Shown here: piece by piece, positions 1 to 64,000 of the stretch
How positions within the stretch are numbered: the stretch's first letter is position 1
Layout: every line of letters begins with the position of its first letter
Assembly: GCF_030849025.1 (NCBI RefSeq)
Contig: NZ_CP118224.1
Span: forward strand, 3,456,501-3,520,500
Direction: 5' to 3'
DNA: 64,000 nt
Source of the DNA: Oceanimonas pelagia
Lineage (GTDB): Bacteria; Pseudomonadota; Gammaproteobacteria; Enterobacterales; Aeromonadaceae
Notes under the pieces: model-generated
The model's input: only the letters and a program-made list of their open reading frames with translations
Told to the model about the DNA's origin: nothing
Databases searched by the model: none
Translations under genes and position numbers: made by a program

Positions 1-231
1 AATCTGAAACGGCAGCCCGGCCACGCAGCACAGGCAACCGCCGGGAATTTCCTTGACCAGGGCGCCCTGATCGGTCAGCAGGGCGCCGTCTATGCCCACC
101 TCGCCAAACTCGTTGACCAGAATGGCCCAGCGTTCATGCTCGGGCTTGTGGGCCAGCAGATGACGCAACAGGGTGGTTTTGCCGGTGCCGAGAAAGCCCA
201 TGACAAGGTGAGTGGGAATGGCGGTGTGCAT
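1..231 (-). CDS. CobW/YjiA-type G3E GTPase, partial (3' end off window)
   Basis: Only the N-terminal 77 residues are inside the window; the gene reads leftward and runs off base 1. The start of the protein carries the P-loop GFLGTGKTT followed by the family's GGCLCC metal-binding motif around residues 64-69. Both are hallmarks of G3E GTPases, which act as metallochaperones or metal-insertion factors. Which metal or client it serves cannot be told from this fragment. The ATG at 231 is the first in frame. Confidence 0.85.
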   Translation of the reverse strand, partial: MHTAIPTHLVMGFLGTGKTTLLRHLLAHKPEHERWAILVNEFGEVGIDGALLTDQGALVKEIPGGCLCCVAGLPFQI

Positions 232-299
232 AACGAAGACGGAATGGCTGGATTTGTTACTTTATAACACTTTTTTCCGGGCTTGAGTATGGCCATAAA

Positions 300-321
300 A
301 AAGAGCCCGGGCGGGCTCTTT
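300..321 (-). terminator. rho-independent terminator, leftward
   Basis: A perfect 10-bp stem (AAAGAGCCCG / CGGGCTCTTT) with a 2-base loop is preceded on the plus strand by an A-run, giving a U-tract on the leftward transcript. It lies downstream of the reductase gene ending at 477 and should end its mRNA. Confidence 0.75.
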
Positions 322-339
322 GGGCATTGAATTACCGCC

Positions 340-359
340 ATGCCCGTGTAGACGGGCAT
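340..359. other. perfect 8-bp hairpin in intergenic region
   Basis: ATGCCCGT and ACGGGCAT are separated by four bases, just upstream of the 300-321 terminator on the leftward transcript. There is no U-tract of its own. It may be part of a double-hairpin transcript end. The rest of 232-476 shows nothing else recognisable. Confidence 0.4.
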
Positions 360-476
360 CCAGGGCATGGTGCACTTGTCTGAAAACTTGATTTTGCCTG
401 AAGATACGCATGGACACCCGCCCTCGCGGGAGTGACGTGGTGATATGCGGGAGTGAGCATCAGGCTTTATCCATCA

Positions 477-1451
477 TCAGGGCTGAACCACCACCCGGCC
501 CACTGGCTTGCCGGCCACCATGTCGTGGGCGGCGTCGATCACCTGCTCCAGGGTCAGCTCTTTGACTTCGTTTTCGTAATTGACCGGCAGGCTTTCATGT
601 ACCCGCTGCCAGGCTGCGATGCGCTTTTCCTTCGGAATATGCACCGAGTTGATGCCGAGCAACTGCACGCCGCGCAAAATAAAGGGCATCACGGTGGTGT
701 GGAGGGCCACGCCGCCGGTCAGGCCGCAGGCGGCCACGGCGCCGTACATGCGGGTCTGGCTGAGAATGCGCGCCAAAGTACGACCACCCACGGCGTCGAT
801 GGCGCCGGCCCAGTGTTGAGACTCCAGCGCCGCCGGCTCCTGATCGAGCTGAATGCGGTCGATGATGGTGTGGGCGCCCAGGCGTTTCAGCCAGTCGCCA
901 TGCTCGGGGCGTCCGGTGGAGGCATGCACCTCGTAACCGGCTTTGGCCAGCAGCCGCACCGCAATGGAGCCCACGCCACCGGTGGCGCCGGTCACCAGCA
1001 CCGGGCCCTGACCCGGTTTCACGCCGGCCTGCTCCAGCGCCATGACGCCCAGCATGGCGGTAAAGCCGGCGGTGCCAATGGCCATGGCGCGCTTGGCGCT
1101 CATGCCCGCGGGCAGGGGAATGAGCCAGTCGGCCTTGACGCTGGCCTTTTCCGCCAGCCCGCCCCAGGTCTGCTCGCCCACGCCCCAGCCGGTGAGCAGC
1201 ACTTCGTCACCAATGCGGTAGGCGGGGTTGTCCGACGACAGCACGGTGCCGGCAAAGTCGATGCCCGGCACCATGGGCCAGTTGCGCACGATTTTGCCCT
1301 TGCCGGTAATGGCCAGGGCGTCCTTGTAGTTGAGGGTGGAGTAATCCACTTTGACCAGCACATCGCCGGTGGTGAGCTGGTGCTCATTCAGGCGCTGCAG
1401 GCTGGCGTGAGTCTGTTTGCCGGATTCTTCCAGTAAGATGCCCTTGAACAT
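477..1451 (-). CDS. acuI: YhdH/AcuI family NADPH-dependent acrylyl-CoA reductase-like oxidoreductase
   Basis: This 324-residue protein belongs to the zinc-independent medium-chain dehydrogenase group. It has an N-terminal GroES-like domain (about residues 1-125, with STLNYKDALA and PGIDFAG) and a Rossmann domain with the NADP-binding stretch VTGATGGVGS near residue 155. Characterised YhdH/AcuI proteins reduce acryloyl-CoA to propionyl-CoA, a step that detoxifies acrylate in DMSP-using marine bacteria; that assignment here is by family only. The start ATG has a strong GAGGAGA ribosome site. No DMSP genes lie nearby, so acrylate as the true substrate is unproven. Confidence 0.85.
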   Translation of the reverse strand: MFKGILLEESGKQTHASLQRLNEHQLTTGDVLVKVDYSTLNYKDALAITGKGKIVRNWPMVPGIDFAGTVLSSDNPAYRIGDEVLLTGWGVGEQTWGGLAEKASVKADWLIPLPAGMSAKRAMAIGTAGFTAMLGVMALEQAGVKPGQGPVLVTGATGGVGSIAVRLLAKAGYEVHASTGRPEHGDWLKRLGAHTIIDRIQLDQEPAALESQHWAGAIDAVGGRTLARILSQTRMYGAVAACGLTGGVALHTTVMPFILRGVQLLGINSVHIPKEKRIAAWQRVHESLPVNYENEVKELTLEQVIDAAHDMVAGKPVGRVVVQP

Positions 1452-1553
1452 GATGCTCTCCTCGCACGTTTTTTATGCTGTTCAGTGTAAGGAGCCTGTT
1501 GCCAAAAGCCATGCCCGGCGGGACGACAAATGCCGATTTTGTGACCGCGCGCC

Positions 1554-2420
1554 CTACTCGCCCGGCGCCGGTTGCGAAACCTTGATCCAGGCCTCGTTCA
1601 GCCACAGCGAGGCCAGAATAATGCCCCCGCCCAGGGCCAGCCGGGGCAGATCGGCGTCCCGGTTCCAGATCAGCAGGTTTACCAGCAGGCCGGCGGGCAC
1701 CAGGGCGTTGTTCATGATCGCCAGGGCGCCGGCGTTCACCCGGGTGGCGCCCTTGTTCCACAGAAAGTAGCCCAGCCCGGAAGCGCCCAGCCCCAGCCAC
1801 AGCAATATGCCCCATTGCAGCGACGTGGCGGGATACCGGTCGCTACCCAGCACCAGCCAGGCCGGCGTCACCACCAGCAGCGCCCCCAGGTAGAAATAGC
1901 CAAAGCGGTGGTGCTGGGGCTCGACCGACGGGTAGCGTTCCAGCAGCACCTTGTAGCCCACCTGGCCGAGGGCAAAGCAGAGGTTGGCGCCCTGTACCAC
2001 CACAAAGCCGAGCAGGTAGTCGTTGGTCAGGCCGTCAAGGCGAATGACCAGCGCCCCCAGTACCGCCAGCACGGCGGTAAACAGGTAGCCGGGGCGAAAG
2101 CGCCGGTGCAGCAGGTCGTACACCAGGGTGACATACACCGGCGTCAGTACGGTGAAGATCAGTACTTCCGGCACCGTCAGCAGCAAAAACGACTGGTAGT
2201 AGAACAAATACATGATGCCCAGTTGCAGCGCGCCGCACAGCATCAGACCGGCGGCCAGCCGGGGCGGCTGGCGCCAGCGCAGAAACGGCGCAAACAGCAG
2301 GGCGGCGAGGGCAACGCGGGTCAGTACCGAGAAGTAGCTGTCCACGGCGCCGGCCAGATATACGCCGATCAGGCTGAAGGAAAAGGCCCACAACAGGGTG
2401 ACAAAAACCAGATAAGACAT
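1554..2420 (-). CDS. EamA/DMT family drug-metabolite transporter
   Basis: This is a 288-residue, very hydrophobic protein with about ten membrane segments arranged as two EamA repeats (roughly residues 5-130 and 145-280). This is the usual size for the drug/metabolite transporter superfamily, which exports or imports small metabolites across the inner membrane. The ATG at 2420 (MSYLVFVTLLWAFSFS) was chosen because the frame upstream of it is low-complexity and crosses a terminator-like hairpin. The substrate cannot be predicted. The long leader region upstream (2421-2886) may regulate it. Confidence 0.8.
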   Translation of the reverse strand: MSYLVFVTLLWAFSFSLIGVYLAGAVDSYFSVLTRVALAALLFAPFLRWRQPPRLAAGLMLCGALQLGIMYLFYYQSFLLLTVPEVLIFTVLTPVYVTLVYDLLHRRFRPGYLFTAVLAVLGALVIRLDGLTNDYLLGFVVVQGANLCFALGQVGYKVLLERYPSVEPQHHRFGYFYLGALLVVTPAWLVLGSDRYPATSLQWGILLWLGLGASGLGYFLWNKGATRVNAGALAIMNNALVPAGLLVNLLIWNRDADLPRLALGGGIILASLWLNEAWIKVSQPAPGE

Positions 2421-2886
2421 GGGTGAAGGATAACCAGTGGTAAACGCGAGGGCGCCATGATGGCGTAAACACCGGGGACGATCCAGCGAGGACCGGCAAA
2501 AAGCGGCCATAAAAAAAGCCGGCGCAATGCGCCGGCCCGGGACCAATAGCAGGTTTGTCATAAAGGAGAGAATGACGTCCCCAAACAAAAGTGGTTCAAC
2601 ACCACACGCAGAACTTGCAGGGCTCGTGTATCAACACTCAGCCCGAAGAGGTTGTCAGCGTGGTAAACAGGATTGCCCGATCATGAACCGTTCGTTTTTC
2701 GTGCCGCTTGCGCGACCCGAGACAGGCAGTACCCCCCATGATGCCACCATGCCCAAACCGTGTTCTATCGAACCGTCATCAAGACGCTTAATCACCACGC
2801 CGACGTTAAACTCGATGGCCGGCATTCTATGGCCGGCGCGCTTATGGTAAAAATGAATTGTCGTCATAAAGGTATGGTGAATATCG
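2421..2886. other. 466-bp intergenic region between divergent transporter and LysR genes
   Basis: No convincing gene. It contains a strong leftward terminator at 2511-2536 placed upstream of the EamA gene rather than after any gene, plus two direct copies of ATGGCCGGC near 2815-2836. Small reading frames exist on both strands (for example plus-strand ATG 2572 after AAGGAG) but lack coding character. It could be an attenuated leader for the transporter or a small RNA gene. Confidence 0.5.
2511..2536 (-). terminator. strong leftward terminator upstream of EamA gene
   Basis: The stem GCCGGCGC / GCGCCGGC has a 3-base loop, and seven A residues sit at 2511-2517, which become a U-tract on the leftward transcript. 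Since no leftward gene ends here, it may be a leader attenuator for the gene starting at 2420 or the end of a small RNA. Confidence 0.65.
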
Positions 2887-3816
2887 ATGGATAACCTGTT
2901 CCAGCGTCTGGATCTGAACCTGCTGCGGGTGTTCGATGTGCTGATGCAAAGCCGCAACGTCACCCGGGCGGCGGAGCGGCTCAACCTGTCCCAGTCCACG
3001 GTCAGCCATGCCCTGGGGCGGCTGCGTCAGGCCCTGGACGATCCGCTGTTCGTGATGACCCGCAAGGAAATGCGGCCTACCCACCGCGCCCAGGCTCTCG
3101 CCACTCCGGTGCGCCAGGCCCTGGCCCTGCTGGAGCAGGGGGTGCGCCAGTCGGCGGGCTTTGAGCCACAGCGCTCCCGGCGCACCTTTCGGCTGGCGGT
3201 GCCCTCGTCCATTGAGCATGGCGTGGTGCCGCAACTGGTGGAGCTGCTGCACCGCAAGGCGCCGGGCTGCCGGCTGGCGGTGAGCGAGCTGGTCAACACC
3301 GATTATGAAGACCTGCTGGCCCGGGCCGAACTGGATCTGGTGGTGAGTTTTGCCGGGGCCGATCATCTGTCGCCGCGGCTGCTCACCGACACCTGGTTTA
3401 AAAACCCCATGGTGTGCCTGTCGGCAAAGGACAGCGGTCTGCCCGGGGTGCTTGAGCCGGCGCAGCTGGTGAGCTGGAGCCATGTGTCTACCTCCAACTG
3501 GGGCCATAACCAGACCCTGGTGGAAGGCTGGCTCAGCGACAAGGGACTGGCGCGGCACATCGGCGTGTGGGTGCCCAGCTTTGAGGCCCTGCCCCGGCTG
3601 CTGGCCACCGGGCGTTATCTGGCGGTGGTACCGGAGCTGATCGGGCGGGATCTGTGTTACTACTATCCGTTGCAGGCGCACCGCCTGAGCGAGCCCCTGC
3701 ACAGCACCTATGTGCTGGCCCAGCACCCGCTCACCGAGTTCGACCCGGCACTGGTGTGGTTTCGTCGGCTGTTGGGGGAAACGGGCGGCCAGCCGCCGCC
3801 CGGGGAGGCGAATTAA
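2887..3816 (+). CDS. LysR family transcriptional regulator
   Basis: A 309-residue LysR-type protein. Residues 8-67 form the winged helix-turn-helix (LNLLRVFDVLMQSRNVTRAA ... LSQSTVSHALGRLR), followed by a linker helix and a periplasmic-binding-like effector domain from about residue 95. It divergently faces the EamA transporter across 466 bp, and LysR proteins often control the divergent neighbour; this is inference. Its stop overlaps the stop of the convergent universal stress protein gene by four bases. Confidence 0.85.
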   Translation: MDNLFQRLDLNLLRVFDVLMQSRNVTRAAERLNLSQSTVSHALGRLRQALDDPLFVMTRKEMRPTHRAQALATPVRQALALLEQGVRQSAGFEPQRSRRTFRLAVPSSIEHGVVPQLVELLHRKAPGCRLAVSELVNTDYEDLLARAELDLVVSFAGADHLSPRLLTDTWFKNPMVCLSAKDSGLPGVLEPAQLVSWSHVSTSNWGHNQTLVEGWLSDKGLARHIGVWVPSFEALPRLLATGRYLAVVPELIGRDLCYYYPLQAHRLSEPLHSTYVLAQHPLTEFDPALVWFRRLLGETGGQPPPGEAN

Positions 3817-4253
3817 CTCTTGGGCAGGGGGACCACCAGCAGGTCGCAGGGCACGGTATTCATCAGCTGGCGGGCGGAGGAGGTGAGCAGGCTCCAGAAG
3901 CTTTGCTCGTGACCGCAGATCAGCAGGTCAACTCCGTGCTGCTCGACCGCTTCGTTCACTTTCAGCGTGAGATCGCCGCAGATCACCAGTTTTTTCTCGA
4001 TGGGATAGTCCACCCCGGCCAGGTAGTCTTCCAGCCGCTGCTTGGCGTCGGCCACCACCTGATCCTGAATATTGTCGATGTCGATGTCGATCATTTCGGT
4101 GTAGAGGTCCTTGAGGTCGACGTCGACATGGATCACCGACAGCTTGGCGTTGTTGGCCCGGGCCCGGTCCACCGCTTTGGCGATCACCTTGCGGTTTTTC
4201 TCGGTCATGTCGACCGCGGCAAGGATGTGTTTGTACTGGTACGGCTCGGTCAT
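3813..4253 (-). CDS. universal stress protein, UspA family
   Basis: A 146-residue single-domain Usp protein starting YKHILAAVDMTEKNRKVIAKA and ending with the nucleotide-site region LICGHEQSFWSLLTSSARQL. The glycine-rich G-x2-G-x9-G(S/T) ATP-binding signature is not present in full, which resembles the non-ATP-binding UspA branch. It is cytoplasmic and probably induced by growth arrest or stress, as is usual for the family. The start has an AGGAGAG ribosome site. It converges on the LysR gene. Confidence 0.85.
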   Translation of the reverse strand: MTEPYQYKHILAAVDMTEKNRKVIAKAVDRARANNAKLSVIHVDVDLKDLYTEMIDIDIDNIQDQVVADAKQRLEDYLAGVDYPIEKKLVICGDLTLKVNEAVEQHGVDLLICGHEQSFWSLLTSSARQLMNTVPCDLLVVPLPKS

Positions 4254-4395
4254 GGAAGCTCTCCTTTTTTATGAACCCTATCAATCCGTTAGTTAACAAA
4301 CCGTGAGCTGAACGAAAGTTTTGCAACTTCGCCAGCATAGGCCAGAGGACCGGATTGGTACAAGTATCATAAAGTCTATATCGATTTCCGCTGGC

Positions 4396-5172
4396 TCAGG
4401 GACGGTGCCGGCCGAGCACGGTTCTGAGCGAGTGAATTTCTTCCCTGAGCGAAGCCACTTCCGCCCGCAGCGCCCCCAGTTGCTGCTGTACTTCCTTTTC
4501 TTCGCTTTCCACCGCTTCCTGCTGCTCTTCGGTTCTGGGGCTGAGCACCGCCGAGGCCACCAGGCCGGAGATGCCGGCAAACAGGCTGACACCGGCAAAG
4601 ATCACCACCGACGAAATAATGCGCCCGGCGGTGGTCACCGGATAGTAATCACCGTAGCCCACGGTGGAAATGGTAACCAGGGCCCACCAGAGGGCGTCTT
4701 CGGCGGTTTCAATGTTGGAGTCGGGGTTGCCGGCTTCGGTCATCAGAATGGCGATGGCGCTGCCGCTGATCACCACCACCAGGATCAACAGCATGGTGGC
4801 CATCATGGTGCTGCCGCTGTTTCTCAGCAGATGGCGAATGACCTGGTTGGCCACCCGCAGCATGCGCAACACCCGCAGCACCTGAAAGATCCGGCCGTAG
4901 CGCAGCACGTCGATGGCCGGAATGGAGGCGATAAAGTCGATCCAGTGCACCTTGAGAAAACGTTTCTTGTCGTGGGCGCGGATCAGGCCGTAGAAAAAGT
5001 GGCTGAGCAAAATCACGCAGATGCCGGTGTCCAGGTAAAGCAGCAACTCCTTTTCGGCGGCGTTAAAGGGGCCGAACTGATGCAGCACTATGGCCACCAG
5101 GGAGACGATGGACAGCACCATCATCAGCAGCTCAAAGGCGGTGGGGGGAATGAAGCGTACCTGGTTTTGCAT
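4396..5172 (-). CDS. voltage-gated potassium channel, 6-TM with coiled-coil tail
   Basis: A 258-residue inner-membrane ion channel. The S4-like segment is near residues 90-120 (RYGRIFQVLRVLRMLRVANQ) with arginines every third position. The potassium selectivity filter TVGYGD follows a pore helix (ALWWALVTIS) near residue 175. After the last membrane helix a charged tail of about 50 residues (EEQQEAVESEEKEVQQQ...) reads as a heptad coiled coil that could tetramerise the channel. There is no RCK/TrkA domain. The gene starts after AGGAGA and is separated by only 21 bp from the upstream methyltransferase gene, so the two are probably cotranscribed. Confidence 0.88.
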   Translation of the reverse strand: MQNQVRFIPPTAFELLMMVLSIVSLVAIVLHQFGPFNAAEKELLLYLDTGICVILLSHFFYGLIRAHDKKRFLKVHWIDFIASIPAIDVLRYGRIFQVLRVLRMLRVANQVIRHLLRNSGSTMMATMLLILVVVISGSAIAILMTEAGNPDSNIETAEDALWWALVTISTVGYGDYYPVTTAGRIISSVVIFAGVSLFAGISGLVASAVLSPRTEEQQEAVESEEKEVQQQLGALRAEVASLREEIHSLRTVLGRHRP

Positions 5173-5193
5173 TGCAGTCTCCTGTCCTTGGTG

Positions 5194-6369
5194 TCAGGGG
5201 CGACGATGCGCCTGAATAAGATAGCGGCGGGGGGTGTTGGCCTGTTCGGTAAAGGTGCCGAGGATCACCCGGTAGCCCCGCTCTTCCAGAAACAGGGCCC
5301 GGTCCAGCAACAGCCACAGCTCCAGCGGCTGGCGGTAGAGGTGGCGCACCAGCTCGATACGTTTGACCAGCAGCCGGCGGGACTCGGCGGCGGCGAGCCA
5401 GTGCTCGCTGTGAATGTGGGCGGGCATGGCCAGCCCCTTTTTCTCGCAGGCCCAGCGGGCAAAGGCTGTAAAGTCGCCGCTCAGCAACTGCTTGGGAAAG
5501 GCCGGCAGCGGCAGGTAGTGGTCACACCCGGTGAGCTCCCGTTGCAGCTCGTCAAAGGCCAGCCGCCAGGTCAGTTCGGTATGGCGCAGCCGGCGCACCC
5601 GTTCGCCGCCGGTCACCTGCTGTTGCAGCGGCAGGCGCAGATCGTGGCGGCTCAAGGTCAGTCCGGCCCGGCGGCCGGCCGCCGACAGCGGCGCATAGTG
5701 CTCGCCGTCGATCAGGTGGTAGCAGCAGGGCGACAGCGCCAGCGCCTGGGTGCCGGCGGCGGTGCCATGTTCGAGAAAGCGCAGGTGCAGCTCGCCGCAG
5801 GCGTGCAGGGCTACCGCCTGCTGCGCCGGTTCAAACAGCCGGGCGGCCTCGGGGGCCAGGGCGTCGCCGCAGTAAAAGCGGTGCTCCAGGCCTAGCCGGC
5901 CTGCGAGTGCCTCGCCCTGCCGGCACAGGTCGGCGTTCCACTCCAGGCTGGTGACCGCCTGCCCCTGCTCCAGGGCCAGCAGCCGGCCCAGATGGCCCTT
6001 GCCGGCGCACCATTCCAGAATGGAGTGTCGGGTGGTGATGTTGGCGGCAAAGTCCCGTATCTGCGCCCATTTGCGGCCGGGAATGCCGTTGCTCCAGCGG
6101 GGCGTGGCGTAATCACTGGCCCGCTTCAGCTCGGCCACCGGCCAGTGTTGCTCCGCCGTGATCTCGGGACGATAAGGGGCCAGCAGGCCAAGAGCCGCCT
6201 CGGGGTTGTTTTCCAGGGCGTCTAGCTCGGACTCGGAAAGGGCGTCAAGCACCGGCGCCAGCTCGGGCCAGGGCAGGGTGCGGCAGGCAAAGGGCAGCCG
6301 CTGCCAGTCGCCGCAATGGCGTGCCAGCAGGCCGCTCAGTCGTTCGAAGTGGGGGGCGAAGTCGCTCAT
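5194..6369 (-). CDS. SAM-dependent methyltransferase, class I
   Basis: A 391-residue protein with a class I methyltransferase core beginning at EWCAGKGHLGRLLALE (motif I, glycine-rich SAM loop). Next come an acidic residue after beta-2 (VTSLEWNADLC), VALHACGELHLRF and LSPCCYHLI. It resembles the family of large methyltransferase-domain proteins distantly related to RNA-modifying enzymes, but the substrate is not known. An open frame continues antisense through yhiN as far as 7734; the ATG at 6369 (MSDFAPHFERLSG) is the true start because the extension is only the shadow of yhiN. Likely in one transcript with the channel gene. Confidence 0.75.
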   Translation of the reverse strand: MSDFAPHFERLSGLLARHCGDWQRLPFACRTLPWPELAPVLDALSESELDALENNPEAALGLLAPYRPEITAEQHWPVAELKRASDYATPRWSNGIPGRKWAQIRDFAANITTRHSILEWCAGKGHLGRLLALEQGQAVTSLEWNADLCRQGEALAGRLGLEHRFYCGDALAPEAARLFEPAQQAVALHACGELHLRFLEHGTAAGTQALALSPCCYHLIDGEHYAPLSAAGRRAGLTLSRHDLRLPLQQQVTGGERVRRLRHTELTWRLAFDELQRELTGCDHYLPLPAFPKQLLSGDFTAFARWACEKKGLAMPAHIHSEHWLAAAESRRLLVKRIELVRHLYRQPLELWLLLDRALFLEERGYRVILGTFTEQANTPRRYLIQAHRRP

Positions 6370-6462
6370 GGCCGCAATTATACCCCCAGCCCCGCCGGCC
6401 AACATAGCGGGACGGCGGCGCGGCGGGTAAAATGCGCCTTTTGCCATGATTGAGGAAATGCC

Positions 6463-7635
6463 ATGCAGGCCTGGGATGTAATCGTGATCGGTGCCGGCGC
6501 CGCCGGCCTGATGTGTGCCGCCGAGGCCGGCAGGCGGGGCCGCCGGGTGCTGGTGCTGGATCACGGCAAGCGCATCGGCCGCAAGATCCTGATGTCGGGA
6601 GGCGGCCGCTGCAACTTCACCAATTACCACGTGGAGCCTGGCGCCTATCTGTGCGCCAACCCCCATTTTGTGAAATCGGCGCTGGCCCGCTACACCCAGT
6701 GGGACTTTATCGCCCTGGTCAACAAGCACGGCATCGCCTGGCACGAAAAGACCCTGGGGCAGCTGTTCTGCGATGACTCGGCGCAGGACATCGTCGATCT
6801 GCTGGTAAAAGAGTGCGATGACGCCGGCGTGACCATACGGCTCAGGGCCGAGATCCTGGAAGTGGACCGGCTGGGTGACGGCTTTCGCGTGGCCACGGCC
6901 GGCGAAGAAGACAGCTGCCAGTCGCTGGTGGTGGCCACCGGTGGCCTGTCCATGCCCAAGATCGGTGCCTCGCCCTTCGGTTACCGGCTGGCGGAGCAGT
7001 TTGGCCTCAAGGTGCTGCCCACGCGGGCCGGTCTGGTGCCCTTCACTCTGCAGCCGGAAGACAAGCAGACCCTCGAGCCCCTGGCCGGGGTCAGCCTGCC
7101 GGTGGTGGCCGAAAGCGAGGACGGCACCCGCTTCGCCGAAAACCTGCTGTTCACCCACAGAGGCGTGTCCGGGCCGGCGGTGCTGCAGATCTCGTCCTAC
7201 TGGCAGCCGGGCGAACGGGTGAAGTTTGAGCTGCTGCCGGCGGGCTGCCTGGCGCAAGGGGTGGCGGAAAGCCCCAATCAGGAGCTGAAAACCTGGCTGG
7301 CACGGTATCTGCCCAAGCGGCTGGTGGAGGCGCTGCTGGCCCGTGAGGAGCTCACCAGCAAGCCGCTCAAGCAGTACACCCCGAAGGAGCTGGCGGCCAT
7401 CGAGACGCTGCTGGCCGAGTGGTCGTTGCGCCCGGGCGGCACCGAGGGCTATCGCACCGCCGAAGTCACCCTGGGCGGCGTGGACACCGACGAGCTGTCC
7501 TCCAAAACCATGGAGGCGAAAAAGGTGCCCAACCTGTATTTCGTCGGCGAGGTAATGGACGTGACCGGCTGGCTGGGGGGCTACAACTTTCAGTGGGCCT
7601 GGAGCTCCGGCTGGGTCGCCGGCCAGGTGGTCTGA
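6463..7635 (+). CDS. yhiN: YhiN/HI0933 family flavoprotein (Tn7-like attachment gene)
   Basis: A 390-residue FAD-dependent oxidoreductase of the HI0933/BaiN family. The dinucleotide-binding motif VIGAGAAGLMCAAEAGRRG is at residues 8-26, followed by the family signature GRKILMSGGGRCNFTN, and the conserved C-terminal end GGYNFQWAWSSGW closes the FAD site. Its physiological role is poorly defined. The last five bases of the gene (TCTGA, including the TGA stop) form the left copy of the transposon's target duplication, so the coding sequence is intact. The gene's strongly conserved 3' end is a plausible TnsD recognition sequence. Confidence 0.9.
   Translation: MQAWDVIVIGAGAAGLMCAAEAGRRGRRVLVLDHGKRIGRKILMSGGGRCNFTNYHVEPGAYLCANPHFVKSALARYTQWDFIALVNKHGIAWHEKTLGQLFCDDSAQDIVDLLVKECDDAGVTIRLRAEILEVDRLGDGFRVATAGEEDSCQSLVVATGGLSMPKIGASPFGYRLAEQFGLKVLPTRAGLVPFTLQPEDKQTLEPLAGVSLPVVAESEDGTRFAENLLFTHRGVSGPAVLQISSYWQPGERVKFELLPAGCLAQGVAESPNQELKTWLARYLPKRLVEALLAREELTSKPLKQYTPKELAAIETLLAEWSLRPGGTEGYRTAEVTLGGVDTDELSSKTMEAKKVPNLYFVGEVMDVTGWLGGYNFQWAWSSGWVAGQVV
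7631..7635. repeat. target site duplication, left copy (TCTGA)
   Basis: TCTGA immediately precedes the element's terminal TGTG and recurs directly after its other end at 29220-29224. A 5-bp duplication is the size Tn7 makes. It overlaps the yhiN stop codon. Confidence 0.9.
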
Positions 7636-7714
7636 TGTGTACTGACAATAAAGTTTGTACACTAGACAAAAAGTTTGTACACAAGCGCAGTTTGTGACAA
7701 TAAAGTTTGTACAC
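7636..7714 (+). repeat. left (tnsA-proximal) transposon end with three TnsB-type sites
   Basis: The terminus TGTGTACT is followed by three direct sites: GACAATAAAGTTTGTACAC at 7644-7662, a one-base-shorter variant at 7665-7682, and an exact copy at 7696-7714. A partial half-site (CAGTTTGTG) lies between the second and third. This corresponds functionally to the tnsA-proximal end of Tn7. Confidence 0.92.
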
Positions 7715-7719
7715 TGTTC

Positions 7720-7757
7720 TATACTTAGCTCCAAGATGACATAACGGAGCTAAGCAC
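7720..7757 (+). promoter_or_regulatory. putative tnsA promoter -10 and hairpin enclosing the ribosome site
   Basis: TATACT at 7720-7725 could be the -10 element, lying just inside the third TnsB site. A perfect 9-bp inverted repeat, CTTAGCTCC (7724-7732) and GGAGCTAAG (7746-7754), contains the GGAG ribosome site of tnsA in its right arm. Folding would hide it, or the repeat could be an operator. Either would keep transposase levels low. No clear -35 hexamer was found. Confidence 0.5.
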
Positions 7758-8579
7758 TTGGCTGGCCGAAGAAAGCTACAGACCACGGAAGACTTTAAGC
7801 GCGCACTCAAAAACCGTTATGGTTTGGGTGAGAGAGATAGCTATAAGCCTTGGATAAGGGTGCAGGATGTTGCCTCACAAGGAAATAGTGCAAAAATTCA
7901 AGGGCTTAAAGCTAAGCGAGAGCACCATACCCTTTCTGAACACGAGAGTTGCTTCTTCTATTTAGCAGAGTTTTCTGACTCTGTTATTGATATTCGTGAA
8001 CAATTTCCTCTTTTACCTTTAGATTTATCAGTGAAAATCTCCAGCGTATTGGGTGTAAAGCATCCAATCGTCCCCGGCACGAAAACCCTCAATGTTATGA
8101 CCACAGATTTTTTGCTTACCTGTTCTGATGGTTTTAAAACGTGGTACGAAGCAATAAGCGTAAAGCCAGAAAATAAAATTAATGATAAACGTACTGCCGA
8201 AAAGCTTGATATAGAAAGAGTCTGGTGGGAGTTGCAAGGAGTGCCGTTTCATATCTTCACTATGACTGAAATGAATAAAATACAGTCAAGAAATGTTCAG
8301 TGGGCAACTTCGCCGACCAGACAAGGAAAGAAATTTGATGATGAGCTCCTTTTGGCAGCATTGGAGTTTGTCACAGAGGGCCTAGTATTTGTTGAGTCAC
8401 TGTGCAATGTTTTCGTTGAAAAGTTGAGCGTTGAGCATGATGACGCTTTGGTTTTATTGAAAACACTTGTCGCTAGAAAGTTAGTGTTAATAGAACTGAA
8501 TAACTCCATCACAGATACAGGGATATTGAACGTCACGGGTATCAATCAACGTGCAGGAGATAAGCTATATGCAGGTTGA
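7758..8579 (+). CDS. tnsA: TnsA endonuclease, Tn7-like transposase subunit
   Basis: A 273-residue protein, the same length as Tn7 TnsA. It makes the 5'-end cuts that, with TnsB, free the element completely (cut-and-paste). The restriction-enzyme-like active site is visible: E63 in the first helix (LSEHESCFF), D117 (VMTTDFLL) and K136 in EAISVK, close to the E63/D114/K132 set of Tn7. The C-terminal part is a helical region that would contact TnsC. Translation starts at a TTG with GGAG upstream. The coding sequence is AT-rich and overlaps the next gene by 11 bases. Confidence 0.95.
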   Translation: MAGRRKLQTTEDFKRALKNRYGLGERDSYKPWIRVQDVASQGNSAKIQGLKAKREHHTLSEHESCFFYLAEFSDSVIDIREQFPLLPLDLSVKISSVLGVKHPIVPGTKTLNVMTTDFLLTCSDGFKTWYEAISVKPENKINDKRTAEKLDIERVWWELQGVPFHIFTMTEMNKIQSRNVQWATSPTRQGKKFDDELLLAALEFVTEGLVFVESLCNVFVEKLSVEHDDALVLLKTLVARKLVLIELNNSITDTGILNVTGINQRAGDKLYAG

Positions 8580-10716
8580 GATAAATAGTGTCTGGGATGT
8601 GAGTAATATTGATGGGCTAAGTGATGGCCTTTATCGCTTGCTGGCAAGTTATAAAGAAGATGGCGTGTTGATACTATTTGACTTGGCAGAAAGTATTAGT
8701 TTGAAAAAACCGATTTCTGTTGATTTCGAGGTCTTTTTGAGCGGAGTTGAAAAGAAGGATATTAAGCCATCTTCTTTTACTCTTCCCTTTTATCTTCTGT
8801 TAAGTGACGGTGATATACCGAGCGAATATATTAAGAGAAGGGATGATCAATTCGAATTAATTGAGGGGTTAGTGAATAAACCTTATTTTTTATTCGAAGT
8901 GGCGGTTATTCAACGCTGTAAAATAATACCAGCCCATGCCAAGAGTAAAGGGACTTATGTTCAAAAACTTTATCGTATACTTAACCAATACTGGCGATAT
9001 GGCCAGGATGTGAATGGATTACTGCCAGCATATAAGAACTCTGGTGGCCCGGGAGAGCCTCGTTTGGCAGGGTTGAAAAAACGCGGTGCACCAATGCAGC
9101 TATCAACTCCTGGAATGATTACAGCATCAGGAAAAAATGCCACAGAAGAAGACAAGCAAAAGTTTCTTAAGGCTATTAAAAAATACGCATTGAAGGGACG
9201 CTCAATGGCTATAAGCCATATTTATAAAAAAATGCTGAATGAGTTCTACGCTGACGAAATACTACAAGCAGAGAAAGATGCAAGATCTCCACTAGTGCCG
9301 AGCTTGAGATCATTTAGATACTGGGTGAAAAAGCTTATTCCTGAATCAGAATTTATCAAAAAAAGCACAAGTAGTGGAGACTTTGATAGAAATAAACGCG
9401 GCCTTCGAGGCTCCACCACAGATCACGCTGAAGTTCCTGGAAGTTACTTCGAGTTGGATGCCACAGTCCTTGATGTTCATATTGTATCAGAATTTAACAG
9501 GAATCATGTTATTGGGCGACCAACTTTATATTATGTCATTGACAAAGTCAGCCGTATGATTGTAGGCCTTCATGTTTCAATGGAGTATGCATCATGGAAA
9601 GCTGGTCGTCAGGCTTTAGTTAATAGTTTTTCTTCAAAGAAATATTTTTGTGCACGTTATGGTATTGAAATTGAAGATGAAGACTGGCCTTGTCGGCATA
9701 TACCACAGCGCCTGTTATGTGATCGTGGTGAGTTTATATGTAAAGATGCCGAGGAGCGTGCTGTTCCATTGATTGGTCATTTGAGCTTTGCGCCACCATA
9801 TAGAGCTGAAAAAAAAGGAGTGGTAGAGCATAGGTTTCATATTCTTAATGAAAACCTAATTCACGATCTGATGGGTACGACTAGAGGAACAAACTACATT
9901 CGAGGTGATAAAGATCCACGAATGGATGCAGTGTTTACTCTGAAAGAAGTGACTCAGATGATTATTGAAGATGTGCTCGTACAAAACAGCAAAGCTCTTG
10001 ATGCGCTGGCATCTCAAACTACTTTGCTGATCGAATCTCAGCTTAGTCCTACACCTCTCAACTACTGGAATGTTTATCTTAACAAACATTTACATGCATT
10101 GAGTAAAGCTGATGAAGCTGAGATAAGAGCAAAATTGTTGCCTGTAGAGTATGTCTCAATGACAAGTAAAGGAATCAGACTCAATGATGATATGTACTAC
10201 GAGTGTGATAGACCTGAGTTTGAAGACTGGAAAACAATTGCAAGGAATTACGGCCGCTCGAAAATGGAAGCACTCATTGATAGTGATAACTCTTCATTCA
10301 TTTTTGTCCGACTACAGCCTTTAGAGGGCTTTACTCGATGTAAATTAATGAAAAGATCATCGATTTTCGAAGAGCGCCACAAAGCAGACGTTTTGTACTT
10401 TAAAGACTGGAAAAAGCTTGAGCAAGGTAAGCCTCAAGTATCAACTCGAACTGTTGAAGCTCATGCCAGAAGAAAATCAATAGTTGAGGCCGCAAAGCAA
10501 GAAGTAAATGAGTTGCCTAAGCTAGGTAAAAAGAGTGACAAGATTAAAGGGATGAAAGACAGAAGAAGGGAGTATGTAAGTAATGCCAGAGTCGAAGAGA
10601 AAATCGATCACGATGATTATTTGACATCTGCTGATGACTCAATTTCTCGTATTTCAGAAGAACGTAAAGAGAAAGTAATATCTATACTTAAGCGGAAAAA
10701 GGATTCCGATAAATGA
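8569..10716 (+). CDS. tnsB: TnsB DDE transposase
   Basis: A 715-residue DDE-family transposase that binds the end repeats and performs the 3' cuts and strand transfer. The RNase H-like core shows D297 (FELDATVLD), D385 (LLCDRGEF) and E420 (KKGVVEHRF). The spacings of 88 and 35 residues are identical to those of Tn7 TnsB (D273, D361, E396). An N-terminal DNA-binding region precedes the core and a basic C-terminal tail follows it. The ATG at 8569 is preferred over 8551 because AGGAG sits ten bases upstream of it. It overlaps tnsA and is followed by tnsC with an ATGA overlap. Confidence 0.96.
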   Translation: MQVEINSVWDVSNIDGLSDGLYRLLASYKEDGVLILFDLAESISLKKPISVDFEVFLSGVEKKDIKPSSFTLPFYLLLSDGDIPSEYIKRRDDQFELIEGLVNKPYFLFEVAVIQRCKIIPAHAKSKGTYVQKLYRILNQYWRYGQDVNGLLPAYKNSGGPGEPRLAGLKKRGAPMQLSTPGMITASGKNATEEDKQKFLKAIKKYALKGRSMAISHIYKKMLNEFYADEILQAEKDARSPLVPSLRSFRYWVKKLIPESEFIKKSTSSGDFDRNKRGLRGSTTDHAEVPGSYFELDATVLDVHIVSEFNRNHVIGRPTLYYVIDKVSRMIVGLHVSMEYASWKAGRQALVNSFSSKKYFCARYGIEIEDEDWPCRHIPQRLLCDRGEFICKDAEERAVPLIGHLSFAPPYRAEKKGVVEHRFHILNENLIHDLMGTTRGTNYIRGDKDPRMDAVFTLKEVTQMIIEDVLVQNSKALDALASQTTLLIESQLSPTPLNYWNVYLNKHLHALSKADEAEIRAKLLPVEYVSMTSKGIRLNDDMYYECDRPEFEDWKTIARNYGRSKMEALIDSDNSSFIFVRLQPLEGFTRCKLMKRSSIFEERHKADVLYFKDWKKLEQGKPQVSTRTVEAHARRKSIVEAAKQEVNELPKLGKKSDKIKGMKDRRREYVSNARVEEKIDHDDYLTSADDSISRISEERKEKVISILKRKKDSDK

Positions 10717-12155
10717 GACATGAAGAAGCGAAGTACAATAAGGCTATACTTCCTGAGCATTGTGGTAATCCATTAATAGAAGCGTTGCCAGTTAAGCTGT
10801 GTGACGAAGATTTAGTTGACGAGCTGAGCTATTACCCACCGTATTCTTCAGATGAAATGAAGCTGGAGCCTTCCCACAGAGTGGAGTATCTAACCAGACT
10901 GAAGGCTCTAAGGCAGCCACTACCAATATACTTTGATTGTTTCAGGGCAATTGAAATTGCTATCAAGGAGGGTTATTCAGCAAAAAATCCTTTGTCACCT
11001 ACGACAATGAATTATTTGCATTACCCTGTTGGTGAGCGTACAGAAGTTGAACCTAGAACTGGTTATTTTCAGGCCAAGGGTTGTGGTATAACTATAATCG
11101 GAGAAAGCGGTGTAGGAAAAACCTGCATGCTGGAGCAAATCCTTAGTCATTTTCCCGATACCATCACACACTCTCGGTATAGTGGAGTGCCAATTCCTCT
11201 TCGTCAGGTAGTATGGATTAAAGTAGACTGCCCTGAAGATTCCAGTATTAGAGCTTTGTGCCACAAGATTCTCACAGAGCTGGATATTAAAATGGGTTTG
11301 GAGCCCACAGCAAAACAAAGAACAATTCCTTCCTTGATAGAGCAGATCGAAGCGCGTATAAAATCCTGCTTTCTGGGAGTTCTTGTTATAGATGAGATGC
11401 AAAATCTTAACCTGGCTAAAACAGGTGGTGCTGATCGACTTCTCGGTTTTATCCACAATTTGGTCAATAATCTTGGCATTCCAATAGTTTTTTGTGCAAA
11501 CCCTCCTTTTAATCAACTTCTTAGCAAAACATTAAAAACAGCAAGGCGAGCTGAGAGTAATGGGTATTTTGATTTTGAATTGATGGAAAATGATGAGGTA
11601 TGGGATATCTTTGTTGAACGATTATGGAGATACCAATGGGTTAATGTTAAAGCTCCGCTATCCCAAGAATTGAATAATACACTTTATGATTTATCAATAG
11701 GCAATATGGATTTAGCTGTCAGGATCTTTCGTGAAGCTCAGCGATATATTATTGGTGCTGAAGATGAAAGGATCACTCCAGAAGTACTTAGGCACGCATC
11801 AAGTATTGCCATAAGGGCTTCAAAAGGCATTACAGATGAGATAAAAAGGGAGCGTGCCATTTCACTTCTTAAACGAAAGAAGAAAGAACCTAGCACTACT
11901 TTAGAAAAGTCACCTTCAGATGAAAAAGTGTTATTGGTTCACTCAGGAAATCAGAAAACCATCCCAGGAGACCTAACCAGGCCACACCACCCTGAATTCT
12001 CGTCTAAAATTAACCAGTTGCAGAATACAGAAGATCTCTACCCTCTTATTGGCGATATGGATTTGATTCAACGAGCTGCGACTCAAGATGATCCCCTGGA
12101 GCTGTTAAGGGCCAAGAACATACTCTGTGAAGACCCATTAGAGAAATTTGCCTAG
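10713..12155 (+). CDS. tnsC: TnsC AAA+ regulator ATPase
   Basis: A 480-residue AAA+ ATPase that links the target-selecting TniQ/TnsD protein to the TnsAB transposase and mediates target immunity. Walker A is GESGVGKT (residues 130-137) and Walker B is VLVIDEMQ (D227, E228), followed by a sensor-like asparagine in FCANPPF. It is somewhat shorter than Tn7 TnsC (about 555). The start overlaps the tnsB stop (ATGA), showing coupled translation. The lysine- and serine-rich C-terminal tail may bind TnsA/TnsB. The gene is AT-rich like tnsA and tnsB. Confidence 0.95.
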   Translation: MRHEEAKYNKAILPEHCGNPLIEALPVKLCDEDLVDELSYYPPYSSDEMKLEPSHRVEYLTRLKALRQPLPIYFDCFRAIEIAIKEGYSAKNPLSPTTMNYLHYPVGERTEVEPRTGYFQAKGCGITIIGESGVGKTCMLEQILSHFPDTITHSRYSGVPIPLRQVVWIKVDCPEDSSIRALCHKILTELDIKMGLEPTAKQRTIPSLIEQIEARIKSCFLGVLVIDEMQNLNLAKTGGADRLLGFIHNLVNNLGIPIVFCANPPFNQLLSKTLKTARRAESNGYFDFELMENDEVWDIFVERLWRYQWVNVKAPLSQELNNTLYDLSIGNMDLAVRIFREAQRYIIGAEDERITPEVLRHASSIAIRASKGITDEIKRERAISLLKRKKKEPSTTLEKSPSDEKVLLVHSGNQKTIPGDLTRPHHPEFSSKINQLQNTEDLYPLIGDMDLIQRAATQDDPLELLRAKNILCEDPLEKFA

Positions 12156-12168
12156 CTGTGGTGGTGTA

Positions 12169-13581
12169 ATGAGGGTTCCAAAGCCTTTCCCGGATGAACT
12201 CGTGCTTAGCCGCTTGATACGATACGTGACAATGTTCGGTATGCATATAGGTGATTTTTCGGAAAAGGCTTTTGGAAGCAAGAGAGCCTCGGTACACCCT
12301 TTCCTGCCAGCAGGTATTGAGCAGCTTGCCACTCTGATTGGTGAGAATAAAGACGATATTGTTAATGAACAGACGCTGGCCCCGCTGTTTTGCCTGTTTA
12401 TGCCCAGGTATGCCGCTCAGTTAAGGCGCGTGATGCTGGCCCGCGAGGGAGCCAAGGCCGTCAGATACAGCCAGCTTGCTTCCTTTGGCTCTGGAGAAAC
12501 ACTGTGTTTGAAATGGTGTCCACTCTGTGCTGGTAATGAGTTACAGCAGCTGGGGGTGGCCTATTGGCACAGGAGCCATCAAATCCCAGGAATAACAGCC
12601 TGCCCGTTTCACCCTGTGTTGCTTCATAGAATGCCTCTGTTACGAAGGCAACGAGTGATGGCAGGATGCCTGCCTAAGTATACCGATAGACATACTTCGG
12701 CAGCTCCCTTAGAGACGAGAGTTGCTCGGTTTGCTTACGAACTGTTGCAGCTGATCACTTGCGAAAGCTGCCAGTTGAGTGTGGCCTCGGGATACAGATT
12801 AAGGTTGGCAGAGCTGGGATTCATAACAAAGCGTGGCTGCGTGCGGCGTGAAGGAGTCATTAAGGCTTTTATCGCTGCTGCAGAGGAGTACCGCGCTGCT
12901 GTCGATACGGTACTTCCTCGTCATGCCCAAGACTATCGCTATGTCTCACAGTTACTGGAGCCAGAGAGTAATCGTCACCCATTTCGGCATCTGCTTTTCT
13001 CCAGCTGGCTTTATCGTCAGCCGCAAGACATGCTCGACTACGCCGTACCTTCGTTAAGCATTTCTGCCGGTAACAAACGCGATAAGCCCCGCACATCCTC
13101 AAACGTTGAGCGTAAGTGCCTGAGGTTGCTAAAAGAAAACCGCTCAATGGCTGAAGTGTCTCGTATCACCGGCAAAAGCCGCTGCTACCTGAAGCGGCTG
13201 GCCCAACTCCATGATATTCCGATCACGACCAGGCCCAGAACGCTTACCGAGGAGTGCAAACAGCGCATTCTGCGCTTTGCCCAAGCAGGTGTGCACAGAA
13301 GCGCCATCTCGAAGCGTTGCGGGATTGGAATTGGCTCGGTGGAACAGGTTATTTCCAGCACACCCGGCCTGGTGGAACGACGCAAGCTGTGCCATTGGGA
13401 ATCCATGCGCCGGCGTTGCAGGGTGCAGATCATCAGATATCGCAACGCTCACCCCAAAGCACATAGAAAAGACTACAAAAGCCGGTGCAACGCCGCTTTT
13501 TTCTGGTTGTACCTCAATGATCGCCTCTGGCTACAGGCTGTACTTCCCGAGCCTGTAAAGCCCGCCGGGCGCTATGCCTGA
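12169..13581 (+). CDS. tnsD: TnsD/TniQ target-site selector
   Basis: A 470-residue TnsD-type TniQ protein. The N-terminal TniQ domain (PFPDELVLSRLIRY) carries a CCCH zinc knuckle (C117, C120, C145, H148) with the family's YWHRSHQIPG between. The C-terminal half has helix-turn-helix segments (AEVSRITGKSRCYLKRLA; RSAISKRCGIGIGSVEQ) and the TnsD-type ending FFWLYLNDRLWLQ. In Tn7, TnsD binds the 3' end of glmS; here the element sits at yhiN, so this protein probably reads the yhiN 3' end. A TTG at 12148 is in frame, but the ATG at 12169 begins the conserved part. Its base composition is less AT-rich than tnsABC. Confidence 0.9.
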   Translation: MRVPKPFPDELVLSRLIRYVTMFGMHIGDFSEKAFGSKRASVHPFLPAGIEQLATLIGENKDDIVNEQTLAPLFCLFMPRYAAQLRRVMLAREGAKAVRYSQLASFGSGETLCLKWCPLCAGNELQQLGVAYWHRSHQIPGITACPFHPVLLHRMPLLRRQRVMAGCLPKYTDRHTSAAPLETRVARFAYELLQLITCESCQLSVASGYRLRLAELGFITKRGCVRREGVIKAFIAAAEEYRAAVDTVLPRHAQDYRYVSQLLEPESNRHPFRHLLFSSWLYRQPQDMLDYAVPSLSISAGNKRDKPRTSSNVERKCLRLLKENRSMAEVSRITGKSRCYLKRLAQLHDIPITTRPRTLTEECKQRILRFAQAGVHRSAISKRCGIGIGSVEQVISSTPGLVERRKLCHWESMRRRCRVQIIRYRNAHPKAHRKDYKSRCNAAFFWLYLNDRLWLQAVLPEPVKPAGRYA

Positions 13582-13819
13582 ACCCTTCTCCTTCTGACCG
13601 CCTTGTTTGTCGCAGGACAGGCTGGGATTTAAGTCTGTAATTCAGCTACTGCAAAATAAAAGTTGACAGATCGGTTCCCTATGAACCAGTATACATACAC
13701 CGACCTATCTCGTAGCGTTCCTACTGTATTTTTTTGGGTTGGGTTCATGAGGTAGCGACAGGTGGCAGCCTGTCGCTGCATTCAAAACTAAACGTGAGGT
13801 AGTCACAGAGGAGATTTGA
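13582..13819. other. intergenic region between tnsD and cargo, with hairpin
   Basis: This 238-bp stretch separates the transposition genes from the defence cargo. It contains a perfect 9-bp inverted repeat, AGCGACAGG (13754-13762) and CCTGTCGCT (13769-13777), with a 6-base loop and no U-tract, so it may be an operator or an RNA structure. A TTGACA at 13663 and TATACA at 13690 are present but 21 bp apart, too far for a standard promoter. GAGGAG precedes the next start. Confidence 0.45.
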
Positions 13820-14236
13820 ATGAAGCAAGCATATCAAACAAACGCAGCCCCGCAAGGCATCAGAGTAGTGAAGCGTATCCATCTGATCCAAGCCATAAAG
13901 CCCACAGATGCCGGTGTTCCGCAGCATAGCAACACTGCGGGTCCAGAGCAGTGTGCAAAGCGTGAGAGATCTGTTTTCCCAGTGCCTGGCAAGATGAAGA
14001 CCAGTGACGACGTTTTTTTCTGTGCCGTAGAGCGGGTTTTAACACTGTTTAATAAGTACCATCGCAAGAACCAAAAAAAAGTCACGAACACAGTTAAGAG
14101 CTGGTTTGAGCAGGAGGCTCTGCGTGTTGGCTGGGGAGAAGCGATCTTCTTACCTGATACTCAGACGGGCCGAAGTGCTGGATGCATGCTGCGTGTTCCG
14201 ATGAAGAAAGGATCGAGTCATGTCACCAACCACTAA
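13820..14236 (+). CDS. 138-aa protein of unknown function, first gene of restriction operon
   Basis: Not recognised. It has a clear GAGGAG ribosome site, and its 3' end overlaps the start of the next gene by 17 bases, so it is translationally coupled to the half-HsdS. The first 45 residues are polar and of low complexity; from about residue 60 there is a compact region (DDVFFCAVERVLTLFNKYHR ... VKSWFEQEALRVGWGEAIFL) that reads as helical with several aromatic residues. No membrane segment or catalytic motif is visible. Its position suggests an accessory or regulatory role for the restriction-modification complex, which is inference. Confidence 0.65.
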   Translation: MKQAYQTNAAPQGIRVVKRIHLIQAIKPTDAGVPQHSNTAGPEQCAKRERSVFPVPGKMKTSDDVFFCAVERVLTLFNKYHRKNQKKVTNTVKSWFEQEALRVGWGEAIFLPDTQTGRSAGCMLRVPMKKGSSHVTNH

Positions 14237-14858
14237 TCTCACAGCACTTGAGGATATTGCTGATATTCGAACCGGGTTTACCTTTCGGGAAAAAATTGAA
14301 GAGGTATCCGTAAGCGAAGGTACGGCTCATGTGGCTCAGATCAAGGATGTACGGGGCGTGTGGGAAGAGACGAGCTCGTCTCTGATACAAGCCCATCAGC
14401 TGCCGCTGATTCGGTGGGAAGGCAAGGATAAGGCGTTTGTGGCTCCCGGAGCTGTGTTGTTGCCTTCCAGAGGCACCAAGGGAGGATACTTTCGTGCCTC
14501 TTGTCTGGTGCCTGATGACGCTGCCTCGCTGCCCACTGTCGTGAGTAGCCAGTTTCTGGTCATCACCCCGAAAGAGGGAGTGCTACCTGAGTTTTTGTGC
14601 TGGTCGCTCAATCGTCCGGCAATGCAATACTGGCTGTCAGAAGGGGCAGGGAGCCAGGGCACCAACCTTGTGATGTTGAGTACCAAGTTGGCAAAAGAGA
14701 TAAAACTGGAGATGCCCTCTCTGGTTACTCAACAGAAAATTCTTCGCTTAAACCAGCTTTGGGAGCAGGAACAACAGCTGACCCAAGCCTTGTTAAAAAA
14801 TCGAGAAGACATGCTGCAAGGCATGTTTCAGCAACTGCTTCAGGAGAAAAATGTATGA
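14220..14858 (+). CDS. half-length HsdS-like specificity protein (single target recognition domain)
   Basis: A 212-residue protein with one HsdS-type target recognition domain (residues 8-165, ending LSTKLAKEIKLEMPSLVTQQ) followed by one long conserved helix (QKILRLNQLWEQEQQLTQALL...). Full HsdS proteins have two of each, so this is a half subunit and not simply truncated: it has its own AAAGGA ribosome site and couples to hsdM through an ATGA overlap. Half-S proteins can dimerise to read a palindrome. It could form an alternative methyltransferase specificity with HsdM or modulate the complex; this is inference. Confidence 0.8.
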   Translation: MSPTTNLTALEDIADIRTGFTFREKIEEVSVSEGTAHVAQIKDVRGVWEETSSSLIQAHQLPLIRWEGKDKAFVAPGAVLLPSRGTKGGYFRASCLVPDDAASLPTVVSSQFLVITPKEGVLPEFLCWSLNRPAMQYWLSEGAGSQGTNLVMLSTKLAKEIKLEMPSLVTQQKILRLNQLWEQEQQLTQALLKNREDMLQGMFQQLLQEKNV

Positions 14859-16378
14859 ACGACAAAATCAACCAGGAACAAATCAACAAGGCGTTGTGGA
14901 ACGCCTGCGATACCTTTCGTGGCACCATCAGTGCCGACACCTACAAGGATTTCATCCTGACCATGCTGTTCCTCAAGTACATCTCGGATGTATGGCAGGA
15001 TCACTACGATGGCTATAAGGCCGAGTATGGCGACGAGCCGGAACTCATTGAAGAGATGATGAAGAACGAGCGCTTTGTGCTGCCCCGCGACGCCAGTTTT
15101 TATGCTCTGTATGAGCACCGCCACGAGCCCGGCAACGGCGAGCGCATTGATCAGGCCCTGCACGCCATTGAGGAAGCCAACGGCACCAAGCTGAAAGATG
15201 CCGGCAAGAGTGTGTTTCAGGATATCTCCTTTAACACCGACCGGCTGGGGGAAGAAAAGCAGAAGAACAGTATTCTGCGCCATCTGCTGGAAGACTTTGC
15301 CAAACCCGAGCTGAACCTCAAGCCCAGCCGGGTGGGCGGCCTGGATGTGATCGGCAACGCCTATGAATATCTGATCAAGAACTTTGCCGCCAGCGGCGGT
15401 CAGAAGGCCGGTGAGTTCTATACCCCGCCCGAGGTGAGTGATCTAATCGCCGCTCTGCTCGACCCGCAGCCCGGCGACACCATCTGCGACCCGGCCTGCG
15501 GCTCTGGCTCGCTGCTGATGAAGTGCGGTCGTAAAATCGAGGCCAATCATAACAGCCGCCATTATGCCCTGTACGGGCAGGAAGCCATTGGCTCCACCTG
15601 GTCACTGGCCAAAATGAACATGTTTCTGCACGGCGAAGACAATCACAAAATCGAGTGGGGCGACACCATTCGCAACCCCAAGCTGCTGGACAAGAACGGC
15701 GACCTCATGCTGTTTGATGTGGTCACCGCCAACCCGCCGTTTTCTCTCGACAAATGGGGTCACGACGAAGCTGAGAACGATACATTCGGTCGTTTTCGCC
15801 GCGGTGTGCCGCCCAAAACCAAGGGTGACTACGCTTTTATTTCGCACATGATAGAAACTTTGAAACCCGGCTCTGGCCGCATGGGCGTAGTGGTGCCCCA
15901 TGGTGTGCTGTTCCGTGGCTCCAGTGAGGGCAAAATCCGCAAGCAGCTGATTGAAGAAAACCTGCTGGATGCGGTGATCGGCCTGCCGGAAAAACTGTTT
16001 TACGGCACCGGCATTCCCGCCGCCATTCTGATCTTCAAAAAGCAGAAAGTGGACGACAAGGTGCTGTTTATCGACGCCAGCCGCGAGTTCAAATCTGGCA
16101 AGAACCAGAACCAGCTCACCGAAGAAAACATCGCCAAGATCGTGGCCACCTATCAGAACGGCGATAACGTGGATAAGTACGCTTACCTCGCCAGCCTGGA
16201 AGAGATCCGCGAGAACGATTACAACCTCAATATTCCCCGCTATGTGGACACCTTCGAGGAAGAAGAAGAGATCGATCTGCTGGCGGTGCGGGCCGAGCGT
16301 GAGCAGCTCAAGGCCCAGCTGAGCGAGCTGGAAAGCGAGATGGAAAAGTATCTGAAGGAGCTGGGTTATGGTGCCTGA
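14855..16378 (+). CDS. hsdM: type I restriction-modification DNA adenine methyltransferase subunit HsdM
   Basis: A 507-residue N6-adenine methyltransferase. The N-terminal helical domain (INKALWNACDTFRGTISADT) is followed by the catalytic domain with the SAM motif DPACGSGSLL (212-221) and the catalytic motif NPPF (293-296). In type I systems two HsdM pair with one HsdS to methylate, and with HsdR to restrict. The ATG at 14855 overlaps the half-S stop; the longer upstream open frame is not coding. The C-terminal coiled region (EEEEIDLLAVRAEREQLKAQ) is typical. The next gene, hsdS, overlaps by 11 bases. Confidence 0.95.
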   Translation: MNDKINQEQINKALWNACDTFRGTISADTYKDFILTMLFLKYISDVWQDHYDGYKAEYGDEPELIEEMMKNERFVLPRDASFYALYEHRHEPGNGERIDQALHAIEEANGTKLKDAGKSVFQDISFNTDRLGEEKQKNSILRHLLEDFAKPELNLKPSRVGGLDVIGNAYEYLIKNFAASGGQKAGEFYTPPEVSDLIAALLDPQPGDTICDPACGSGSLLMKCGRKIEANHNSRHYALYGQEAIGSTWSLAKMNMFLHGEDNHKIEWGDTIRNPKLLDKNGDLMLFDVVTANPPFSLDKWGHDEAENDTFGRFRRGVPPKTKGDYAFISHMIETLKPGSGRMGVVVPHGVLFRGSSEGKIRKQLIEENLLDAVIGLPEKLFYGTGIPAAILIFKKQKVDDKVLFIDASREFKSGKNQNQLTEENIAKIVATYQNGDNVDKYAYLASLEEIRENDYNLNIPRYVDTFEEEEEIDLLAVRAEREQLKAQLSELESEMEKYLKELGYGA

Positions 16379-17567
16379 GGGTTGGGTAAAAGCAAAGCTT
16401 GGAAAATTAGTCAGCATATCTTCCGGCATCGCTCCGTCTGCACTTTCTTTATCAGAAAATGGAAAGTATCCGTATGTGAAAGTTGAGGATATGAACAACT
16501 GCTCCAAATACCAAGAGAGTAGTAGAACATACTCTGATGATGAGGTTAAGTATATCCCTAAGGGATCAGTAATATTCCCTAAAAGAGGGGCAGCAATTAT
16601 GAACAATAAAGTTCGTATTTCTGCCGTAGATCTCTACTTAGACTCAAATATGATGTCTCTTTATCCAGGGGATGAAATAGATACAGAGTTCTTATATTAC
16701 AGCCTAATCAGAGAGGAACTACATAGGATTGCAGATACATCAACAATCCCTCAAATCAATAACAAGCACATCACGCCATATACTGTGATGCTGCCTTCAC
16801 TTGCCGAACAAAAGAAAATCGCCCAAATCCTGTCTACCTGGGACCAGGCGATCACCACCACGGAGCAACTGCTGGCCAACAGCCGCCAGCAGAAAAAAGC
16901 CCTGATGCAGCAACTGCTGACCGGCAAGCAGCGCCTGCTGGATAAGGATGGGGAGAGGTTTAGTGGGGAGTGGAAAAAAGTAAAGCTTGGATCTGTTGCC
17001 AACATGAACAGCGGTGGAACACCAAAATCTACTATCGGAGAGTATTACGGCGGTGATATTCCTTGGGTTTCTATTTCAGATATGACCAAGCAAGGAAAAT
17101 GGATTGCCTCCACTGAAAAATATCTTACAACTCATGGGTTAGAGAACTCAACAGCTCGAATCTATCCGAAAAACAGTGTTCTTTATGCGATGTATGCATC
17201 AATCGGAGAATGCAGCATAGCTCAGGTACCTTTGAGTTCATCACAAGCAATTTTAGGTATAAGACCTAAAGCTGAACTTGATTTTGAATTTTTGTATTTT
17301 TTCTTGACGTCTTTGAAGGAGAGAATAAAGCTCCAAGGACAGCAAGGTACACAGTCAAATTTAAATGCGAGAATGGTTAAAGACTTTTTGTTGTACTTGC
17401 CATGCATAGAAGAACAACAAAAAATCGCCGCTGTGCTTTCCACCGCCGACCGGGAAATTGACATCCTGCAACAAAAGCTGGATGCCCTCAGACAGGAGAA
17501 AAAGGCGCTGATGCAGCAGTTGCTCACCGGTAAGCGCAGAGTCATTACCGAACAGCCGGAGGCCTGA
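16368..17567 (+). CDS. hsdS: type I restriction-modification specificity subunit HsdS
   Basis: A 399-residue full-length HsdS with two target recognition domains, about residues 5-145 and 200-345. Each is followed by a conserved helical segment ending in the repeated KALMQQLLTGK(Q/R)R. These read the two half-sites of a bipartite target. The two recognition domains are encoded by noticeably AT-rich DNA while the conserved segments are GC-rich, suggesting domain replacement. The start ATG follows AAGGAG inside the end of hsdM; the TGA overlaps the next ATG. Confidence 0.95.
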   Translation: MVPEGWVKAKLGKLVSISSGIAPSALSLSENGKYPYVKVEDMNNCSKYQESSRTYSDDEVKYIPKGSVIFPKRGAAIMNNKVRISAVDLYLDSNMMSLYPGDEIDTEFLYYSLIREELHRIADTSTIPQINNKHITPYTVMLPSLAEQKKIAQILSTWDQAITTTEQLLANSRQQKKALMQQLLTGKQRLLDKDGERFSGEWKKVKLGSVANMNSGGTPKSTIGEYYGGDIPWVSISDMTKQGKWIASTEKYLTTHGLENSTARIYPKNSVLYAMYASIGECSIAQVPLSSSQAILGIRPKAELDFEFLYFFLTSLKERIKLQGQQGTQSNLNARMVKDFLLYLPCIEEQQKIAAVLSTADREIDILQQKLDALRQEKKALMQQLLTGKRRVITEQPEA

Positions 17568-19498
17568 TGGAGCACCATGACTTCAACCCCGGCCACCTGC
17601 TGGCCGAATTGCGGGAGCTGGATGAACACCCTCGCATCGAAGCCAAGCAGGCCAGGGAAATTGGCAGCTCAATCATGCAGACAGTGTGCGCCTTTGCCAA
17701 CGAGCCCGGGCTGGGCGGTGGCTATTTGCTGCTGGGCGTAAGGGAGCCGGACGAGCAGCACGAGGAATTCTGGCTGGAAGGCGTGCAAAACCCCGATACG
17801 CTGCTGAATACCCTGCAGACCAATTGTCGTGACCAGTTTGAAACACCGGTGCCGGTCAGAGGCAAAACCGTCATCCTTGAAGGCAAGCGCCTGCTGGTGG
17901 TTTTTGTGCCCGAACTGGAGCCCGCCGCCAAACCCTGCGTATTCAAGGGGAAGTTCGACAGCAAAAACAAACGCAAAACCGGCGTCTGGCGGCGTGGGCT
18001 AAATGGTGATTATGAGTGTGGGCAACATGATCTGGAGCCGCTGATTCTGGCCAAACTGGGCAGCGGATTTGAGCGTGTGGTGCCAGACGATGCCGAATGG
18101 GATGACCTGGATCCAGAGGCCATCGCGCTTTACCGCAAACTGCGGGCTCAGGTGCGCCCCCACGCCGAAGAGCTGCAGGCCGACGATCAGGAGATGCTGC
18201 GAGCGCTGAACCTGGTTAAACGCGTTCAGAATCGCTGGGTGCCCAATATTGCAGGCCTGTTGCTGCTGGGCAAACCTCTGGCATTGCGGCGATTACTGCC
18301 TTCGGTCCGGGTCGACTATGTACGCATTCAGGGTACTCAGTGGGTGGAAGATCCCGACCAGCGATTTACCACGACACTGGATTTCCGTGAGCCACTATTG
18401 CGCCTGATCCCCAGACTGGAAGCCGCCATTCTGGATGACATGCCCCGCCACTTCCGGCTGAATGAGGGCGAAACCCAACGTTCAGATCAACCCTGGGTTC
18501 CCGGAAAGGTGATCCGTGAGGCAGTGGTGAATGCGGTGATGCATCGCGACTATCAGGTGAACCAGCCTGTGCTGGTGGTGCGCTACAGCAATCGTCTGGA
18601 AATCCGTAACGCCGGTTATTCTCTCAAGCCGGAAATGCACCTGGGTGATATGGGCTCAGTGCTGCGTAACCCTGTTGTGGCGGGCGTTTTGTACGATGTG
18701 AACTTTGCGGAAACAAAGGGCTCGGGGATCCGCACCATGCGCCGCCTGCTGGAGCAGGCCGGGCTGTCTCCTCCGGTGTTTTCCAGCCAGATCCTGGAAA
18801 ATCAGTTTACCGCCATCTACCTGCTGCATCAGTTACTGGGTGAGCAACAACTGGCATGGCTTCAACAGTTTAAACACCTTGCCCTGAGTGATGATGAGGC
18901 CAAGGCTCTGATCCTCGCCCATGAAACCGGTGCGGTTGATAATGGAGCACTGCGAGCCGTAACCGGCCTCGACACCCTGTCTGCCAGTCAGGTGCTGAGC
19001 AAACTGCATCATCAACGAAAATGTTTGGTCAAAGGCGGAGCCGGGCCCGCCACTTACTATCAACTGGCAGAATGGCAGACATTGCCATTATTCGCATCAG
19101 CTGAGCCTGTCACCACAGAAAAAACGGAGAATACGAGTGACCCCGTCACAAATACGAGTGACCTCGATGCAAATGCGAGTGACCTCGATGCAAATACGAG
19201 TGACCTCCCCGCTTTGCTTCAGTCACGTATTGCAGCACTTACACCCAAAGCCCGTAAAGACAAGCTATGGCCGGTGATCCTGTGGCTTTGTGCCATTCGG
19301 CCCTGTAAAGCTGACGAACTGGCAAGCTTGCTAAACCGCCAGATCACACACCTGAAGAACGCTCATCTGAGCCCAATGCGTGAACAACAGGGTTTACTGG
19401 AATACCTGCACCCGGAAGTTATTAACCATCCGGAGCAAGCCTACCGCACCACCGTCGCTGGCCGACGCTGGTTGCAACAACAGGGGATCACCCTTTGA
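17567..19498 (+). CDS. AlbA_2-domain / GHKL ATPase-like protein, RecG-like family, in restriction operon
   Basis: A 643-residue protein. The N-terminal Schlafen/AlbA_2-type domain (residues 15-125, with PRIEAKQAREIGSSIMQTVC) is followed by a GHKL-type ATPase half with N-box IREAVVNAVMHRDY (316-329), LEIRNAG (344-350) and KGSGIRTM. Such proteins are often annotated as ATP-dependent DNA helicase or transcriptional regulator and are frequently found inside type I operons; their role is not established. Residues about 520-547 are a (T/A)SDLDAN repeat from a 21-bp DNA repeat, followed by a winged-helix-like C-terminus. It overlaps the hsdS stop by one base, so it belongs to the same operon. Confidence 0.75.
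   Translation: MEHHDFNPGHLLAELRELDEHPRIEAKQAREIGSSIMQTVCAFANEPGLGGGYLLLGVREPDEQHEEFWLEGVQNPDTLLNTLQTNCRDQFETPVPVRGKTVILEGKRLLVVFVPELEPAAKPCVFKGKFDSKNKRKTGVWRRGLNGDYECGQHDLEPLILAKLGSGFERVVPDDAEWDDLDPEAIALYRKLRAQVRPHAEELQADDQEMLRALNLVKRVQNRWVPNIAGLLLLGKPLALRRLLPSVRVDYVRIQGTQWVEDPDQRFTTTLDFREPLLRLIPRLEAAILDDMPRHFRLNEGETQRSDQPWVPGKVIREAVVNAVMHRDYQVNQPVLVVRYSNRLEIRNAGYSLKPEMHLGDMGSVLRNPVVAGVLYDVNFAETKGSGIRTMRRLLEQAGLSPPVFSSQILENQFTAIYLLHQLLGEQQLAWLQQFKHLALSDDEAKALILAHETGAVDNGALRAVTGLDTLSASQVLSKLHHQRKCLVKGGAGPATYYQLAEWQTLPLFASAEPVTTEKTENTSDPVTNTSDLDANASDLDANTSDLPALLQSRIAALTPKARKDKLWPVILWLCAIRPCKADELASLLNRQITHLKNAHLSPMREQQGLLEYLHPEVINHPEQAYRTTVAGRRWLQQQGITL
19130..19207 (+). repeat. 21-bp in-frame tandem repeat, about 3.7 copies
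   Basis: Units start at 19130, 19151, 19172 and 19193, each opening AATACGAGTGACC (one has AATGCG). The repeat encodes a seven-residue unit in a flexible linker. Copy-number change would add or remove seven residues without shifting the frame. Confidence 0.85.
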
Positions 19499-19628
19499 TA
19501 AACAAAACAGCTTTCAAACACCGGGAATTACGGTGAGCATAGCGATGCTGAGGGGCTGATTGGTTAACAGCGCCACCGACCAATAAACATCAAACAAAAA
19601 TAACGTTAGAGCCAAGGGATACATCTGA

Positions 19629-21620
19629 ATGTTGAACTCTGAGCAAATCCATGCAGAGCTGAACAAGCTGGGCTGTGCTTTGGAGCCCGGTAAAAATAAT
19701 CCTTCCTATGCCTATGAACATTTCTTGGGCAATGGAAAATATCTTTATGTGAAACGTAAAGCCAACGGCTCGGTAGACAAGGCGCCACTGGTATTGCATC
19801 CGGATTGCCTGGCACTCAGGCCAATTATTGACCGTATCGACGGCCTTTCGGTTACCTGGCAAAAAGTCAAAAGTACCAGCTATCGCCGCTATCCCAAAGA
19901 TAACGGCGCATCACAATATGGTTATGACGCTAACGTAAGCACAGGCCAGGCTCTGTCTCAACTCGTTGCCCTGCTGACTGACTCTGCCCCCGTACGGCAG
20001 ACAAACACCGCCAGCACATACCAGACCGCTTCCAAACAAAAGGACTTACCCATGCACCCTCTGAACCAGATCCTCTTCGGCCCGCCCGGCACCGGCAAAA
20101 CCTACGCCACCACCGAAATGGCGGTTCGCATTGCTGAAGCGGAATGGTTTCAGAACATCAGCGAAACCCATGATGGTGACGCGCTGCGCGAAGCGGTTAA
20201 AGGTAAATATGACGAGCTGGTGAAGGCAAAGCGGGTTGTTTTTACCACGTTTCATCAAAGCTTTGCCTATGAAGACTTTATCGAGGGCATCCGTGCCGAG
20301 ACCGATGAGCAAAACAACGGCCTGCGCTACGAGGTCACCGATGGTATCTTTAAGCAGCTGTGCAACGATGCGGCAGTAAAGGTACAGGTTGCATCTACCG
20401 AGTCGGTATCACTGGAAGGAAAACGCATCTGGAAAATGTCGCTCGGCAATACTCTGGGTGGCGAGGAATACATCTATGAAGAGTGCGTCAAGCAGGGCTA
20501 TGCCCTGCTGGGATACGGTGACGATATCGACTTCAGTGACTGTCACAGCCGCGAAGCCGTCAAGGCAAAACTGGAAGACATTTATCAGTCCCCGGTAGCC
20601 AACAACAACTATACGCTGACCTCGGTGCATGTCTTCAAAAATCAGATGCAGCAGGGCGATCTGATTGTGGTATCCGATGGCAACCACAAGTTCCGCGCCA
20701 TTGGGCAAATTACCGGGGACTATGAGTTTCTGGAAACCGATGAACGGGTCGGTTACCAGCAACTGCGGCGAGTAAACTGGTTGCGGCAATATCAGCCCAG
20801 CCTTTCCATAGAGCATCTGTTCCTGAAAGCCCTGTCACAAATGACACTTTATGAGCTCAAGCCCACCACCATTGATCATGCCAGGCTGGAGCAACTGCTG
20901 GCACCAACAGGTGGTCAGGAGAGCGAGCACAAGCCTCATGTGCTTATCATCGATGAAATCAACCGGGGCAATATTTCCCGTATTTTTGGTGAGCTGATCA
21001 CCCTGCTGGAGCCGGACAAGCGCAAAGGCGGAGCCGATGCCCGCTCGGTGATCCTGCCTTACTCCAAAGAGCCTTTTACCGTTCCCGATAATCTTTATGT
21101 GATTGGCACCATGAACACCGCCGACAAATCACTGGCCCAGCTTGATCTGGCGCTGCGCCGTCGTTTCAGCTTTGTGGAGATGATGCCCAAACCTGAGCTG
21201 CTGAGTGATTTTACCGTTCATGGTGTGAGCCTGAAAGAGATGCTGACCGTCATTAACCAGCGGATTGAAGCACTGCTGGATGCAGAGCACCTGATCGGCC
21301 ACAGCTACTTTATGCCGCTGCTTAATATGCCAGAGACCGAGCGGGAGCAGGCCCTGGCGGATATGTTCAGGAATCGCATCCTGCCCCTGCTGCAGGAATA
21401 TTTCTTTGATGACTATCAGCGAATTGGCTGGGTGCTGAACGATCCGGCCAAACAACCGGACCACCGCTTTATCGTCACCGATGAGGCACTAAGAGACCAT
21501 CTTCCCAAGCTCGATAAACTGTTTCCGGCCGAGGTTGCAGAGCAACTACTGGACCGTCGCTACCGCATCAATGAAAAAGCCTTTGCCAGCGCCGAGGCCT
21601 ACCAGGGCATCGTAAAATGA
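19629..21620 (+). CDS. mcrB: McrB-type AAA+ GTPase subunit of a modification-dependent restriction system
   Basis: A 663-residue protein. An N-terminal domain (1-125) of unrecognised type precedes the AAA+ motor, which has Walker A GPPGTGKT (151-158), Walker B VLIIDEINRGNISRIFGELI (438-457) and the McrB signature TMNTAD (494-499). Between Walker A and B lies an insert (about 265-385) with GDLIVVSDGNHKFRAIGQIT, resembling a PUA/EVE-type modified-base reader fold. McrB uses GTP to translocate DNA and activate McrC at modified cytosines. The start follows AAGGGA; 130 bp separate it from the preceding gene, so it may have its own promoter. It overlaps mcrC by four bases. Confidence 0.9.
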   Translation: MLNSEQIHAELNKLGCALEPGKNNPSYAYEHFLGNGKYLYVKRKANGSVDKAPLVLHPDCLALRPIIDRIDGLSVTWQKVKSTSYRRYPKDNGASQYGYDANVSTGQALSQLVALLTDSAPVRQTNTASTYQTASKQKDLPMHPLNQILFGPPGTGKTYATTEMAVRIAEAEWFQNISETHDGDALREAVKGKYDELVKAKRVVFTTFHQSFAYEDFIEGIRAETDEQNNGLRYEVTDGIFKQLCNDAAVKVQVASTESVSLEGKRIWKMSLGNTLGGEEYIYEECVKQGYALLGYGDDIDFSDCHSREAVKAKLEDIYQSPVANNNYTLTSVHVFKNQMQQGDLIVVSDGNHKFRAIGQITGDYEFLETDERVGYQQLRRVNWLRQYQPSLSIEHLFLKALSQMTLYELKPTTIDHARLEQLLAPTGGQESEHKPHVLIIDEINRGNISRIFGELITLLEPDKRKGGADARSVILPYSKEPFTVPDNLYVIGTMNTADKSLAQLDLALRRRFSFVEMMPKPELLSDFTVHGVSLKEMLTVINQRIEALLDAEHLIGHSYFMPLLNMPETEREQALADMFRNRILPLLQEYFFDDYQRIGWVLNDPAKQPDHRFIVTDEALRDHLPKLDKLFPAEVAEQLLDRRYRINEKAFASAEAYQGIVK

Positions 21621-22930
21621 CGCTGGTCGTGCGCGAATACGCCACTCTGAGCTGTGAAGGGAATGGCGCCGGCATGGATGCCGGTGTGGTCTCGCCAGCC
21701 ACCTTTGACTGGCTGCTTTCGCTGCAACAGGGCTGGAAAGGCCGCGCCGAGCTACTTAAGGTGGAAGGCAAAAAACGACTGCGGTTGTGCAACCATGTGG
21801 GCTACCTGCAAAGCCCTGGTGGAGAGGCCATTGAGATCTTGCCCAAAACTGAACATGAGCAGCCCGCTGAGCCAGACCGGTTACGGCGTTTGCTGCAGCG
21901 CATGTTGCGCTCGGCGCTGGGGGTAAAGCACCGTGAAGCCGGCAATGCAGAGCTGCTGCGCTCCAGTGCTCCCCTGCATGAGTGGATAATCGGTCAGTTT
22001 TTACATGAAGTCGCCGAGCTGGTGCGCCGGGGCCTGCGCTTTGATTACCACAATGTGGAAGAGCAGTGCCGGTTTGTGCGGGGCCGGCTGGATATGAACA
22101 GGCAGCTCCGCCAGACGCCAGACAAGGCCACTCAGTTTCATGTGCGCCATGCCGAGTTCAGCCCGGAACGGATTGAAAACCGGCTGATAAAAACCGCGCT
22201 GAAAGTGGCGTTCACACTGACCCGCAGCAGTGACAACTGGCGGCTGGCCAACAGCCTGCGCCATCAGTTGCACGATATTGCTGCCCTGCACCGGCCCATG
22301 CAATATTTTAACCGCTGGGATCACGGCAAGATGATGAAGGGCTACGAGGCAGTCAAACCCTGGTGCCGGTTAATTCTGGAGCAGCTAAACCCGGATTTTC
22401 AGAAAGGGGAGCACAGGGGCATTGCCCTGCTGTTTCCGATGGAGCAGTTGTTTGAGTGCTACCTTGCCAGTTGTCTGCGTCGCCAGTTGCAACCCGGTGC
22501 CCGCCTCACGGCTCAGGCCAGCCGCCGGCACTTGCTGAAGCATGCCACCCACCCTGCCAGCGAGCCACAGGGCTGGTTTACGCTGAAACCGGATTTTCTG
22601 GTGGAGCATCATCAGGCCTCTTTTGTGCTGGACGCCAAGTGGAAACTGCTTAACCAGCACCAGGCCACCAGCGAGCACAAATACGGCATCAGGCAGGCGG
22701 ATCTCTACCAGATGTTTGCCTATGGCCATACCTACCTGAGCGGCGAAGGCCACCTGATGCTGATTTACCCGAAACACAGGGATTTTAACCAGCCATTGCC
22801 GGCATTTCATTTTGACGAGCGTTTATCGCTATGGTGTGTGCCGCTGGATTTGGATAACGGCGAGCTGGTGCCGGGAGACTGGCAGAGTGCCTTTGAATGT
22901 TTTAGCCAACCGATAACAACAAGCCCCTAA
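21617..22930 (+). CDS. mcrC: McrC nuclease subunit
   Basis: A 437-residue McrC family protein that carries the nuclease activity of McrBC. The N-terminal McrB-binding region is followed by a C-terminal PD-(D/E)xK site: D326 in LKPDFLV, then D339 and K341 in FVLDAKWK. The start overlaps the mcrB stop (ATGA), consistent with a fixed stoichiometric complex. The gene lies between mcrB and hsdR in the same direction, embedding a type IV system inside a type I operon. Confidence 0.9.
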   Translation: MTLVVREYATLSCEGNGAGMDAGVVSPATFDWLLSLQQGWKGRAELLKVEGKKRLRLCNHVGYLQSPGGEAIEILPKTEHEQPAEPDRLRRLLQRMLRSALGVKHREAGNAELLRSSAPLHEWIIGQFLHEVAELVRRGLRFDYHNVEEQCRFVRGRLDMNRQLRQTPDKATQFHVRHAEFSPERIENRLIKTALKVAFTLTRSSDNWRLANSLRHQLHDIAALHRPMQYFNRWDHGKMMKGYEAVKPWCRLILEQLNPDFQKGEHRGIALLFPMEQLFECYLASCLRRQLQPGARLTAQASRRHLLKHATHPASEPQGWFTLKPDFLVEHHQASFVLDAKWKLLNQHQATSEHKYGIRQADLYQMFAYGHTYLSGEGHLMLIYPKHRDFNQPLPAFHFDERLSLWCVPLDLDNGELVPGDWQSAFECFSQPITTSP

Positions 22931-22963
22931 CCCGGGGCCACAAGAGCAAGGGATAACAATAAT

Positions 22964-25900
22964 ATGCATCAGGCTCCCAAGTTTCAGGAAGAATACAGCG
23001 CTAAGCTGCCAGCCATGGCGCTGCTCGCCAATCTGGGCTGGTCGTTTATTAACCCGGAGCAGGCGCTGGCAGCCCGGGCCGGCAAGGCCGATGAGGTGGT
23101 GTTACGCAGTCTGCTGCGGGCGGAACTGGCCAAGCGCACTTATACCCAGGCGGGAACAGAACGGGCGCTGTCGGCCAAGGCCATCGACAATCTGGTGGCA
23201 GAGGTGTGCAGCCCGGCCCTGAACGAAGGCCTGCACACTGCCAATGAAAGGCTCTATAACCATCTGCTGTACGGCATTGCCGTCACCGAATTTGTGGATG
23301 GTAAAAAGGTCAGTCCCACCATACCGCTGATTGACTGGCACAATCCGGCCAACAACAGCTTTGTATTTACCGAAGAGTTCACCGTTACCCGTGCCGGTGG
23401 TGTAGAGAGCCGACGCCCCGATTTGGTGTGCTTTGTGAACGGCATTCCGCTGGTAGTGATTGAGGCCAAACGGCCCGATGGTCATGGCAATAAGGGCCCT
23501 ACCGTGGAGGAAGGCATTTCCCAAAGCCTGCGCAATCAGCGGCCCGATGAAATTCCCCTGTTATTTGCCTACAGCCAGCTGTTGCTGTCGATTAACGGCA
23601 ACGAAGGTCGTTATGGCACCTGCGGCACACCGAAAAAGTTCTGGGCCGCCTGGCGGGAAGAAGACATTACCGATGCAGACATGCAGGCTTTAAAGAACCG
23701 CCCCCTGTCTGCCACTCAGCTGCAAGCGCTGTTCAGCCATCGGCCTGCCAAGGATCTGGACTGGTATCAGAGTCTGATTGCCGGTGGCGAGCTGGCCATT
23801 ACCGGGCAGGATAAATTACTGATCAGCCTGCTGAGCCCGAATCGCCTGCTGGAGATGATCCGTTACTTCATTCTGTTTGATAAAAAGGCCGGCAAAATTG
23901 TGGCTCGTTATCAGCAGGTGTTTGGCATCAAGCGGCTGATTGACCGTATTCAGACCCAGCGGGCCGATGGTGGCCGGGAAGGCGGTGTGGTCTGGCACAC
24001 CACCGGCTCCGGCAAGTCGTTCACCATGGTGTTTTTAAGCCGGGCGCTGATTTTGCACGAGGCGCTGAAGCAATGCCGGCTGCTGGTGGTCACCGACAGG
24101 GTGGATCTGGAAAGCCAGCTGAGCAGAACCTTTATGATGAGCGGTGAGCTGGAAGGCAAAAAGGACAAGGTCGCTGCCATGGCGACCTCTGGAAAGCGCC
24201 TGGCCGAGCAGATTGGTCGAGGCACTGAGCGCATCATGTTTTCCCTGATCCAGAAGTTCAACAGTGCCACCAAGCGCCCGGAATGCCATAACGACAGCCC
24301 CAATATCATTGTGTTGATTGACGAAGGCCACCGCAGCCAGGGCGGGGAAAATCACATAAAAATGCGTCAGGCCCTGCCCAAGGCAGCCTTTGTGGCCTTT
24401 ACCGGCACCCCGCTGCTGCAGGATGACAAGACCACCAACAAGTTCGGCCCCATTGTGCATGCCTACACCATGCAACGGGCGGTGGAAGACGAGACGGTAA
24501 CACCGCTGCTCTATGAAGAGCGTATTCCCGACCTGGATGTGAACGAGCGGGCCATCGACAGCTGGTTTGATCGCATTACCGAAGGCCTGAGCGATCAGCA
24601 AAAGGCCGATCTCAAGCGCAAGTTCGGTAAAAAAGGCCAGGTATTCGGTGCCGATGACCGCATTCGGCTGATAGCGCTGGATATTGCCAATCACTTCGTC
24701 AAAAACATCGATGAAGGCCTGAAAGGCCAGCTGGCCTGTGACAGCAAGGCCTCGGCCATCAAGTATAAAAAGTATCTGGATGAAGCCGGGCTGTTTGAGT
24801 CAGCGGTGGTGATGAGCCCGCCCGACACCCGGGAAGGCAACACTGCCGTGGATGAGTCGGCCATGCCGGAAGTGGCCCAGTGGTGGAAGGACAACGTGGG
24901 CAGCCAGGACGAACAGGCCTACACCAAGGATGTGGTGGAGCGGTTCGACAAGGACGACAAGCTCAAGTTGCTGATTGTGGTAGACAAGCTGCTCACCGGT
25001 TTTGACGAGCCCAAAAATACCGTGCTCTATATCGACAAATCGCTGAAGCAGCACAACCTGATCCAGGCCATTGCCCGGGTTAACCGGCTGCACCCTAAAA
25101 AGAAGTTCGGCCTGCTTATCGACTATCGCGGCATTCTGGCTGAGCTGGACACCACCATTGCCAAATATCAGGATCTGGCGTCTCGCACTCAGGGCGGTTA
25201 CGACATTAACGACATTGATGGTTTGTATCAGTCCATGAGCACGGAATACAAGCGACTGCCACAGCTCTATAAACAGCTGTGGGCCATTTTTGATGGCGTG
25301 AACAACAAAAATGATATTGAGCAGCTGCGCCGGGTGCTGGTGCCCAACATGCAGGAGCGAGACGGGGAACTGGTGGATGTGCACCTCAAGGTGCGTGAAG
25401 ACTTCTATGCCGCACTCTCGGCCTTTGCCAGTTGCCTGAAGATTGCGCTGCAATCGGCCACCTTCTTTGAAGATAAAAGTTTCACTGAAGACGACCGCCG
25501 CCTCTACAAGGAAACCGTCAAACAGTTCAGCAGTCTGCGCCAACTGGTGCAGCAGGACGCGGGTGAACGCATCGACTTTGACGAATACGCCGAGCAGGTA
25601 AAAAAGCTGCTCGACAAGCATGTGGTGGGCGTGGACGTTAAAGAGCCTGATGGCGTCTATGAAGTGGGCAAAATGGGCAAGCAACAGCAGCCCCAGGACT
25701 GGACCGAAGAGAAAACCCGTAACGAGACCGACATCATCAAAACCCGGGTCACTCGCATGATTGAGCAAGAGCTGAGGGATGATCCTTATGCTCAGGAAGC
25801 GTTTTCCTGGCTGCTGCGTCAGGCCATTGAAGAAGCGGAAAAGCTCTTTGATCACCCGCTGAAGCAATACCTGCTGTTCCAGGAGTTTGAGCAGCAGGTA

Positions 25901-26236
25901 CAGACGCGCCGGTTGGATGAGCTGCCCGATGCCTTTGCGGGTAATCGTCATGCCCAGGCTTATTTTGGGGTGTTCAAGAAGACGCTGCCTGCTGTCTTTG
26001 CCATGACGGACGATCAGGTGCAGAACAAGTGGGTCAAACTGGCCTTTGAGCTGGATGACATCGTTACCGCTGCCGTGGCTGAGCACTCCATCAATCCGCA
26101 AAACATTGAGGCGGAGATCCGCAAGCAGCTGTTGCCGCGTCTGTTTAAAGAGTGCAAGGCGGTGGGCGGCGGCATGGATCAGGCCCGCAATATGGTGGAA
26201 ATGGTGGTGCAGATCACCCGGGTGGGGCTGAGCTGA
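22964..26236 (+). CDS. hsdR: type I restriction enzyme HsdR (EcoR124-like)
   Basis: A 1090-residue translocase-nuclease, full length for the family. The N-terminal nuclease has D153 and E167-x-K169 (RRPDLVCF ... VVIEAKRP). The SF2 motor follows with Walker A TTGSGKS (346-352) and DEGH (453-456), then a C-terminal helical domain that docks to HsdM. With two HsdM and HsdS it cleaves unmethylated DNA far from the recognition site. It starts 33 bp after mcrC and is followed at two bases' distance by the metalloprotease gene. It appears intact. Confidence 0.95.
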   Translation: MHQAPKFQEEYSAKLPAMALLANLGWSFINPEQALAARAGKADEVVLRSLLRAELAKRTYTQAGTERALSAKAIDNLVAEVCSPALNEGLHTANERLYNHLLYGIAVTEFVDGKKVSPTIPLIDWHNPANNSFVFTEEFTVTRAGGVESRRPDLVCFVNGIPLVVIEAKRPDGHGNKGPTVEEGISQSLRNQRPDEIPLLFAYSQLLLSINGNEGRYGTCGTPKKFWAAWREEDITDADMQALKNRPLSATQLQALFSHRPAKDLDWYQSLIAGGELAITGQDKLLISLLSPNRLLEMIRYFILFDKKAGKIVARYQQVFGIKRLIDRIQTQRADGGREGGVVWHTTGSGKSFTMVFLSRALILHEALKQCRLLVVTDRVDLESQLSRTFMMSGELEGKKDKVAAMATSGKRLAEQIGRGTERIMFSLIQKFNSATKRPECHNDSPNIIVLIDEGHRSQGGENHIKMRQALPKAAFVAFTGTPLLQDDKTTNKFGPIVHAYTMQRAVEDETVTPLLYEERIPDLDVNERAIDSWFDRITEGLSDQQKADLKRKFGKKGQVFGADDRIRLIALDIANHFVKNIDEGLKGQLACDSKASAIKYKKYLDEAGLFESAVVMSPPDTREGNTAVDESAMPEVAQWWKDNVGSQDEQAYTKDVVERFDKDDKLKLLIVVDKLLTGFDEPKNTVLYIDKSLKQHNLIQAIARVNRLHPKKKFGLLIDYRGILAELDTTIAKYQDLASRTQGGYDINDIDGLYQSMSTEYKRLPQLYKQLWAIFDGVNNKNDIEQLRRVLVPNMQERDGELVDVHLKVREDFYAALSAFASCLKIALQSATFFEDKSFTEDDRRLYKETVKQFSSLRQLVQQDAGERIDFDEYAEQVKKLLDKHVVGVDVKEPDGVYEVGKMGKQQQPQDWTEEKTRNETDIIKTRVTRMIEQELRDDPYAQEAFSWLLRQAIEEAEKLFDHPLKQYLLFQEFEQQVQTRRLDELPDAFAGNRHAQAYFGVFKKTLPAVFAMTDDQVQNKWVKLAFELDDIVTAAVAEHSINPQNIEAEIRKQLLPRLFKECKAVGGGMDQARNMVEMVVQITRVGLS

Positions 26237-26238
26237 GT

Positions 26239-26985
26239 ATGAATGTGCCTATTCATGAGCCGGGCCGCACCCTTGGCTTCTGGTACGGTGACGAACGCAT
26301 TACCTTTGAGCGGGTAAAGCGGCGGCAAGGCAGTGACAAGGTGTTGATTAAGGTGCATCCGGATTGCCGGGTGGTGGTCTCGGCACCGGAAGGCTCTCAT
26401 GATGACGCCGTGACGGCGGCGGTAAAGCAACGAGCCCGGTGGATTCATGAGCAACTGAGGGATTTTCGCCAGCAGCAGGAGCACATCACGCCGCGCCGTT
26501 ATATCAGTGGTGAAAGCCATTACTATCTGGGCAAGCAGCACCTGTTGAAGGTGGTGGTTGACCCTGATCAGCCTCAGGGAGTAAAGCTGCTGAGGGGCCG
26601 GCTGGAAGTCTCGGTGCGTGCTGCGGAAGCCGACAAGGTGAAGGCACTGCTGAATGCCTGGTACAAGACCCGGGCCAGGGAAGTGTTTAACCGCCGCCTC
26701 GATGCCCTCTTGCCCCAGACTCTGTGGGTAACCGAGCGCCCGCCCCTGCGTATTCTCACCATGCAGACCCAGTGGGGTAGCTGCTCGCCACAGGGCCGCA
26801 TTACCCTTAACCCGCACCTGGTCAAGGCCCCGCGTGAGTGCATTGATTACGTGATTTTGCATGAGCTTTGCCATTTGGCTGAGCATAACCACAGCGAACG
26901 CTTCTACCGGCTGATGGGACAGGTTATGCCCAGGTGGGAAAAGGTGAAGTCAAAACTTGATGATATGGTTTACAGGTATTTTTAG
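26239..26985 (+). CDS. YgjP-like DUF45 (M48/SprT-type) zinc metallopeptidase
   Basis: A 248-residue DUF45/YgjP protein with the zinc protease motif HELCH in VILHELCHLAEHNHSERFY and a third acidic or histidine ligand downstream. The ATG at 26239, two bases after the hsdR stop, is preferred over the longer frame that overlaps hsdR. Genes of this family are commonly the last gene of type I restriction operons; a proposed job is turnover of a restriction or accessory protein, but this is not established. Its TAG overlaps the GTG start of the next gene. Confidence 0.85.
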   Translation: MNVPIHEPGRTLGFWYGDERITFERVKRRQGSDKVLIKVHPDCRVVVSAPEGSHDDAVTAAVKQRARWIHEQLRDFRQQQEHITPRRYISGESHYYLGKQHLLKVVVDPDQPQGVKLLRGRLEVSVRAAEADKVKALLNAWYKTRAREVFNRRLDALLPQTLWVTERPPLRILTMQTQWGSCSPQGRITLNPHLVKAPRECIDYVILHELCHLAEHNHSERFYRLMGQVMPRWEKVKSKLDDMVYRYF

Positions 26986-28193
26986 TGGAAAATATTGAAG
27001 ACTTCATTCCTTATGAATTTGAAGATGACCTTATACCTTACGATGAAAGCTTGCATAGTTTTATTTTACGTCACCAACTACTGTTTCACCCTGAAATGAA
27101 ACCTGTTGGTGTTATCACTCCGAGTGGTGGCTGGAGAAAGTCTGTGTTTGTGCCCCCAAAGGCTCAGCACATATTCCATGCATTCCCAGATCATGAATTA
27201 TTGGAGGTAATTGATGATGGCACTGTAGTGACTGGTGTCCTCAATCAACTCTATGATTCTCCCATTCGCTATGTTAACCGTGTGAAAGAAGTTTTTTTTC
27301 ATGAGGGGTCTGACATAAAGAAGGATAGTGAGTTAATTAGAGTTTCTTTTTGCGAGCATTGTATTGAAGAAAGTATTTCTAAATTCGGTTATGGCTATTT
27401 TAAGACGGCTTGGACTTACAAGAATAATTGTATAAAGCATGGGGTAAATCTCAGGCAATTACCTCTAGATGGTTTTTCTAAAAACTTCAAGAGAATAAAA
27501 AGTATATTGAAAGGTAATATATCAAAATCTTTCTTTGGTAAGATGCCTGTGTATTCAACATCCCCTAGTAGGAATATAATAAATCTAGATCTAAAAGGTG
27601 TTAATACTTTTTATCCTATAAAGGTTGCAGGTTGCTCAATAGATTTGTTTCTTGAGTGGGCAACCAGAGAAGACAATGAACTTTCAGAGCAGATAAAAGA
27701 ACATATAGGGATCTCTAATATTATAAATGATAGAGTTTTAATAGCTCACCATGGCAGAGGTGAAAGGGCGGCCTTAGAAAGGATGACTTTGATGTATGAG
27801 TTTTTTCAAGGATCAAAACCCGAGTTGGTGAGGTCATTTGTTGAAGATTACAATGAAATACTAAGGATCAACATTGGACCGAGAAAGCAAGGTGTGTTGG
27901 TAGAGCTGGTTGCCAAGAAAAAAGGATTAAAGTGTAATGAATGTAAGTTTTCTCACTGTTACATGAAGGCAGTTGATAGTTATGATTTAATTGATAACAA
28001 AAAGGTAGATCTTCCTTTTATAATGAGGAATTCATATACTGCTGCACGTATTGGATTTCAAGGTCTTATATTTCAATCGACGGGTGATAATTTATGGAGC
28101 CCCCTTAAACTATGCTCTGAGTTCAAGGGGGGCAACACTTATATGGCTGTAGAAGTTGAACCTCCAATGAATAAGATGATGATGTATAAATAG
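26985..28193 (+). CDS. second, divergent TniQ-family protein near the distal end
   Basis: A 402-residue protein with a TniQ-like N-terminus (PYDESLHSFILRHQLLF) and a CCCH zinc knuckle at C123, C126, C149 and H152 with the family-like spacing and an aromatic stretch between (GYGYFKTAWTY). A second possible zinc cluster is at C317, C320, H324 and C325. It is clearly different from the TnsD at 12169: shorter, without the TnsD-type C-terminus, and strongly AT-rich like tnsABC. Starts at GTG overlapping the previous stop. It may bring TnsC to a different target class. TniQ membership is judged by motif only. Confidence 0.65.
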   Translation: MENIEDFIPYEFEDDLIPYDESLHSFILRHQLLFHPEMKPVGVITPSGGWRKSVFVPPKAQHIFHAFPDHELLEVIDDGTVVTGVLNQLYDSPIRYVNRVKEVFFHEGSDIKKDSELIRVSFCEHCIEESISKFGYGYFKTAWTYKNNCIKHGVNLRQLPLDGFSKNFKRIKSILKGNISKSFFGKMPVYSTSPSRNIINLDLKGVNTFYPIKVAGCSIDLFLEWATREDNELSEQIKEHIGISNIINDRVLIAHHGRGERAALERMTLMYEFFQGSKPELVRSFVEDYNEILRINIGPRKQGVLVELVAKKKGLKCNECKFSHCYMKAVDSYDLIDNKKVDLPFIMRNSYTAARIGFQGLIFQSTGDNLWSPLKLCSEFKGGNTYMAVEVEPPMNKMMMYK

Positions 28194-28216
28194 TATGGGT
28201 TTTCATTCGTTGAGCC

Positions 28217-28777
28217 CTAATGGTTTTTTTCAAGCAGTTTATTTATTGCTTTTATGTGACCTAGTAGACGGTTTTTTTCGTCTGTTGACTTTATGTATTC
28301 CGATTCTATTCTCTTTTTCATCTGAGGGAGAGTTTTAATTAGGCCTTTGTAGCACTCTAACTCTCCTATTGAGAAGGCGATCTTTGAAGTAAGATCATCT
28401 AATATAGATTTTAAATATTTCTCTTCTTCACTCTTGTTGTGTACACCATCTTTAATTTTTATATTTCTACTATCTGTGGTGGAAGTGTTAAATATAGGGC
28501 TACTAATCAAAACTAAGTTTGTCGTTTCAGGGAAATTGAGTAGATGATAGACCTGGTTTCGATTCAGCCTTACAGTATCATATTTTACCCAACCAATCCT
28601 AAGCATGCGACGAACTTGAGAATAAATATACTTACGTATTTGCACTAAGCTAAAAGGACATCCATCTAGTCTTGCCGCATATTCATTCCGTAGCTCCCGA
28701 ATGGTGAATTCTCTAAGGTGCTGCTGCTGAAGGATATCGTACAAAGTGCGATCAAAATTAAAGTGGTTGGGTTTCAT
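28217..28777 (-). CDS. winged-helix / coiled-coil protein of unknown function
   Basis: A 186-residue protein convergent with the second tniQ. The first 85 residues (FDRTLYDILQQQHLREFTIRE ... QIRKYIYSQVRRMLRIGWVKYD) read as a winged helix-turn-helix DNA-binding domain. Residues 110-186 are highly charged and heptad-like (KYLKSILDDLTSKIAFS ... RIESEYIKSTDEKNRLLGHI), suggesting a coiled-coil dimer. The ATG at 28777 follows an AGGGGG ribosome site; a longer frame to 28846 would cross the operator. AT-rich. It could be a transposition regulator or target-binding partner; no family was recognised. Confidence 0.6.
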   Translation of the reverse strand: MKPNHFNFDRTLYDILQQQHLREFTIRELRNEYAARLDGCPFSLVQIRKYIYSQVRRMLRIGWVKYDTVRLNRNQVYHLLNFPETTNLVLISSPIFNTSTTDSRNIKIKDGVHNKSEEEKYLKSILDDLTSKIAFSIGELECYKGLIKTLPQMKKRIESEYIKSTDEKNRLLGHIKAINKLLEKNH

Positions 28778-28814
28778 TAAGAGCCCCCTAATCCTGGATA
28801 ATTGAAAAATTTTG

Positions 28815-28828
28815 CGGATTATAATCCG
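28815..28828. promoter_or_regulatory. 14-bp perfect palindrome, probable XRE operator
   Basis: CGGATTATAATCCG is a perfect palindrome in the 106-bp gap between the divergent genes at 28777 and 28884. Its centre includes TATAAT, so it may overlap a -10 element. Binding by the adjacent XRE protein would control both genes. Confidence 0.6.
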
Positions 28829-28883
28829 TGGCTTCGGGGTCTGCAAACACTGGATATTGCCGCCTTATGTAAAAGGAGGCGGT

Positions 28884-29108
28884 ATGCAGGAACTGGCGAG
28901 AGCGCTGGGGACAAAGATCCGTGAGCAGAGAAAGGCCAAGGGGTTGTCACAGGACCGCTTTGCTCTGATGTGTGGTGTAGACAGGAGCTATATGGGGCGC
29001 ATTGAACGGGGGGAGGTTAACATTACAGTAGAAAAACTGTATCAGCTTGCTCAGACGCTGGAGTGTGATCCTGCTTCATTACTACCTAAACTGGCAGAGT
29101 CACAGTAG
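28884..29108 (+). CDS. small XRE-family helix-turn-helix regulator
   Basis: A 74-residue protein made of a single HTH_3 domain: LGTKIREQRKAKGLSQDRFA ... GVDRSYMGRIERGEVN ... LYQLAQTLECDPASLLP. It has the size and shape of restriction-modification controller (C) proteins and of Xre regulators found in other Tn7-like elements. The ATG has an AAAGGAGG ribosome site. It lies immediately inside the distal transposon end and is divergent from the winged-helix gene, with a palindrome between. It probably controls itself and the neighbour; control of the restriction genes is possible. Confidence 0.85.
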   Translation: MQELARALGTKIREQRKAKGLSQDRFALMCGVDRSYMGRIERGEVNITVEKLYQLAQTLECDPASLLPKLAESQ

Positions 29109-29160
29109 ATTACAGAACTACCACTTAAAAATATAATATATTTCAGTGGCTTATGTATTA

Positions 29161-29219
29161 GTGTGCAAACTTTATTGTCACTTTCGTCATTAGTGTACAA
29201 ACTTTATTGTCAGTTCACA
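29161..29219 (-). repeat. right (distal) transposon end with two TnsB-type sites
   Basis: Read inward from 29219 the end is TGTGAACT followed by GACAATAAAGTTTGTACAC (29211-29193). A second site with one change is at 29179-29161. Only two clear sites are present against three at the other end. An AT-rich imperfect inverted repeat (CCACT ... AGTGG, 29121-29149) sits just inside. Confidence 0.92.
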
Positions 29220-29224
29220 TCTGA
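29220..29224. repeat. target site duplication, right copy (TCTGA)
   Basis: Directly follows the terminal base of the element at 29219 and matches 7631-7635. Confidence 0.9.
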
Positions 29225-29225
29225 C

Positions 29226-29250
29226 TGTGTACTGACAATAAAGTTTGTAC
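29226..29250 (+). repeat. orphan Tn7-like end remnant outside the element
   Basis: These 25 bases are identical to the first 25 bases of the left end (7636-7660), in the same orientation, and begin one base after the right target duplication. No transposition gene follows. It is most simply the surviving terminus of an earlier element inserted at the same yhiN site. Confidence 0.88.
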
Positions 29251-29272
29251 ATTATCGATAACCGGTCGGTTG

Positions 29273-30349
29273 TCAGCCCATCAGCGCCATATAACCGTGC
29301 GTACCCATATACAACCCCACGGCACCGATCAGCAGGCCCGACAGGTAAGGCGCCTTGCGGGCAAGTTCATTCAGGCCGCTCCACTTGTTGCTGGCCTTTT
29401 GTACACCAAGCGCCGCCACGACGCCTGCCGCCACCAGGATCAGGGCCAACCCTATGCTGAATGACACCACCAGTGTTGCCCCCAGGGTCAGGGCTTTAAG
29501 CTGAATACAGATCAGCAACACGGTCACGGCGGCCGGGCAGGGAATAAGCCCACCGGTCAGGCCAAACAGCAGGATTTGCCGGTTGCTGACTTCCCGGTTG
29601 GCGAAACGCTGCTGAATCTCCAGCGCATGGGCCCGCTCGTGGGCATCCTGATATTCCTGACCGCCTTCGCGGCCATGGGCATGGGGGTGAAAGTGCACGT
29701 CGAAGTCATGGGTATGATGGTGGTGCCCTATGCTCAGGGTCAGCGCCAGGTGTTCAGCCTTCTCTACACACGAGGCCGACTCCAGGTAACCTTCTTTCTC
29801 AATAAAGTGATACACCTCGGGAGAGGAAGCTCCTGCGGGAGCCAGTCGCAGATGAACATGATCTGCGCTCAGGGGTTTTCCGCTGAGGGTTTTCAGCTGA
29901 AAACGCTGATCTCCTTCTCCGTCTGCAATCGACAGGGCCACATGTCCGTGCCCCGTATCCACCACCTGGGTTTTCCCGTCCTGCGCATGGCTCTGGGCCC
30001 GCTGCCATCTTTGCTCGTCGCGCCGGGTTCGCCAGAACATCCAGATGCCTGTCGACAGTATGATCACCCCCGATACCAGTTGCATCCAGGGCTCTGCTGC
30101 TTCTGCGGTGAACTTTCGGCTGACATACATGCCGCCCACGGCGATGAGCCAGACGATGGCGGTGTGAGACAGGGTGGCCGCCAGCCCCAGCATGACTGCC
30201 TGTCTGACGGTGCCTTTTACCGCCACGATGAACGCCGCCATCATGGTCTTGGAGTGGCCGGGCTCCAGCCCGTGCAAAGCCCCCAGCAATATCGCACTGG
30301 GAATAAAGAACCAGCCATTGCCCTGTTGCAGTAACGCCGCAAAGTCCAT
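29273..30349 (-). CDS. rcnA: RcnA-like nickel/cobalt efflux protein
   Basis: A 358-residue inner-membrane NicO-family exporter. Membrane segments flank a long histidine-rich cytoplasmic loop (residues about 110-240, including IGHHHHTHDFDVHFHPHAHG). The NicO signatures HGLEPGHSKTMMAAF near residue 28 and GGLIPCPAAVTVLL in the second half are present. It expels Ni(II) and Co(II). The ATG at 30349 follows AAGAGG; a TTG two codons upstream is less likely. It is divergent from rcnR across 134 bp carrying two RcnR-type operators. Its stop lies only 22 bp from the orphan transposon end. Confidence 0.9.
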   Translation of the reverse strand: MDFAALLQQGNGWFFIPSAILLGALHGLEPGHSKTMMAAFIVAVKGTVRQAVMLGLAATLSHTAIVWLIAVGGMYVSRKFTAEAAEPWMQLVSGVIILSTGIWMFWRTRRDEQRWQRAQSHAQDGKTQVVDTGHGHVALSIADGEGDQRFQLKTLSGKPLSADHVHLRLAPAGASSPEVYHFIEKEGYLESASCVEKAEHLALTLSIGHHHHTHDFDVHFHPHAHGREGGQEYQDAHERAHALEIQQRFANREVSNRQILLFGLTGGLIPCPAAVTVLLICIQLKALTLGATLVVSFSIGLALILVAAGVVAALGVQKASNKWSGLNELARKAPYLSGLLIGAVGLYMGTHGYMALMG

Positions 30350-30388
30350 TATCAACCTCTTGAATACCGTTTGAATCGGGTCGAAATA

Positions 30389-30423
30389 TACTCCCCCCTA
30401 GTATAGTATGCTACCCCCCAGTA
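30389..30423. promoter_or_regulatory. pair of RcnR-type operators between rcnA and rcnR
   Basis: Two G/C-tract sites match the E. coli RcnR operator form TACT-G6-N-AGTA: TACTCCCCCCTAGTA at 30389-30403, and at 30409-30423 the complement TACTGGGGGGTAGCA with one change. They are 20 bp apart and sit between the divergent starts, so apo-RcnR should repress both genes until nickel or cobalt binds. Confidence 0.8.
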
Positions 30424-30483
30424 TCAGCCGGGTGGTACATTCGCAGTCGGATACAGTGGTTTTTATGACGGAAGAGGTATGCC

Positions 30484-30756
30484 ATGTCTCATACCCTGCG
30501 AGAACAAAAGAAGCTCAATGCACGGGTCAGCAAAATCCAGGGCCAGGTGAACGGCCTGCAGAAGATGCTGCAGGAAGACCATGAATGTCAGCAGGTATTG
30601 CAGCAGATCGCCGCCATTCGTGGTGCGGTAAACGGCCTGATGCGGGAAGTGATTAAAGGCCATCTCGCCGAGCATCTGGTGCTTGAAGAAGACCTCGGCA
30701 AGCGCGAGGCGGATATGGACGTGGTTCTGAAGGTACTTGATTCTTATATGAAATAG
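30484..30756 (+). CDS. rcnR: RcnR nickel/cobalt-responsive repressor
   Basis: A 90-residue all-helical CsoR/RcnR (DUF156) protein, closely resembling E. coli RcnR along its length (ASKIQGQV-like start, [41 protein letters not shown]). The known metal ligands H3, C35, H60 and H64 are all present, supporting Ni/Co rather than Cu or formaldehyde sensing. Divergent from rcnA with two matching operators between. Confidence 0.93.
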
Positions 30757-30844
30757 TTACCCTGCCAGGCCAAGTCAGAGGCCGAAGATAAAGGGGCGGA
30801 AGAAAAAGCGCTTTACGGCATGCCTCCCGCCCCTGTGGTTTACA

Positions 30845-31519
30845 TTACAATACTCGCTTCATCTGGCCATATTCACCATCGGTGCGCAGCACCACGGTTA
30901 CATCTGCACTGTTTCGGTTGCGAAAAAACCAGCCATGGTTGCCTTTGAAGGCGGCAGTCAGCTCACCAGAGTCGCTGTCAACACCACGACCCTTTTCGTA
31001 ACTGATGGAGCGGCCACCGCCATCTCCATGAGTATCGTAGTTAACGGGTCCGCCGTTCGACTCCCACGAGAATGAGGCCGTAGCCCCCTCAGACATGGTC
31101 AGCTTCACTTCGGCTCCCTGACCGGGAGACAGTGTGATGCTGATTTCATCCCGCCAGAGCGGAGTGGCCGGCGCCGCCTCTTCGACCACGACGGGAGCAG
31201 GCTGCTCGACGATGGCCGTTGGCTGCGGTTCCGCAAGGGGAGCGACATTCTCGCCGGGAGCGACCAGCGCGATGGTTTCACTACTCGTATTGGCACCGGC
31301 AGCATCTTGTTCCGCTTCCGCGGCCAGCTGTTCCTTGATTTCCCCCATTTCCGTCAGCCCGAGCACGCGACCGATGCCGGTGGGATCGATGGCGTATTCG
31401 GCGGGCAGGACCACGGTGATCAACAGCGCGGTGGCGGTGGCGGCGGCGATCAGGGTGGAGCGCAGCAGTTGTCTGGCGCTGGGTAATTCCGCTTGTGCGG
31501 GAGCATTATGGTTATACAT
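30845..31519 (-). CDS. membrane-anchored protein of HupE cluster (transmembrane anchor protein)
   Basis: A 224-residue protein with one membrane segment (residues about 20-42, STLIAAATATALLITVVLP), a proline/alanine/glutamate-rich linker to about residue 125, and a C-terminal globular domain (WRDEISITLSPGQGAEVKLT ... FKGNHGWFFRNRN) that should lie in the periplasm. The ATG at 31519 follows AAGGA. It sits 17 bp after hupE in the same operon. Proteins like this are seen beside HupE-type permeases, but a function is not established; a structural or metal-supply partner is inferred. Confidence 0.65.
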   Translation of the reverse strand: MYNHNAPAQAELPSARQLLRSTLIAAATATALLITVVLPAEYAIDPTGIGRVLGLTEMGEIKEQLAAEAEQDAAGANTSSETIALVAPGENVAPLAEPQPTAIVEQPAPVVVEEAAPATPLWRDEISITLSPGQGAEVKLTMSEGATASFSWESNGGPVNYDTHGDGGGRSISYEKGRGVDSDSGELTAAFKGNHGWFFRNRNSADVTVVLRTDGEYGQMKRVL

Positions 31520-31536
31520 CGAATAATCCTTCAGAA

Positions 31537-32253
31537 TCAGGCAACAAAATAACCGGTCAGCTGCAAACCGATCAGCATGAATCCGGCGCACATCATGGCG
31601 ACGTTGGTGGTGTAGGCATGGCGCATAAAGCTCGGGCTTCGCCGCCAGTAGCCCATGACGATCAGAATGGCACTCAGCGCAAGCAGCTGGCCAATCTCGA
31701 CCCCCAGGTTAAAGGCCAGCAGGTTGGGCACCAGGCCATCGGGGGAGAGATCGTACTCGATGATTTTGGTAGACAGGCCAAAGCCATGGCAGAAGCCAAA
31801 CAGCAGGGTGGCGGCCCGAGTATCGGGCTGGACGCCAAACCAGCGCTGAAAGGCACCCAGATTATCCAGGGCCTTGTACACCACGGAGAGGCCGATGATG
31901 GCATCAATCAGGTAGCTGTTGATGCCAATGTTGAAATACACCCCCAGCAACATGGTGGTGGAGTGACCCAGCGCGAACAGGCTGACGTACAAGGCGATGT
32001 GCTGCATTTTGTACAGAAAGAAGATCACCCCGAACAGGAACAGGATATGGTCATATCCCGTCACCATGTGCTTGGCACCCAGATAGATGAACGACACCAG
32101 GTTGACCCCGGATATCTCCTGAATATATCCCTTGTCTCCCTGCGCAACGGCATGGGCAAGGGCATCCCCGCTGACGCCAATCAGGGCCAGCATCAGTATG
32201 CACAGGGCAAGGCCGGAGCGACGTGAGGCCCAGCCAGAAAAAATGGAAAACAT
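31537..32253 (-). CDS. hupE: HupE/UreJ family permease, probable nickel/cobalt transporter
   Basis: A 238-residue protein with a signal-like N-terminus ending SGDALAHA and about seven membrane segments. The HupE/UreJ signature HMVTGYDHILFLFGVIFF and later FALGHSTTMLLG and GFCHGFGLS are histidine motifs of nickel permeases. Family members import or equilibrate nickel; the direction here is uncertain because the neighbours are efflux genes. The ATG follows GGAG. Confidence 0.82.
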   Translation of the reverse strand: MFSIFSGWASRRSGLALCILMLALIGVSGDALAHAVAQGDKGYIQEISGVNLVSFIYLGAKHMVTGYDHILFLFGVIFFLYKMQHIALYVSLFALGHSTTMLLGVYFNIGINSYLIDAIIGLSVVYKALDNLGAFQRWFGVQPDTRAATLLFGFCHGFGLSTKIIEYDLSPDGLVPNLLAFNLGVEIGQLLALSAILIVMGYWRRSPSFMRHAYTTNVAMMCAGFMLIGLQLTGYFVA

Positions 32254-32303
32254 GAAAGCTCCGAATATCGGTTAAAAGACGGCCGCAAGGTGCGGCCACG
32301 ACA

Positions 32304-32657
32304 TCAGGAAGCCAGGGGTTTTGGAGGGCGCTCCAGAGGGAAAGAGGTCCACAAGGGTGGCGACGAGGGTTCAGCGGCCACTGCGGAGGATATGAAAAGG
32401 GGGAGCAGCGTTAACGCCAGGGGCCGGTGATCGGCGGTATCGTGGCTGTGATTACCGGCGTCGTGATGCAGCTGGATACCCGAGAGCTCGACATGGCCAT
32501 GGGAGCCGTCCGCATCATGAACATGGGCATGGCTGTCCGCCGCCATGGAGGCCAGGCCGTGGGAACGCGCTTCGCCCACCGACGAGATCACCAGTCCGGG
32601 TACCGTCAGGCACACCAGAATGAGGCTCATCATGTAGCTGCAAAATACGCGGCGCAT
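32304..32657 (-). CDS. small histidine-rich exported protein
   Basis: A 117-residue protein with an N-terminal hydrophobic signal (SLILVCLTVPGLVISSVGEA) and a histidine/aspartate-rich middle (DSHAHVHDADGSHGHVEL ... HHDAGNHSHDTADH), then a hydrophobic segment (LALTLLPLFISSAVA). It is likely a periplasmic or membrane metal-binding protein. It is first in the leftward operon with hupE and starts 109 bp from the divergent repressor. A perfect hairpin (GGCCGCA/TGCGGCC, 32281-32297) separates it from hupE. Confidence 0.6.
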   Translation of the reverse strand: MRRVFCSYMMSLILVCLTVPGLVISSVGEARSHGLASMAADSHAHVHDADGSHGHVELSGIQLHHDAGNHSHDTADHRPLALTLLPLFISSAVAAEPSSPPLWTSFPLERPPKPLAS

Positions 32658-32732
32658 CGGGTTATTCAGCGTTCCCTTACATCAAGACCGGATCAACAAA
32701 CGGATTGCCGTTTGCTTCTTTGAGGCGCTAAG

Positions 32733-32757
32733 CCTACCATCCCCCAGGGGGGGATAG
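32733..32757. promoter_or_regulatory. CsoR/DmeR-type G-tract operator
   Basis: An inverted repeat built from CCTA..ATCCCCC and GGGGGAT AGG lies just upstream of the repressor start at 32767 and between it and the divergent His-rich gene. CsoR-family repressors bind such C/G-tract palindromes, so this probably autoregulates the repressor and controls both operons. Confidence 0.65.
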
Positions 32758-32766
32758 GAAGAGACC

Positions 32767-33048
32767 ATGACACAAGATTCACACCATCATCAGTCACATC
32801 CTGACATCATCAAGCGACTCAAACGGGCGCAAGGGCATCTGCTGAGCGTGATCCGCATGATCGAGGCCGAACAGCCCTGCCTGGATATTGCCCAGCAACT
32901 GCATGCCGTAGAAAAGGCGATACATCAGGCCAAAAAAGTACTGGTGCAGGATCATATCGATCACTGCTTTGAAAGTGCCGTGGATGGCCTGCCCGACGCC
33001 CAACGGGCCCGGCTGGATGAGTTCAAGGCCATCACCAAATACCTTTAG
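32767..33048 (+). CDS. CsoR/RcnR family metal-sensing repressor (DmeR/InrS-like)
   Basis: A 93-residue DUF156 helical protein with a histidine-rich N-terminus (H6-H8, H11) and ligands C38, H63 and C67. The C-x24-H-x3-C pattern is shared by copper CsoR and the nickel sensors InrS and DmeR. The neighbouring NreB-like exporter and HupE cluster favour nickel or cobalt. It differs from the RcnR at 30484 (no H60/H64 pair). It is followed at 15 bp by the exporter, so they are one operon. Confidence 0.85.
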   Translation: MTQDSHHHQSHPDIIKRLKRAQGHLLSVIRMIEAEQPCLDIAQQLHAVEKAIHQAKKVLVQDHIDHCFESAVDGLPDAQRARLDEFKAITKYL

Positions 33049-33063
33049 CGGCAGGAAAGCTCC

Positions 33064-34365
33064 ATGCTCAGCGTTCTGGCTCACCCTACTTACCGGAAAC
33101 TGTTTTCTGCCCAGGTGATTGCCCTGCTGGGCACCGGGCTGGCCACAGTGGCGCTGAGCCTGCTGGCGTTCCAGCTGGCGGGGGAGCGGGCTGGCACCGT
33201 GCTGGGTACCGTTCTGGCCATCAAGATGCTGGCTTACGTCTTTATTTCTCCGGTCGCCGCCGCCCTGACCGCGCATCTGCCCCGCCGCCCCCTGCTTATC
33301 AGCCTTGATGTGCTCAGGGCAGCCACGGCGCTGGGGCTGCCCTTTGTCACTCAGGTCTGGCAGGTATATGTGCTGATCTTCCTGCTACAGTCGGCCTCGG
33401 CCTGTTTCACCCCGCTGTTTCAGGCCACCATCCCCGAGGTGCTGAAGGACGAGGAGCAATACACCCGGGCCTTGTCCCTGTCGCGTCTGGCTTACGATCT
33501 GGAGAACCTGCTCAGCCCGGCGCTGGCGGTGGCCTTGTTGTCGTTAATGAGCTGGCATGGCCTGTTTGTGGGCACTGTGGCCGGTTTTGCCGCCTCGGCG
33601 CTGCTGTTGCTGACGACCACCCTGCCCAGACAGCAAGTTACCGAGCAGGCCGGGCTTTACCAAAAAGTGGCTCGCGGCCTGCGTGTGTATCTGGCCACCC
33701 CCCGACTCAGGGGATTGCTGGCCTTTAACCTGGCGGTGGCCAGTGCCGGTGCCATGGTGATCGTCAATACGGTGGTAATCGTGCAGGCAAGGCTGGGATT
33801 GTCGGAGCAGGACACGGCGTTGGCCCTGGCCTGTTTTGGCGCCGGCTCCATGGCGGCGGCGCTGACGCTGCCGCTGTTGCTGAAGCAATGGCGGGAAAGG
33901 ACGCTGATGCTGGCCGGTGGAATATGTTTGGTGGCGGGGCTGTTGGCGGCCACCGGTATACAAGGTCTGACATGGGTGCTGCCGCTGTGGCTGCTGCTGG
34001 GCCTCGGCTACGCCCTGGTGCAGACTCCGTCCGGACGGCTACTGGCCCGCTCGGCGCATTCCGAGGATCGCCCGGCGGTGTTTGCCGCCCAGTTTTCCCT
34101 GTCCCATGCCTGCTGGTTGTTTGCCTATCCCCTGGCGGGCTGGCTTGGCAGTGCGCTCGGCATCGCTCCCACTCTGGTGCTGTTTGCCGGTGTCGCCCTG
34201 CTGGCGGTGCTGGCGGCCGGTCGCCTGTGGCCGAAGGAAGATCCCGCCGAGCTTGCTCATTGCCATGATGAACTGCCATCAGACCACCCCCATCTGGCCG
34301 GCGGCCCGAAACACCATACCCACCCCTATGTGATCGATGATCTGCACACCCGCTGGCCGGGGTGA
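33064..34365 (+). CDS. MFS exporter with histidine-rich tail, NreB-like nickel resistance
   Basis: A 433-residue major facilitator with twelve predicted membrane segments starting LFSAQVIALLGTGLATVALS. The C-terminal tail after residue 395 is histidine-rich (AHCHDELPSDHPHLAGGPKH), a feature of the NreB/NrsD nickel exporters. Together with the metal repressor upstream this supports nickel efflux; the exact substrate is inferred. It ends 56 bp from the convergent trpB. Confidence 0.8.
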   Translation: MLSVLAHPTYRKLFSAQVIALLGTGLATVALSLLAFQLAGERAGTVLGTVLAIKMLAYVFISPVAAALTAHLPRRPLLISLDVLRAATALGLPFVTQVWQVYVLIFLLQSASACFTPLFQATIPEVLKDEEQYTRALSLSRLAYDLENLLSPALAVALLSLMSWHGLFVGTVAGFAASALLLLTTTLPRQQVTEQAGLYQKVARGLRVYLATPRLRGLLAFNLAVASAGAMVIVNTVVIVQARLGLSEQDTALALACFGAGSMAAALTLPLLLKQWRERTLMLAGGICLVAGLLAATGIQGLTWVLPLWLLLGLGYALVQTPSGRLLARSAHSEDRPAVFAAQFSLSHACWLFAYPLAGWLGSALGIAPTLVLFAGVALLAVLAAGRLWPKEDPAELAHCHDELPSDHPHLAGGPKHHTHPYVIDDLHTRWPG

Positions 34366-34385
34366 GCAATGGCATGCCTCATGGA

Positions 34386-34411
34386 GACAGGCCGGCGAGC
34401 GCCGGCCTGTC
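34386..34411. terminator. strong 12-bp stem between convergent genes
   Basis: GACAGGCCGGCG and CGCCGGCCTGTC pair perfectly around a 2-base loop in the gap between the exporter and trpB. There is no long U-tract on either side, but placement between two stops suggests a shared transcript end. Confidence 0.6.
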
Positions 34412-34421
34412 AATGGCTCGC

Positions 34422-35618
34422 TTACAGCCCCAGCTTGCGGCAGACGAAGTCCAGATCCTTGTCGCCCCGGCCGCTCAGGTTGACCAGAATGACCTTGTCC
34501 TGGTCCAGCTGCGGTGCCAGCTTGATGGCCTGGGCTACCGCGTGGGCGCTTTCCAGCGCGGGTATGATGCCCTCGGTGCGGGACAGGGTCATAAAGGCGT
34601 CCAGACACTCCTCGTCGGTAATGCTGGTGTATTCCACCCGGCCCATTTCCTTCAGGTGGCTGTGTTGCGGGCCCACGCCCGGGTAATCCAGGCCCGAGGC
34701 GATGGAGTGCACCGGCAGCGGCTCGCCGTTGGCATCCTGCAGCACATGGCAGCGAAAGCCGTGGATCACGCCTGGGGTGCCCAAGGTCATGGTGGCGGCG
34801 TGATCCGGGGTATCCAGGCCCCGGCCGCCGGGCTCCACGCCCATGATGCGCACCGACTCGTCGTTGAGGAAGGCGTCGAACAGTCCCATGGCGTTGGAGC
34901 CACCGCCCACGCAGGCCATGATCAGATCCGGCAGCCGGCCGGTCAGCTCTTGAATCTGGCCCCGGGCTTCCTGGCCGATCACCTTCTGAAAATCCCGCAC
35001 CATCATGGGGAAGGGGTGCGGGCCCACTACCGAGCCGATGGCATAGAGGTAGTCGGTCGGGTTCTTCAGGTATTCCTCAAAGGCGCTGTCTACCGCGTCC
35101 TTCAGGGTGGCGGTGCCGCGCGTCACCGGCACCAGGGTGCAGCCCAGCACCTTCATGCGCATCACGTTGGGATGCTCTTTCTCGATGTCCACCTGGCCCA
35201 TGTGAATTTCACAGGGAATGCCCACCAGGGCGCAGGCGGTGGCCAGGGCCACGCCGTGCTGGCCGGCGCCGGTTTCGGCGATCACCTTTTTCTTGCCCAT
35301 AAAGCGGGCCAGCAGAGCCTCACCCAGGCAATGATTGATCTTGTGGGCGCCGGTGTGGTTGAGATCTTCCCGCTTCAGGTAGATTTGCGCGCCGCCCAGC
35401 TGTTCGCTCAGGCGCTCGCAGTGATACACAGGGCTGGGCCGGCCCACAAAGTGGGTCAGCAGGCGCTGCAGCTCCTGCTGAAAATCCTCGCGCTGGCAGA
35501 TTTCCTGATAGGCCCGAGTAATGTCGTCCATGGCCTGTTTGAGCGCTGGCGGAATTTCGGAGCCGCCAAATTCGCCGAAATAGCCTTTGGCGTCGGGCAT
35601 GTTTTGCTGGTAGTCCAC
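34422..35618 (-). CDS. trpB: tryptophan synthase beta chain, stand-alone
   Basis: A 398-residue TrpB1-type protein. It has the PLP lysine motif [17 protein letters not shown], the catalytic glutamate region [11 protein letters not shown], the phosphate loop VGGGSNAMG and the C-terminal NLSGRGDKD. It condenses indole with serine to make tryptophan and normally pairs with TrpA, but no trpA or other trp gene is next to it here; an aldo/keto reductase and the nickel block flank it. Translation starts at GTG 35618 after AAGGAAG. Confidence 0.92.
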
Positions 35619-35710
35619 ACTGCTTCCTTATGCGGTCAAGGGGGTAAGAAAGGCAGCATAGCAGTGGCGCAGGAGTGGATTCAATTAGCCACAAGTCGGC
35701 CCCCAAAAAC

Positions 35711-35728
35711 GCCCCGGCGAGCCGGGGC
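35711..35728 (-). terminator. leftward terminator after aldo/keto reductase
   Basis: GCCCCGG/CCGGGGC stem with 4-base loop, just past the reductase stop at 35738, with an A-run at 35705-35709 giving U residues on the leftward transcript. Confidence 0.65.
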
Positions 35729-35737
35729 AGGAAGGCA

Positions 35738-36616
35738 TTACACAATATCCAGCGGGGTCTTGCGTTTGGGCGCCGGAAAGGCGGCGTCGAGGCGGGCCAG
35801 CACCTCGTCGCTGAGCTGCAGCGTCAGGGCCTCTGCGTTTTGCTGCACGTGCTCGGGCTGCACCGCCTTGGGAATGGCGAGCACGTCGCGCCGGCCGTTC
35901 ACCGGGCGAATGGCCCAGGCCAGCAGCAGCTGGGCCACGGTCACGCCCAGATCGCCGGCAATGGCGTTCAGTTCGGGGTGGCCAAACAGCTCCCGGCGCA
36001 ACCGGCCACCCTGGGCCAGGGGGCAATAGGCCATGGTGGGCAGGTCCCGCTCCCGCTGCCAGGGCAGCAGGGAATATTCGATGCCCCGGGAGCCCAGGTG
36101 ATAGAGCACCTGGTTCACCGCGCACTGATCGCCGCCGTCGGTATACGCCAGCTCCTGCATCTCGCCCAGATCGCAGTTGGACACGCCAAAGCGCTTGATC
36201 TTGCCGTCGGCCTGCAGCCGCTCAAAGGCTTCCAGGGTTTCTTCCAGCGGAATGCTGCCGGGCCAGTGCAGCAGGTACAGATCCAGGTGGTCGGTGCCCA
36301 GGCGCTTGAGGCTGGCCTCGCAGGCGGCAATGGCACTGCGGCGGCCGGCGTTCCAGGGGTAGACCTTGGAAACCAGAAAGGCCTGGTCGCGACGGCCTTT
36401 CAGGGCTTCGCCCACCACTTGCTCGGCGCCGCCGTCGGCGTACATCTCGGCGGTGTCGATAAGGGTCAGGCCGAGATCCAGCCCCTGTTGCAGGGCCCGG
36501 ACTTCGGCGTTGCGGGGGTTGAGTCCTTCGCCCATGTACCAGGTGCCCTGGCCAATGGCCGGCAGGGTAACGGCGGGCAGGCCGGCGGTGGCCCTGAGGG
36601 TGACGGTGGTGTCCAT
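35738..36616 (-). CDS. aldo/keto reductase
   Basis: A 292-residue NADPH-dependent TIM-barrel oxidoreductase. The catalytic tetrad is present: D54, Y59 (LIDTAEMYAD), K84 (LVSKVYPWN) and H117 (YLLHWPG). A cofactor-binding stretch (AIPKAVQPEHVQQNAEAL) is near the C-terminus. It resembles bacterial reductases of unknown carbonyl substrate. It has its own terminator at 35711-35728, and the upstream gap 36617-36756 contains no other gene. Confidence 0.88.
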   Translation of the reverse strand: MDTTVTLRATAGLPAVTLPAIGQGTWYMGEGLNPRNAEVRALQQGLDLGLTLIDTAEMYADGGAEQVVGEALKGRRDQAFLVSKVYPWNAGRRSAIAACEASLKRLGTDHLDLYLLHWPGSIPLEETLEAFERLQADGKIKRFGVSNCDLGEMQELAYTDGGDQCAVNQVLYHLGSRGIEYSLLPWQRERDLPTMAYCPLAQGGRLRRELFGHPELNAIAGDLGVTVAQLLLAWAIRPVNGRRDVLAIPKAVQPEHVQQNAEALTLQLSDEVLARLDAAFPAPKRKTPLDIV

Positions 36617-36756
36617 GCGTGCCTCTCATCAATTTGAAAATGGTTTCCACGATATGGTGAAACAGCCGGCCCGCCATTGCAACCGGGTGGGCTTGCCTTT
36701 GGCCGGGCTTTGCTCTTAACTCGGTCTGAATTCATTGTTACTCGAAGGAGCGGCAC

Positions 36757-37083
36757 ATGACAGCAGATTCGGGGGCCGATGAACGGGCGCTGGTGCGCCG
36801 TCATCTCAAGCTGGATCACATGAACCAGCTGCAGATCGAAAAACTGGCGCAGGTGTTTGACGCCGAGCCGGGGGTGGTCAAGGTGGTGGTGCGCAAGCAC
36901 TGGCTGGACATCGACTATGATGCCGCCCTGCTGACCCTGGACCGGGTGATCGCCCTGCTGGAGGCCTATGGCGGTGAACTGTCCGACGACTGGTGGACGG
37001 CGTTCAAGGCTCACTGGTACCGCAAGCGGGAAGAAAAGCTGCGCGCCCGTCTGGCCCGGGAAGAGGACGAGCCGCCGTCGTGA
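36757..37083 (+). CDS. 108-aa protein of unknown function, possible HMA-like fold
   Basis: Not recognised with certainty. Starts after GAAGGAG. Residues 25-75 (LQIEKLAQVFDAEPGVVKVV ... LDIDYDAALLTLDRVIALLE) have the beta-alpha-beta pattern of heavy-metal-associated domains but lack the CxxC metal motif. The C-terminus is highly charged (YRKREEKLRARLAREEDE). Cytoplasmic, no signal or membrane segment. Followed after 151 bp by the binding-protein gene; a functional link is not evident. Confidence 0.7.
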   Translation: MTADSGADERALVRRHLKLDHMNQLQIEKLAQVFDAEPGVVKVVVRKHWLDIDYDAALLTLDRVIALLEAYGGELSDDWWTAFKAHWYRKREEKLRARLAREEDEPPS

Positions 37084-37234
37084 CCCGGCGTTCTTGTGCC
37101 AATGGCTAATATCCGGCTGAAACCGTCCTGCATACAATCCATATCAAAGATTTGTGGCAATGTCCCGGTTACGCTGAGGGAATACGGCGGCGGGCATTGC
37201 CTGCCGTGTTCACCATCAGCGAAAGGGAATATCC

Positions 37235-38269
37235 ATGAGGGAAACATGCCGCCGGCGTTGGGCCGGGGGGCTGGCCGGGCTGCTGTTCATGCTTGCCGGC
37301 CCGGGGCAGGCAGACGAGCAAGCCGCCCCGCCGGTCCGGGTGCTGCGCATTTCCACCGAGAACACCGCCGATCATGTGCAAACTCAGGCCATTGCCCGCT
37401 TTGCCGCGCAGCTGGAGCAGGCCAGCCAGGGCCGGTTGCGGGTGCAGTTTCACCACAGCGCCCGGCTGTTCCGGGATCGGGACGTGATCGCGGCGCTCAC
37501 CGGCGGCAAGGTGGAGATGGCGGTACCGGGCATGTGGCAGCTCGACCGCTACGTGCCCGACGTGGGTCTGTACATGCTGCCGCTGTTTTATGGCCTGCCG
37601 GCGGTGCAGCACTACCGGGTGCGGGACGGACATATCGGCCGCCGGGTCAGTGCGCGCATTGAGCGGGATCTGGGGGTGGTGGTGCCCGGTCGCTGGCTGG
37701 ATCTGGGGTATGCCCATCTGTACTTCACCCACGGGCGGGTTGACCGTCACGCCGAGCTGGCCGGGCTGCGCATTCGCATTCCCGGCGGCGCCGCCAACCG
37801 GGGCCGGCTGGAAGCCTTTGAGGCTGCTCCCGTGCTCATCCCCTGGCCCGATCTGCCCGACGCCCTGGCGCAGGACCGGGTGCAGGGGGTGCTCTCTACC
37901 CACGAAACGGTGCGCAGTGCCGGGCTGTGGGATCAGGGCGTGCGCTTTGGTTTTGAAGACAGGGAGTATTTCGCCCAGTATGTGCCCATGATCAATGCCC
38001 GCTTCTGGCAGTCGCTGCCCGAGGATCTGCGCCGGCTGGTACGCGACAGCTGGGAGCCGGTGGTCGACGCCCAGCGCAGCGCCGCCGCCGAGGCCCAGCG
38101 CCAGGCGCGCCGGGCGCTGCAGCAGCAGGGCATTGAGATAGTCAGCCCCGGTGAGGCCGATCTGCTGCGCTGGCGGCGCATGGCCCGCCGCCAGGAGCCG
38201 GCGCTGATACGGGAAATGGGGGTGGACCCCGAGCTGGTGCGGCAGGCCGAGCGGGTGGTAGCCGACTGA
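37235..38269 (+). CDS. TRAP-type (DctP-like) periplasmic solute-binding protein without permease
   Basis: A 344-residue protein with a signal peptide (RRRWAGGLAGLLFMLAGPGQA, cleavage near residue 26) and a DctP-type fold (FAAQLEQASQGRLRVQFHHS, GKVEMAVPGMWQLDRYVP, AELAGLRIRIPGG). DctP proteins normally feed DctQ/DctM permeases, but none is present. Instead its TGA overlaps the ATG of a membrane diguanylate cyclase, implying coupled translation and a sensory role: the ligand-loaded protein would dock on the sensor's periplasmic domain. That role is inference. The ATG follows AAAGGGA. Confidence 0.85.
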   Translation: MRETCRRRWAGGLAGLLFMLAGPGQADEQAAPPVRVLRISTENTADHVQTQAIARFAAQLEQASQGRLRVQFHHSARLFRDRDVIAALTGGKVEMAVPGMWQLDRYVPDVGLYMLPLFYGLPAVQHYRVRDGHIGRRVSARIERDLGVVVPGRWLDLGYAHLYFTHGRVDRHAELAGLRIRIPGGAANRGRLEAFEAAPVLIPWPDLPDALAQDRVQGVLSTHETVRSAGLWDQGVRFGFEDREYFAQYVPMINARFWQSLPEDLRRLVRDSWEPVVDAQRSAAAEAQRQARRALQQQGIEIVSPGEADLLRWRRMARRQEPALIREMGVDPELVRQAERVVAD

Positions 38270-40845
38270 TGCAGAGCCAGCCGTCTTATTTTGCCATGTC
38301 GGGCACCCCCCTCGACCACCGGCTGAGCCGTGCCATTGTGGCCGGCGTGCTGACCCTGCTGGTGCTGATCAGCCTGATGCTGGCCTGGGGGCTGTATCAG
38401 GATCACAGAACCAGCCTGCAAGGCGCCGGGGAGCGTCTGCAAACTCAGCTGCGCGCCTTTGGCAGTGCGGTGGATATCGCCCTGGTGTCGGCGGATCATG
38501 CATTGCACGACACCCGTCATGCCCTGGAAGGCCACTCCCGGCCCCGGGTGTCATCGGCCGGGTTGCGCCGGCTGCTGCTGCGACACCTCACCACGGCGCC
38601 TTCACTGAACAGCCTGACCCTGTTTGATGGTCAGGGCCGGGTCGTCGCCAGCGTCGGTCAGGGCAGCGGCAACCGGCATGCGGCCCCGGCCTGGGTCATG
38701 GCCGGCCTGCAGGCGGGCAAGTCCTCCTTTACCGGCATGGATGCGGGCCGGCTGGGGGTGGCCATGGTGGTGACCGGTCCGGAACAGGGCGTCTTGCTGG
38801 CCATGCTGGATTCGGCGCGCATCGAGGCCGAACTGGAAAGCGGCGATGGCTTTGGCGGCCAGCAGCTGATGCTGCTCGACAACCGCAACCGGTCGCTGCT
38901 GGTGGCGGGAGACCAGCAGCAGTTGCCGGCACTGCTGCGCCGTCTGCAGCAGCAACTGGCAGTCAACGCATTTGGCGCCTACGGCACCCGGCTGGTCATG
39001 GGGGAGCAGTATCTGTTTGCCCTGCGTCAGCTGGGCCAGCAACCCATTCGTGCCTTTGCGGTGATTGAGCGGGCGCAGGTGCTGGCGGGCTGGCGCCTGC
39101 GGGCCGCTCTGGGTGGCGGCAGCCTGGGGCTGGTGTGGCTGCTGGCGCTGGCGTTTCTGCGCTACTGGCGCCGCAGCAGCCTGCGCGAGCGCCGGGTCAT
39201 GAACGATCTGGCCCATCTGTATCAGGCCATCGAGCAGATGCCCTCGTCCATTGTGATCACCGATCTCGACCGGCGCATGGTGTATGTCAACCGTGCCTTT
39301 CTCAGCCAGACCGGTTACACCCGGGACGAGGTGCTGGGCCAGAAACCCGGCATGCTGTCATCGGGGCGTACGCCGGCGGTGACCTACCGCGCCCTGTGGC
39401 GCGAGCTCCGGCGCGGTCAGCCCTGGGAAGGGGAGTTTATCAACCGCACCCGGGCGGGCCTGGAGCGCATCGAGAAGGTGATGATCACCCCGGTGCGGGA
39501 TGTGGACGGCCGGGTGGCCAGTTATTTTGCCATCAGCCAGGACGTGACCGAAAAACACGAGTTTCAGACCCGGCTGGTGCGCTACCGGGAAATCGTCAAC
39601 GCCGCCGACGAGCTGATGGCGCTGGTGGGTGCCAACTACCGCTATCAGCAGGTGAACCGCCGTTACCTGGAGTATCACCAGCGGGAACGGGACGAAATCG
39701 AGGGCCATGCCCTGTGGCAGCTCTATGGCGAGGTGCTGTTCAAGGGGCAAATCAAGCCACGCTTTGATGCCGCGCTCAAGGGCGTGCCCTTTGTTTACGA
39801 GGCCTGGATGGAGTTCAGTGGCGCCGGCCGGCGCTATTGCCGCGTCAGCGGCCATCCCGTGGCCGGCGCCAGCGGCTATGTCGAAAGCATTGCCGTCAAT
39901 ATTGCCGATCTCACCGAACGCAGGCAGTCGGAAGAGGCGTTGCGTACCAGCGAGCAGCGTTTTCGGGCGCTGTCGGAGTTTTCGCCCATGGGCGTATTTG
40001 AGACCGACGCCCATGGCCACAATATTTACTCCAACCGCTATTACAGCGATCAGCTGGGCCGGGATCCCGACACCCTGCTCGGTGCCGGCTGGACCGAGTT
40101 GCTGCATGCCGAGGATCGGGAGGCAGTAGTGGCCAGCTGGCACCAGGCCATGGCCGGTCGCCACCGGGAATGGCATGCCGAGGGCCGCTGTGTGAGCGCC
40201 GACGGCGCCGTGCGCTGGTTCCGTTTTGCCGCACGCCGCTACGGTGATGCCGATGCCGCCGATGCCCGTTACATTGGCATGGCCATGGACATTACCGAGC
40301 AGGTGGAGCATCAGGATATTCTGGAACGCAAGAACCGCGAGCTGGCGCGGCTGTCGACCACGGATGCGCTCACCGGCCTGGTCAACCGGGGCCACCTGGA
40401 GCAACTTTTGACCCGGGAAATTCACCGCTACCAGCGTTATGGCACCGGTTTTGCGGTGGTGATGCTGGACGTGGATCACTTCAAGCAGGTCAACGACAGC
40501 TGTGGCCATGCGGTGGGCGATCAGGTGCTGCGCCGGCTGGCCGAATTGATGCGGGAGCACACCCGGCTGAGCGACTGCCCCGGCCGCTGGGGCGGCGAGG
40601 AGTTTTTGATCCTCTGTCCCAATACCGATGCCGAGGGTGCCTGCCGGCTGGCGGAGCTGTTGCGCCGGCGCATTGAGCAGGAGTCGTTTCCGGTGATTGG
40701 CCGGCGCACCTGCAGCTTTGGTGTGACCGCCATCGGCCCCGGTGATCAGGCCCGGGAGCTGCTGACCCGGGCCGATGAGGCCCTGTACCGGGCCAAGCGC
40801 GGTGGCCGCAACCGGGTGGAGGCCGACGAGGCCGTCTGCCTATAA
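38269..40845 (+). CDS. membrane diguanylate cyclase with periplasmic sensor, PAS domains and GGDEF
   Basis: An 858-residue sensor. Membrane helices at about 22-45 and 277-300 bracket a periplasmic ligand-sensing region of about 230 residues. Cytoplasmic PAS/PAC domains follow (near 315-430, 440-555 and 560-690), then a GGDEF domain from about 700. The active site is GGEEF (775-779) and an RxxD inhibitory site (R766-D769) sits five residues upstream, so it should make cyclic di-GMP and be feedback inhibited. There is no EAL domain. Coupled to the binding protein upstream. Its stop overlaps murQ by six bases. Confidence 0.9.
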
Positions 40846-41751
40846 CGCCAGCGCCCGGCGCAGCACCCCCTGGCCCAGTGCCAGCCGGGCCCGGGCCTCG
40901 GTTTTGCCGAGGCCGGTGAGCAGCATCAGGATCGCCAGCTTCACCTCGTTATCCGCCGCCGTCAGGGCGGCGGCGGCGGTGTGCTCATCCTCGCCGGTGG
41001 CCTGCATCACCATGCGAATGGCGCGGGCCTTCAGTTTTTGATTGCTGGCGTGCAAATCCACCATCAGGTTCTGGTAGACCTTGCCCAGGCGGATCATGGC
41101 GGCGGTGCTCAGCATGTTGAGCACCAGTTTCTGGGCGGTGCCGGCCTTGAGCCGGGTGGAGCCGGTGATCACCTCCGGGCCCACCTCGGGCTCGATGGCG
41201 ATGGCCGCCTCCCGGCCGATGGCGGAGCCGGTGTTGCAGGCCAGTGCCACCGTACCGGCGCCGAGTCCGCGGGCGTAACGCAGCCCGCCAAGTACATAGG
41301 GGGTGCGGCCGGATGCGGCGATACCCACCACTACATCCTGCGCCGTGAGGCCGATCTCGCGCAGATCCTGCGCGCCCAGTTGTTCGTTGTCTTCCGCTCC
41401 TTCCTGAGCCTTGAACATGGCGGCCTCGCCGCCGGCGATGAGCCCCACCACCAGGCCGTGGGGCACGCTGAAGGTGGGCGGGCATTCGGAAGCGTCCAGT
41501 ACCCCCAGCCGGCCGCTGGTGCCGGCGCCGGTGTAGATCAGCCGGCCGCCCCGGCGCAGGGCCGATTCAATCAGTTCTACCGCGGCGGCGATGGCGGGCA
41601 GCACCCTGGCCACCGCCTCGGGCACCCGGGCGTCCTGCCGGTTGATCAGGGTGACGATGTCCAGCGCGCTGAGGGTGTCGATGTCGAGGGTATCCGGGTT
41701 GCGGCCTTCCGAGGCCAGCCGGGCCAGATCCTGAAGCAGCGGGTTGTTCAT
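40840..41751 (-). CDS. murQ: N-acetylmuramic acid 6-phosphate etherase MurQ
   Basis: A 303-residue SIS-domain enzyme that removes the lactyl ether from MurNAc-6-phosphate in peptidoglycan recycling. It shows the family stretches [39 protein letters not shown] and [20 protein letters not shown], plus the C-terminal ubiquitin-associated-like region. Ten base pairs separate it from anmK upstream, which produces its substrate, so the two form a recycling operon. The ATG at 41751 opens [20 protein letters not shown]. Confidence 0.95.
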
Positions 41752-41761
41752 GAAGGCCTCG

Positions 41762-42853
41762 TCAGTCGGGAAAATGGACGGCACCCAGCACCGCCGGGCG
41801 GCGGGCGCCGGTGGCGGCGGGCAGGTTACCGGGCAAATGGTGCAGGGTCCGGTGCGCCAGCCAGGCAAAGGCCATGGCCTCCATGGCCTCCATGTCGACC
41901 CCGGCGTCCGTGGTGGTGGCCACCCGCCAGCCGGGCAACAGAGCGGCCAGGCGAGCCAGCAGCAGCGGGTTGTGGCCGCCGCCGCCGCACACCAGCAGCT
42001 CGCCGGCAGCAAAGCCCTGCACCTGCCGGGCAATGGCGGCGGCGGTGAATTCGGTTAACGTGGCCTGCACATCTGCCACGGCTTCATGGCCCTCCAGCCG
42101 TGCATCGAGCCAGGCGGCGTTGAACAGTTCCCGGCCGGTGCTTTTGGGCGCCGGCAGTGCCAGCCAGGGCTCGCTCAGCAGACGTGCCAGCAGCCCGGGC
42201 AGAACACGGCCCTTTTGAGCCAGGGCTGCGTCCTGGTCGAAAGGGGCACCGGTATGGCGCCGGCACCAGAGATCCAGCAGCATGTTGCCCGGTCCCACGT
42301 CGTAGCCCAGCACCGGCCGGCCCGGGTCCAGCACGGTAATGTTGGCAATGCCGCCGATATTGACCACAATGCGCAGCCGCTCGGGGTGGCTCAGCACGCA
42401 CTGGTGAAAGGCGGGCACCAGGGGCGCGCCCTGGCCGCCCAGGGCCATGTCCTTGCGGCGAAAATCGGTGATGGTGGTGATGCCGGTGAGGGCGGCGATG
42501 CGGTTGCCGTCCCCCAGCTGCAGTGAAAACGGCGGGTCGGCGTCGGGCTGGTGCCACACCGTCTGGCCGTGGCAACCGATGGCGCGTACCTCGGTCGCGT
42601 TCAGACCGGTATCGGCCAGCAGTTGCAGGGTCAGGTCCGCATAGGCCTGGCCCAGGGCGGCATCGAGCTCGCCCCACGCCCGGGCGGTGACGGTGCCGCC
42701 GCTGGCCAGGGCCAGCAGCCGCTTGCGCAGGGCCGGGGCGATGGGCGCGCTGGCGCCGCCCTTGAGTTCGATGCGGGCGCCGTCGGTGGCCACCAGCACG
42801 GCGTCGATGCCGTCCAGGCTGGTGCCGGACATGATGCCGATATAGTGCTCCAT
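41762..42853 (-). CDS. anmK: anhydro-N-acetylmuramic acid kinase AnmK
   Basis: A 363-residue kinase that opens and phosphorylates anhydroMurNAc to MurNAc-6-phosphate. The signature [17 protein letters not shown] is at the start, with further ATPase motifs ([39 protein letters not shown]). The ATG at 42853 overlaps the stop of the upstream lipoprotein gene (TAATG) and is preferred over an ATG two codons earlier. It is cotranscribed with murQ. Confidence 0.94.
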
Positions 42854-43041
42854 TACCATTCCGGCGGCAGTTCCTGCAACGGGCTGACCGGCACGCTGAT
42901 CACGCCGTTTTCAAAGGGCTGGGGCCCGGGTGGCACGGGCGGTTCGGCCTTGACCTCGGGGACGGGAGCCGGCGGGGGCGGTGGTGTGCCACCACAGGCG
43001 GTCAGCAGCAGGGCGGGGATCAGCCACAGGGGGTAACGCAT
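42853..43041 (-). CDS. small proline-rich lipoprotein
   Basis: A 62-residue protein with a lipoprotein signal (MRYPLWLIPALLLTAC; lipobox LTAC, cleavage before C16) and a proline-rich mature part (GGTPPPPPAPVPEV...). Residue 2 after the cysteine is glycine, so outer-membrane sorting is likely. It overlaps the start of anmK and so is first in a lipoprotein-anmK-murQ operon, suggesting an envelope role, but no function is known. Confidence 0.75.
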   Translation of the reverse strand: MRYPLWLIPALLLTACGGTPPPPPAPVPEVKAEPPVPPGPQPFENGVISVPVSPLQELPPEW

Positions 43042-43141
43042 TGCGAATTTCTCCGGGTAGGGTCAGTATGGCAACCGTTCAAGGTTGCCACAGGGCAACG
43101 CACGCCGCCAGCGGGCGGCGCAACAAAAAAGAGGAAATACC

Positions 43142-43594
43142 ATGGCCTGCTGGCTGTTCAAAACCGAACCCGACACCTTCTCCATCGACGATCTGGCCCG
43201 CGCCAACACCCTGTGGGAAGGAGTGCGCAACTATCAGGCCCGCAATTTCCTGCGGGATGAGGTCAGGGAAGGCGACGAGGTGTTTATCTACCATTCCAGC
43301 TGCAACCGGGTGGGCATTGCCGGCCTGGCCCGGGTGGTGCGCGCCGGTTTTCCCGACCCCTTTGCCTTTGACCCGGCCAGCCGCTATTTCGACCCCAAAT
43401 CCGATCCGGACAAGCCGCGCTGGTACGCGGTGGAGCTGACCTTTGAGCGCAAACTGCCGCTGTTGCCCCTGGCGGCGCTCAAGGCCCACCCGGCCCTGAG
43501 CGACATGCCCCTGGTGAAAAAGGGCAACCGGCTGTCGGTGATGCCGGTCAGCGAGGCCGAGCGGCGAGCCATTCTGGCTATGGTGCAGGGTTAG
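43142..43594 (+). CDS. EVE domain-containing protein
   Basis: A 150-residue single EVE domain (PUA-like fold), with CWLFKTEPDTFSIDDL, WEGVRNYQARNFLRDEVREG and VFIYHSSCNRVGIAGLARV. EVE proteins bind modified bases in RNA or DNA and are related to human thymocyte nuclear protein 1. The cellular role in bacteria is not settled. The ATG at 43142 follows GAGGAAA; its stop overlaps the convergent phosphatase gene by four bases. Confidence 0.9.
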   Translation: MACWLFKTEPDTFSIDDLARANTLWEGVRNYQARNFLRDEVREGDEVFIYHSSCNRVGIAGLARVVRAGFPDPFAFDPASRYFDPKSDPDKPRWYAVELTFERKLPLLPLAALKAHPALSDMPLVKKGNRLSVMPVSEAERRAILAMVQG

Positions 43595-44385
43595 AGTTCA
43601 AACACCCGGGCCAGGTAGCGGGCCACGCCGTCTTCGTCGGCGCTGAGGGTGCGCTCATGGTGGGGCAGGGCGTCCTGCAGCCGGGTGTGGGCGTTGGCCA
43701 TCACCACGCCGGTGCCGGCCCGGCGCAGCATTTCATAGTCGTTCATGCCGTCGCCAAAGGCGAGTACCCGCGCCATGGGGGTGTTTCTTTGTGCGGCCAG
43801 GGACGCCATGGCCGAGCCCTTGTTCACCTCGCCGTGCATCACCTCCAGGCAGATGGGCAGTGAAAAGGTGATGTTGAGCTTGTCGCCGAAGCGGGCCAGC
43901 AGCATGTCTTCGACCTTTTCCAGCTGGGCGTGGTCGCCGGCGTAAAACACCTTGTCCACGCCCTCGGCGGGCAGTTGCCGGAGATCGGTGACCCGGTAGC
44001 GAAACGGGCTGTCGGGGCAGAAGTCGAGCAGGGCGGGCAGGGGCTCTTCCACCAGCCAGTGATCCCCCTGATAGAGGTTGAGGTGCACCCCCGGCAGGCG
44101 AAAGCGAAACAGCAGATCTTCCACCATCTCTGGCGGAATGGCGCGGTTGTGCAGCAGGCGGCCGTCGGCGTCGTGAATGCGGGCGCCGTTGCTGGTGATC
44201 AGGCTCACGTTCAGCCCCAGCTGATCGCGAATGGCCCGCACGTCCACATGGTGGCGGCCGGTGGCCACAATAAACTCGATGCCCCGGCGAGTGAGCTCGT
44301 GCAGTACCTCCCGGGTATAGCCGGAAATGCGGTGCCGGCTGTTCAGCAGGGTGCCGTCCAGATCGGAGACGATCACGTCATACAT
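43591..44385 (-). CDS. Cof-type HAD-IIB sugar/flavin phosphatase
   Basis: A 264-residue HAD phosphatase. Motif I is DLDGTLL (residues 6-12), motif II ATGRH, and motif IV FGDGMNDYEML near residue 215, with a type IIB cap between. Such proteins dephosphorylate sugar phosphates or FMN/PLP; the substrate here is unknown. The ATG at 44385 (MYDVIVSDLDG) is chosen over an upstream in-frame ATG. Confidence 0.88.
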   Translation of the reverse strand: MYDVIVSDLDGTLLNSRHRISGYTREVLHELTRRGIEFIVATGRHHVDVRAIRDQLGLNVSLITSNGARIHDADGRLLHNRAIPPEMVEDLLFRFRLPGVHLNLYQGDHWLVEEPLPALLDFCPDSPFRYRVTDLRQLPAEGVDKVFYAGDHAQLEKVEDMLLARFGDKLNITFSLPICLEVMHGEVNKGSAMASLAAQRNTPMARVLAFGDGMNDYEMLRRAGTGVVMANAHTRLQDALPHHERTLSADEDGVARYLARVFEL

Positions 44386-44401
44386 GGCGGTGCTCCGTGC
44401 C

Positions 44402-45442
44402 TCAGGGGTGTTGTTCAAAAAAGTCGAAAATGGCGTTCAGGGCCTGCTGCCGGCGCGCGTCCTGCTCCTGAAACAGCTCGTGGGCCGCGCCCTCTATTAC
44501 CAGCGGGCCGCCGCCGGCGCAGTGCCCAAGAGCCTGGCAGAAGGCGTTCTGGGCCTTGTTGTCCACCACCACGTCCCGGCCGGCCTGCAATACCAGCAGC
44601 GGCGTGGTGATCTGACGGGCGCGGTCGATGGTGCGGTCACCGGCGGCCAGGCTTTCCCCCAGCCAGTGCAGGCTGACGCCGCCCAGCTGCAGCTCGGGGC
44701 GCTCCCGGTACAGTTCGCGGAACAGCCGGTAGCGGACTTCGCTGTGGGTGAGCTCGTTGTCGGCAAAGGGGGTTTCCTCGTAGCCCCCCTGGCCGGGGGC
44801 ATAGCAGGCCTCGCGTCCCAGCCAGCGGCAGCCGGTGCCGAGCACGGTCACCAGGCCGTTGGCCAGCCAGCGTGGCAGGGGGCCGAGGTAGATGCCCATC
44901 ATGGGGGAAGACAGCGCCGCCGCCTGCACCCGTACTCGGGTTTTGCTCAGCCACAGCGCCGAGATGGTGCCGCCCATGGAATGAGCCAGCAGGTACACCG
45001 GCTGCGGCCCGGCGGGCAGTACCACCTGCTGCATGAACCGCTCCAGATCCTGCACATAGTCGTTGAAGTCGGTCACATGGCCCATCAGCGGATCGGCGGT
45101 CAGCCGGGGGGCCAGGCCCTGGCCCCGGTGATCATAGAGGTAAACGTTGTAGCCGTTTTCAAACAGATCCCGTGCCAGCTCCTGGTATTTGAGGTAGGAC
45201 TCGGTGCGGCCGTTGACGATCACCAGGGTGCTGCCGTGCTCGGGCCTGCGCAGGGCGGCCCAGGGCAGACGCTGATCATTCTGGCCGGCGAAGTGGCCTT
45301 CCACGGCGTGGGCCTGCCAGTATTGCTGCAGGCCCTCAAGCCCCAGCCCGGCCAGCTCGGCTTCGGTGGTCAGGCGCGGTGTTTGAGCAACGGCGGTGTT
45401 CATGACAAGGCAGATCCCGAGCAGGAACAGGCGGGCGAGCAT
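44402..45442 (-). CDS. exported alpha/beta hydrolase, lysophospholipase-like
   Basis: A 346-residue hydrolase with a signal peptide (MLARLFLLGICLVMNTAVA). The catalytic serine is in AHSMGG, an oxyanion region precedes it (YDHRGQGLAPRLTADPLMGH), the acid is in LQAGRDVVVD and the histidine in EGAAHELF. It resembles PldB-type lysophospholipases or monoacylglycerol lipases and probably acts in the envelope. The ATG at 45442 has CGGAG seven bases upstream; an ATG at 45463 is an alternative that also gives a signal peptide. Confidence 0.82.
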   Translation of the reverse strand: MLARLFLLGICLVMNTAVAQTPRLTTEAELAGLGLEGLQQYWQAHAVEGHFAGQNDQRLPWAALRRPEHGSTLVIVNGRTESYLKYQELARDLFENGYNVYLYDHRGQGLAPRLTADPLMGHVTDFNDYVQDLERFMQQVVLPAGPQPVYLLAHSMGGTISALWLSKTRVRVQAAALSSPMMGIYLGPLPRWLANGLVTVLGTGCRWLGREACYAPGQGGYEETPFADNELTHSEVRYRLFRELYRERPELQLGGVSLHWLGESLAAGDRTIDRARQITTPLLVLQAGRDVVVDNKAQNAFCQALGHCAGGGPLVIEGAAHELFQEQDARRQQALNAIFDFFEQHP

Positions 45443-45561
45443 GATGGGCTCCGGTCGGTTCATGGGTGAATGGCATAGGGCCAGTGTAGCGTGAAAGCCG
45501 GGCGGTGAGGAGTGAGGCGAAAGGGAGCACTCCTTCACACCTCATCCCCCTCACCAAAGAA

Positions 45562-47670
45562 TCATTTGCGCTGACGGTACACCTTGAGCACGTTGGGAGT
45601 CACCCGAATCTTGCGCATGATGTCGGCCAGGTGAATGCGGCTGCGGGTGGTGATCAGCAAATCCACCACATAGACCCGACCGTCCTTTTCCTCGGTGGCA
45701 ATGCTGTGAATATTGGCACCGGTGGCGGCAATGACATTGGCCAGCTCCGCCAGCGCACCCTGATGGTTGATGATCTCGATGCCGATTTCGGTCTTGAACT
45801 CGTAATCGAAGTCCTGCTCCATGTCCCACTGCACCGCCAGGTACTTGTCGGGCTCCTTGTTGTAGCCGCGAATGTTCTTGCACGACTCCAGATGCACCAC
45901 CAGGCCCTTGCCCGGACTGATGTGCGCCACTATGGGGTCGCCGGGAATGGGCCGGCAGCAGTTGGCGAAATTGAGCAGCATGTCGTCGGCGCCGCGAATG
46001 GGCATTTTCTTCACGGTTCTGGAGCGCTCGCTGGGGGCGTCGTCCAGCAACCGGCGGGCCACCACCACGCTCATGGCGTTGCCCAGGCCGATGTCGGCCA
46101 GCAGGTTGTGAATGGAGCCGTGCTTGGTGTCCTTCAGCACCTGTTCCACCCGCTCCACCGGAATGTCTTCCAGGTTTTTGGCCCCCAGGGCGTGGTTGAG
46201 CAGGCGCCGGCCCAGCAGCACCGACTCTTCGGTGCGCAGGTTTTTGAGGAACTGGCGAATCTTGGTGCGGGCACGGGAGGTGACCACAAAGTTGAGCCAG
46301 GCGGCGTTGGGCCGGGCGCTGGGGGCGGTGATGATTTCCACGGTCTGGCCCGAGTGCAGCGGCTGGCTGAGCGGGTAGGGCTGGCGGTCCACCCGGGCGC
46401 CCACGCAGGCGTGGCCGATGTCGGTGTGCACGGCATAGGCGAAGTCGACGGCGGTGGCGCCGCTGGGCAGTTCCAGAATGCGGCCTTCCGGAGTGAACAC
46501 ATAGATTTCGTCGGGGAACAGGTCGGTCTTGACCCCTTCGATGAATTCAAAGGACGAGCCGGCGCTCTGCTGCAATTCCAGCAGGCTCTGCATCCAGCGC
46601 TGGGCCCGCACCTGGGCGGTGGTGCCCGAACTTTCGCCGTCCTGCTTGTAGGCCCAGTGGGCGGCCACCCCCTTGTCGGCCATCTGATCCATGTACTCGG
46701 TGCGGATCTGCACCTCCACCGGCACCCCGTGGGGACCCACCAGGGAGGTGTGCAGCGACTGGTAGCCGTTGGTTTTGGGAATGGCGATATAGTCCTTGAA
46801 CCGGCCCGGCCGCGGCTTGAACAGAGTGTGCATCTGGCCCAGCACCCGGTAGCAGGTGTCGATGTCCTTGACGATCACGCGAAAGGCATAGATGTCCATC
46901 ACCTCGTGAAACTGCAGCTCTTTTTTCACCATCTTGTTGTAGATGGAGAACAGGTTCTTTTCCCGGCCCTTGACCTGGGCCTCGATGCGGGCGTCGTCGA
47001 GCCGGCCCTTGATCTCGGCCAGAATGGACTCGATGATCTCGCGCCGGTTGCCCCGGGCGCGGCGCACCGACTCCCGCAGCACCCGGGTGCGCATGGGGTA
47101 GAGGGCTTCCAGGCCCAGCTCTTCCAGCTCGTTTTTGATACTGTGAATGCCCAGGCGGTTGGCGATGGGGGCGTAGATCTCGAGGGTTTCCCGGGCGATG
47201 CGGCGGCGCTTGTCGGGACGCAGGGCGCCCAGGGTGCGCATGTTGTGGGTGCGGTCGGCCAGCTTGATCAGAATGACCCGAATATCCTGGGTCATGGCCA
47301 GCACCATCTTGCGGAAGTTCTCGGTCTGGGCTTCCTTGCGGTTGCGGAACTTGAGCTTGTCGAGCTTGGAAACCCCCTCCACCAGCTCGGCCACGGCGGT
47401 GCCGAACTGTGCTTCGAGCATTTCCCGGGTGACCGGGGTGTCTTCAATGGTGTCGTGCAGCAGCGCCGCCATCAGGGTTTCCTGATCCAGGCGCATCTCA
47501 CACAGAATGCGGGCCACGGCAACGGGGTGGGTAATGTAGGGCTCGCCGCTGGAGCGGGTTTGTCCCTGGTGGGCGTCGCGGGCAACGATATAGGCGGCTT
47601 TGAGTTGTTCCATCTGCTCGGGCGGCAGATAGGTGACGGCGATTTCTTTCAGTGGTTCAAACAGATACAA
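45562..47670 (-). CDS. spoT: bifunctional (p)ppGpp synthetase/hydrolase SpoT
   Basis: A 702-residue RelA/SpoT homologue. Domains in order: HD hydrolase (RSGEPYITHPVAVA, LLHDTIEDT), synthetase (YKNK-like region through TNGYQSLHTSLVGPHGVPVE), TGS (IYVFTPEGRILELPSGATAV) and a C-terminal ACT domain (EIGIEIINHQGALAELANVI). The intact HD site marks SpoT rather than RelA. Translation starts at TTG (LYLFEPL...), as in E. coli spoT. It lies in the standard gmk-rpoZ-spoT order. Confidence 0.96.
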   Translation of the reverse strand: MYLFEPLKEIAVTYLPPEQMEQLKAAYIVARDAHQGQTRSSGEPYITHPVAVARILCEMRLDQETLMAALLHDTIEDTPVTREMLEAQFGTAVAELVEGVSKLDKLKFRNRKEAQTENFRKMVLAMTQDIRVILIKLADRTHNMRTLGALRPDKRRRIARETLEIYAPIANRLGIHSIKNELEELGLEALYPMRTRVLRESVRRARGNRREIIESILAEIKGRLDDARIEAQVKGREKNLFSIYNKMVKKELQFHEVMDIYAFRVIVKDIDTCYRVLGQMHTLFKPRPGRFKDYIAIPKTNGYQSLHTSLVGPHGVPVEVQIRTEYMDQMADKGVAAHWAYKQDGESSGTTAQVRAQRWMQSLLELQQSAGSSFEFIEGVKTDLFPDEIYVFTPEGRILELPSGATAVDFAYAVHTDIGHACVGARVDRQPYPLSQPLHSGQTVEIITAPSARPNAAWLNFVVTSRARTKIRQFLKNLRTEESVLLGRRLLNHALGAKNLEDIPVERVEQVLKDTKHGSIHNLLADIGLGNAMSVVVARRLLDDAPSERSRTVKKMPIRGADDMLLNFANCCRPIPGDPIVAHISPGKGLVVHLESCKNIRGYNKEPDKYLAVQWDMEQDFDYEFKTEIGIEIINHQGALAELANVIAATGANIHSIATEEKDGRVYVVDLLITTRSRIHLADIMRKIRVTPNVLKVYRQRK

Positions 47671-47718
47671 GAGAATACCCCGACAATCAATGCCGTTAAC
47701 ACGCGATTGAAGAGCAAT

Positions 47719-47740
47719 GGGCCCGTGGTGTCACGGGCCC
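47719..47740. other. hairpin between rpoZ and spoT
   Basis: GGGCCCGTG and CACGGGCCC form a perfect 9-bp stem with a 4-base loop in the 93-bp gap. No U-tract follows on the leftward strand, so it may attenuate or stabilise rather than terminate the transcript. Confidence 0.5.
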
Positions 47741-47763
47741 GCCGGCAATGCTAAAGGCTGGGG

Positions 47764-48039
47764 TCAGCCGCGGCCTTCGGTAATGGCGGCCACGGCGGCC
47801 AGTTCGGCGGCTTCCATTTCCTGCTGTTCCTGGCGATCCTGGGCGTCCATCACGGCGTGATTGACCAGGCCTTCCTCGATTTCGCGCAGGGCGATCACGG
47901 TGGGCTTGTCGTTTTCTTCTTCCACCAGGGGATCCTTGCCCTGGGTAGCCAGCTGGCGGGCGCGGCGGGCTGCAACCAGCACCAGATCAAAACGGTTGCC
48001 AACCTGTTCTACGGCATCTTCAACGGTAACGCGGGCCAT
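47764..48039 (-). CDS. rpoZ: RNA polymerase omega subunit
   Basis: A 91-residue omega subunit: [46 protein letters not shown]. It helps assemble RNA polymerase and, in proteobacteria, contributes to a ppGpp-binding site. It is 49 bp after gmk in the same operon and followed by spoT. Confidence 0.96.
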
Positions 48040-48088
48040 AACAGACTCCAATGATTAAAAAAGGTGCAAAATTCTAATGGATATTAGC

Positions 48089-48718
48089 TTATTCCGCCAG
48101 TAGCCGGGAAAGCAAGTCGCGGTAGCGAACCGTCTGCTTGCCGGTGTTGGCGCGCTCGGCCTCGATAATGGCGCTGAGCTGGTTGAGGGCGTGGTCAAAG
48201 CTGTCGTTCACCAGCAGGTAGTCGTACTCGTCGTAGTGGGACATTTCCGACACCGCCTTGGCCATGCGCCCCTGAATCACCTCGGCGCTGTCCTGCTGGC
48301 GGGCATTGAGCCGGCGCTCCAGCTCTTCCCGGCTGGGGGGCAGAATAAAGATGGATTTGGCACTGGGGGACTGCTCCCGGATCTGACGGGCACCCTGCCA
48401 GTCGATGTCGAGCAGAATGTCGATGCCCTGGGCCAGTTGCTGATCGATCCACTCCCGGGAGGTGCCGTAATAGTTGCCGAACACTTCGGCCCACTCGTAA
48501 AAGGCTCCCCGGTCAATGAGCGCCTTGAACTCGGGTTTGTCGACAAAGTGGTAGTGCACGCCGTTTTCTTCACCCGGACGCGGGTCGCGGGTGGTGTGGG
48601 ACACAGACACCTGCAGCCGGCCATCGGCACTGGGGCGGTCGAGCAGGGCCTTGATCAGGCTGGATTTACCCGCGCCGCTGGGAGAGGAAATAATGAATAG
48701 GGTTCCGATGTGCGCCAT
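48089..48718 (-). CDS. gmk: guanylate kinase
   Basis: A 209-residue guanylate kinase with P-loop [15 protein letters not shown], the GMP-binding region [20 protein letters not shown] and [10 protein letters not shown]. It phosphorylates GMP to GDP. The first gene of the gmk-rpoZ-spoT operon, with the ATG at 48718 rather than an upstream in-frame start. Confidence 0.96.
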
Positions 48719-49024
48719 AGTGTTTGCCCGTTCGTGATACGTCCCGCGCCGCCGGCCGGGATCAGGGGCGGCCAATCCTACCAGAAAGCCGGAAATAAAA
48801 AAATGGCCGTTGCGAATGCAACGACCAGTCAAAAGTAACTATAGCTTGCTGCGGAAGTGCCCTCCACGCAGATTTCATTATGATCAGCAGCTCGCTTCGG
48901 CTCTATCAGTTTTTTCCTGCAAGAAACCTCGTAAATTCCGAGTTATTGTTGGCGAATGCAAGGGTTTCGGGTGCGCTCCGGTCTGCGTTGCTGGTCTGAA
49001 ACCGGCGACAAAAGGAGCCAGAAC
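48719..49024. other. 306-bp intergenic region between gmk and DUF6482 gene
   Basis: Besides the leftward terminator at 48797-48827 and the AAAGGAG ribosome site at 49011 for the next gene, nothing was recognised. Since the terminator lies upstream of gmk, the leftward transcript that it ends must begin within about 200 bp to its right. Confidence 0.5.
48797..48827 (-). terminator. leftward terminator upstream of gmk
   Basis: A seven-A run at 48797-48803 precedes a stem (TGG-c-CGTTGC / GCAACG-a-CCA, 4-base loop). On the leftward strand this is a hairpin followed by a U-tract. No leftward gene ends here, so it points to a small RNA or an attenuated gmk leader. Confidence 0.6.
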
Positions 49025-49333
49025 ATGTGGGATACACACATCCTGTTGCGGCAGCACGCCACCATCGACACCCTGAGGATTCATGCTCACGACATGAGCC
49101 TGTATACGGTGGAGGCGGAAATCGGCGGCGAATGCCGGCCACTGGCGGACGGTGGCAGCACACTTACCTTTCGCAGCATAGAGCACGTCCGCGAGCGGCT
49201 GGGCCCGCTGAACGTGGCCCGCTGTGTGCTGGTGCAGTCTTCGCCCTACCAGGAAATGGTGGGGCAGACGGCGCACACGGCGCCGCCCATGGAGCTGGCA
49301 CTGGCCTGGCCCGGCTGGCAGGCCGAGGGCTGA
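49025..49333 (+). CDS. small DUF6482-type protein
   Basis: A 102-residue soluble protein starting MWDTHILLRQHATIDTLRIH after AAAGGAG. The compact beta-rich pattern (LYTVEAEIGG, FRSIEHVRERLG, RCVLVQSSPYQEMVGQ) resembles the small DUF6482 family of marine gammaproteobacteria. No function is known. It is convergent with the glycosyltransferase gene, three bases apart. Confidence 0.65.
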   Translation: MWDTHILLRQHATIDTLRIHAHDMSLYTVEAEIGGECRPLADGGSTLTFRSIEHVRERLGPLNVARCVLVQSSPYQEMVGQTAHTAPPMELALAWPGWQAEG

Positions 49334-49336
49334 ACT

Positions 49337-50125
49337 TCAGCCATCGGGTGTGTCCCGGCGTACCACGTCTACCTTGTGCTGCTCCTTGGTCCACTTGCCC
49401 TGGGGCTTGTCGATGTACTGAAAATATTCGTTGGTAAAACTGCCCTGGCTGCAGGTGTGGCGATACCAGGTGGTGGGCACCTGCCGGTAGTCCAGCACCT
49501 GGTTGAATACGCCCGGGCCGGTCATGTCGTAAACGCCCTGAATGGTGTTCTCCCGAATATTGGTGAGCACCTGGTCGATGAGCCTGGCCAGATTGGGGTT
49601 GTCGGGTTTGCTGGCAATAAAGTAGTTGGTGAGCTCGTTGTGCTGACGAATGATGTACAGCTCTTCATGTTCGGGGCGAATGGTGCAGCCCAGCGGCCAC
49701 ACCGCGTGGGCGTCGATATCCAGATACACGCCGCCGTACTTCTGCAGCACCAGCAGCCGCCAGAAGTCCGCCTGGGCGGCGCCGATCTGCAGCCGGGAAT
49801 AGGCCGCAAAAATCTCCGGTGAGTAGTTGGCCTGAATAAACTCGGCCCGGGCCTCGGTGATCATGAAGCGATACTCAAAGGTGGGCGACATGATGCGGTT
49901 GAACAGGTAGTTGAGGTACACCGGCAGGGTGGCCTTGTCGGTATAGTTGGTCTGCCAGATGATGCGGGGAATGGGTCTGTCCGCCCCTTTAATCAGCGCT
50001 CCGGACCGGGCCGGCAGGGTAAAGCGCTTGTTGGGCAGAAAGTAATGAAAAACGTAACTCAGCACCTTGGTGATGTTGGCAACAAGCTTGATCAACCGGC
50101 TGACAAGGACGATATGCGCCTTCAC
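49337..50125 (-). CDS. glycosyltransferase with DXD motif (OCH1/Gly_transf_sug type)
   Basis: A 262-residue glycosyltransferase. It has the family pair PRIIWQTNYTDKATLP and ADFWRLLVLQKYGGVYLDID, the latter containing the metal- and nucleotide-sugar-binding DxD. A hydrophobic N-terminus (HIVLVSRLIKLVANITKVLSYV) may associate with the membrane. It probably transfers a hexose to a surface polysaccharide or lipopolysaccharide. Starts at GTG 50125 after GAGG. It stands alone, with no other surface-sugar gene near. Confidence 0.82.
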   Translation of the reverse strand: MKAHIVLVSRLIKLVANITKVLSYVFHYFLPNKRFTLPARSGALIKGADRPIPRIIWQTNYTDKATLPVYLNYLFNRIMSPTFEYRFMITEARAEFIQANYSPEIFAAYSRLQIGAAQADFWRLLVLQKYGGVYLDIDAHAVWPLGCTIRPEHEELYIIRQHNELTNYFIASKPDNPNLARLIDQVLTNIRENTIQGVYDMTGPGVFNQVLDYRQVPTTWYRHTCSQGSFTNEYFQYIDKPQGKWTKEQHKVDVVRRDTPDG

Positions 50126-50184
50126 GAAAACCTCATTTGATTGTTAGTGGCGTAAACAACCCGGTGATTCTAGCATGCTCGAAA

Positions 50185-50213
50185 CGCGAGCCGACCGCGA
50201 ATGTCGGCTCGCG
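50185..50213 (-). terminator. long hairpin downstream of GST gene
   Basis: CGCGAGCCGAC and GTCGGCTCGCG pair perfectly around a 7-base loop, 39 bp past the GST stop. No clear U-tract. Confidence 0.5.
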
Positions 50214-50251
50214 ACAGAATTCCTTGAGCGGAAGAGGTTAGCGTTCGTCCG

Positions 50252-50950
50252 TCACTGCCCCTGTTGCTCGTGTTCGGCCGGCGGGTAATTCTGTGGATAC
50301 AGGGCACGGCGGGCGGTTTCGTCCAGCTCGGTCTTGAAATTGGCCTGTTTGGCCAGCTGACGGGCCCTGGCCACCGCAGGACGGGCATCAATGGCATTGA
50401 ACCAGCGCTGCAAATTGGCGTAGGGAGCTAGACCCTCTTCACCCAGCACCACATTGGCCTTGTCAATCCAGCCCCAGGCGGCGATGTCGGCGATGGTGAA
50501 CTCGTCGCCCACTATGTAGTCGCGCCCTTCCAGATGGGTATTCAGCACCTCGTAATGGCGTTGTGCCTCGCGCAGGTAGCGATTAATGGCATAGGGCAGC
50601 TTTTCCGGAGCGGCGTGACGAAAATGCACCGATTGCCCTGAATACGGCCCCAGCCCGGTGGCAATGAACATCAGCCAGGAAAGCAGTTCTCCGCGCAAGG
50701 CGGGGGCGCCGCCCAGTTGCCCGCTTTTTTCCGACAGATAAAGCAGAATGGCGTTGGAATCAAACACCCGCTGCCCGTCGTCCACGATCGCCGGTGTCTT
50801 GCCGTTGGGATTGATGGCGCGGTAGGCGGGGGTGTGCTGCTCACCCTTGAGGGTATCAATCGGTGCCAGTTGGTAGGGCAGGCCGCTTTCTTCCAGAAAC
50901 AGGGCAACCTTCATCGGGTTGGGGGTGTGGTGAAAATAAAAAGTGATCAT
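50252..50950 (-). CDS. glutathione S-transferase
   Basis: A 232-residue GST. The N-terminal thioredoxin-like domain has NPMKVALFLEESGLPY, NPNGKTPAIVDD and FDSNAILLYLSEK (glutathione site), followed by an all-helical C-terminal domain (YIVGDEFTIADIAAWGWI). It resembles the YghU/nu-type branch by its long C-terminus. Divergent from a TetR regulator with four shared operator copies in between, so it is probably induced by the TetR ligand. The ATG is at 50950. Confidence 0.88.
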   Translation of the reverse strand: MITFYFHHTPNPMKVALFLEESGLPYQLAPIDTLKGEQHTPAYRAINPNGKTPAIVDDGQRVFDSNAILLYLSEKSGQLGGAPALRGELLSWLMFIATGLGPYSGQSVHFRHAAPEKLPYAINRYLREAQRHYEVLNTHLEGRDYIVGDEFTIADIAAWGWIDKANVVLGEEGLAPYANLQRWFNAIDARPAVARARQLAKQANFKTELDETARRALYPQNYPPAEHEQQGQ

Positions 50951-50982
50951 GGCTTCGTCCTTATGGTTGGGTGATGACTGCC

Positions 50983-51128
50983 TGAACACTCATTCAAGCG
51001 CGATATGAACAATCGTTCAAGCTAAATTTGAACGATTGTTCATGCCCCATGCCACATCGAGTGCGGCGCTCTTGCGCAATGGCGATAGGATTGGGCCTGG
51101 TAACGGGCTAGAATTGAACAGGTGTTCA
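50983..51128. promoter_or_regulatory. array of four TetR operator palindromes
   Basis: Four 14-bp palindromes of the form TGAAC-N4-(G/A)TTCA: 50983-50996, 51006-51019 (TGAACAATCGTTCA), 51029-51042 (TGAACGATTGTTCA) and 51115-51128 (TGAACAGGTGTTCA). The first three are spaced exactly 23 bp apart; the last sits 13 bp before the tetR start. They lie between the divergent GST and tetR genes and are the likely binding sites of that regulator. Confidence 0.82.
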
Positions 51129-51140
51129 AAAGGATGAATC

Positions 51141-51752
51141 ATGGTAAGTCAAGCAAAGTACGACCGTGCGCAGGCGATTCGGCAGGCAACCGAGCTGTTC
51201 TGGGCCAGGGGGTTTCATGCCACCTCCATGCGCACCATTCAGGCGGCCATCGATATGCGCCCGGGCAGCATCTATGCGAGCTTTGGCAGCAAGGAAGGCC
51301 TGTTTCAGGAAGCGCTGACCCATTACGCCTGCTCCAGCCGGGCCCGTCTGGCGGCCTGTGTTGATAAGGCGCCATCTCCCCTTGAAGGGTTGCGGGGCTT
51401 TGTCATCGAGGTGGTGATTGAATGTCGGGAAACGGCTCCCAGCGGCATGTGCATGCTGGTCAAGACCATTGCCGAACTGACTTCGGAGCATGCGGATTTG
51501 CTGGCACTGGCCAGACAGCTGCTTAAGGAGATGGAAGCGGCCTTCGCCGGGGTGCTGAGACAGGCTCAGGTAGAGGGCGAGATTGACGCCGCAAAAAGCC
51601 CGGAGCACATGGCTCGTTACCTGCAGATGCAGTTGATGGGACTGCGCGCCTATGCCAGGGCCAACGAAGGGGATGAGCTCATACGGGCGATGATTGACGA
51701 TGTGTTTGCTAACCTGAGATCTGCGCCGCAGGCCAGCAGCAGTCCGGCCTGA
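51141..51752 (+). CDS. TetR/AcrR family transcriptional repressor
   Basis: A 203-residue TetR protein. The helix-turn-helix spans residues 10-55 (AIRQATELFWARGFHATSMR, MRPGSIYASFGSKEGLFQEAL), and the rest is a ligand-binding helical domain similar to the NemR/AcrR-like group. An operator copy directly precedes the gene, implying autorepression, and others lie before the divergent GST. The inducer is unknown; an electrophile detoxified by the GST is a reasonable guess. Confidence 0.9.
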   Translation: MVSQAKYDRAQAIRQATELFWARGFHATSMRTIQAAIDMRPGSIYASFGSKEGLFQEALTHYACSSRARLAACVDKAPSPLEGLRGFVIEVVIECRETAPSGMCMLVKTIAELTSEHADLLALARQLLKEMEAAFAGVLRQAQVEGEIDAAKSPEHMARYLQMQLMGLRAYARANEGDELIRAMIDDVFANLRSAPQASSSPA

Positions 51753-51764
51753 GCAGAAAAACAA

Positions 51765-51788
51765 AAAGCCTCTGTTTACAGAGGCTTT
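51765..51788. terminator. bidirectional terminator between tetR and yicC
   Basis: AAAGCCTCTGT and ACAGAGGCTTT form a perfect stem with a 2-base loop, A-rich on the left and T-rich on the right arm, between two convergent genes. Confidence 0.8.
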
Positions 51789-51812
51789 AAGGGTATTCGA
51801 CGCCGGTCCGTA

Positions 51813-52676
51813 TTACTCGATGTTCTGGATCTGCTCGCGCATCTGCTCGATCAGCACCTTCAGCTCCACGGCGCTGGCGGTGATGTCGGCATTGATGGAT
51901 TTGGACCCGAGGGTGTTCGACTCGCGGTTGAACTCCTGCATCATAAAGTCCAGGCGCCGGCCGCAGGGGCCGCCTTTTTTGAGGATCTTGCGGGTTTCGG
52001 TGATGTGGGCGGTGAGCCGGTCCAGCTCCTCGGCCACGTCCACCTTCTGGGCCAGCAGCACCATTTCCTGCTCCAGGCGCTGGGCGTCCAGCTCGATCTT
52101 GGCTTCTTCAAACCGGTCGCGCAGGCGCTGGCGCTGCCATTCCATGATGGCGGGCATTTGCGCGCTGACTTTCGCCACTTCCTGCTCGATGCCGGCAAGA
52201 CGCTGCTCGATCAGCACCTTGAGCTTGTCGCCCTCGCTGGCGCGGGCGGCGAGGAAGTCGTTGATGACGTCGTCCAGCCCCTCAAGCAGGGCGCTGCTGA
52301 TGGCGTCCATGTCCTGGGCCTGGGCTTCCATCACCCCGGGCCAGCGCAGAATGTCCACCGGGTTCAGGGTGCCCTGGCCGGCCTGCTCCATCACCCAGGT
52401 GGCGCCTTCAATCAGCTGCTCGGCCAGGGCCTTGTTGATGTGCAGCTCACCCTGGCTGGCCTGGTTGCTTTCAAAACGCAGGGCGCATTCCACCTTGCCC
52501 CGCTGCAGCCGGGCGCGCAGTTTTTCCCGCACCATGGGCTCCAGGCCGCGAAACTGTTCGGGCAGCCGGGTGTAGGTTTCCAGATAGCGTTGGTTGACCG
52601 AGCGCAGCTCCCATACGGCGGTGCCCCAGTCCTGTTTGAATTCCTGCCGGGCAAAGGCGGTCATGCTGTGGATCAT
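51813..52676 (-). CDS. yicC: YicC family endoribonuclease
   Basis: A 287-residue protein, the length of E. coli YicC. It shows MIHSMTAFARQE, WELRSVNQRYLETY and the C-terminal DUF1732 stretch GRRLDFMMQEFNRESNTLGS. YicC proteins are reported to act as RNases affecting small RNA turnover. The ATG at 52676 matches the conserved start. It is divergent from rph, a common arrangement. Confidence 0.93.
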   Translation of the reverse strand: MIHSMTAFARQEFKQDWGTAVWELRSVNQRYLETYTRLPEQFRGLEPMVREKLRARLQRGKVECALRFESNQASQGELHINKALAEQLIEGATWVMEQAGQGTLNPVDILRWPGVMEAQAQDMDAISSALLEGLDDVINDFLAARASEGDKLKVLIEQRLAGIEQEVAKVSAQMPAIMEWQRQRLRDRFEEAKIELDAQRLEQEMVLLAQKVDVAEELDRLTAHITETRKILKKGGPCGRRLDFMMQEFNRESNTLGSKSINADITASAVELKVLIEQMREQIQNIE

Positions 52677-52773
52677 GTGCTTTCCATTCTGTGTCAAAGG
52701 GTAATCACAAAGTGTGACACAGCCGGGCTCAGGCGCCAACGTCGGGCGGCATGCATTGACCCGGCGCTTTCTT

Positions 52774-52779
52774 TATAAT
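52774..52779 (+). promoter_or_regulatory. -10 element (TATAAT) upstream of rph
   Basis: A consensus TATAAT lies 50 bp before the rph start. A TTGACC is only 12 bp upstream, too close for a normal -35, so the -35 is weak or further upstream. Confidence 0.5.
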
Positions 52780-52829
52780 GCCCCGGTTTGCCCGCCGGGC
52801 AGCGCCATTTTGACCTACAGGAGAACACC

Positions 52830-53552
<723 letters not shown>

Positions 53553-53602
53553 GCACGGCAACCCTGTTAACTTTTTGATTGAATGACAGTGCGGAGAGCA
53601 GC

Positions 53603-54244
53603 ATGAAAGCCTACCAGCGTGAGTTTATCGAATTTGCCATGAGCAAACAGGTGCTGAAATTTGGCGAATTCACCCTGAAGTCCGGGCGCAAGAGCCCCTA
53701 TTTCTTTAATGCCGGCCTGTTCAACAGCGGCCGCGATCTGGCCCGCCTGGGCCGTTTCTACGCCGCCGCCCTGGTGGATGCGGGCGTGCAGTACGACGTG
53801 CTGTTCGGCCCGGCCTACAAGGGCATTCCCATCGCCAGCGCCACCGCGGTGCAGCTGGCGGAAGTGCACGATCAGGACGTGCCCTACTGCTTTAACCGCA
53901 AGGAAGCCAAGGATCACGGCGAAGGCGGCAATCTGGTGGGCAGCCCGCTGGCCGGTCGCATCATGCTGGTGGACGACGTGATCACCGCCGGCACCGCCAT
54001 TCGCGAGTCCATGGACATCATTCAGGCCAACGGCGCCGAACTCGCCGGCGTGCTGATCGCCCTGGACCGGCAGGAAAAGGGCAAGGGCGAGCTGTCCGCC
54101 ATTCAGGAAGTGGAGCGCGACTACCAGGCCCAGGTTACCGCCATCATTACGCTGGCCGACCTGATCGAGTATCTGAGCGAGCAGCCGGCCATGGCCGAGC
54201 ATCTGGAACGGGTGCGGGCCTACCGGGAGCAGTACGGCATCTGA
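53603..54244 (+). CDS. pyrE: orotate phosphoribosyltransferase
   Basis: A 213-residue PyrE that joins orotate and PRPP to make OMP in pyrimidine synthesis. The PRPP loop is [18 protein letters not shown] and the N-terminal [19 protein letters not shown] is conserved. It follows rph by 50 bp with no attenuator hairpin visible between them, unlike the E. coli pyrE leader. Starts after CGGAGAG. Confidence 0.96.
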
Positions 54245-54249
54245 CGGCG

Positions 54250-54927
54250 TTACGCCGCCAGCAACCACTGCTGCAACTGGCCGAGGGAGGCCACTTCGTG
54301 GTGCGGGGCAATGCCCTCGGGAGCGGGCCCTCCCTGCACATTGAGCCAGCAGGTGTGCAGGCCGGCGTTGAGGCCGCCGAGAATGTCGGAATGGGGGTTG
54401 TCGCCCACCATCAGCACTCGGCTGCGCTCCGGGTGGCCCATCAGCTCCAGAGCATGGTCAAAAATGCCCGCATGAGGCTTGGCCACGCCTACTTCCTCCG
54501 AGACCACCAGGGGTGAAAAGGCATGTTGCCAGCCGGCCCGCTGCAGCCGGGCCTGCTGCATGGCGGCAAAGCCGTTGGTAATGATCCCTAAGCGTACCTG
54601 GCCTTGCAGGGCGGCAATCAGCTCTTTCGCACCAGGCAGCAGGGTGCACACCTCCACCATGGTATTCATAAAGGCGTCATTGAGCTGCTCCGTGGTCACC
54701 GCCAGTCGCTCGGCCCATTCGGCAAAGCGGCGGTGGCGCAGCTCCGCGGCACCGATCTCGCCATTCTGGTAGGCCACCCACAACGGGGCGTTTTGCGTCT
54801 GGTAGTGCGCAAAGGCCCGTTCATCAAAGTGCACGCCAAAGCCGGCGAACAGGCGTTGCAGGCCGGCAAAGGCGTCAAAATGAAACAGGGTGTCGTCGGC
54901 GTCGAACAGTATCCAGTCGTAGCGCAT
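54250..54927 (-). CDS. yjjG: YjjG-type pyrimidine 5'-nucleotidase (HAD)
   Basis: A 225-residue HAD hydrolase with DADDTLFHFD (nucleophile D8 and D10), TNG, the lysine in GVAKPHAGIF and VGDNPHSDILGG. E. coli YjjG dephosphorylates dUMP, UMP and dTMP and protects against toxic nucleotides. Convergent with pyrE, five bases apart. Confidence 0.9.
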   Translation of the reverse strand: MRYDWILFDADDTLFHFDAFAGLQRLFAGFGVHFDERAFAHYQTQNAPLWVAYQNGEIGAAELRHRRFAEWAERLAVTTEQLNDAFMNTMVEVCTLLPGAKELIAALQGQVRLGIITNGFAAMQQARLQRAGWQHAFSPLVVSEEVGVAKPHAGIFDHALELMGHPERSRVLMVGDNPHSDILGGLNAGLHTCWLNVQGGPAPEGIAPHHEVASLGQLQQWLLAA

Positions 54928-55079
54928 GTGGTCAGAACTCCGGGGCAAGTGGCCGCACAAGGGGGCCCAGTGTAGAAAGCTCACGCGGTCAAACTCAATA
55001 GTGGCAGCAAGTTATGCTTAAATTCCGGTCAGGTTCTGCCCTAAGATAGGGCGCAAACAAGCCTGAACGAGGAAAGAGC

Positions 55080-55688
55080 ATGGAGTTTTCCAGCTGGCTG
55101 GCGCTGGCGGCCATCTGCATCATGGGGGCCATCAGCCCCGGCCCGAGCCTGGCGGTGGTGATCCGCAACACGGTGCGCGGTGGTCAGGGCCACGGCGTGC
55201 TTACCGCCCTGGGGCACGGCCTGGGAGTGGGGCTGTATGCGCTGATCACCGCCCTGGGGCTGGCGCTGCTGATCACCCGCAATCCGCTGCTGTTCGATAT
55301 CATCCGCTACGGCGGCGCCGCCTTTCTCGCCTGGCTCGGCATCAAGGCGCTGCTGGCAAGGCCCCGGCCGGAGGCGGCCGAGGCCGGCGGCCATGCCGTG
55401 CGCGGTCGTCAGGGGGCCTTTGAGGGCTTTATGGTGGCCTTTCTCAATCCCCAGCTGGCCATCTTCTTTGTGGCCCTGTTCAGCCAGTTTGTGCGCGCCG
55501 ATACCGGCTGGCAGCAGGGCGGCATCATGATGCTCACCGCCGGTGGCATCGATGCGCTCTGGTATGTACTGGTGGCCTTGTTGCTGTCCCGGGGGCCGGT
55601 GCTGGGCTGGCTCAGGGCCAAAGCGGCGCTGATCGACAAGGCCAGCGGCCTGGTATTGCTGGCGCTGGCCGCGAAAGTGGTCTGGTAG
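55080..55688 (+). CDS. LysE/RhtB family amino acid exporter
   Basis: A 202-residue inner-membrane protein with about six membrane segments and the family signature GAISPGPSLAVVIRNTVRGG at residues 16-35, then GAAFLAWLGIKAL and FLNPQLAIFFVALFSQF. It exports an amino acid such as threonine or homoserine lactone analogues; the substrate is unknown. Confidence 0.88.
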   Translation: MEFSSWLALAAICIMGAISPGPSLAVVIRNTVRGGQGHGVLTALGHGLGVGLYALITALGLALLITRNPLLFDIIRYGGAAFLAWLGIKALLARPRPEAAEAGGHAVRGRQGAFEGFMVAFLNPQLAIFFVALFSQFVRADTGWQQGGIMMLTAGGIDALWYVLVALLLSRGPVLGWLRAKAALIDKASGLVLLALAAKVVW

Positions 55689-55815
55689 CTAGCCAATAAC
55701 AGGTGTCACAGTTGTGTGCTGGATCAAAGTTTGGTAGCCTTTCGCGGTCAAAAAATCGGCCTGTGTTAACCCGGTCACGGTTTTGGTCTTACTTGTAACC
55801 AACGGAAGCCAGCAG

Positions 55816-56229
55816 TTGAACCCCATCCTGTATCTGCCCACCGCCGAATCATGGCTCGACCTGACGTCGCTGCCAGGGGCGGGCGTGGACGGAATCGGGG
55901 TGTTCGGTGCCATCATGATGCTGGAGGTGCTGGGTAACTGGTTGCTGAGCTGGACCGGACTGTCGGCCGATATTTTTGAGTATCAGGCGCAACTGGCGGA
56001 CCTGTTCCCCGTTGAGGCCCTGAAACACCTGCTCTGCACCAGCCTGCTGGTGTTTGCACCACTGCTGCTGCAGTGGCTGCTGCTGTTGCTGCATCTGCTG
56101 CTGCAACACCTTAACTGGCCGCGAATGCACCATTCCAGGCCGGCTCTCTTCACATCTCCAAAGCCTCGCCGTGCCCTGCTTCGGGCGCACAGCTGCCGGG
56201 CTCCACCGATGTTCTCTCTCGGGTTCTGA
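55816..56229 (+). CDS. small leucine-rich membrane protein upstream of cyo operon (tentative)
   Basis: A possible 137-residue protein with TTG start after GGAAG. The first 90 residues show coding-type third-position bias and two hydrophobic stretches (GVFGAIMMLEVLGNWLLSW; SLLVFAPLLLQWLLLLLHLL), but the last 45 residues are arginine/proline-rich and look noncoding, so the true end or even reality is uncertain. Not recognised. The following 168 bp to cyoA contain a stem (CTTGCCG/CGGCAAG, 56345-56365) and no gene. Confidence 0.35.
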   Translation: MNPILYLPTAESWLDLTSLPGAGVDGIGVFGAIMMLEVLGNWLLSWTGLSADIFEYQAQLADLFPVEALKHLLCTSLLVFAPLLLQWLLLLLHLLLQHLNWPRMHHSRPALFTSPKPRRALLRAHSCRAPPMFSLGF

Positions 56230-56397
56230 TCCTGTTTCAAACGCCGTTCTAGAACGCTGCTGCGGTTGCCGCCAGGCGTTTGCCGATCGCGCTTGTCAAC
56301 CTGGTCGATCCCGCCACTGAGTATCGCTCGATACCCATAACTGTCTTGCCGTGCTGTGCGGCAAGCTGGCACCTTTAGGGATAGGGGAAGGTTTCCT

Positions 56398-57306
56398 TTG
56401 TTTATTCGAAAGTTAGTTAACCTGCTGTTGGCAGGGGCGGCGTCCTTTGCGCTGTCCGGCTGCGAAGGCGGCGTGCTGGATCCCAAGGGTCAGGTCGGCG
56501 CCGATGAGAAGTATCTGATCATCGTCGCCACCTGCCTGATGTTGCTGGTGGTGATTCCGGTGATCGTGATGACGCTGTACTTCGCCTGGAAATACCGGGA
56601 AGGCCGCAACGAAATCTACGCACCCAAGTGGGCCCACTCCACCAAGATCGAGACCGTGGTGTGGGTGGTTCCCATCATCATCATCGTGATCCTGGGCACC
56701 ATTACCTGGCGCTCCACCCACGCGCTGGACCCGTACAAGCCGCTTGAGCACGACAAGGACCATCTGGTGGTGCAGGTAGTGTCACTGAACTGGAAGTGGC
56801 TGTTCATCTATCCGGAGCAGGGCATTGCCACCGTCAACGAGCTGGTGTTCCCCACCGATGTACCGGTGGAATTCCGCATTACCTCCGACACCACCATGAA
56901 CTCCTTTTTCATTCCCCAACTGGGTAGCCAGATCTACTCCATGGCGGGCATGGAGACCCAGTTGCATCTGATCGCCAACGAGCCCGGCCGTTACGACGGT
57001 ATCTCCGCCAACTACAGCGGCGAAGGCTTTACCGGCATGCAGTTTGACGCCATCGCCACCCCCGACGAGGCCGGCTTTGACGCTTGGGTGGAGAAGGTGA
57101 AGGCCGACCAGCACACCCTCGACATGGCGGCCTACCAGCAGCTGGCCGAGCCCAGTGAAAACAACCCGGTGGAATATTTTGGCGATGTCAGCCAGGGCCT
57201 GTTCCACGATGTTGTGATGAAGTTCATGAAGGATCATCACCCGGTTGCGGGCGATGAGCATCAACATCACCTGTCAGCCAGCACCATGATGGAGGCTGAG
57301 AAATAA
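56398..57306 (+). CDS. cyoA: cytochrome bo3 ubiquinol oxidase subunit II
   Basis: A 302-residue lipoprotein subunit of the quinol oxidase. Signal with lipobox LSGC ([10 protein letters not shown]), two membrane helices, then the periplasmic cupredoxin-like domain ([40 protein letters not shown]) that lacks the CuA ligands, as expected for a quinol rather than cytochrome c oxidase. Translation probably starts at TTG 56398 after GGGGAAGG. The tail is histidine-rich. First gene of cyoABCDE. Confidence 0.93.
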
Positions 57307-57307
57307 T

Positions 57308-59290
57308 ATGTCGTTATTAGGTAAACTCACACTCGACGCCGTGCCCTACCATGAGCCCATTATCATGGTGACTCTGGGTGTGGTGGCCATTGCCGCCGTG
57401 GTGATCGCTTTTCTGATCACCCGTTACAACAAGTGGGGCGTGCTCTGGCGCGACTGGATCACTTCGGTGGACCACAAGCGACTGGGCATCATGTATATCA
57501 TTCTGGCCTTTGTCATGCTGATCCGCGGCTTTGCCGACGCCATCATGATGCGCACCCAGCTGGCCATGTCCACCAACGGGGCCGAGGGCTATCTGCCCCC
57601 TGAGCACTACGATCAGATCTTCACCGCCCACGGTGTCATCATGATCATCTTTATGGCCATGCCATTCATGATCGGCCTGATGAATATCGTGCTGCCGCTG
57701 CAGATCGGTGCCCGTGACGTGGCCTTCCCTTTCCTGAACAACCTCAGTTTCTGGCTGGCGGTGTCCGGTGCCGTGCTGGTGAACATCTCCCTCGGTCTGG
57801 GTGAGTTCGCCAAGACCGGCTGGGTGGCCTATCCGCCGCTGTCGGAGCTGGATTTCAGTCCGGGCGTGGGGGTTGATTACTATATCTGGGCGCTGCAGAT
57901 CTCCGGTATCGGTACCCTGCTGACCGGCGTTAACTTCCTGGTGACCGTGTTCAGAATGCGTACCCCGGGCATGAAGCTGATGCAGATGCCGATCTTCACC
58001 TGGACCTGCACCTGGGCCAATATTCTGATCGTGGCGTCCTTCCCGATCCTGACTGCGGTGCTGGGCATGCTGACCCTGGATCGCTACCTGGACTTCCACT
58101 TCTTTACCAACGACGCCGGCGGCAACGCCATGATGTACATCAACCTGTTCTGGGCCTGGGGTCATCCCGAGGTGTACATTCTGATCCTGCCGGCCTTTGG
58201 TATTTTCTCCGAGGTGATCTCCACCTTTACCGGCAAGCGCCTGTTTGGCTACAACTCCATGGTATACGCCAGTGGTGCCATTTCGGTGCTGGGCTTTATC
58301 GTGTGGCTGCACCACTTCTTCACCATGGGCTCCAGCGCCAATGTGAACGCCTTCTTCGGCGTGATGACCATGATCATCGCCGTGCCCACCGGGGTGAAGC
58401 TGTTCAACTGGCTGTTCACCATGTACCGCGGCCGTCTGCGCATGACGGTGCCGGTGCTGTGGACTCTGGGCTTTATGACCACCTTTACCATTGGTGGCAT
58501 GACCGGCGTACTGCTGGCGGTGCCCGGTGCCGACTTTGTGCTGCACAACAGCCTGTTCCTGATCGCTCACTTCCACAACACCATTATTGGTGGTGCCGTG
58601 TTCGGTTATCTGGCGGGTTTTGCCTTCTGGTTCCCGAAAGCCATGGGCTTCCACCTCGACGAGAAGCTGGGCAAGGTGTCCTTCTGGTGCTGGCAAATCG
58701 GCTTCTACGTGGCCTTTATGCCGCTGTATGTGCTGGGCTTCCTGGGCATGACCCGGCGCCTGAACAGCACCGACAACCCGGCCTGGAACTTCTGGCTCTA
58801 TCTGGCCGCGGTGGGTGCCGTGTTTATTCTGGCTGGCATCGTGGTGCAGTTCTACCAGCTGTATAAAGCCTTCCGTGACCGTGAGCAGAATAAAGACCTG
58901 ACCGGTGACCCCTGGAATGGCCACACCCTGGAATGGTCCACCAGCTCACCGCCCCAGTTCTACAACTTTGCCAAACTGCCGCACGTCAGCGACATTGACG
59001 CCTTTACCGACATGAAGGAAAAGGGCACCGCCTACCGAGTGCAGGATGACTATCAGCCCATTCACATGCCGAAGAACACCGCCTGTGGTGTGCTGATTGG
59101 CGCGGCCGCGACCGCCGCCGGATTTGGTGCCATCTGGCATATCTGGTGGCTGGTGATCGCCGGTCTGGTGGCCAGCTTTGTGATCTTCCTGTGCCGGGCC
59201 TATGACACCGACACCGACTATTACGTGCAGCCCGACGAAGTCGAACGCATCGAGCAGGCACACCTGCGTAACGTGATGAAGGAGGCCTGA
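57308..59290 (+). CDS. cyoB: cytochrome bo3 ubiquinol oxidase subunit I
   Basis: A 660-residue heme-copper oxidase catalytic subunit with about fifteen membrane helices. The heme/CuB centre is recognisable: [15 protein letters not shown], the [13 protein letters not shown] crosslinked His-Tyr segment, WLHHFFTMG and HFHNTIIGG. It reduces oxygen to water and pumps protons using quinol electrons. One base after cyoA; overlaps cyoC by one base. Confidence 0.97.
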
Positions 59291-59910
59291 TGGAAGCCGT
59301 ATCCGTTGATCTCAAACAGGTGCAGGCGCACCACCACGAAGAGCACCACGACACCGGGGGCAACACCCTGTTCGGGTTCTGGCTCTACCTGATGACCGAC
59401 TGCCTGCTGTTCGCGTCCGTGTTCGCCACCTATGCGGTGCTCTACATGAACACCGCCGGCGGCCCGGGCGGCCGGGAGCTGTTCGATCTGAAATTTGTGG
59501 CGGTGGAAACCGCCGTGCTGCTGGTTTCCAGCATCACCTACGGCTTTGCCATGCTGGCCGGCCACAACCACAAGCGGGGCCTGACCCTGCTGTGGCTGCT
59601 GGTCACCTTTGCCCTGGGGGCCACCTTTATCGGTATGGAACTGTATGAGTTCCATCACCTGATCGAGTCCGGCAACGGCCCGAGCCGCAGCGCCTTTCTG
59701 ACCTCCTTCTTCACTCTGGTGGGCATGCACGGTCTGCACGTGACCGCCGGGCTGGTGTGGATGCTGGTGCTGATGGTTGAGCTGATGAAGCGGGGCACCG
59801 GTCCCCGCACCCTGACCCGTCTGGGCTGCCTGAGCATGTTCTGGCACTTCCTCGATGTGGTATGGATCTGTGTGTTTACCGTGGTGTATCTGATGGGGGC
59901 AATGGCATGA
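59290..59910 (+). CDS. cyoC: cytochrome bo3 ubiquinol oxidase subunit III
   Basis: A 206-residue five-helix membrane subunit ([60 protein letters not shown]). It stabilises the oxidase complex. Its ATG overlaps the cyoB TGA and its end overlaps cyoD by four bases. Confidence 0.95.
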
Positions 59911-60227
59911 GTCACAACCATGACGCCGTGGATCACGGCAGCGTGAAATCCTATCTCACCGGCTTTGTGCTGTCGGTGATCCTGACCGCCATTCCGTTCT
60001 GGGCGGTGATGACCGGCGAGCTGAGCCCGGGGGCGACCCTGGGCACCGTGGTGCTGTTGGCCATTGTGCAGATTGTGGTACACCTGAAGTACTTCCTGCA
60101 CCTGAGCTTCAAGCCCGGCAGCCGGGAAAACACGGTGGCCTTCCTGTTCTCCGCCCTCATTATCGTGATGGTGGTGGGCCTGTCGGTGTGGATTATCCTC
60201 AGCTCCAACGAAATGATGATGTACTGA
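59907..60227 (+). CDS. cyoD: cytochrome bo3 ubiquinol oxidase subunit IV
   Basis: A 106-residue three-helix subunit ([59 protein letters not shown]), of usual length for CyoD, with an ATGA overlap with cyoC. Confidence 0.94.
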
Positions 60228-60493
60228 GACCGGGAGTAAGTCAGCAAAAGGGTCTGCTTCCTCGACTCGCCGTGGGACATGACACTCGTCGTTTCTGCCT
60301 ACTGCGAACATTCACTGGATGTTCGGGCAGGCAGAAGCGACTCGTCACGGCGAGCAAGCTCGCCCCATGGGGGCTCCGCCGCGCCGTCCCTGGCGCGGAG
60401 GGTTGAAGCAGCTCCCTTTAGCTTCCTTTCCGCTCCAGGTGCGGCAGCGCTAAGTGAATTTGGTAAGGGGATATAGATCCCAAGGGGCATTGT
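60228..60493. other. 266-bp structured spacer between cyoD and cyoE
   Basis: The gap is long for an operon and full of inverted repeats: CTCGCCGTG (60266) with CACGGCGAG (60346); TCTGCCT (60294) with AGGCAGA (60329); CGAACAT (60305) with ATGTTCG (60319); and GGCGAGC/GCTCGCC at 60349-60364. The first three are nested into one long hairpin. No gene is supported. It could be a REP-like or small mobile repeat, or an RNA structure that sets cyoE level. Confidence 0.6.
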
Positions 60494-61381
60494 ATGATTC
60501 GGCCTTATCTCAAGGTCACCAAGCCGGGCATCATCATGGGCAACCTGATCTCGGTGGCCGGCGGCTTTTTTATGGCCGCCCGCGGCGACATCAACTGGTC
60601 GCTGATGTGGGCCACTCTGATCGGGCTGTCACTGGTGGTGGCGTCCGGCTGTGCCGTCAATAACTGTATCGACCGCGATATCGACGCGCGCATGCGCCGC
60701 ACGCGCAACCGGGTCACGGTCACCGGCGAGCTGTCGGCACGCACCGCGCTGATCTATGGTCTGGTGCTGGGCGTGGCGGGATTTGGCCTGCTGGCCTGGT
60801 TCACCAACACCGTGGCTACCGGCTTTGCCGCCTTTGGCTATGCGGTATACGTGGGCTTTTACAGTCTGTGGCTGAAGCGCGCTTCCGTGTACGGCACCCT
60901 GGTGGGCAGCCTGTCCGGGGCCGTGCCGCCGGTGGTGGGGTATTGCGCGGTGACCGGCCAGTTTGACGCCGGCGCCGCCATTTTGCTGCTGATGTTCAGC
61001 CTGTGGCAGATGCCCCATTCCTACGCCATTGCCATTTTCCGCTATGAGGATTATGCGGCGGCGAATATTCCGGTGTTGCCGGTGGCGGAAGGGGTGGCCA
61101 AGGCCAAACGCCAGATCGTGCTCTATATTGCGCTGTTCTGTGTGGTGACCGCGCTGCTGCCGCTCAGCGGTTACACCGGCCTCACCTTTATGACGGTGGC
61201 CTGCGCCACCAGCCTGTGGTGGCTGGTGATGGCCTTTAACGGTTATCGCCGGGGCGCCGAGGCGCTGGGCTGGGCCCGCCGTGTGTTTGTGCTGTCCATC
61301 GTGACCATCACCGCCATCAGCGTCACCATGGCGTTTGACTTTCGTGCCGCGCCCGACGCCTGGCTGGCGATGAATCTGTAA
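60494..61381 (+). CDS. cyoE: protoheme IX farnesyltransferase
   Basis: A 295-residue membrane prenyltransferase that converts heme b to heme o for the oxidase. The polyprenyl-diphosphate motif [18 protein letters not shown] is near residues 56-73; the second acidic loop is [16 protein letters not shown]. Last gene of the cyo cluster, followed by a clear terminator. Confidence 0.95.
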
Positions 61382-61406
61382 ATCGTTTTCCGCTTCTCTC
61401 CCATTT

Positions 61407-61441
61407 GGCCGACACGGCAGCCGCCGTCTCGGCCCTTTTTT
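61407..61441 (+). terminator. rho-independent terminator after cyoE
   Basis: A stem GGCCGA-c-ACGGC / GCCGT-c-TCGGCC (one mismatch) is followed by a T-run (61436-61441). It ends the cyo transcript just before the convergent nuclease gene. Confidence 0.8.
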
Positions 61442-62795
61442 ACAGCGTGAGAATGCGCTGATACTCGCCGATATTGACCTCAAATTTCGTGGTCTGCCGC
61501 AGATAGTCGCGCATTGCCTCCAGCGCTTCCGGCTCACCGTGCACCAGCTCGATGGCGGTACCGTCAGCCAGAGCCGAGGCCGCCAGCCAGTCTCCCAGTT
61601 CCGCATAGTCGGCATGTCCCGACAGGCCGTGCAGCCGTTCCACCCGGGCCCGGTTATCAATCCATTCGCCGTGAATGCGTACCTTGTCACAGCCTTGCAG
61701 CAGCTTGTCGCCCCGGGTGCCGCCGGCCTGATGACCGGTGAGCAGCAGGGTGGTGCGGTGATCTCCCAGCAGCCGCTTCATGTGGTGCAGTATGCGTCCG
61801 CCGGTGACCATGCCGCTGCCGGCGATAATGATATGGGGGTAAACCTCGTCGGCCAGGGCCCTGGAGTCTTCCACGCTGCGCACCAGGGTGATGACCTGCC
61901 CCAGCCGGTGGCAGTCGGCCCGGCTCAGGCGGTGCTGATCCACAAAGCGCTCGTAAATTTCGCTGACTTCAATAGCCATGGGGCTGTCGAGAAACACTTT
62001 CAGCCGGGGAATGCGCTGTTCATCCATCAGCCGCACCAGCAGGTGTTGCAGGGTCTGGGCCCGGCCCACCGCAAAGCTCGGGATCAGCAGCACACCGCCG
62101 GCGGCGACGGTGTCGTTAACCACGCCGGCCAGTTGCTCGAGCGGGTCGCCCGGCTCGTGGCGGCGATCGCCATAGGTCGATTCCAGCAGCAGCAGATCCA
62201 GTGCCGGCAGCGGCCGGGGCGGGCGCATAAACACATCGTCGGGCCGGCCCACGTCACCGGAAAAGCCCACCTTTTTGCCCTCGCATTCCAGGATCAGGCT
62301 GCCGGCACCGAGAATATGCCCCGCCGGTTGCAGCCAGAAGCGCATGCCGCCCACCTGTCTGGGCTGGTCAAAGTCCAGCGGCCGGAACAGCGTCATGCTG
62401 TGCTCGGCGGTTTTCTGGTCGTAGAGGGGGGCGGGTTTTTCATGTTTGCTGAGCCGGTGGCGGGCCAGATAGCCGGCGTCTTCTTCCTGCAGGTGGCCGC
62501 TGTCCGACAGCAACACCTCGCACAGTGCCTGGGTGGCCGGATGGCAATACACCGGCCCCCGGTAGCCCTGCTTGTACAACACCGGAATATAGCCGGAATG
62601 ATCCAGATGGGCGTGGGTCAGCACAATGGCGTCGAGACTGTTGATATCCAGCGGCAACGGCTGCCAGTTGCGCCGGCGCAGCCACTTGTAGCCCTGGTAC
62701 AGGCCGCAGTCCACCAGGATCTGCCGGTTGTCGCAGCTCACCAGAAACTTGGAGCCGGTCACCGTCTGGGTGGCGCCGAGAAAGGTGATTTTCAT
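61440..62795 (-). CDS. MBL-fold beta-CASP RNase-like hydrolase
   Basis: A 451-residue metallo-beta-lactamase/beta-CASP protein related to CPSF73-type nucleases. The zinc motif is THAHLDHSG (HxHxDH), followed by GAGSLILECEGKKVGFSGDV, the beta-CASP LLESTYGDRRH and PSFAVGRAQ, GSGMVTGGRILHH and HGLSGHADYAEL near the C-terminus. Such proteins are RNA exo/endonucleases. It is 26 bp from the VOC gene and the PRPP-synthetase-like gene follows on the same strand, so an operon is likely. Confidence 0.88.
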   Translation of the reverse strand: MKITFLGATQTVTGSKFLVSCDNRQILVDCGLYQGYKWLRRRNWQPLPLDINSLDAIVLTHAHLDHSGYIPVLYKQGYRGPVYCHPATQALCEVLLSDSGHLQEEDAGYLARHRLSKHEKPAPLYDQKTAEHSMTLFRPLDFDQPRQVGGMRFWLQPAGHILGAGSLILECEGKKVGFSGDVGRPDDVFMRPPRPLPALDLLLLESTYGDRRHEPGDPLEQLAGVVNDTVAAGGVLLIPSFAVGRAQTLQHLLVRLMDEQRIPRLKVFLDSPMAIEVSEIYERFVDQHRLSRADCHRLGQVITLVRSVEDSRALADEVYPHIIIAGSGMVTGGRILHHMKRLLGDHRTTLLLTGHQAGGTRGDKLLQGCDKVRIHGEWIDNRARVERLHGLSGHADYAELGDWLAASALADGTAIELVHGEPEALEAMRDYLRQTTKFEVNIGEYQRILTL

Positions 62796-62821
62796 GGTTT
62801 GCTCCCGTTATTCCGCTGCGT

Positions 62822-63196
62822 TCAGCGCTGGGAATGCAGGCCGATCATATTGCCTTCACTGTCGGTGATTAGGGCGATAAAACCGTAGGGGCCGATGGCA
62901 AACTTGTCCCGCACCAGGCTACCACCCAGGCCGGTGGCACGCCCGGCGGGCACGGCGCAGTCGTTACAGTGCAGATACACCAGGGTGCCGCCGGGGCCCG
63001 GGCCGACCCCCTCCATTTTCACCAGGGCACCGCAGGCACCCCGGCCCTGCTCGTCACCGGGAAACAGCCACATTTCCGGCCAGTCACCTTCCACCTGTTC
63101 CATCGGCTCCAGCGTCATATCGAGCAATTGTTCATAAAAGGCACGGGCGCGGGCCAGATCGGCCACATAGATTTCAAACCAGACTACGGGGTTCAT
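62822..63196 (-). CDS. VOC (glyoxalase/bleomycin resistance) family protein
   Basis: A 124-residue VOC protein (VVWFEIYVADLARARAFYEQ, YLHCNDCAV, GPYGFIALITDSEGNMIGLH) with the conserved metal-site positions of the fold. Function unknown; members include isomerases, dioxygenases and resistance proteins. It lies 19 bp after the PRPP-synthetase-like gene. Confidence 0.85.
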   Translation of the reverse strand: MNPVVWFEIYVADLARARAFYEQLLDMTLEPMEQVEGDWPEMWLFPGDEQGRGACGALVKMEGVGPGPGGTLVYLHCNDCAVPAGRATGLGGSLVRDKFAIGPYGFIALITDSEGNMIGLHSQR

Positions 63197-63215
63197 AAGT
63201 ATCTCCTTTAGAGGG

Positions 63216-64000
63216 TCAGAGAGTGCTGCTCAGTCGTCGCGCCGGGTCCAGCAGCAGGGGAGTGAGATCCAGCCCGTTGGACGGATGAGGCACCGAGTTG
63301 CTGGTGATCAGCCGGCTGACTCCGGCGTCCTGTAATTGGTCTTCGATATGGTCGGCAAACAGGCCGTGAATGGCGGCACATTCAATATGTTCAATGCCGG
63401 CGGCGGTAAGGGCGTGAGCACACCGCAGCATGGTCTGCCCGCTGGAAATCACGTCGTCCACCATAATGGCGCTATGCCGGCGCCAGGCGGACAAGTCCGG
63501 CAGATGCACCAGCACGTCCCGGTCGCCCCGGCGCTGCTTGCGGCCCACCACGTAAGGATGACCACTGGCCGCCGCCAGCGCCGACACCCATTGCTCGCTC
63601 TCGGTGTCGGGTCCCACCAGCAGCAGGGGATCGCGGCGGGCCCTGAGCCAGCCGGCCAGCAGCGGCACGGCGTGCGCGGCGGTGGCGGGAATGGAGTAGA
63701 TCTCGCCGAGGGCATGGTAGCGGTGCAGGTGCGGATCCACCGTCAGCAGCCAGTCGAAGCGCTCGGAGACAAGCCGGGCAAAGCTGCGGGAAGTGACCGC
63801 TTCACCGGGGTGAAAACGGGTGTCCTGACGCATGTAGCACAGATAGGGCGCAATCAGCCCCACCCGGCCGGCCCCCAGCTCTCTCAGGGTGTCGCACAGA
63901 AAGCACAGGGGCAGAAAGCGTGTATCCGGACGGGACAGGTCCGCCAGTATCATCACCGGCTGCCCCGGCGCAATGCGCGACAACACCCGCAGATAGCTTT
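63216..64000 (-). CDS. ribose-phosphate pyrophosphokinase-like protein, 5' end off window
   Basis: The last 261 residues of a PRPP-synthetase-family protein are visible, reading leftward from beyond base 64000. Conserved features are the N-domain stretch APYLCYMRQDTRFHPGEAVT, the GPDTESEQWVSALA region and the PRPP loop IMVDDVISSGQTMLRCAHAL. It is shorter and more divergent than housekeeping Prs, so it may be a paralogue tied to the beta-CASP and VOC genes downstream. The open frame continues upstream of the first possible GTG (63986), so the start lies outside. Confidence 0.85.
   Translation of the reverse strand, partial: SYLRVLSRIAPGQPVMILADLSRPDTRFLPLCFLCDTLRELGAGRVGLIAPYLCYMRQDTRFHPGEAVTSRSFARLVSERFDWLLTVDPHLHRYHALGEIYSIPATAAHAVPLLAGWLRARRDPLLLVGPDTESEQWVSALAAASGHPYVVGRKQRRGDRDVLVHLPDLSAWRRHSAIMVDDVISSGQTMLRCAHALTAAGIEHIECAAIHGLFADHIEDQLQDAGVSRLITSNSVPHPSNGLDLTPLLLDPARRLSSTL

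What the first reader, a model, noticed from the sequence alone, without database searches (positions are those of the whole stretch)
26985..29108. Second TniQ plus winged-helix/coiled-coil protein plus XRE regulator at the distal end: possible second targeting module
The 402-residue protein has TniQ-type N-terminal and CCCH zinc motifs but lacks the TnsD C-terminus and has an extra CxxC..HC cluster. It and its convergent neighbour share the strong AT-richness of tnsABC, not of the cargo, so they look like backbone genes. Known: CRISPR-associated Tn7-like elements can carry two TniQ proteins, one for the home site and one for an alternative pathway, with Xre control. Here no CRISPR is present, so the alternative target could be read by the winged-helix partner. 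This combination is not one I recognise as described.
Basis: inference. Interest (0 to 1): 0.75.

Follow-up and report, generated by a model that had tools for sequence, protein, structure and literature searches.

The report
Hidden second target selector of transposon
A jumping element that parks beside the bacterial gene yhiN carries a second, overlooked targeting protein, and its relatives on plasmids often sit at a fixed distance from the DNA sites plasmids use to be shared out at cell division, which suggests how such elements get onto plasmids and spread.

Summary
In detail: 26985-28193 encodes a second TniQ-family protein in a complete Tn7-like element (7636-29219, TSD TCTGA) inserted at the stop codon of yhiN. 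Alone it scores poorly against TniQ (E 0.23); all 16 family members tested match TniQ (9 at E 1e-3 or better), none reaching Pfam's gathering score. It is a core gene, not cargo: found in 11 of 11 genomes with this TnsB clade, 0 of 37 with other Tn7-like TnsB. It is a swappable cassette: a same-genus element 90-95% identical in TnsB/C/D has a barely similar tniQ2. Unexpectedly, plasmid copies of such elements sit in partition centromeres: 7 of 14 distinct plasmid junctions lie inside parS/sopC-type arrays, all 60-64 bp from the edge of the nearest motif; an eighth lies 58 bp from a perfect palindrome. I propose TniQ2 is the plasmid-pathway selector, docking on plasmid DNA-bound (partition) proteins, while TnsD serves yhiN. 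That TniQ2, not TnsD, does this is inferred. The 'winged-helix' partner is not supported: it and the Xre gene form a pair found elsewhere without tns genes nearby, and it is truncated in the sister element. My literature searches listed no description of this.

The parts
6463..7635 (+). yhiN-type flavoprotein gene (attachment gene); the element begins right after its stop codon
   Evidence: ORF; homologues next to the same transposon in other genomes; E. coli annotation yhiN in L082
7631..7635 (.). target-site duplication TCTGA, left copy
7636..7715 (+). left end with TnsB-type repeats at 7643 and 7695 and a degenerate one at 7663
7758..8579 (+). tnsA
   Evidence: Pfam TnsA N-terminal E 3.3e-21
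8551..10716 (+). tnsB
   Evidence: phmmer to Tn7 TnsB 7pik E 5.4e-70
10713..12155 (+). tnsC
   Evidence: Pfam AAA_22 3.6e-18, TniB 9.3e-12
12148..13581 (+). tnsD, first TniQ (yhiN pathway, inferred)
   Evidence: Pfam TniQ 7.2e-18 and TnsD 4.5e-19
13820..26985 (+). cargo: probable type I restriction-modification genes with hsdR, and a YgjP-type metallopeptidase gene; the genes between 13820 and 22930 were not profile-searched
   Evidence: ORFs; YgjP E 1.5e-60; HsdR homologue of this ORF annotated in L003
26985..28193 (+). tniQ2: second TniQ-family protein, 402 aa; proposed selector of the plasmid pathway
26966..28881 (.). replaced block: no blastn similarity (E 1e-5) to sister element G044 between homologous flanks (92% left, 87% right)
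28217..28777 (-).
28884..29108 (+). Xre-type regulator, divergent from the 186-aa gene
   Evidence: Pfam HTH_3 2.5e-15 on 28812-29105; homologues
29157..29219 (-). right end with two inverted TnsB-type repeats
29220..29224 (.). target-site duplication TCTGA, right copy

Best explanation
The window holds a Tn7-like transposon of the yhiN-targeting kind (Tn6230-like). TnsD, a full-length TniQ with a TnsD C-terminus, sends it to the 3' end of yhiN. The second TniQ, encoded near the right end, has the TniQ core and zinc site but no TnsD-like C-terminus; it is the selector of the second, plasmid pathway. In relatives this pathway inserts the tnsA end a fixed ~60 bp from a plasmid-borne protein-binding site: the motif repeated in partition centromeres (parS/sopC arrays) in half the distinct junctions seen, and for other tniQ2 alleles other plasmid sites, some of them recurrent. 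The likeliest mechanism is that TniQ2 bridges TnsC to a partition (ParB/SopB-type) protein bound to its motif, as CAST TniQ bridges TnsC to Cascade. tniQ2 is exchanged between otherwise near-identical elements, as expected of a specificity cassette. Shown: homology, core-gene status, swapping, insertion positions and spacing. Inferred: that TniQ2 rather than TnsD makes these insertions, that it docks on a bound protein, and that this window's allele does the same.
For: TniQ membership. Core gene: 11 of 11 clade genomes, 0 of 37 others among 48 TnsB-positive genomes; E. coli: tnsB of one lineage in 700 and its tniQ2 in 683 of 5426 genomes, 49 plasmid places each. Directly after tnsD, the slot that tnsE holds in Tn7 (Tn7 order recalled and in the methods passage), in L005 and L047. 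Same element at yhiN in an E. coli chromosome (L082) and in a plasmid centromere (L004). Centromere arrays split by the element; motif found nowhere else in four whole plasmids. Spacing motif edge to left end: 63, 63, 64, 62, 64 bp (L004 type), 60 and 61 (L003 type); L099 and L111 lie in IncHI2A arrays of ~249-bp period, so the period does not impose it. TSDs for L003, L004, L098, L099, L100. One element used two unlike motifs at 60 and 61 bp (L098, L003), which favours docking on a bound complex. TniQ2 identity does not track TnsB (rho 0.11; TnsC 0.92, TnsD 0.79). This window's TniQ2 is closest to G731 (35%, no plasmid copy known) and the centromere-type L003 (32%).
Against: No experiment; nothing separates TniQ2 from TnsD as the cause in elements that have both. 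No plasmid copy of this window's own allele was found. Seven of 14 distinct plasmid junctions are not in centromere arrays, and six of these seven show no clear motif at ~60 bp. The class of motif-binding protein is inferred from neighbouring parA/parB and sopA/sopB. L004 and L112 may descend from one insertion. In arrays of 52-54 bp the spacing could follow from the period. L110-L112 were fetched after the lead was seen. The control set is five insertions with the left end assumed, not located. AlphaFold gave no usable model (pLDDT 33).
Confidence: 0.62

Rival explanations
1. TniQ2 is a true second selector but binds the centromere motif DNA directly through its own variable C-terminal half and second cysteine cluster; the plasmid's partition protein is not needed.
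For: Fixed spacing and orientation relative to the motif for the L004 type; the C-terminal half varies between alleles.
Against: One element (L003 = L098) used two motifs with no evident similarity at 60 and 61 bp; no DNA-binding domain recognised by Pfam in the 16 members.
Confidence: 0.2
2. TnsD alone serves both yhiN and plasmid sites, and TniQ2 is a regulator or relic.
For: TnsD is present in the elements found in centromeres, and the tnsA end is proximal to the target in both cases.
Against: TniQ2 persists as an open frame of 334 or more codons in 10 of 11 clade genomes (G647's runs to its contig end; split in two in G529); elements with a short TnsD (frames of 310-374 aa) were not at yhiN (L006, L048, L083, L084), as expected if TnsD serves yhiN only.
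Confidence: 0.12
3. Centromere insertions reflect DNA structure or tolerance: arrays are dispensable repeats that accept insertions, and no selector aims at them.
For: Arrays are non-coding and redundant; the control set is only five non-clade insertions.
Against: Arrays are about 0.1-0.5% of the plasmids (lengths estimated by eye); 5 or more of 14 has P 6.6e-9 at the largest share under a uniform null (7 of 14 were finally seen; post hoc); spacing 60-64 bp incl. two different copies of ~249-bp-period arrays; 0 of 5 controls had parA/parB annotated in the stretch fetched or a repeat unit longer than 20 bp in the left flank.
Confidence: 0.08
4. One reading: TniQ2 works with the neighbouring winged-helix protein, which reads the target.
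For: Adjacent in the window and, truncated, in G044.
Against: The pair Xre/186-aa protein occurs with a helicase and without tns genes in three stretches; truncated in G044 next to intact tniQ2; not found in the other TniQ2-bearing stretches scanned.
Confidence: 0.04

Closest known systems
Dual TniQ-TnsD Tn7-like loci (Faure et al. 2023, PMC10293859: abstract, sections 10, 11, 15 and passages seen)
   Same: One full-length TnsD plus one shorter TniQ; the authors propose direct and indirect targeting, and selectors recruited in trans for short TniQs.
   Different: The methods passage seen says Pfam models with gathering cut-offs were used; none of 16 TniQ2 members reaches that cut-off. yhiN, Tn6230, partition and centromere do not occur in its main text. 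They infer duplication in situ; here TniQ2 is very distant from TnsD and swapped.
Tn6230, yhiN-targeting Tn7-like element (PMC11406308 Table 1 passage: 'molecular details are unknown')
   Same: Same attachment gene; Tn7-like. Identity of the tns genes to the named Tn6230 was not tested.
   Different: No second selector or plasmid pathway is given in the passages seen; this report supplies a candidate for both.
Tn5053 family 'res site hunters' (title seen in reference lists; statement in a section 7 passage of PMC11406308)
   Same: A TniQ sends the element to a plasmid DNA site bound by a plasmid protein.
   Different: Target there is a resolvase res site and the only TniQ; here partition-type sites and a second TniQ beside TnsD and TnsA.
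CAST I-F TniQ
   Same: All 16 TniQ2 members match PADLOC's I-F TniQ model at E 0.1 or better, best 1.6e-7; short TniQ used as adaptor.
   Different: No cas partner is known here (no cas or CRISPR search was run); the partner proposed is encoded by the target plasmid.
Tn7 TnsE
   Same: Fifth core gene, same position after tnsD in L005 and L047, proposed plasmid pathway.
   Different: No sequence relation seen; TnsE recognises replication-associated structures (PMC11406308, section 8), not a sequence motif.

Membership tests
TniQ family (PF06527) | Significant similarity to TniQ domain | tested here: met
   Family level: 16 of 16 members at E 1 or better, 9 of 16 at 1e-3 or better, best 9.9e-6; hhalign to TnsD E 1.6e-8. 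The window protein alone: E 0.23, 12.5 of 27 bits; no member reaches the gathering score.
TniQ family (PF06527) | CxxC...CxxH zinc motif | tested here: met
   C123, C126, C149, H152 invariant in 16 of 16.
TniQ family (PF06527) | Binds TnsC | not testable with these tools
   No complex prediction available; monomer model failed.
TnsD | C-terminal TnsD DNA-binding region | tested here: not met
   No PF15978 match for the 402-aa protein, present in 12148-13581.
Tn6230-like yhiN element | tnsABCD, insertion downstream of yhiN, 5-bp TSD, inverted end repeats | tested here: met
   Direct comparison with the named Tn6230 sequence was not made; E. coli L082 at yhiN was.
CRISPR-associated transposon | cas genes and CRISPR array | not tested
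   No cas or CRISPR search was run and most cargo ORFs were not profile-searched.
TnsE | TnsE sequence match | tested here: not met
   No TnsE family among Pfam matches of the window protein and its relatives.
Tn5053-type plasmid-site hunter | Insertion next to plasmid sites bound by a plasmid protein, dependent on that protein | tested here: inconclusive
   Position shown in relatives; dependence on the protein not testable.

The most novel reading that the evidence does not exclude
yhiN-type Tn7-like transposons are 'centromere hunters': a hidden, rapidly swapped second TniQ senses partition proteins (ParB, SopB and other centromere- or operator-bound proteins) on plasmids and inserts the element at a fixed ~60 bp from the bound site, each allele being tuned to a class of plasmid segregation or operator complex.
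Probability: 0.45. Interest if true: 0.88.

Novelty: new variant of a known kind. Interest (0 to 1): 0.78.

Why it matters
The review PMC11406308 lists the yhiN element's targeting as unknown, yet one lineage of its tnsB occurs in 700 of 5426 complete E. coli genomes and relatives carry defence and metal-resistance genes on conjugative plasmids. A selector that reads the plasmid's own partition complex would be a general way to recognise a plasmid rather than one sequence, would explain how these elements reach IncHI, IncF and perhaps IncC plasmids, and would add a new protein-guided mode to Tn7-like targeting. It also shows that a survey by gathering score can miss a whole selector family.

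Tried and rejected
Single-sequence searches: Pfam TniQ E 0.23, NCBIfam none, PDB none; resolved by a 16-member family profile. blastn of 26985-29230 against E. coli genomes: no match. Winged-helix partner: rejected. TnsE identity: no match. G553 first looked like a clade genome without tniQ2; the larger profile found it. L083 shows no tniQ2 in the 42 kb fetched, L101 none in 30 kb, and L051 is decayed; these were not counted as presences. L096's left end was not located and L051's was not measured. The non-array sites (IncC, IncHI1A/2A, Alteromonas, Proteus) showed no clear common motif. TRF did not flag the ~249-bp-period array of L099; it was recognised by motif copies. Controls are few: five non-clade Tn7-like plasmid insertions with the left end taken as 100 bp before tnsA; three showed short repeats (11-20 bp units) and one an RHH/ParE-type toxin-antitoxin pair nearby. 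Literature searches listed no paper that I recognised as describing a second selector of the yhiN element or centromere targeting; most hits were seen as listing only, and subscription papers are mostly not held.
Full report
1. The observation. They lie inside a complete Tn7-like element: left end at 7636, right end at 29219, with a 5-bp duplication TCTGA. Of five copies of the end repeat in the window, four are in the element and one lies just outside its right end; a degenerate copy is at 7663. The element starts at the stop codon of a yhiN-type gene. TnsA, TnsC and TnsD are recognised by Pfam and TnsB by its match to Tn7 TnsB. The tniQ2 region is as AT-rich as tnsABC.

2. It is a TniQ. Alone, the protein barely touches the Pfam TniQ model (E 0.23, 12.5 of 27 bits). 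Relatives were found on plasmids and in genomes. Of 16 aligned members, the window protein included, all 16 match Pfam TniQ at E 1 or better, 9 at 1e-3 or better (best 9.9e-6), and none of the 16 reaches the gathering score of 27 bits (best 26.7). All 16 match PADLOC's CAST I-F TniQ model at E 0.1 or better (best 1.6e-7). A profile-profile comparison with the TnsD family of the same elements aligns residues 17-161 with probability 95.5 and E 1.6e-8; the best solved-structure match is the zinc region of Tn7 TnsD, E 0.024, not significant by itself. The zinc residues C123, C126, C149, H152 and also C217 are invariant. Nearly all rows listed annotate it as hypothetical protein; one record says TniQ family protein.

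3. It is a core gene. In 394 genomes of the order, TnsB at E 1e-30 or better is found in 48. Eleven of them have TnsB at least 35% identical to the window's; the rest are at most 33%. With the 16-member profile, 11 of 11 clade genomes have a TniQ2-type match (at least 35 bits, reaching beyond the TniQ core, in frames of at most 409 codons; split in two in G529), and 0 of 37 others do: 12 of those 37 have weaker matches (at most 31.5 bits) confined to the first 156 of 346 positions, nine of them in TnsD-sized frames of 502-551 codons and three in frames of 303-339. Several members of the model come from these clade genomes, so their scores are partly by construction; G553, G604, G647, G705, G529 and G790 were not in it. 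Ten of the 11 have YhiN beside tnsA in the DNA fetched; G731's contig ends before it could be seen, and G529's tns genes are broken. In G666 and G790 tniQ2 lies on another contig than tnsABC, close to contig ends, and in G213 86 kb away on the same contig, so membership in the same element is not shown for those three. In a class-wide sample of 369 genomes only two have it, both of this order. In E. coli one tnsB lineage is in 700 of 5426 genomes (677 chromosomal, 49 plasmid places) and its tniQ2 in 683 (672 and 49). In L005 and L047 the order is tnsA-B-C-D-tniQ2, the fifth slot that tnsE takes in Tn7.

4. It is swapped. Element G044 in the same genus shares yhiN, TnsB 90%, TnsC 92%, TnsD 95%, HsdR 97% with the window, but TniQ2 only 27% over 80 residues. 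DNA similarity stops at 26965 and resumes at 28882, so tniQ2 and its neighbour were exchanged as a block. A second case: G604 against G731 and L003, TnsB 90-91% and TnsD 80-86% but TniQ2 25-28%. Over 105 pairs of 15 elements, TniQ2 identity does not follow TnsB (rho 0.11), while TnsC (0.92) and TnsD (0.79) do. The alignments at this distance are rough and the pairs are not independent, so the value is indicative.

5. Where the plasmid copies are. I located the left end in 16 plasmid records of the clade. L110 is the same insertion as L003 (600 of 600 flank bases) and L101 shares its last 40 flank bases with L006, leaving 14 distinct junctions. Seven are inside partition arrays: L003 (IncFIB, 86-bp repeats containing TGGGACCACGGTCCCA just after sopA-sopB), L098, L004 and L112 (IncHI1B), L100 (IncHI1B/IncY), L099 and L111 (IncHI2A), next to parA-parB genes or, for L098, in the array of the L004 plasmid type seen from the trhC side. 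L004 and L112 could be one insertion altered by array recombination. The records were chosen by hand from lists ranked by TnsB or TniQ2 similarity, and L110-L112 after the lead was seen. In four whole plasmids of 212-455 kb the motif GGCGATTAAGGGGGTTAAAT (up to 3 mismatches) occurs 10, 11, 20 and 9 times, all on one strand and on both sides of the element, within about 4 kb of its ends, and the reversed control 0 times; the sopC palindrome occurs as three copies beside the L003 insertion and nowhere else in that plasmid, with one control match on each strand. TSDs were seen for L003 (CGGGA) and L004 (ATTAA), L098 (TTAAC), L099 (ACATA) and L100 (TTAAG); those of L111 and L112 were not examined.

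6. Fixed spacing. From the start of the nearest motif to the left end: L004 63, L112 63, L100 64, L099 62, L111 64 bp, all in the same orientation; L098 60 bp on the other strand. In L003 the palindrome starts 61 bp away. In arrays with 52-54-bp units the spacing could follow from the period, but L099 lies in an array of about 249-bp period and L111 in the same kind of array (its two copies 249 bp apart), at different copies. L003 and L098 are the same element in two plasmids of one strain, with different motifs and the same spacing. A further site, L005 in IncHI2, has a 9-bp-arm perfect palindrome starting 58 bp from the left end; such a palindrome in the comparable interval was found at 11 of 20,000 random positions of fetched plasmid DNA, L005 included. 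Two different elements (L046, L097) sit 4 bp apart in IncC in the same orientation, so that site too is recurrent. L048 and L006/L101 share one IncHI site. L047 and L049 gave nothing. Five non-clade Tn7-like plasmid insertions had no parA/parB annotated in the stretch and no repeat unit above 20 bp in the left flank; one has a toxin-antitoxin pair with a RelE/ParE-family toxin nearby.

7. Two pathways. The L004 element is also at yhiN in an E. coli chromosome with the same TnsB (100%) and the same TniQ2 accession. PMC8417528 (passages seen) reports a pco/sil Tn7-type element moving from an IncHI2 plasmid to the yhiN-yhiM gap in strain J53; a J53 record carries the L005-type tniQ2. Elements with a short TnsD (frames of 310-374 aa: L006, L048, L083, L084) are not at yhiN. 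This division, TnsD for yhiN and TniQ2 for plasmids, is my inference.

8. The neighbours. The 186-aa protein has relatives in 21 plasmid records. In three looked at, it sits divergent from a small Xre gene and upstream of a DEAD/DEAH helicase gene, with no tns gene in the 24-25 kb fetched, although one (L045) has TIR and CBASS genes annotated like those of the L004 element. In the window the helicase is missing, and in G044 only a C-terminal part of the 186-aa protein remains while tniQ2 is intact. No relative was found in the other TniQ2-bearing stretches scanned, some cut by contig ends. It is therefore best seen as a separate cassette. Xre-type genes not matched by the window's Xre follow tniQ2 in L005 and L097 by annotation, so Xre control remains possible.

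9. Verdict. The finding is real and more interesting than first thought. The kind (Tn7-like dual TniQ) is known; the hidden family, its swapping, and the centromere-spaced plasmid insertions are, as far as my searches show, not described. The mechanism step, TniQ2 docking on partition complexes, is a testable proposal. This window's allele is closest to G731 (35%) and the centromere-type L003 (32%), but no plasmid copy of it was found.

Noticed in passing
window 29226-29254: A further left-end-like sequence lies outside the right end in direct orientation, right after the duplication: probably the scar of an earlier insertion at the same attachment site.
   Followed up: partly
window 16363-22977: Between window and G044 most of this cargo stretch also has no DNA similarity, while the DNA on either side is 88-92% identical; it may include restriction specificity genes.
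   Followed up: no
L043 11675-13985, L044 11675-13976, L045 11625-13916: Conserved cassette of divergent small Xre gene, ~190-aa protein and DEAD/DEAH helicase in Pseudomonas, Stenotrophomonas and Enterobacter plasmids; function unknown, the L043 helicase resembles PbeA in PADLOC.
   Followed up: partly
L046 19068 and L097 7628: Two different Tn7-like elements inserted 4 bp apart in the same orientation at one IncC plasmid site, near a palindrome TTACCGTAATTATGATAATTACGGTAA.
   Followed up: partly
L083 18946, L084 18947: Elements with short TnsD sit in E. coli chromosomes beside or in genes other than yhiN (a TolC-family pseudogene and ycgH).
   Followed up: partly
L006 22688-22830: Next to the IncHI2A insertion site there are further decayed Tn7-like end repeats, suggesting repeated insertions at this place.
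   Followed up: no
window 8551-10716: TnsB gave no Pfam match at E 1 although it matches the solved Tn7 TnsB at 5e-70.
   Followed up: no
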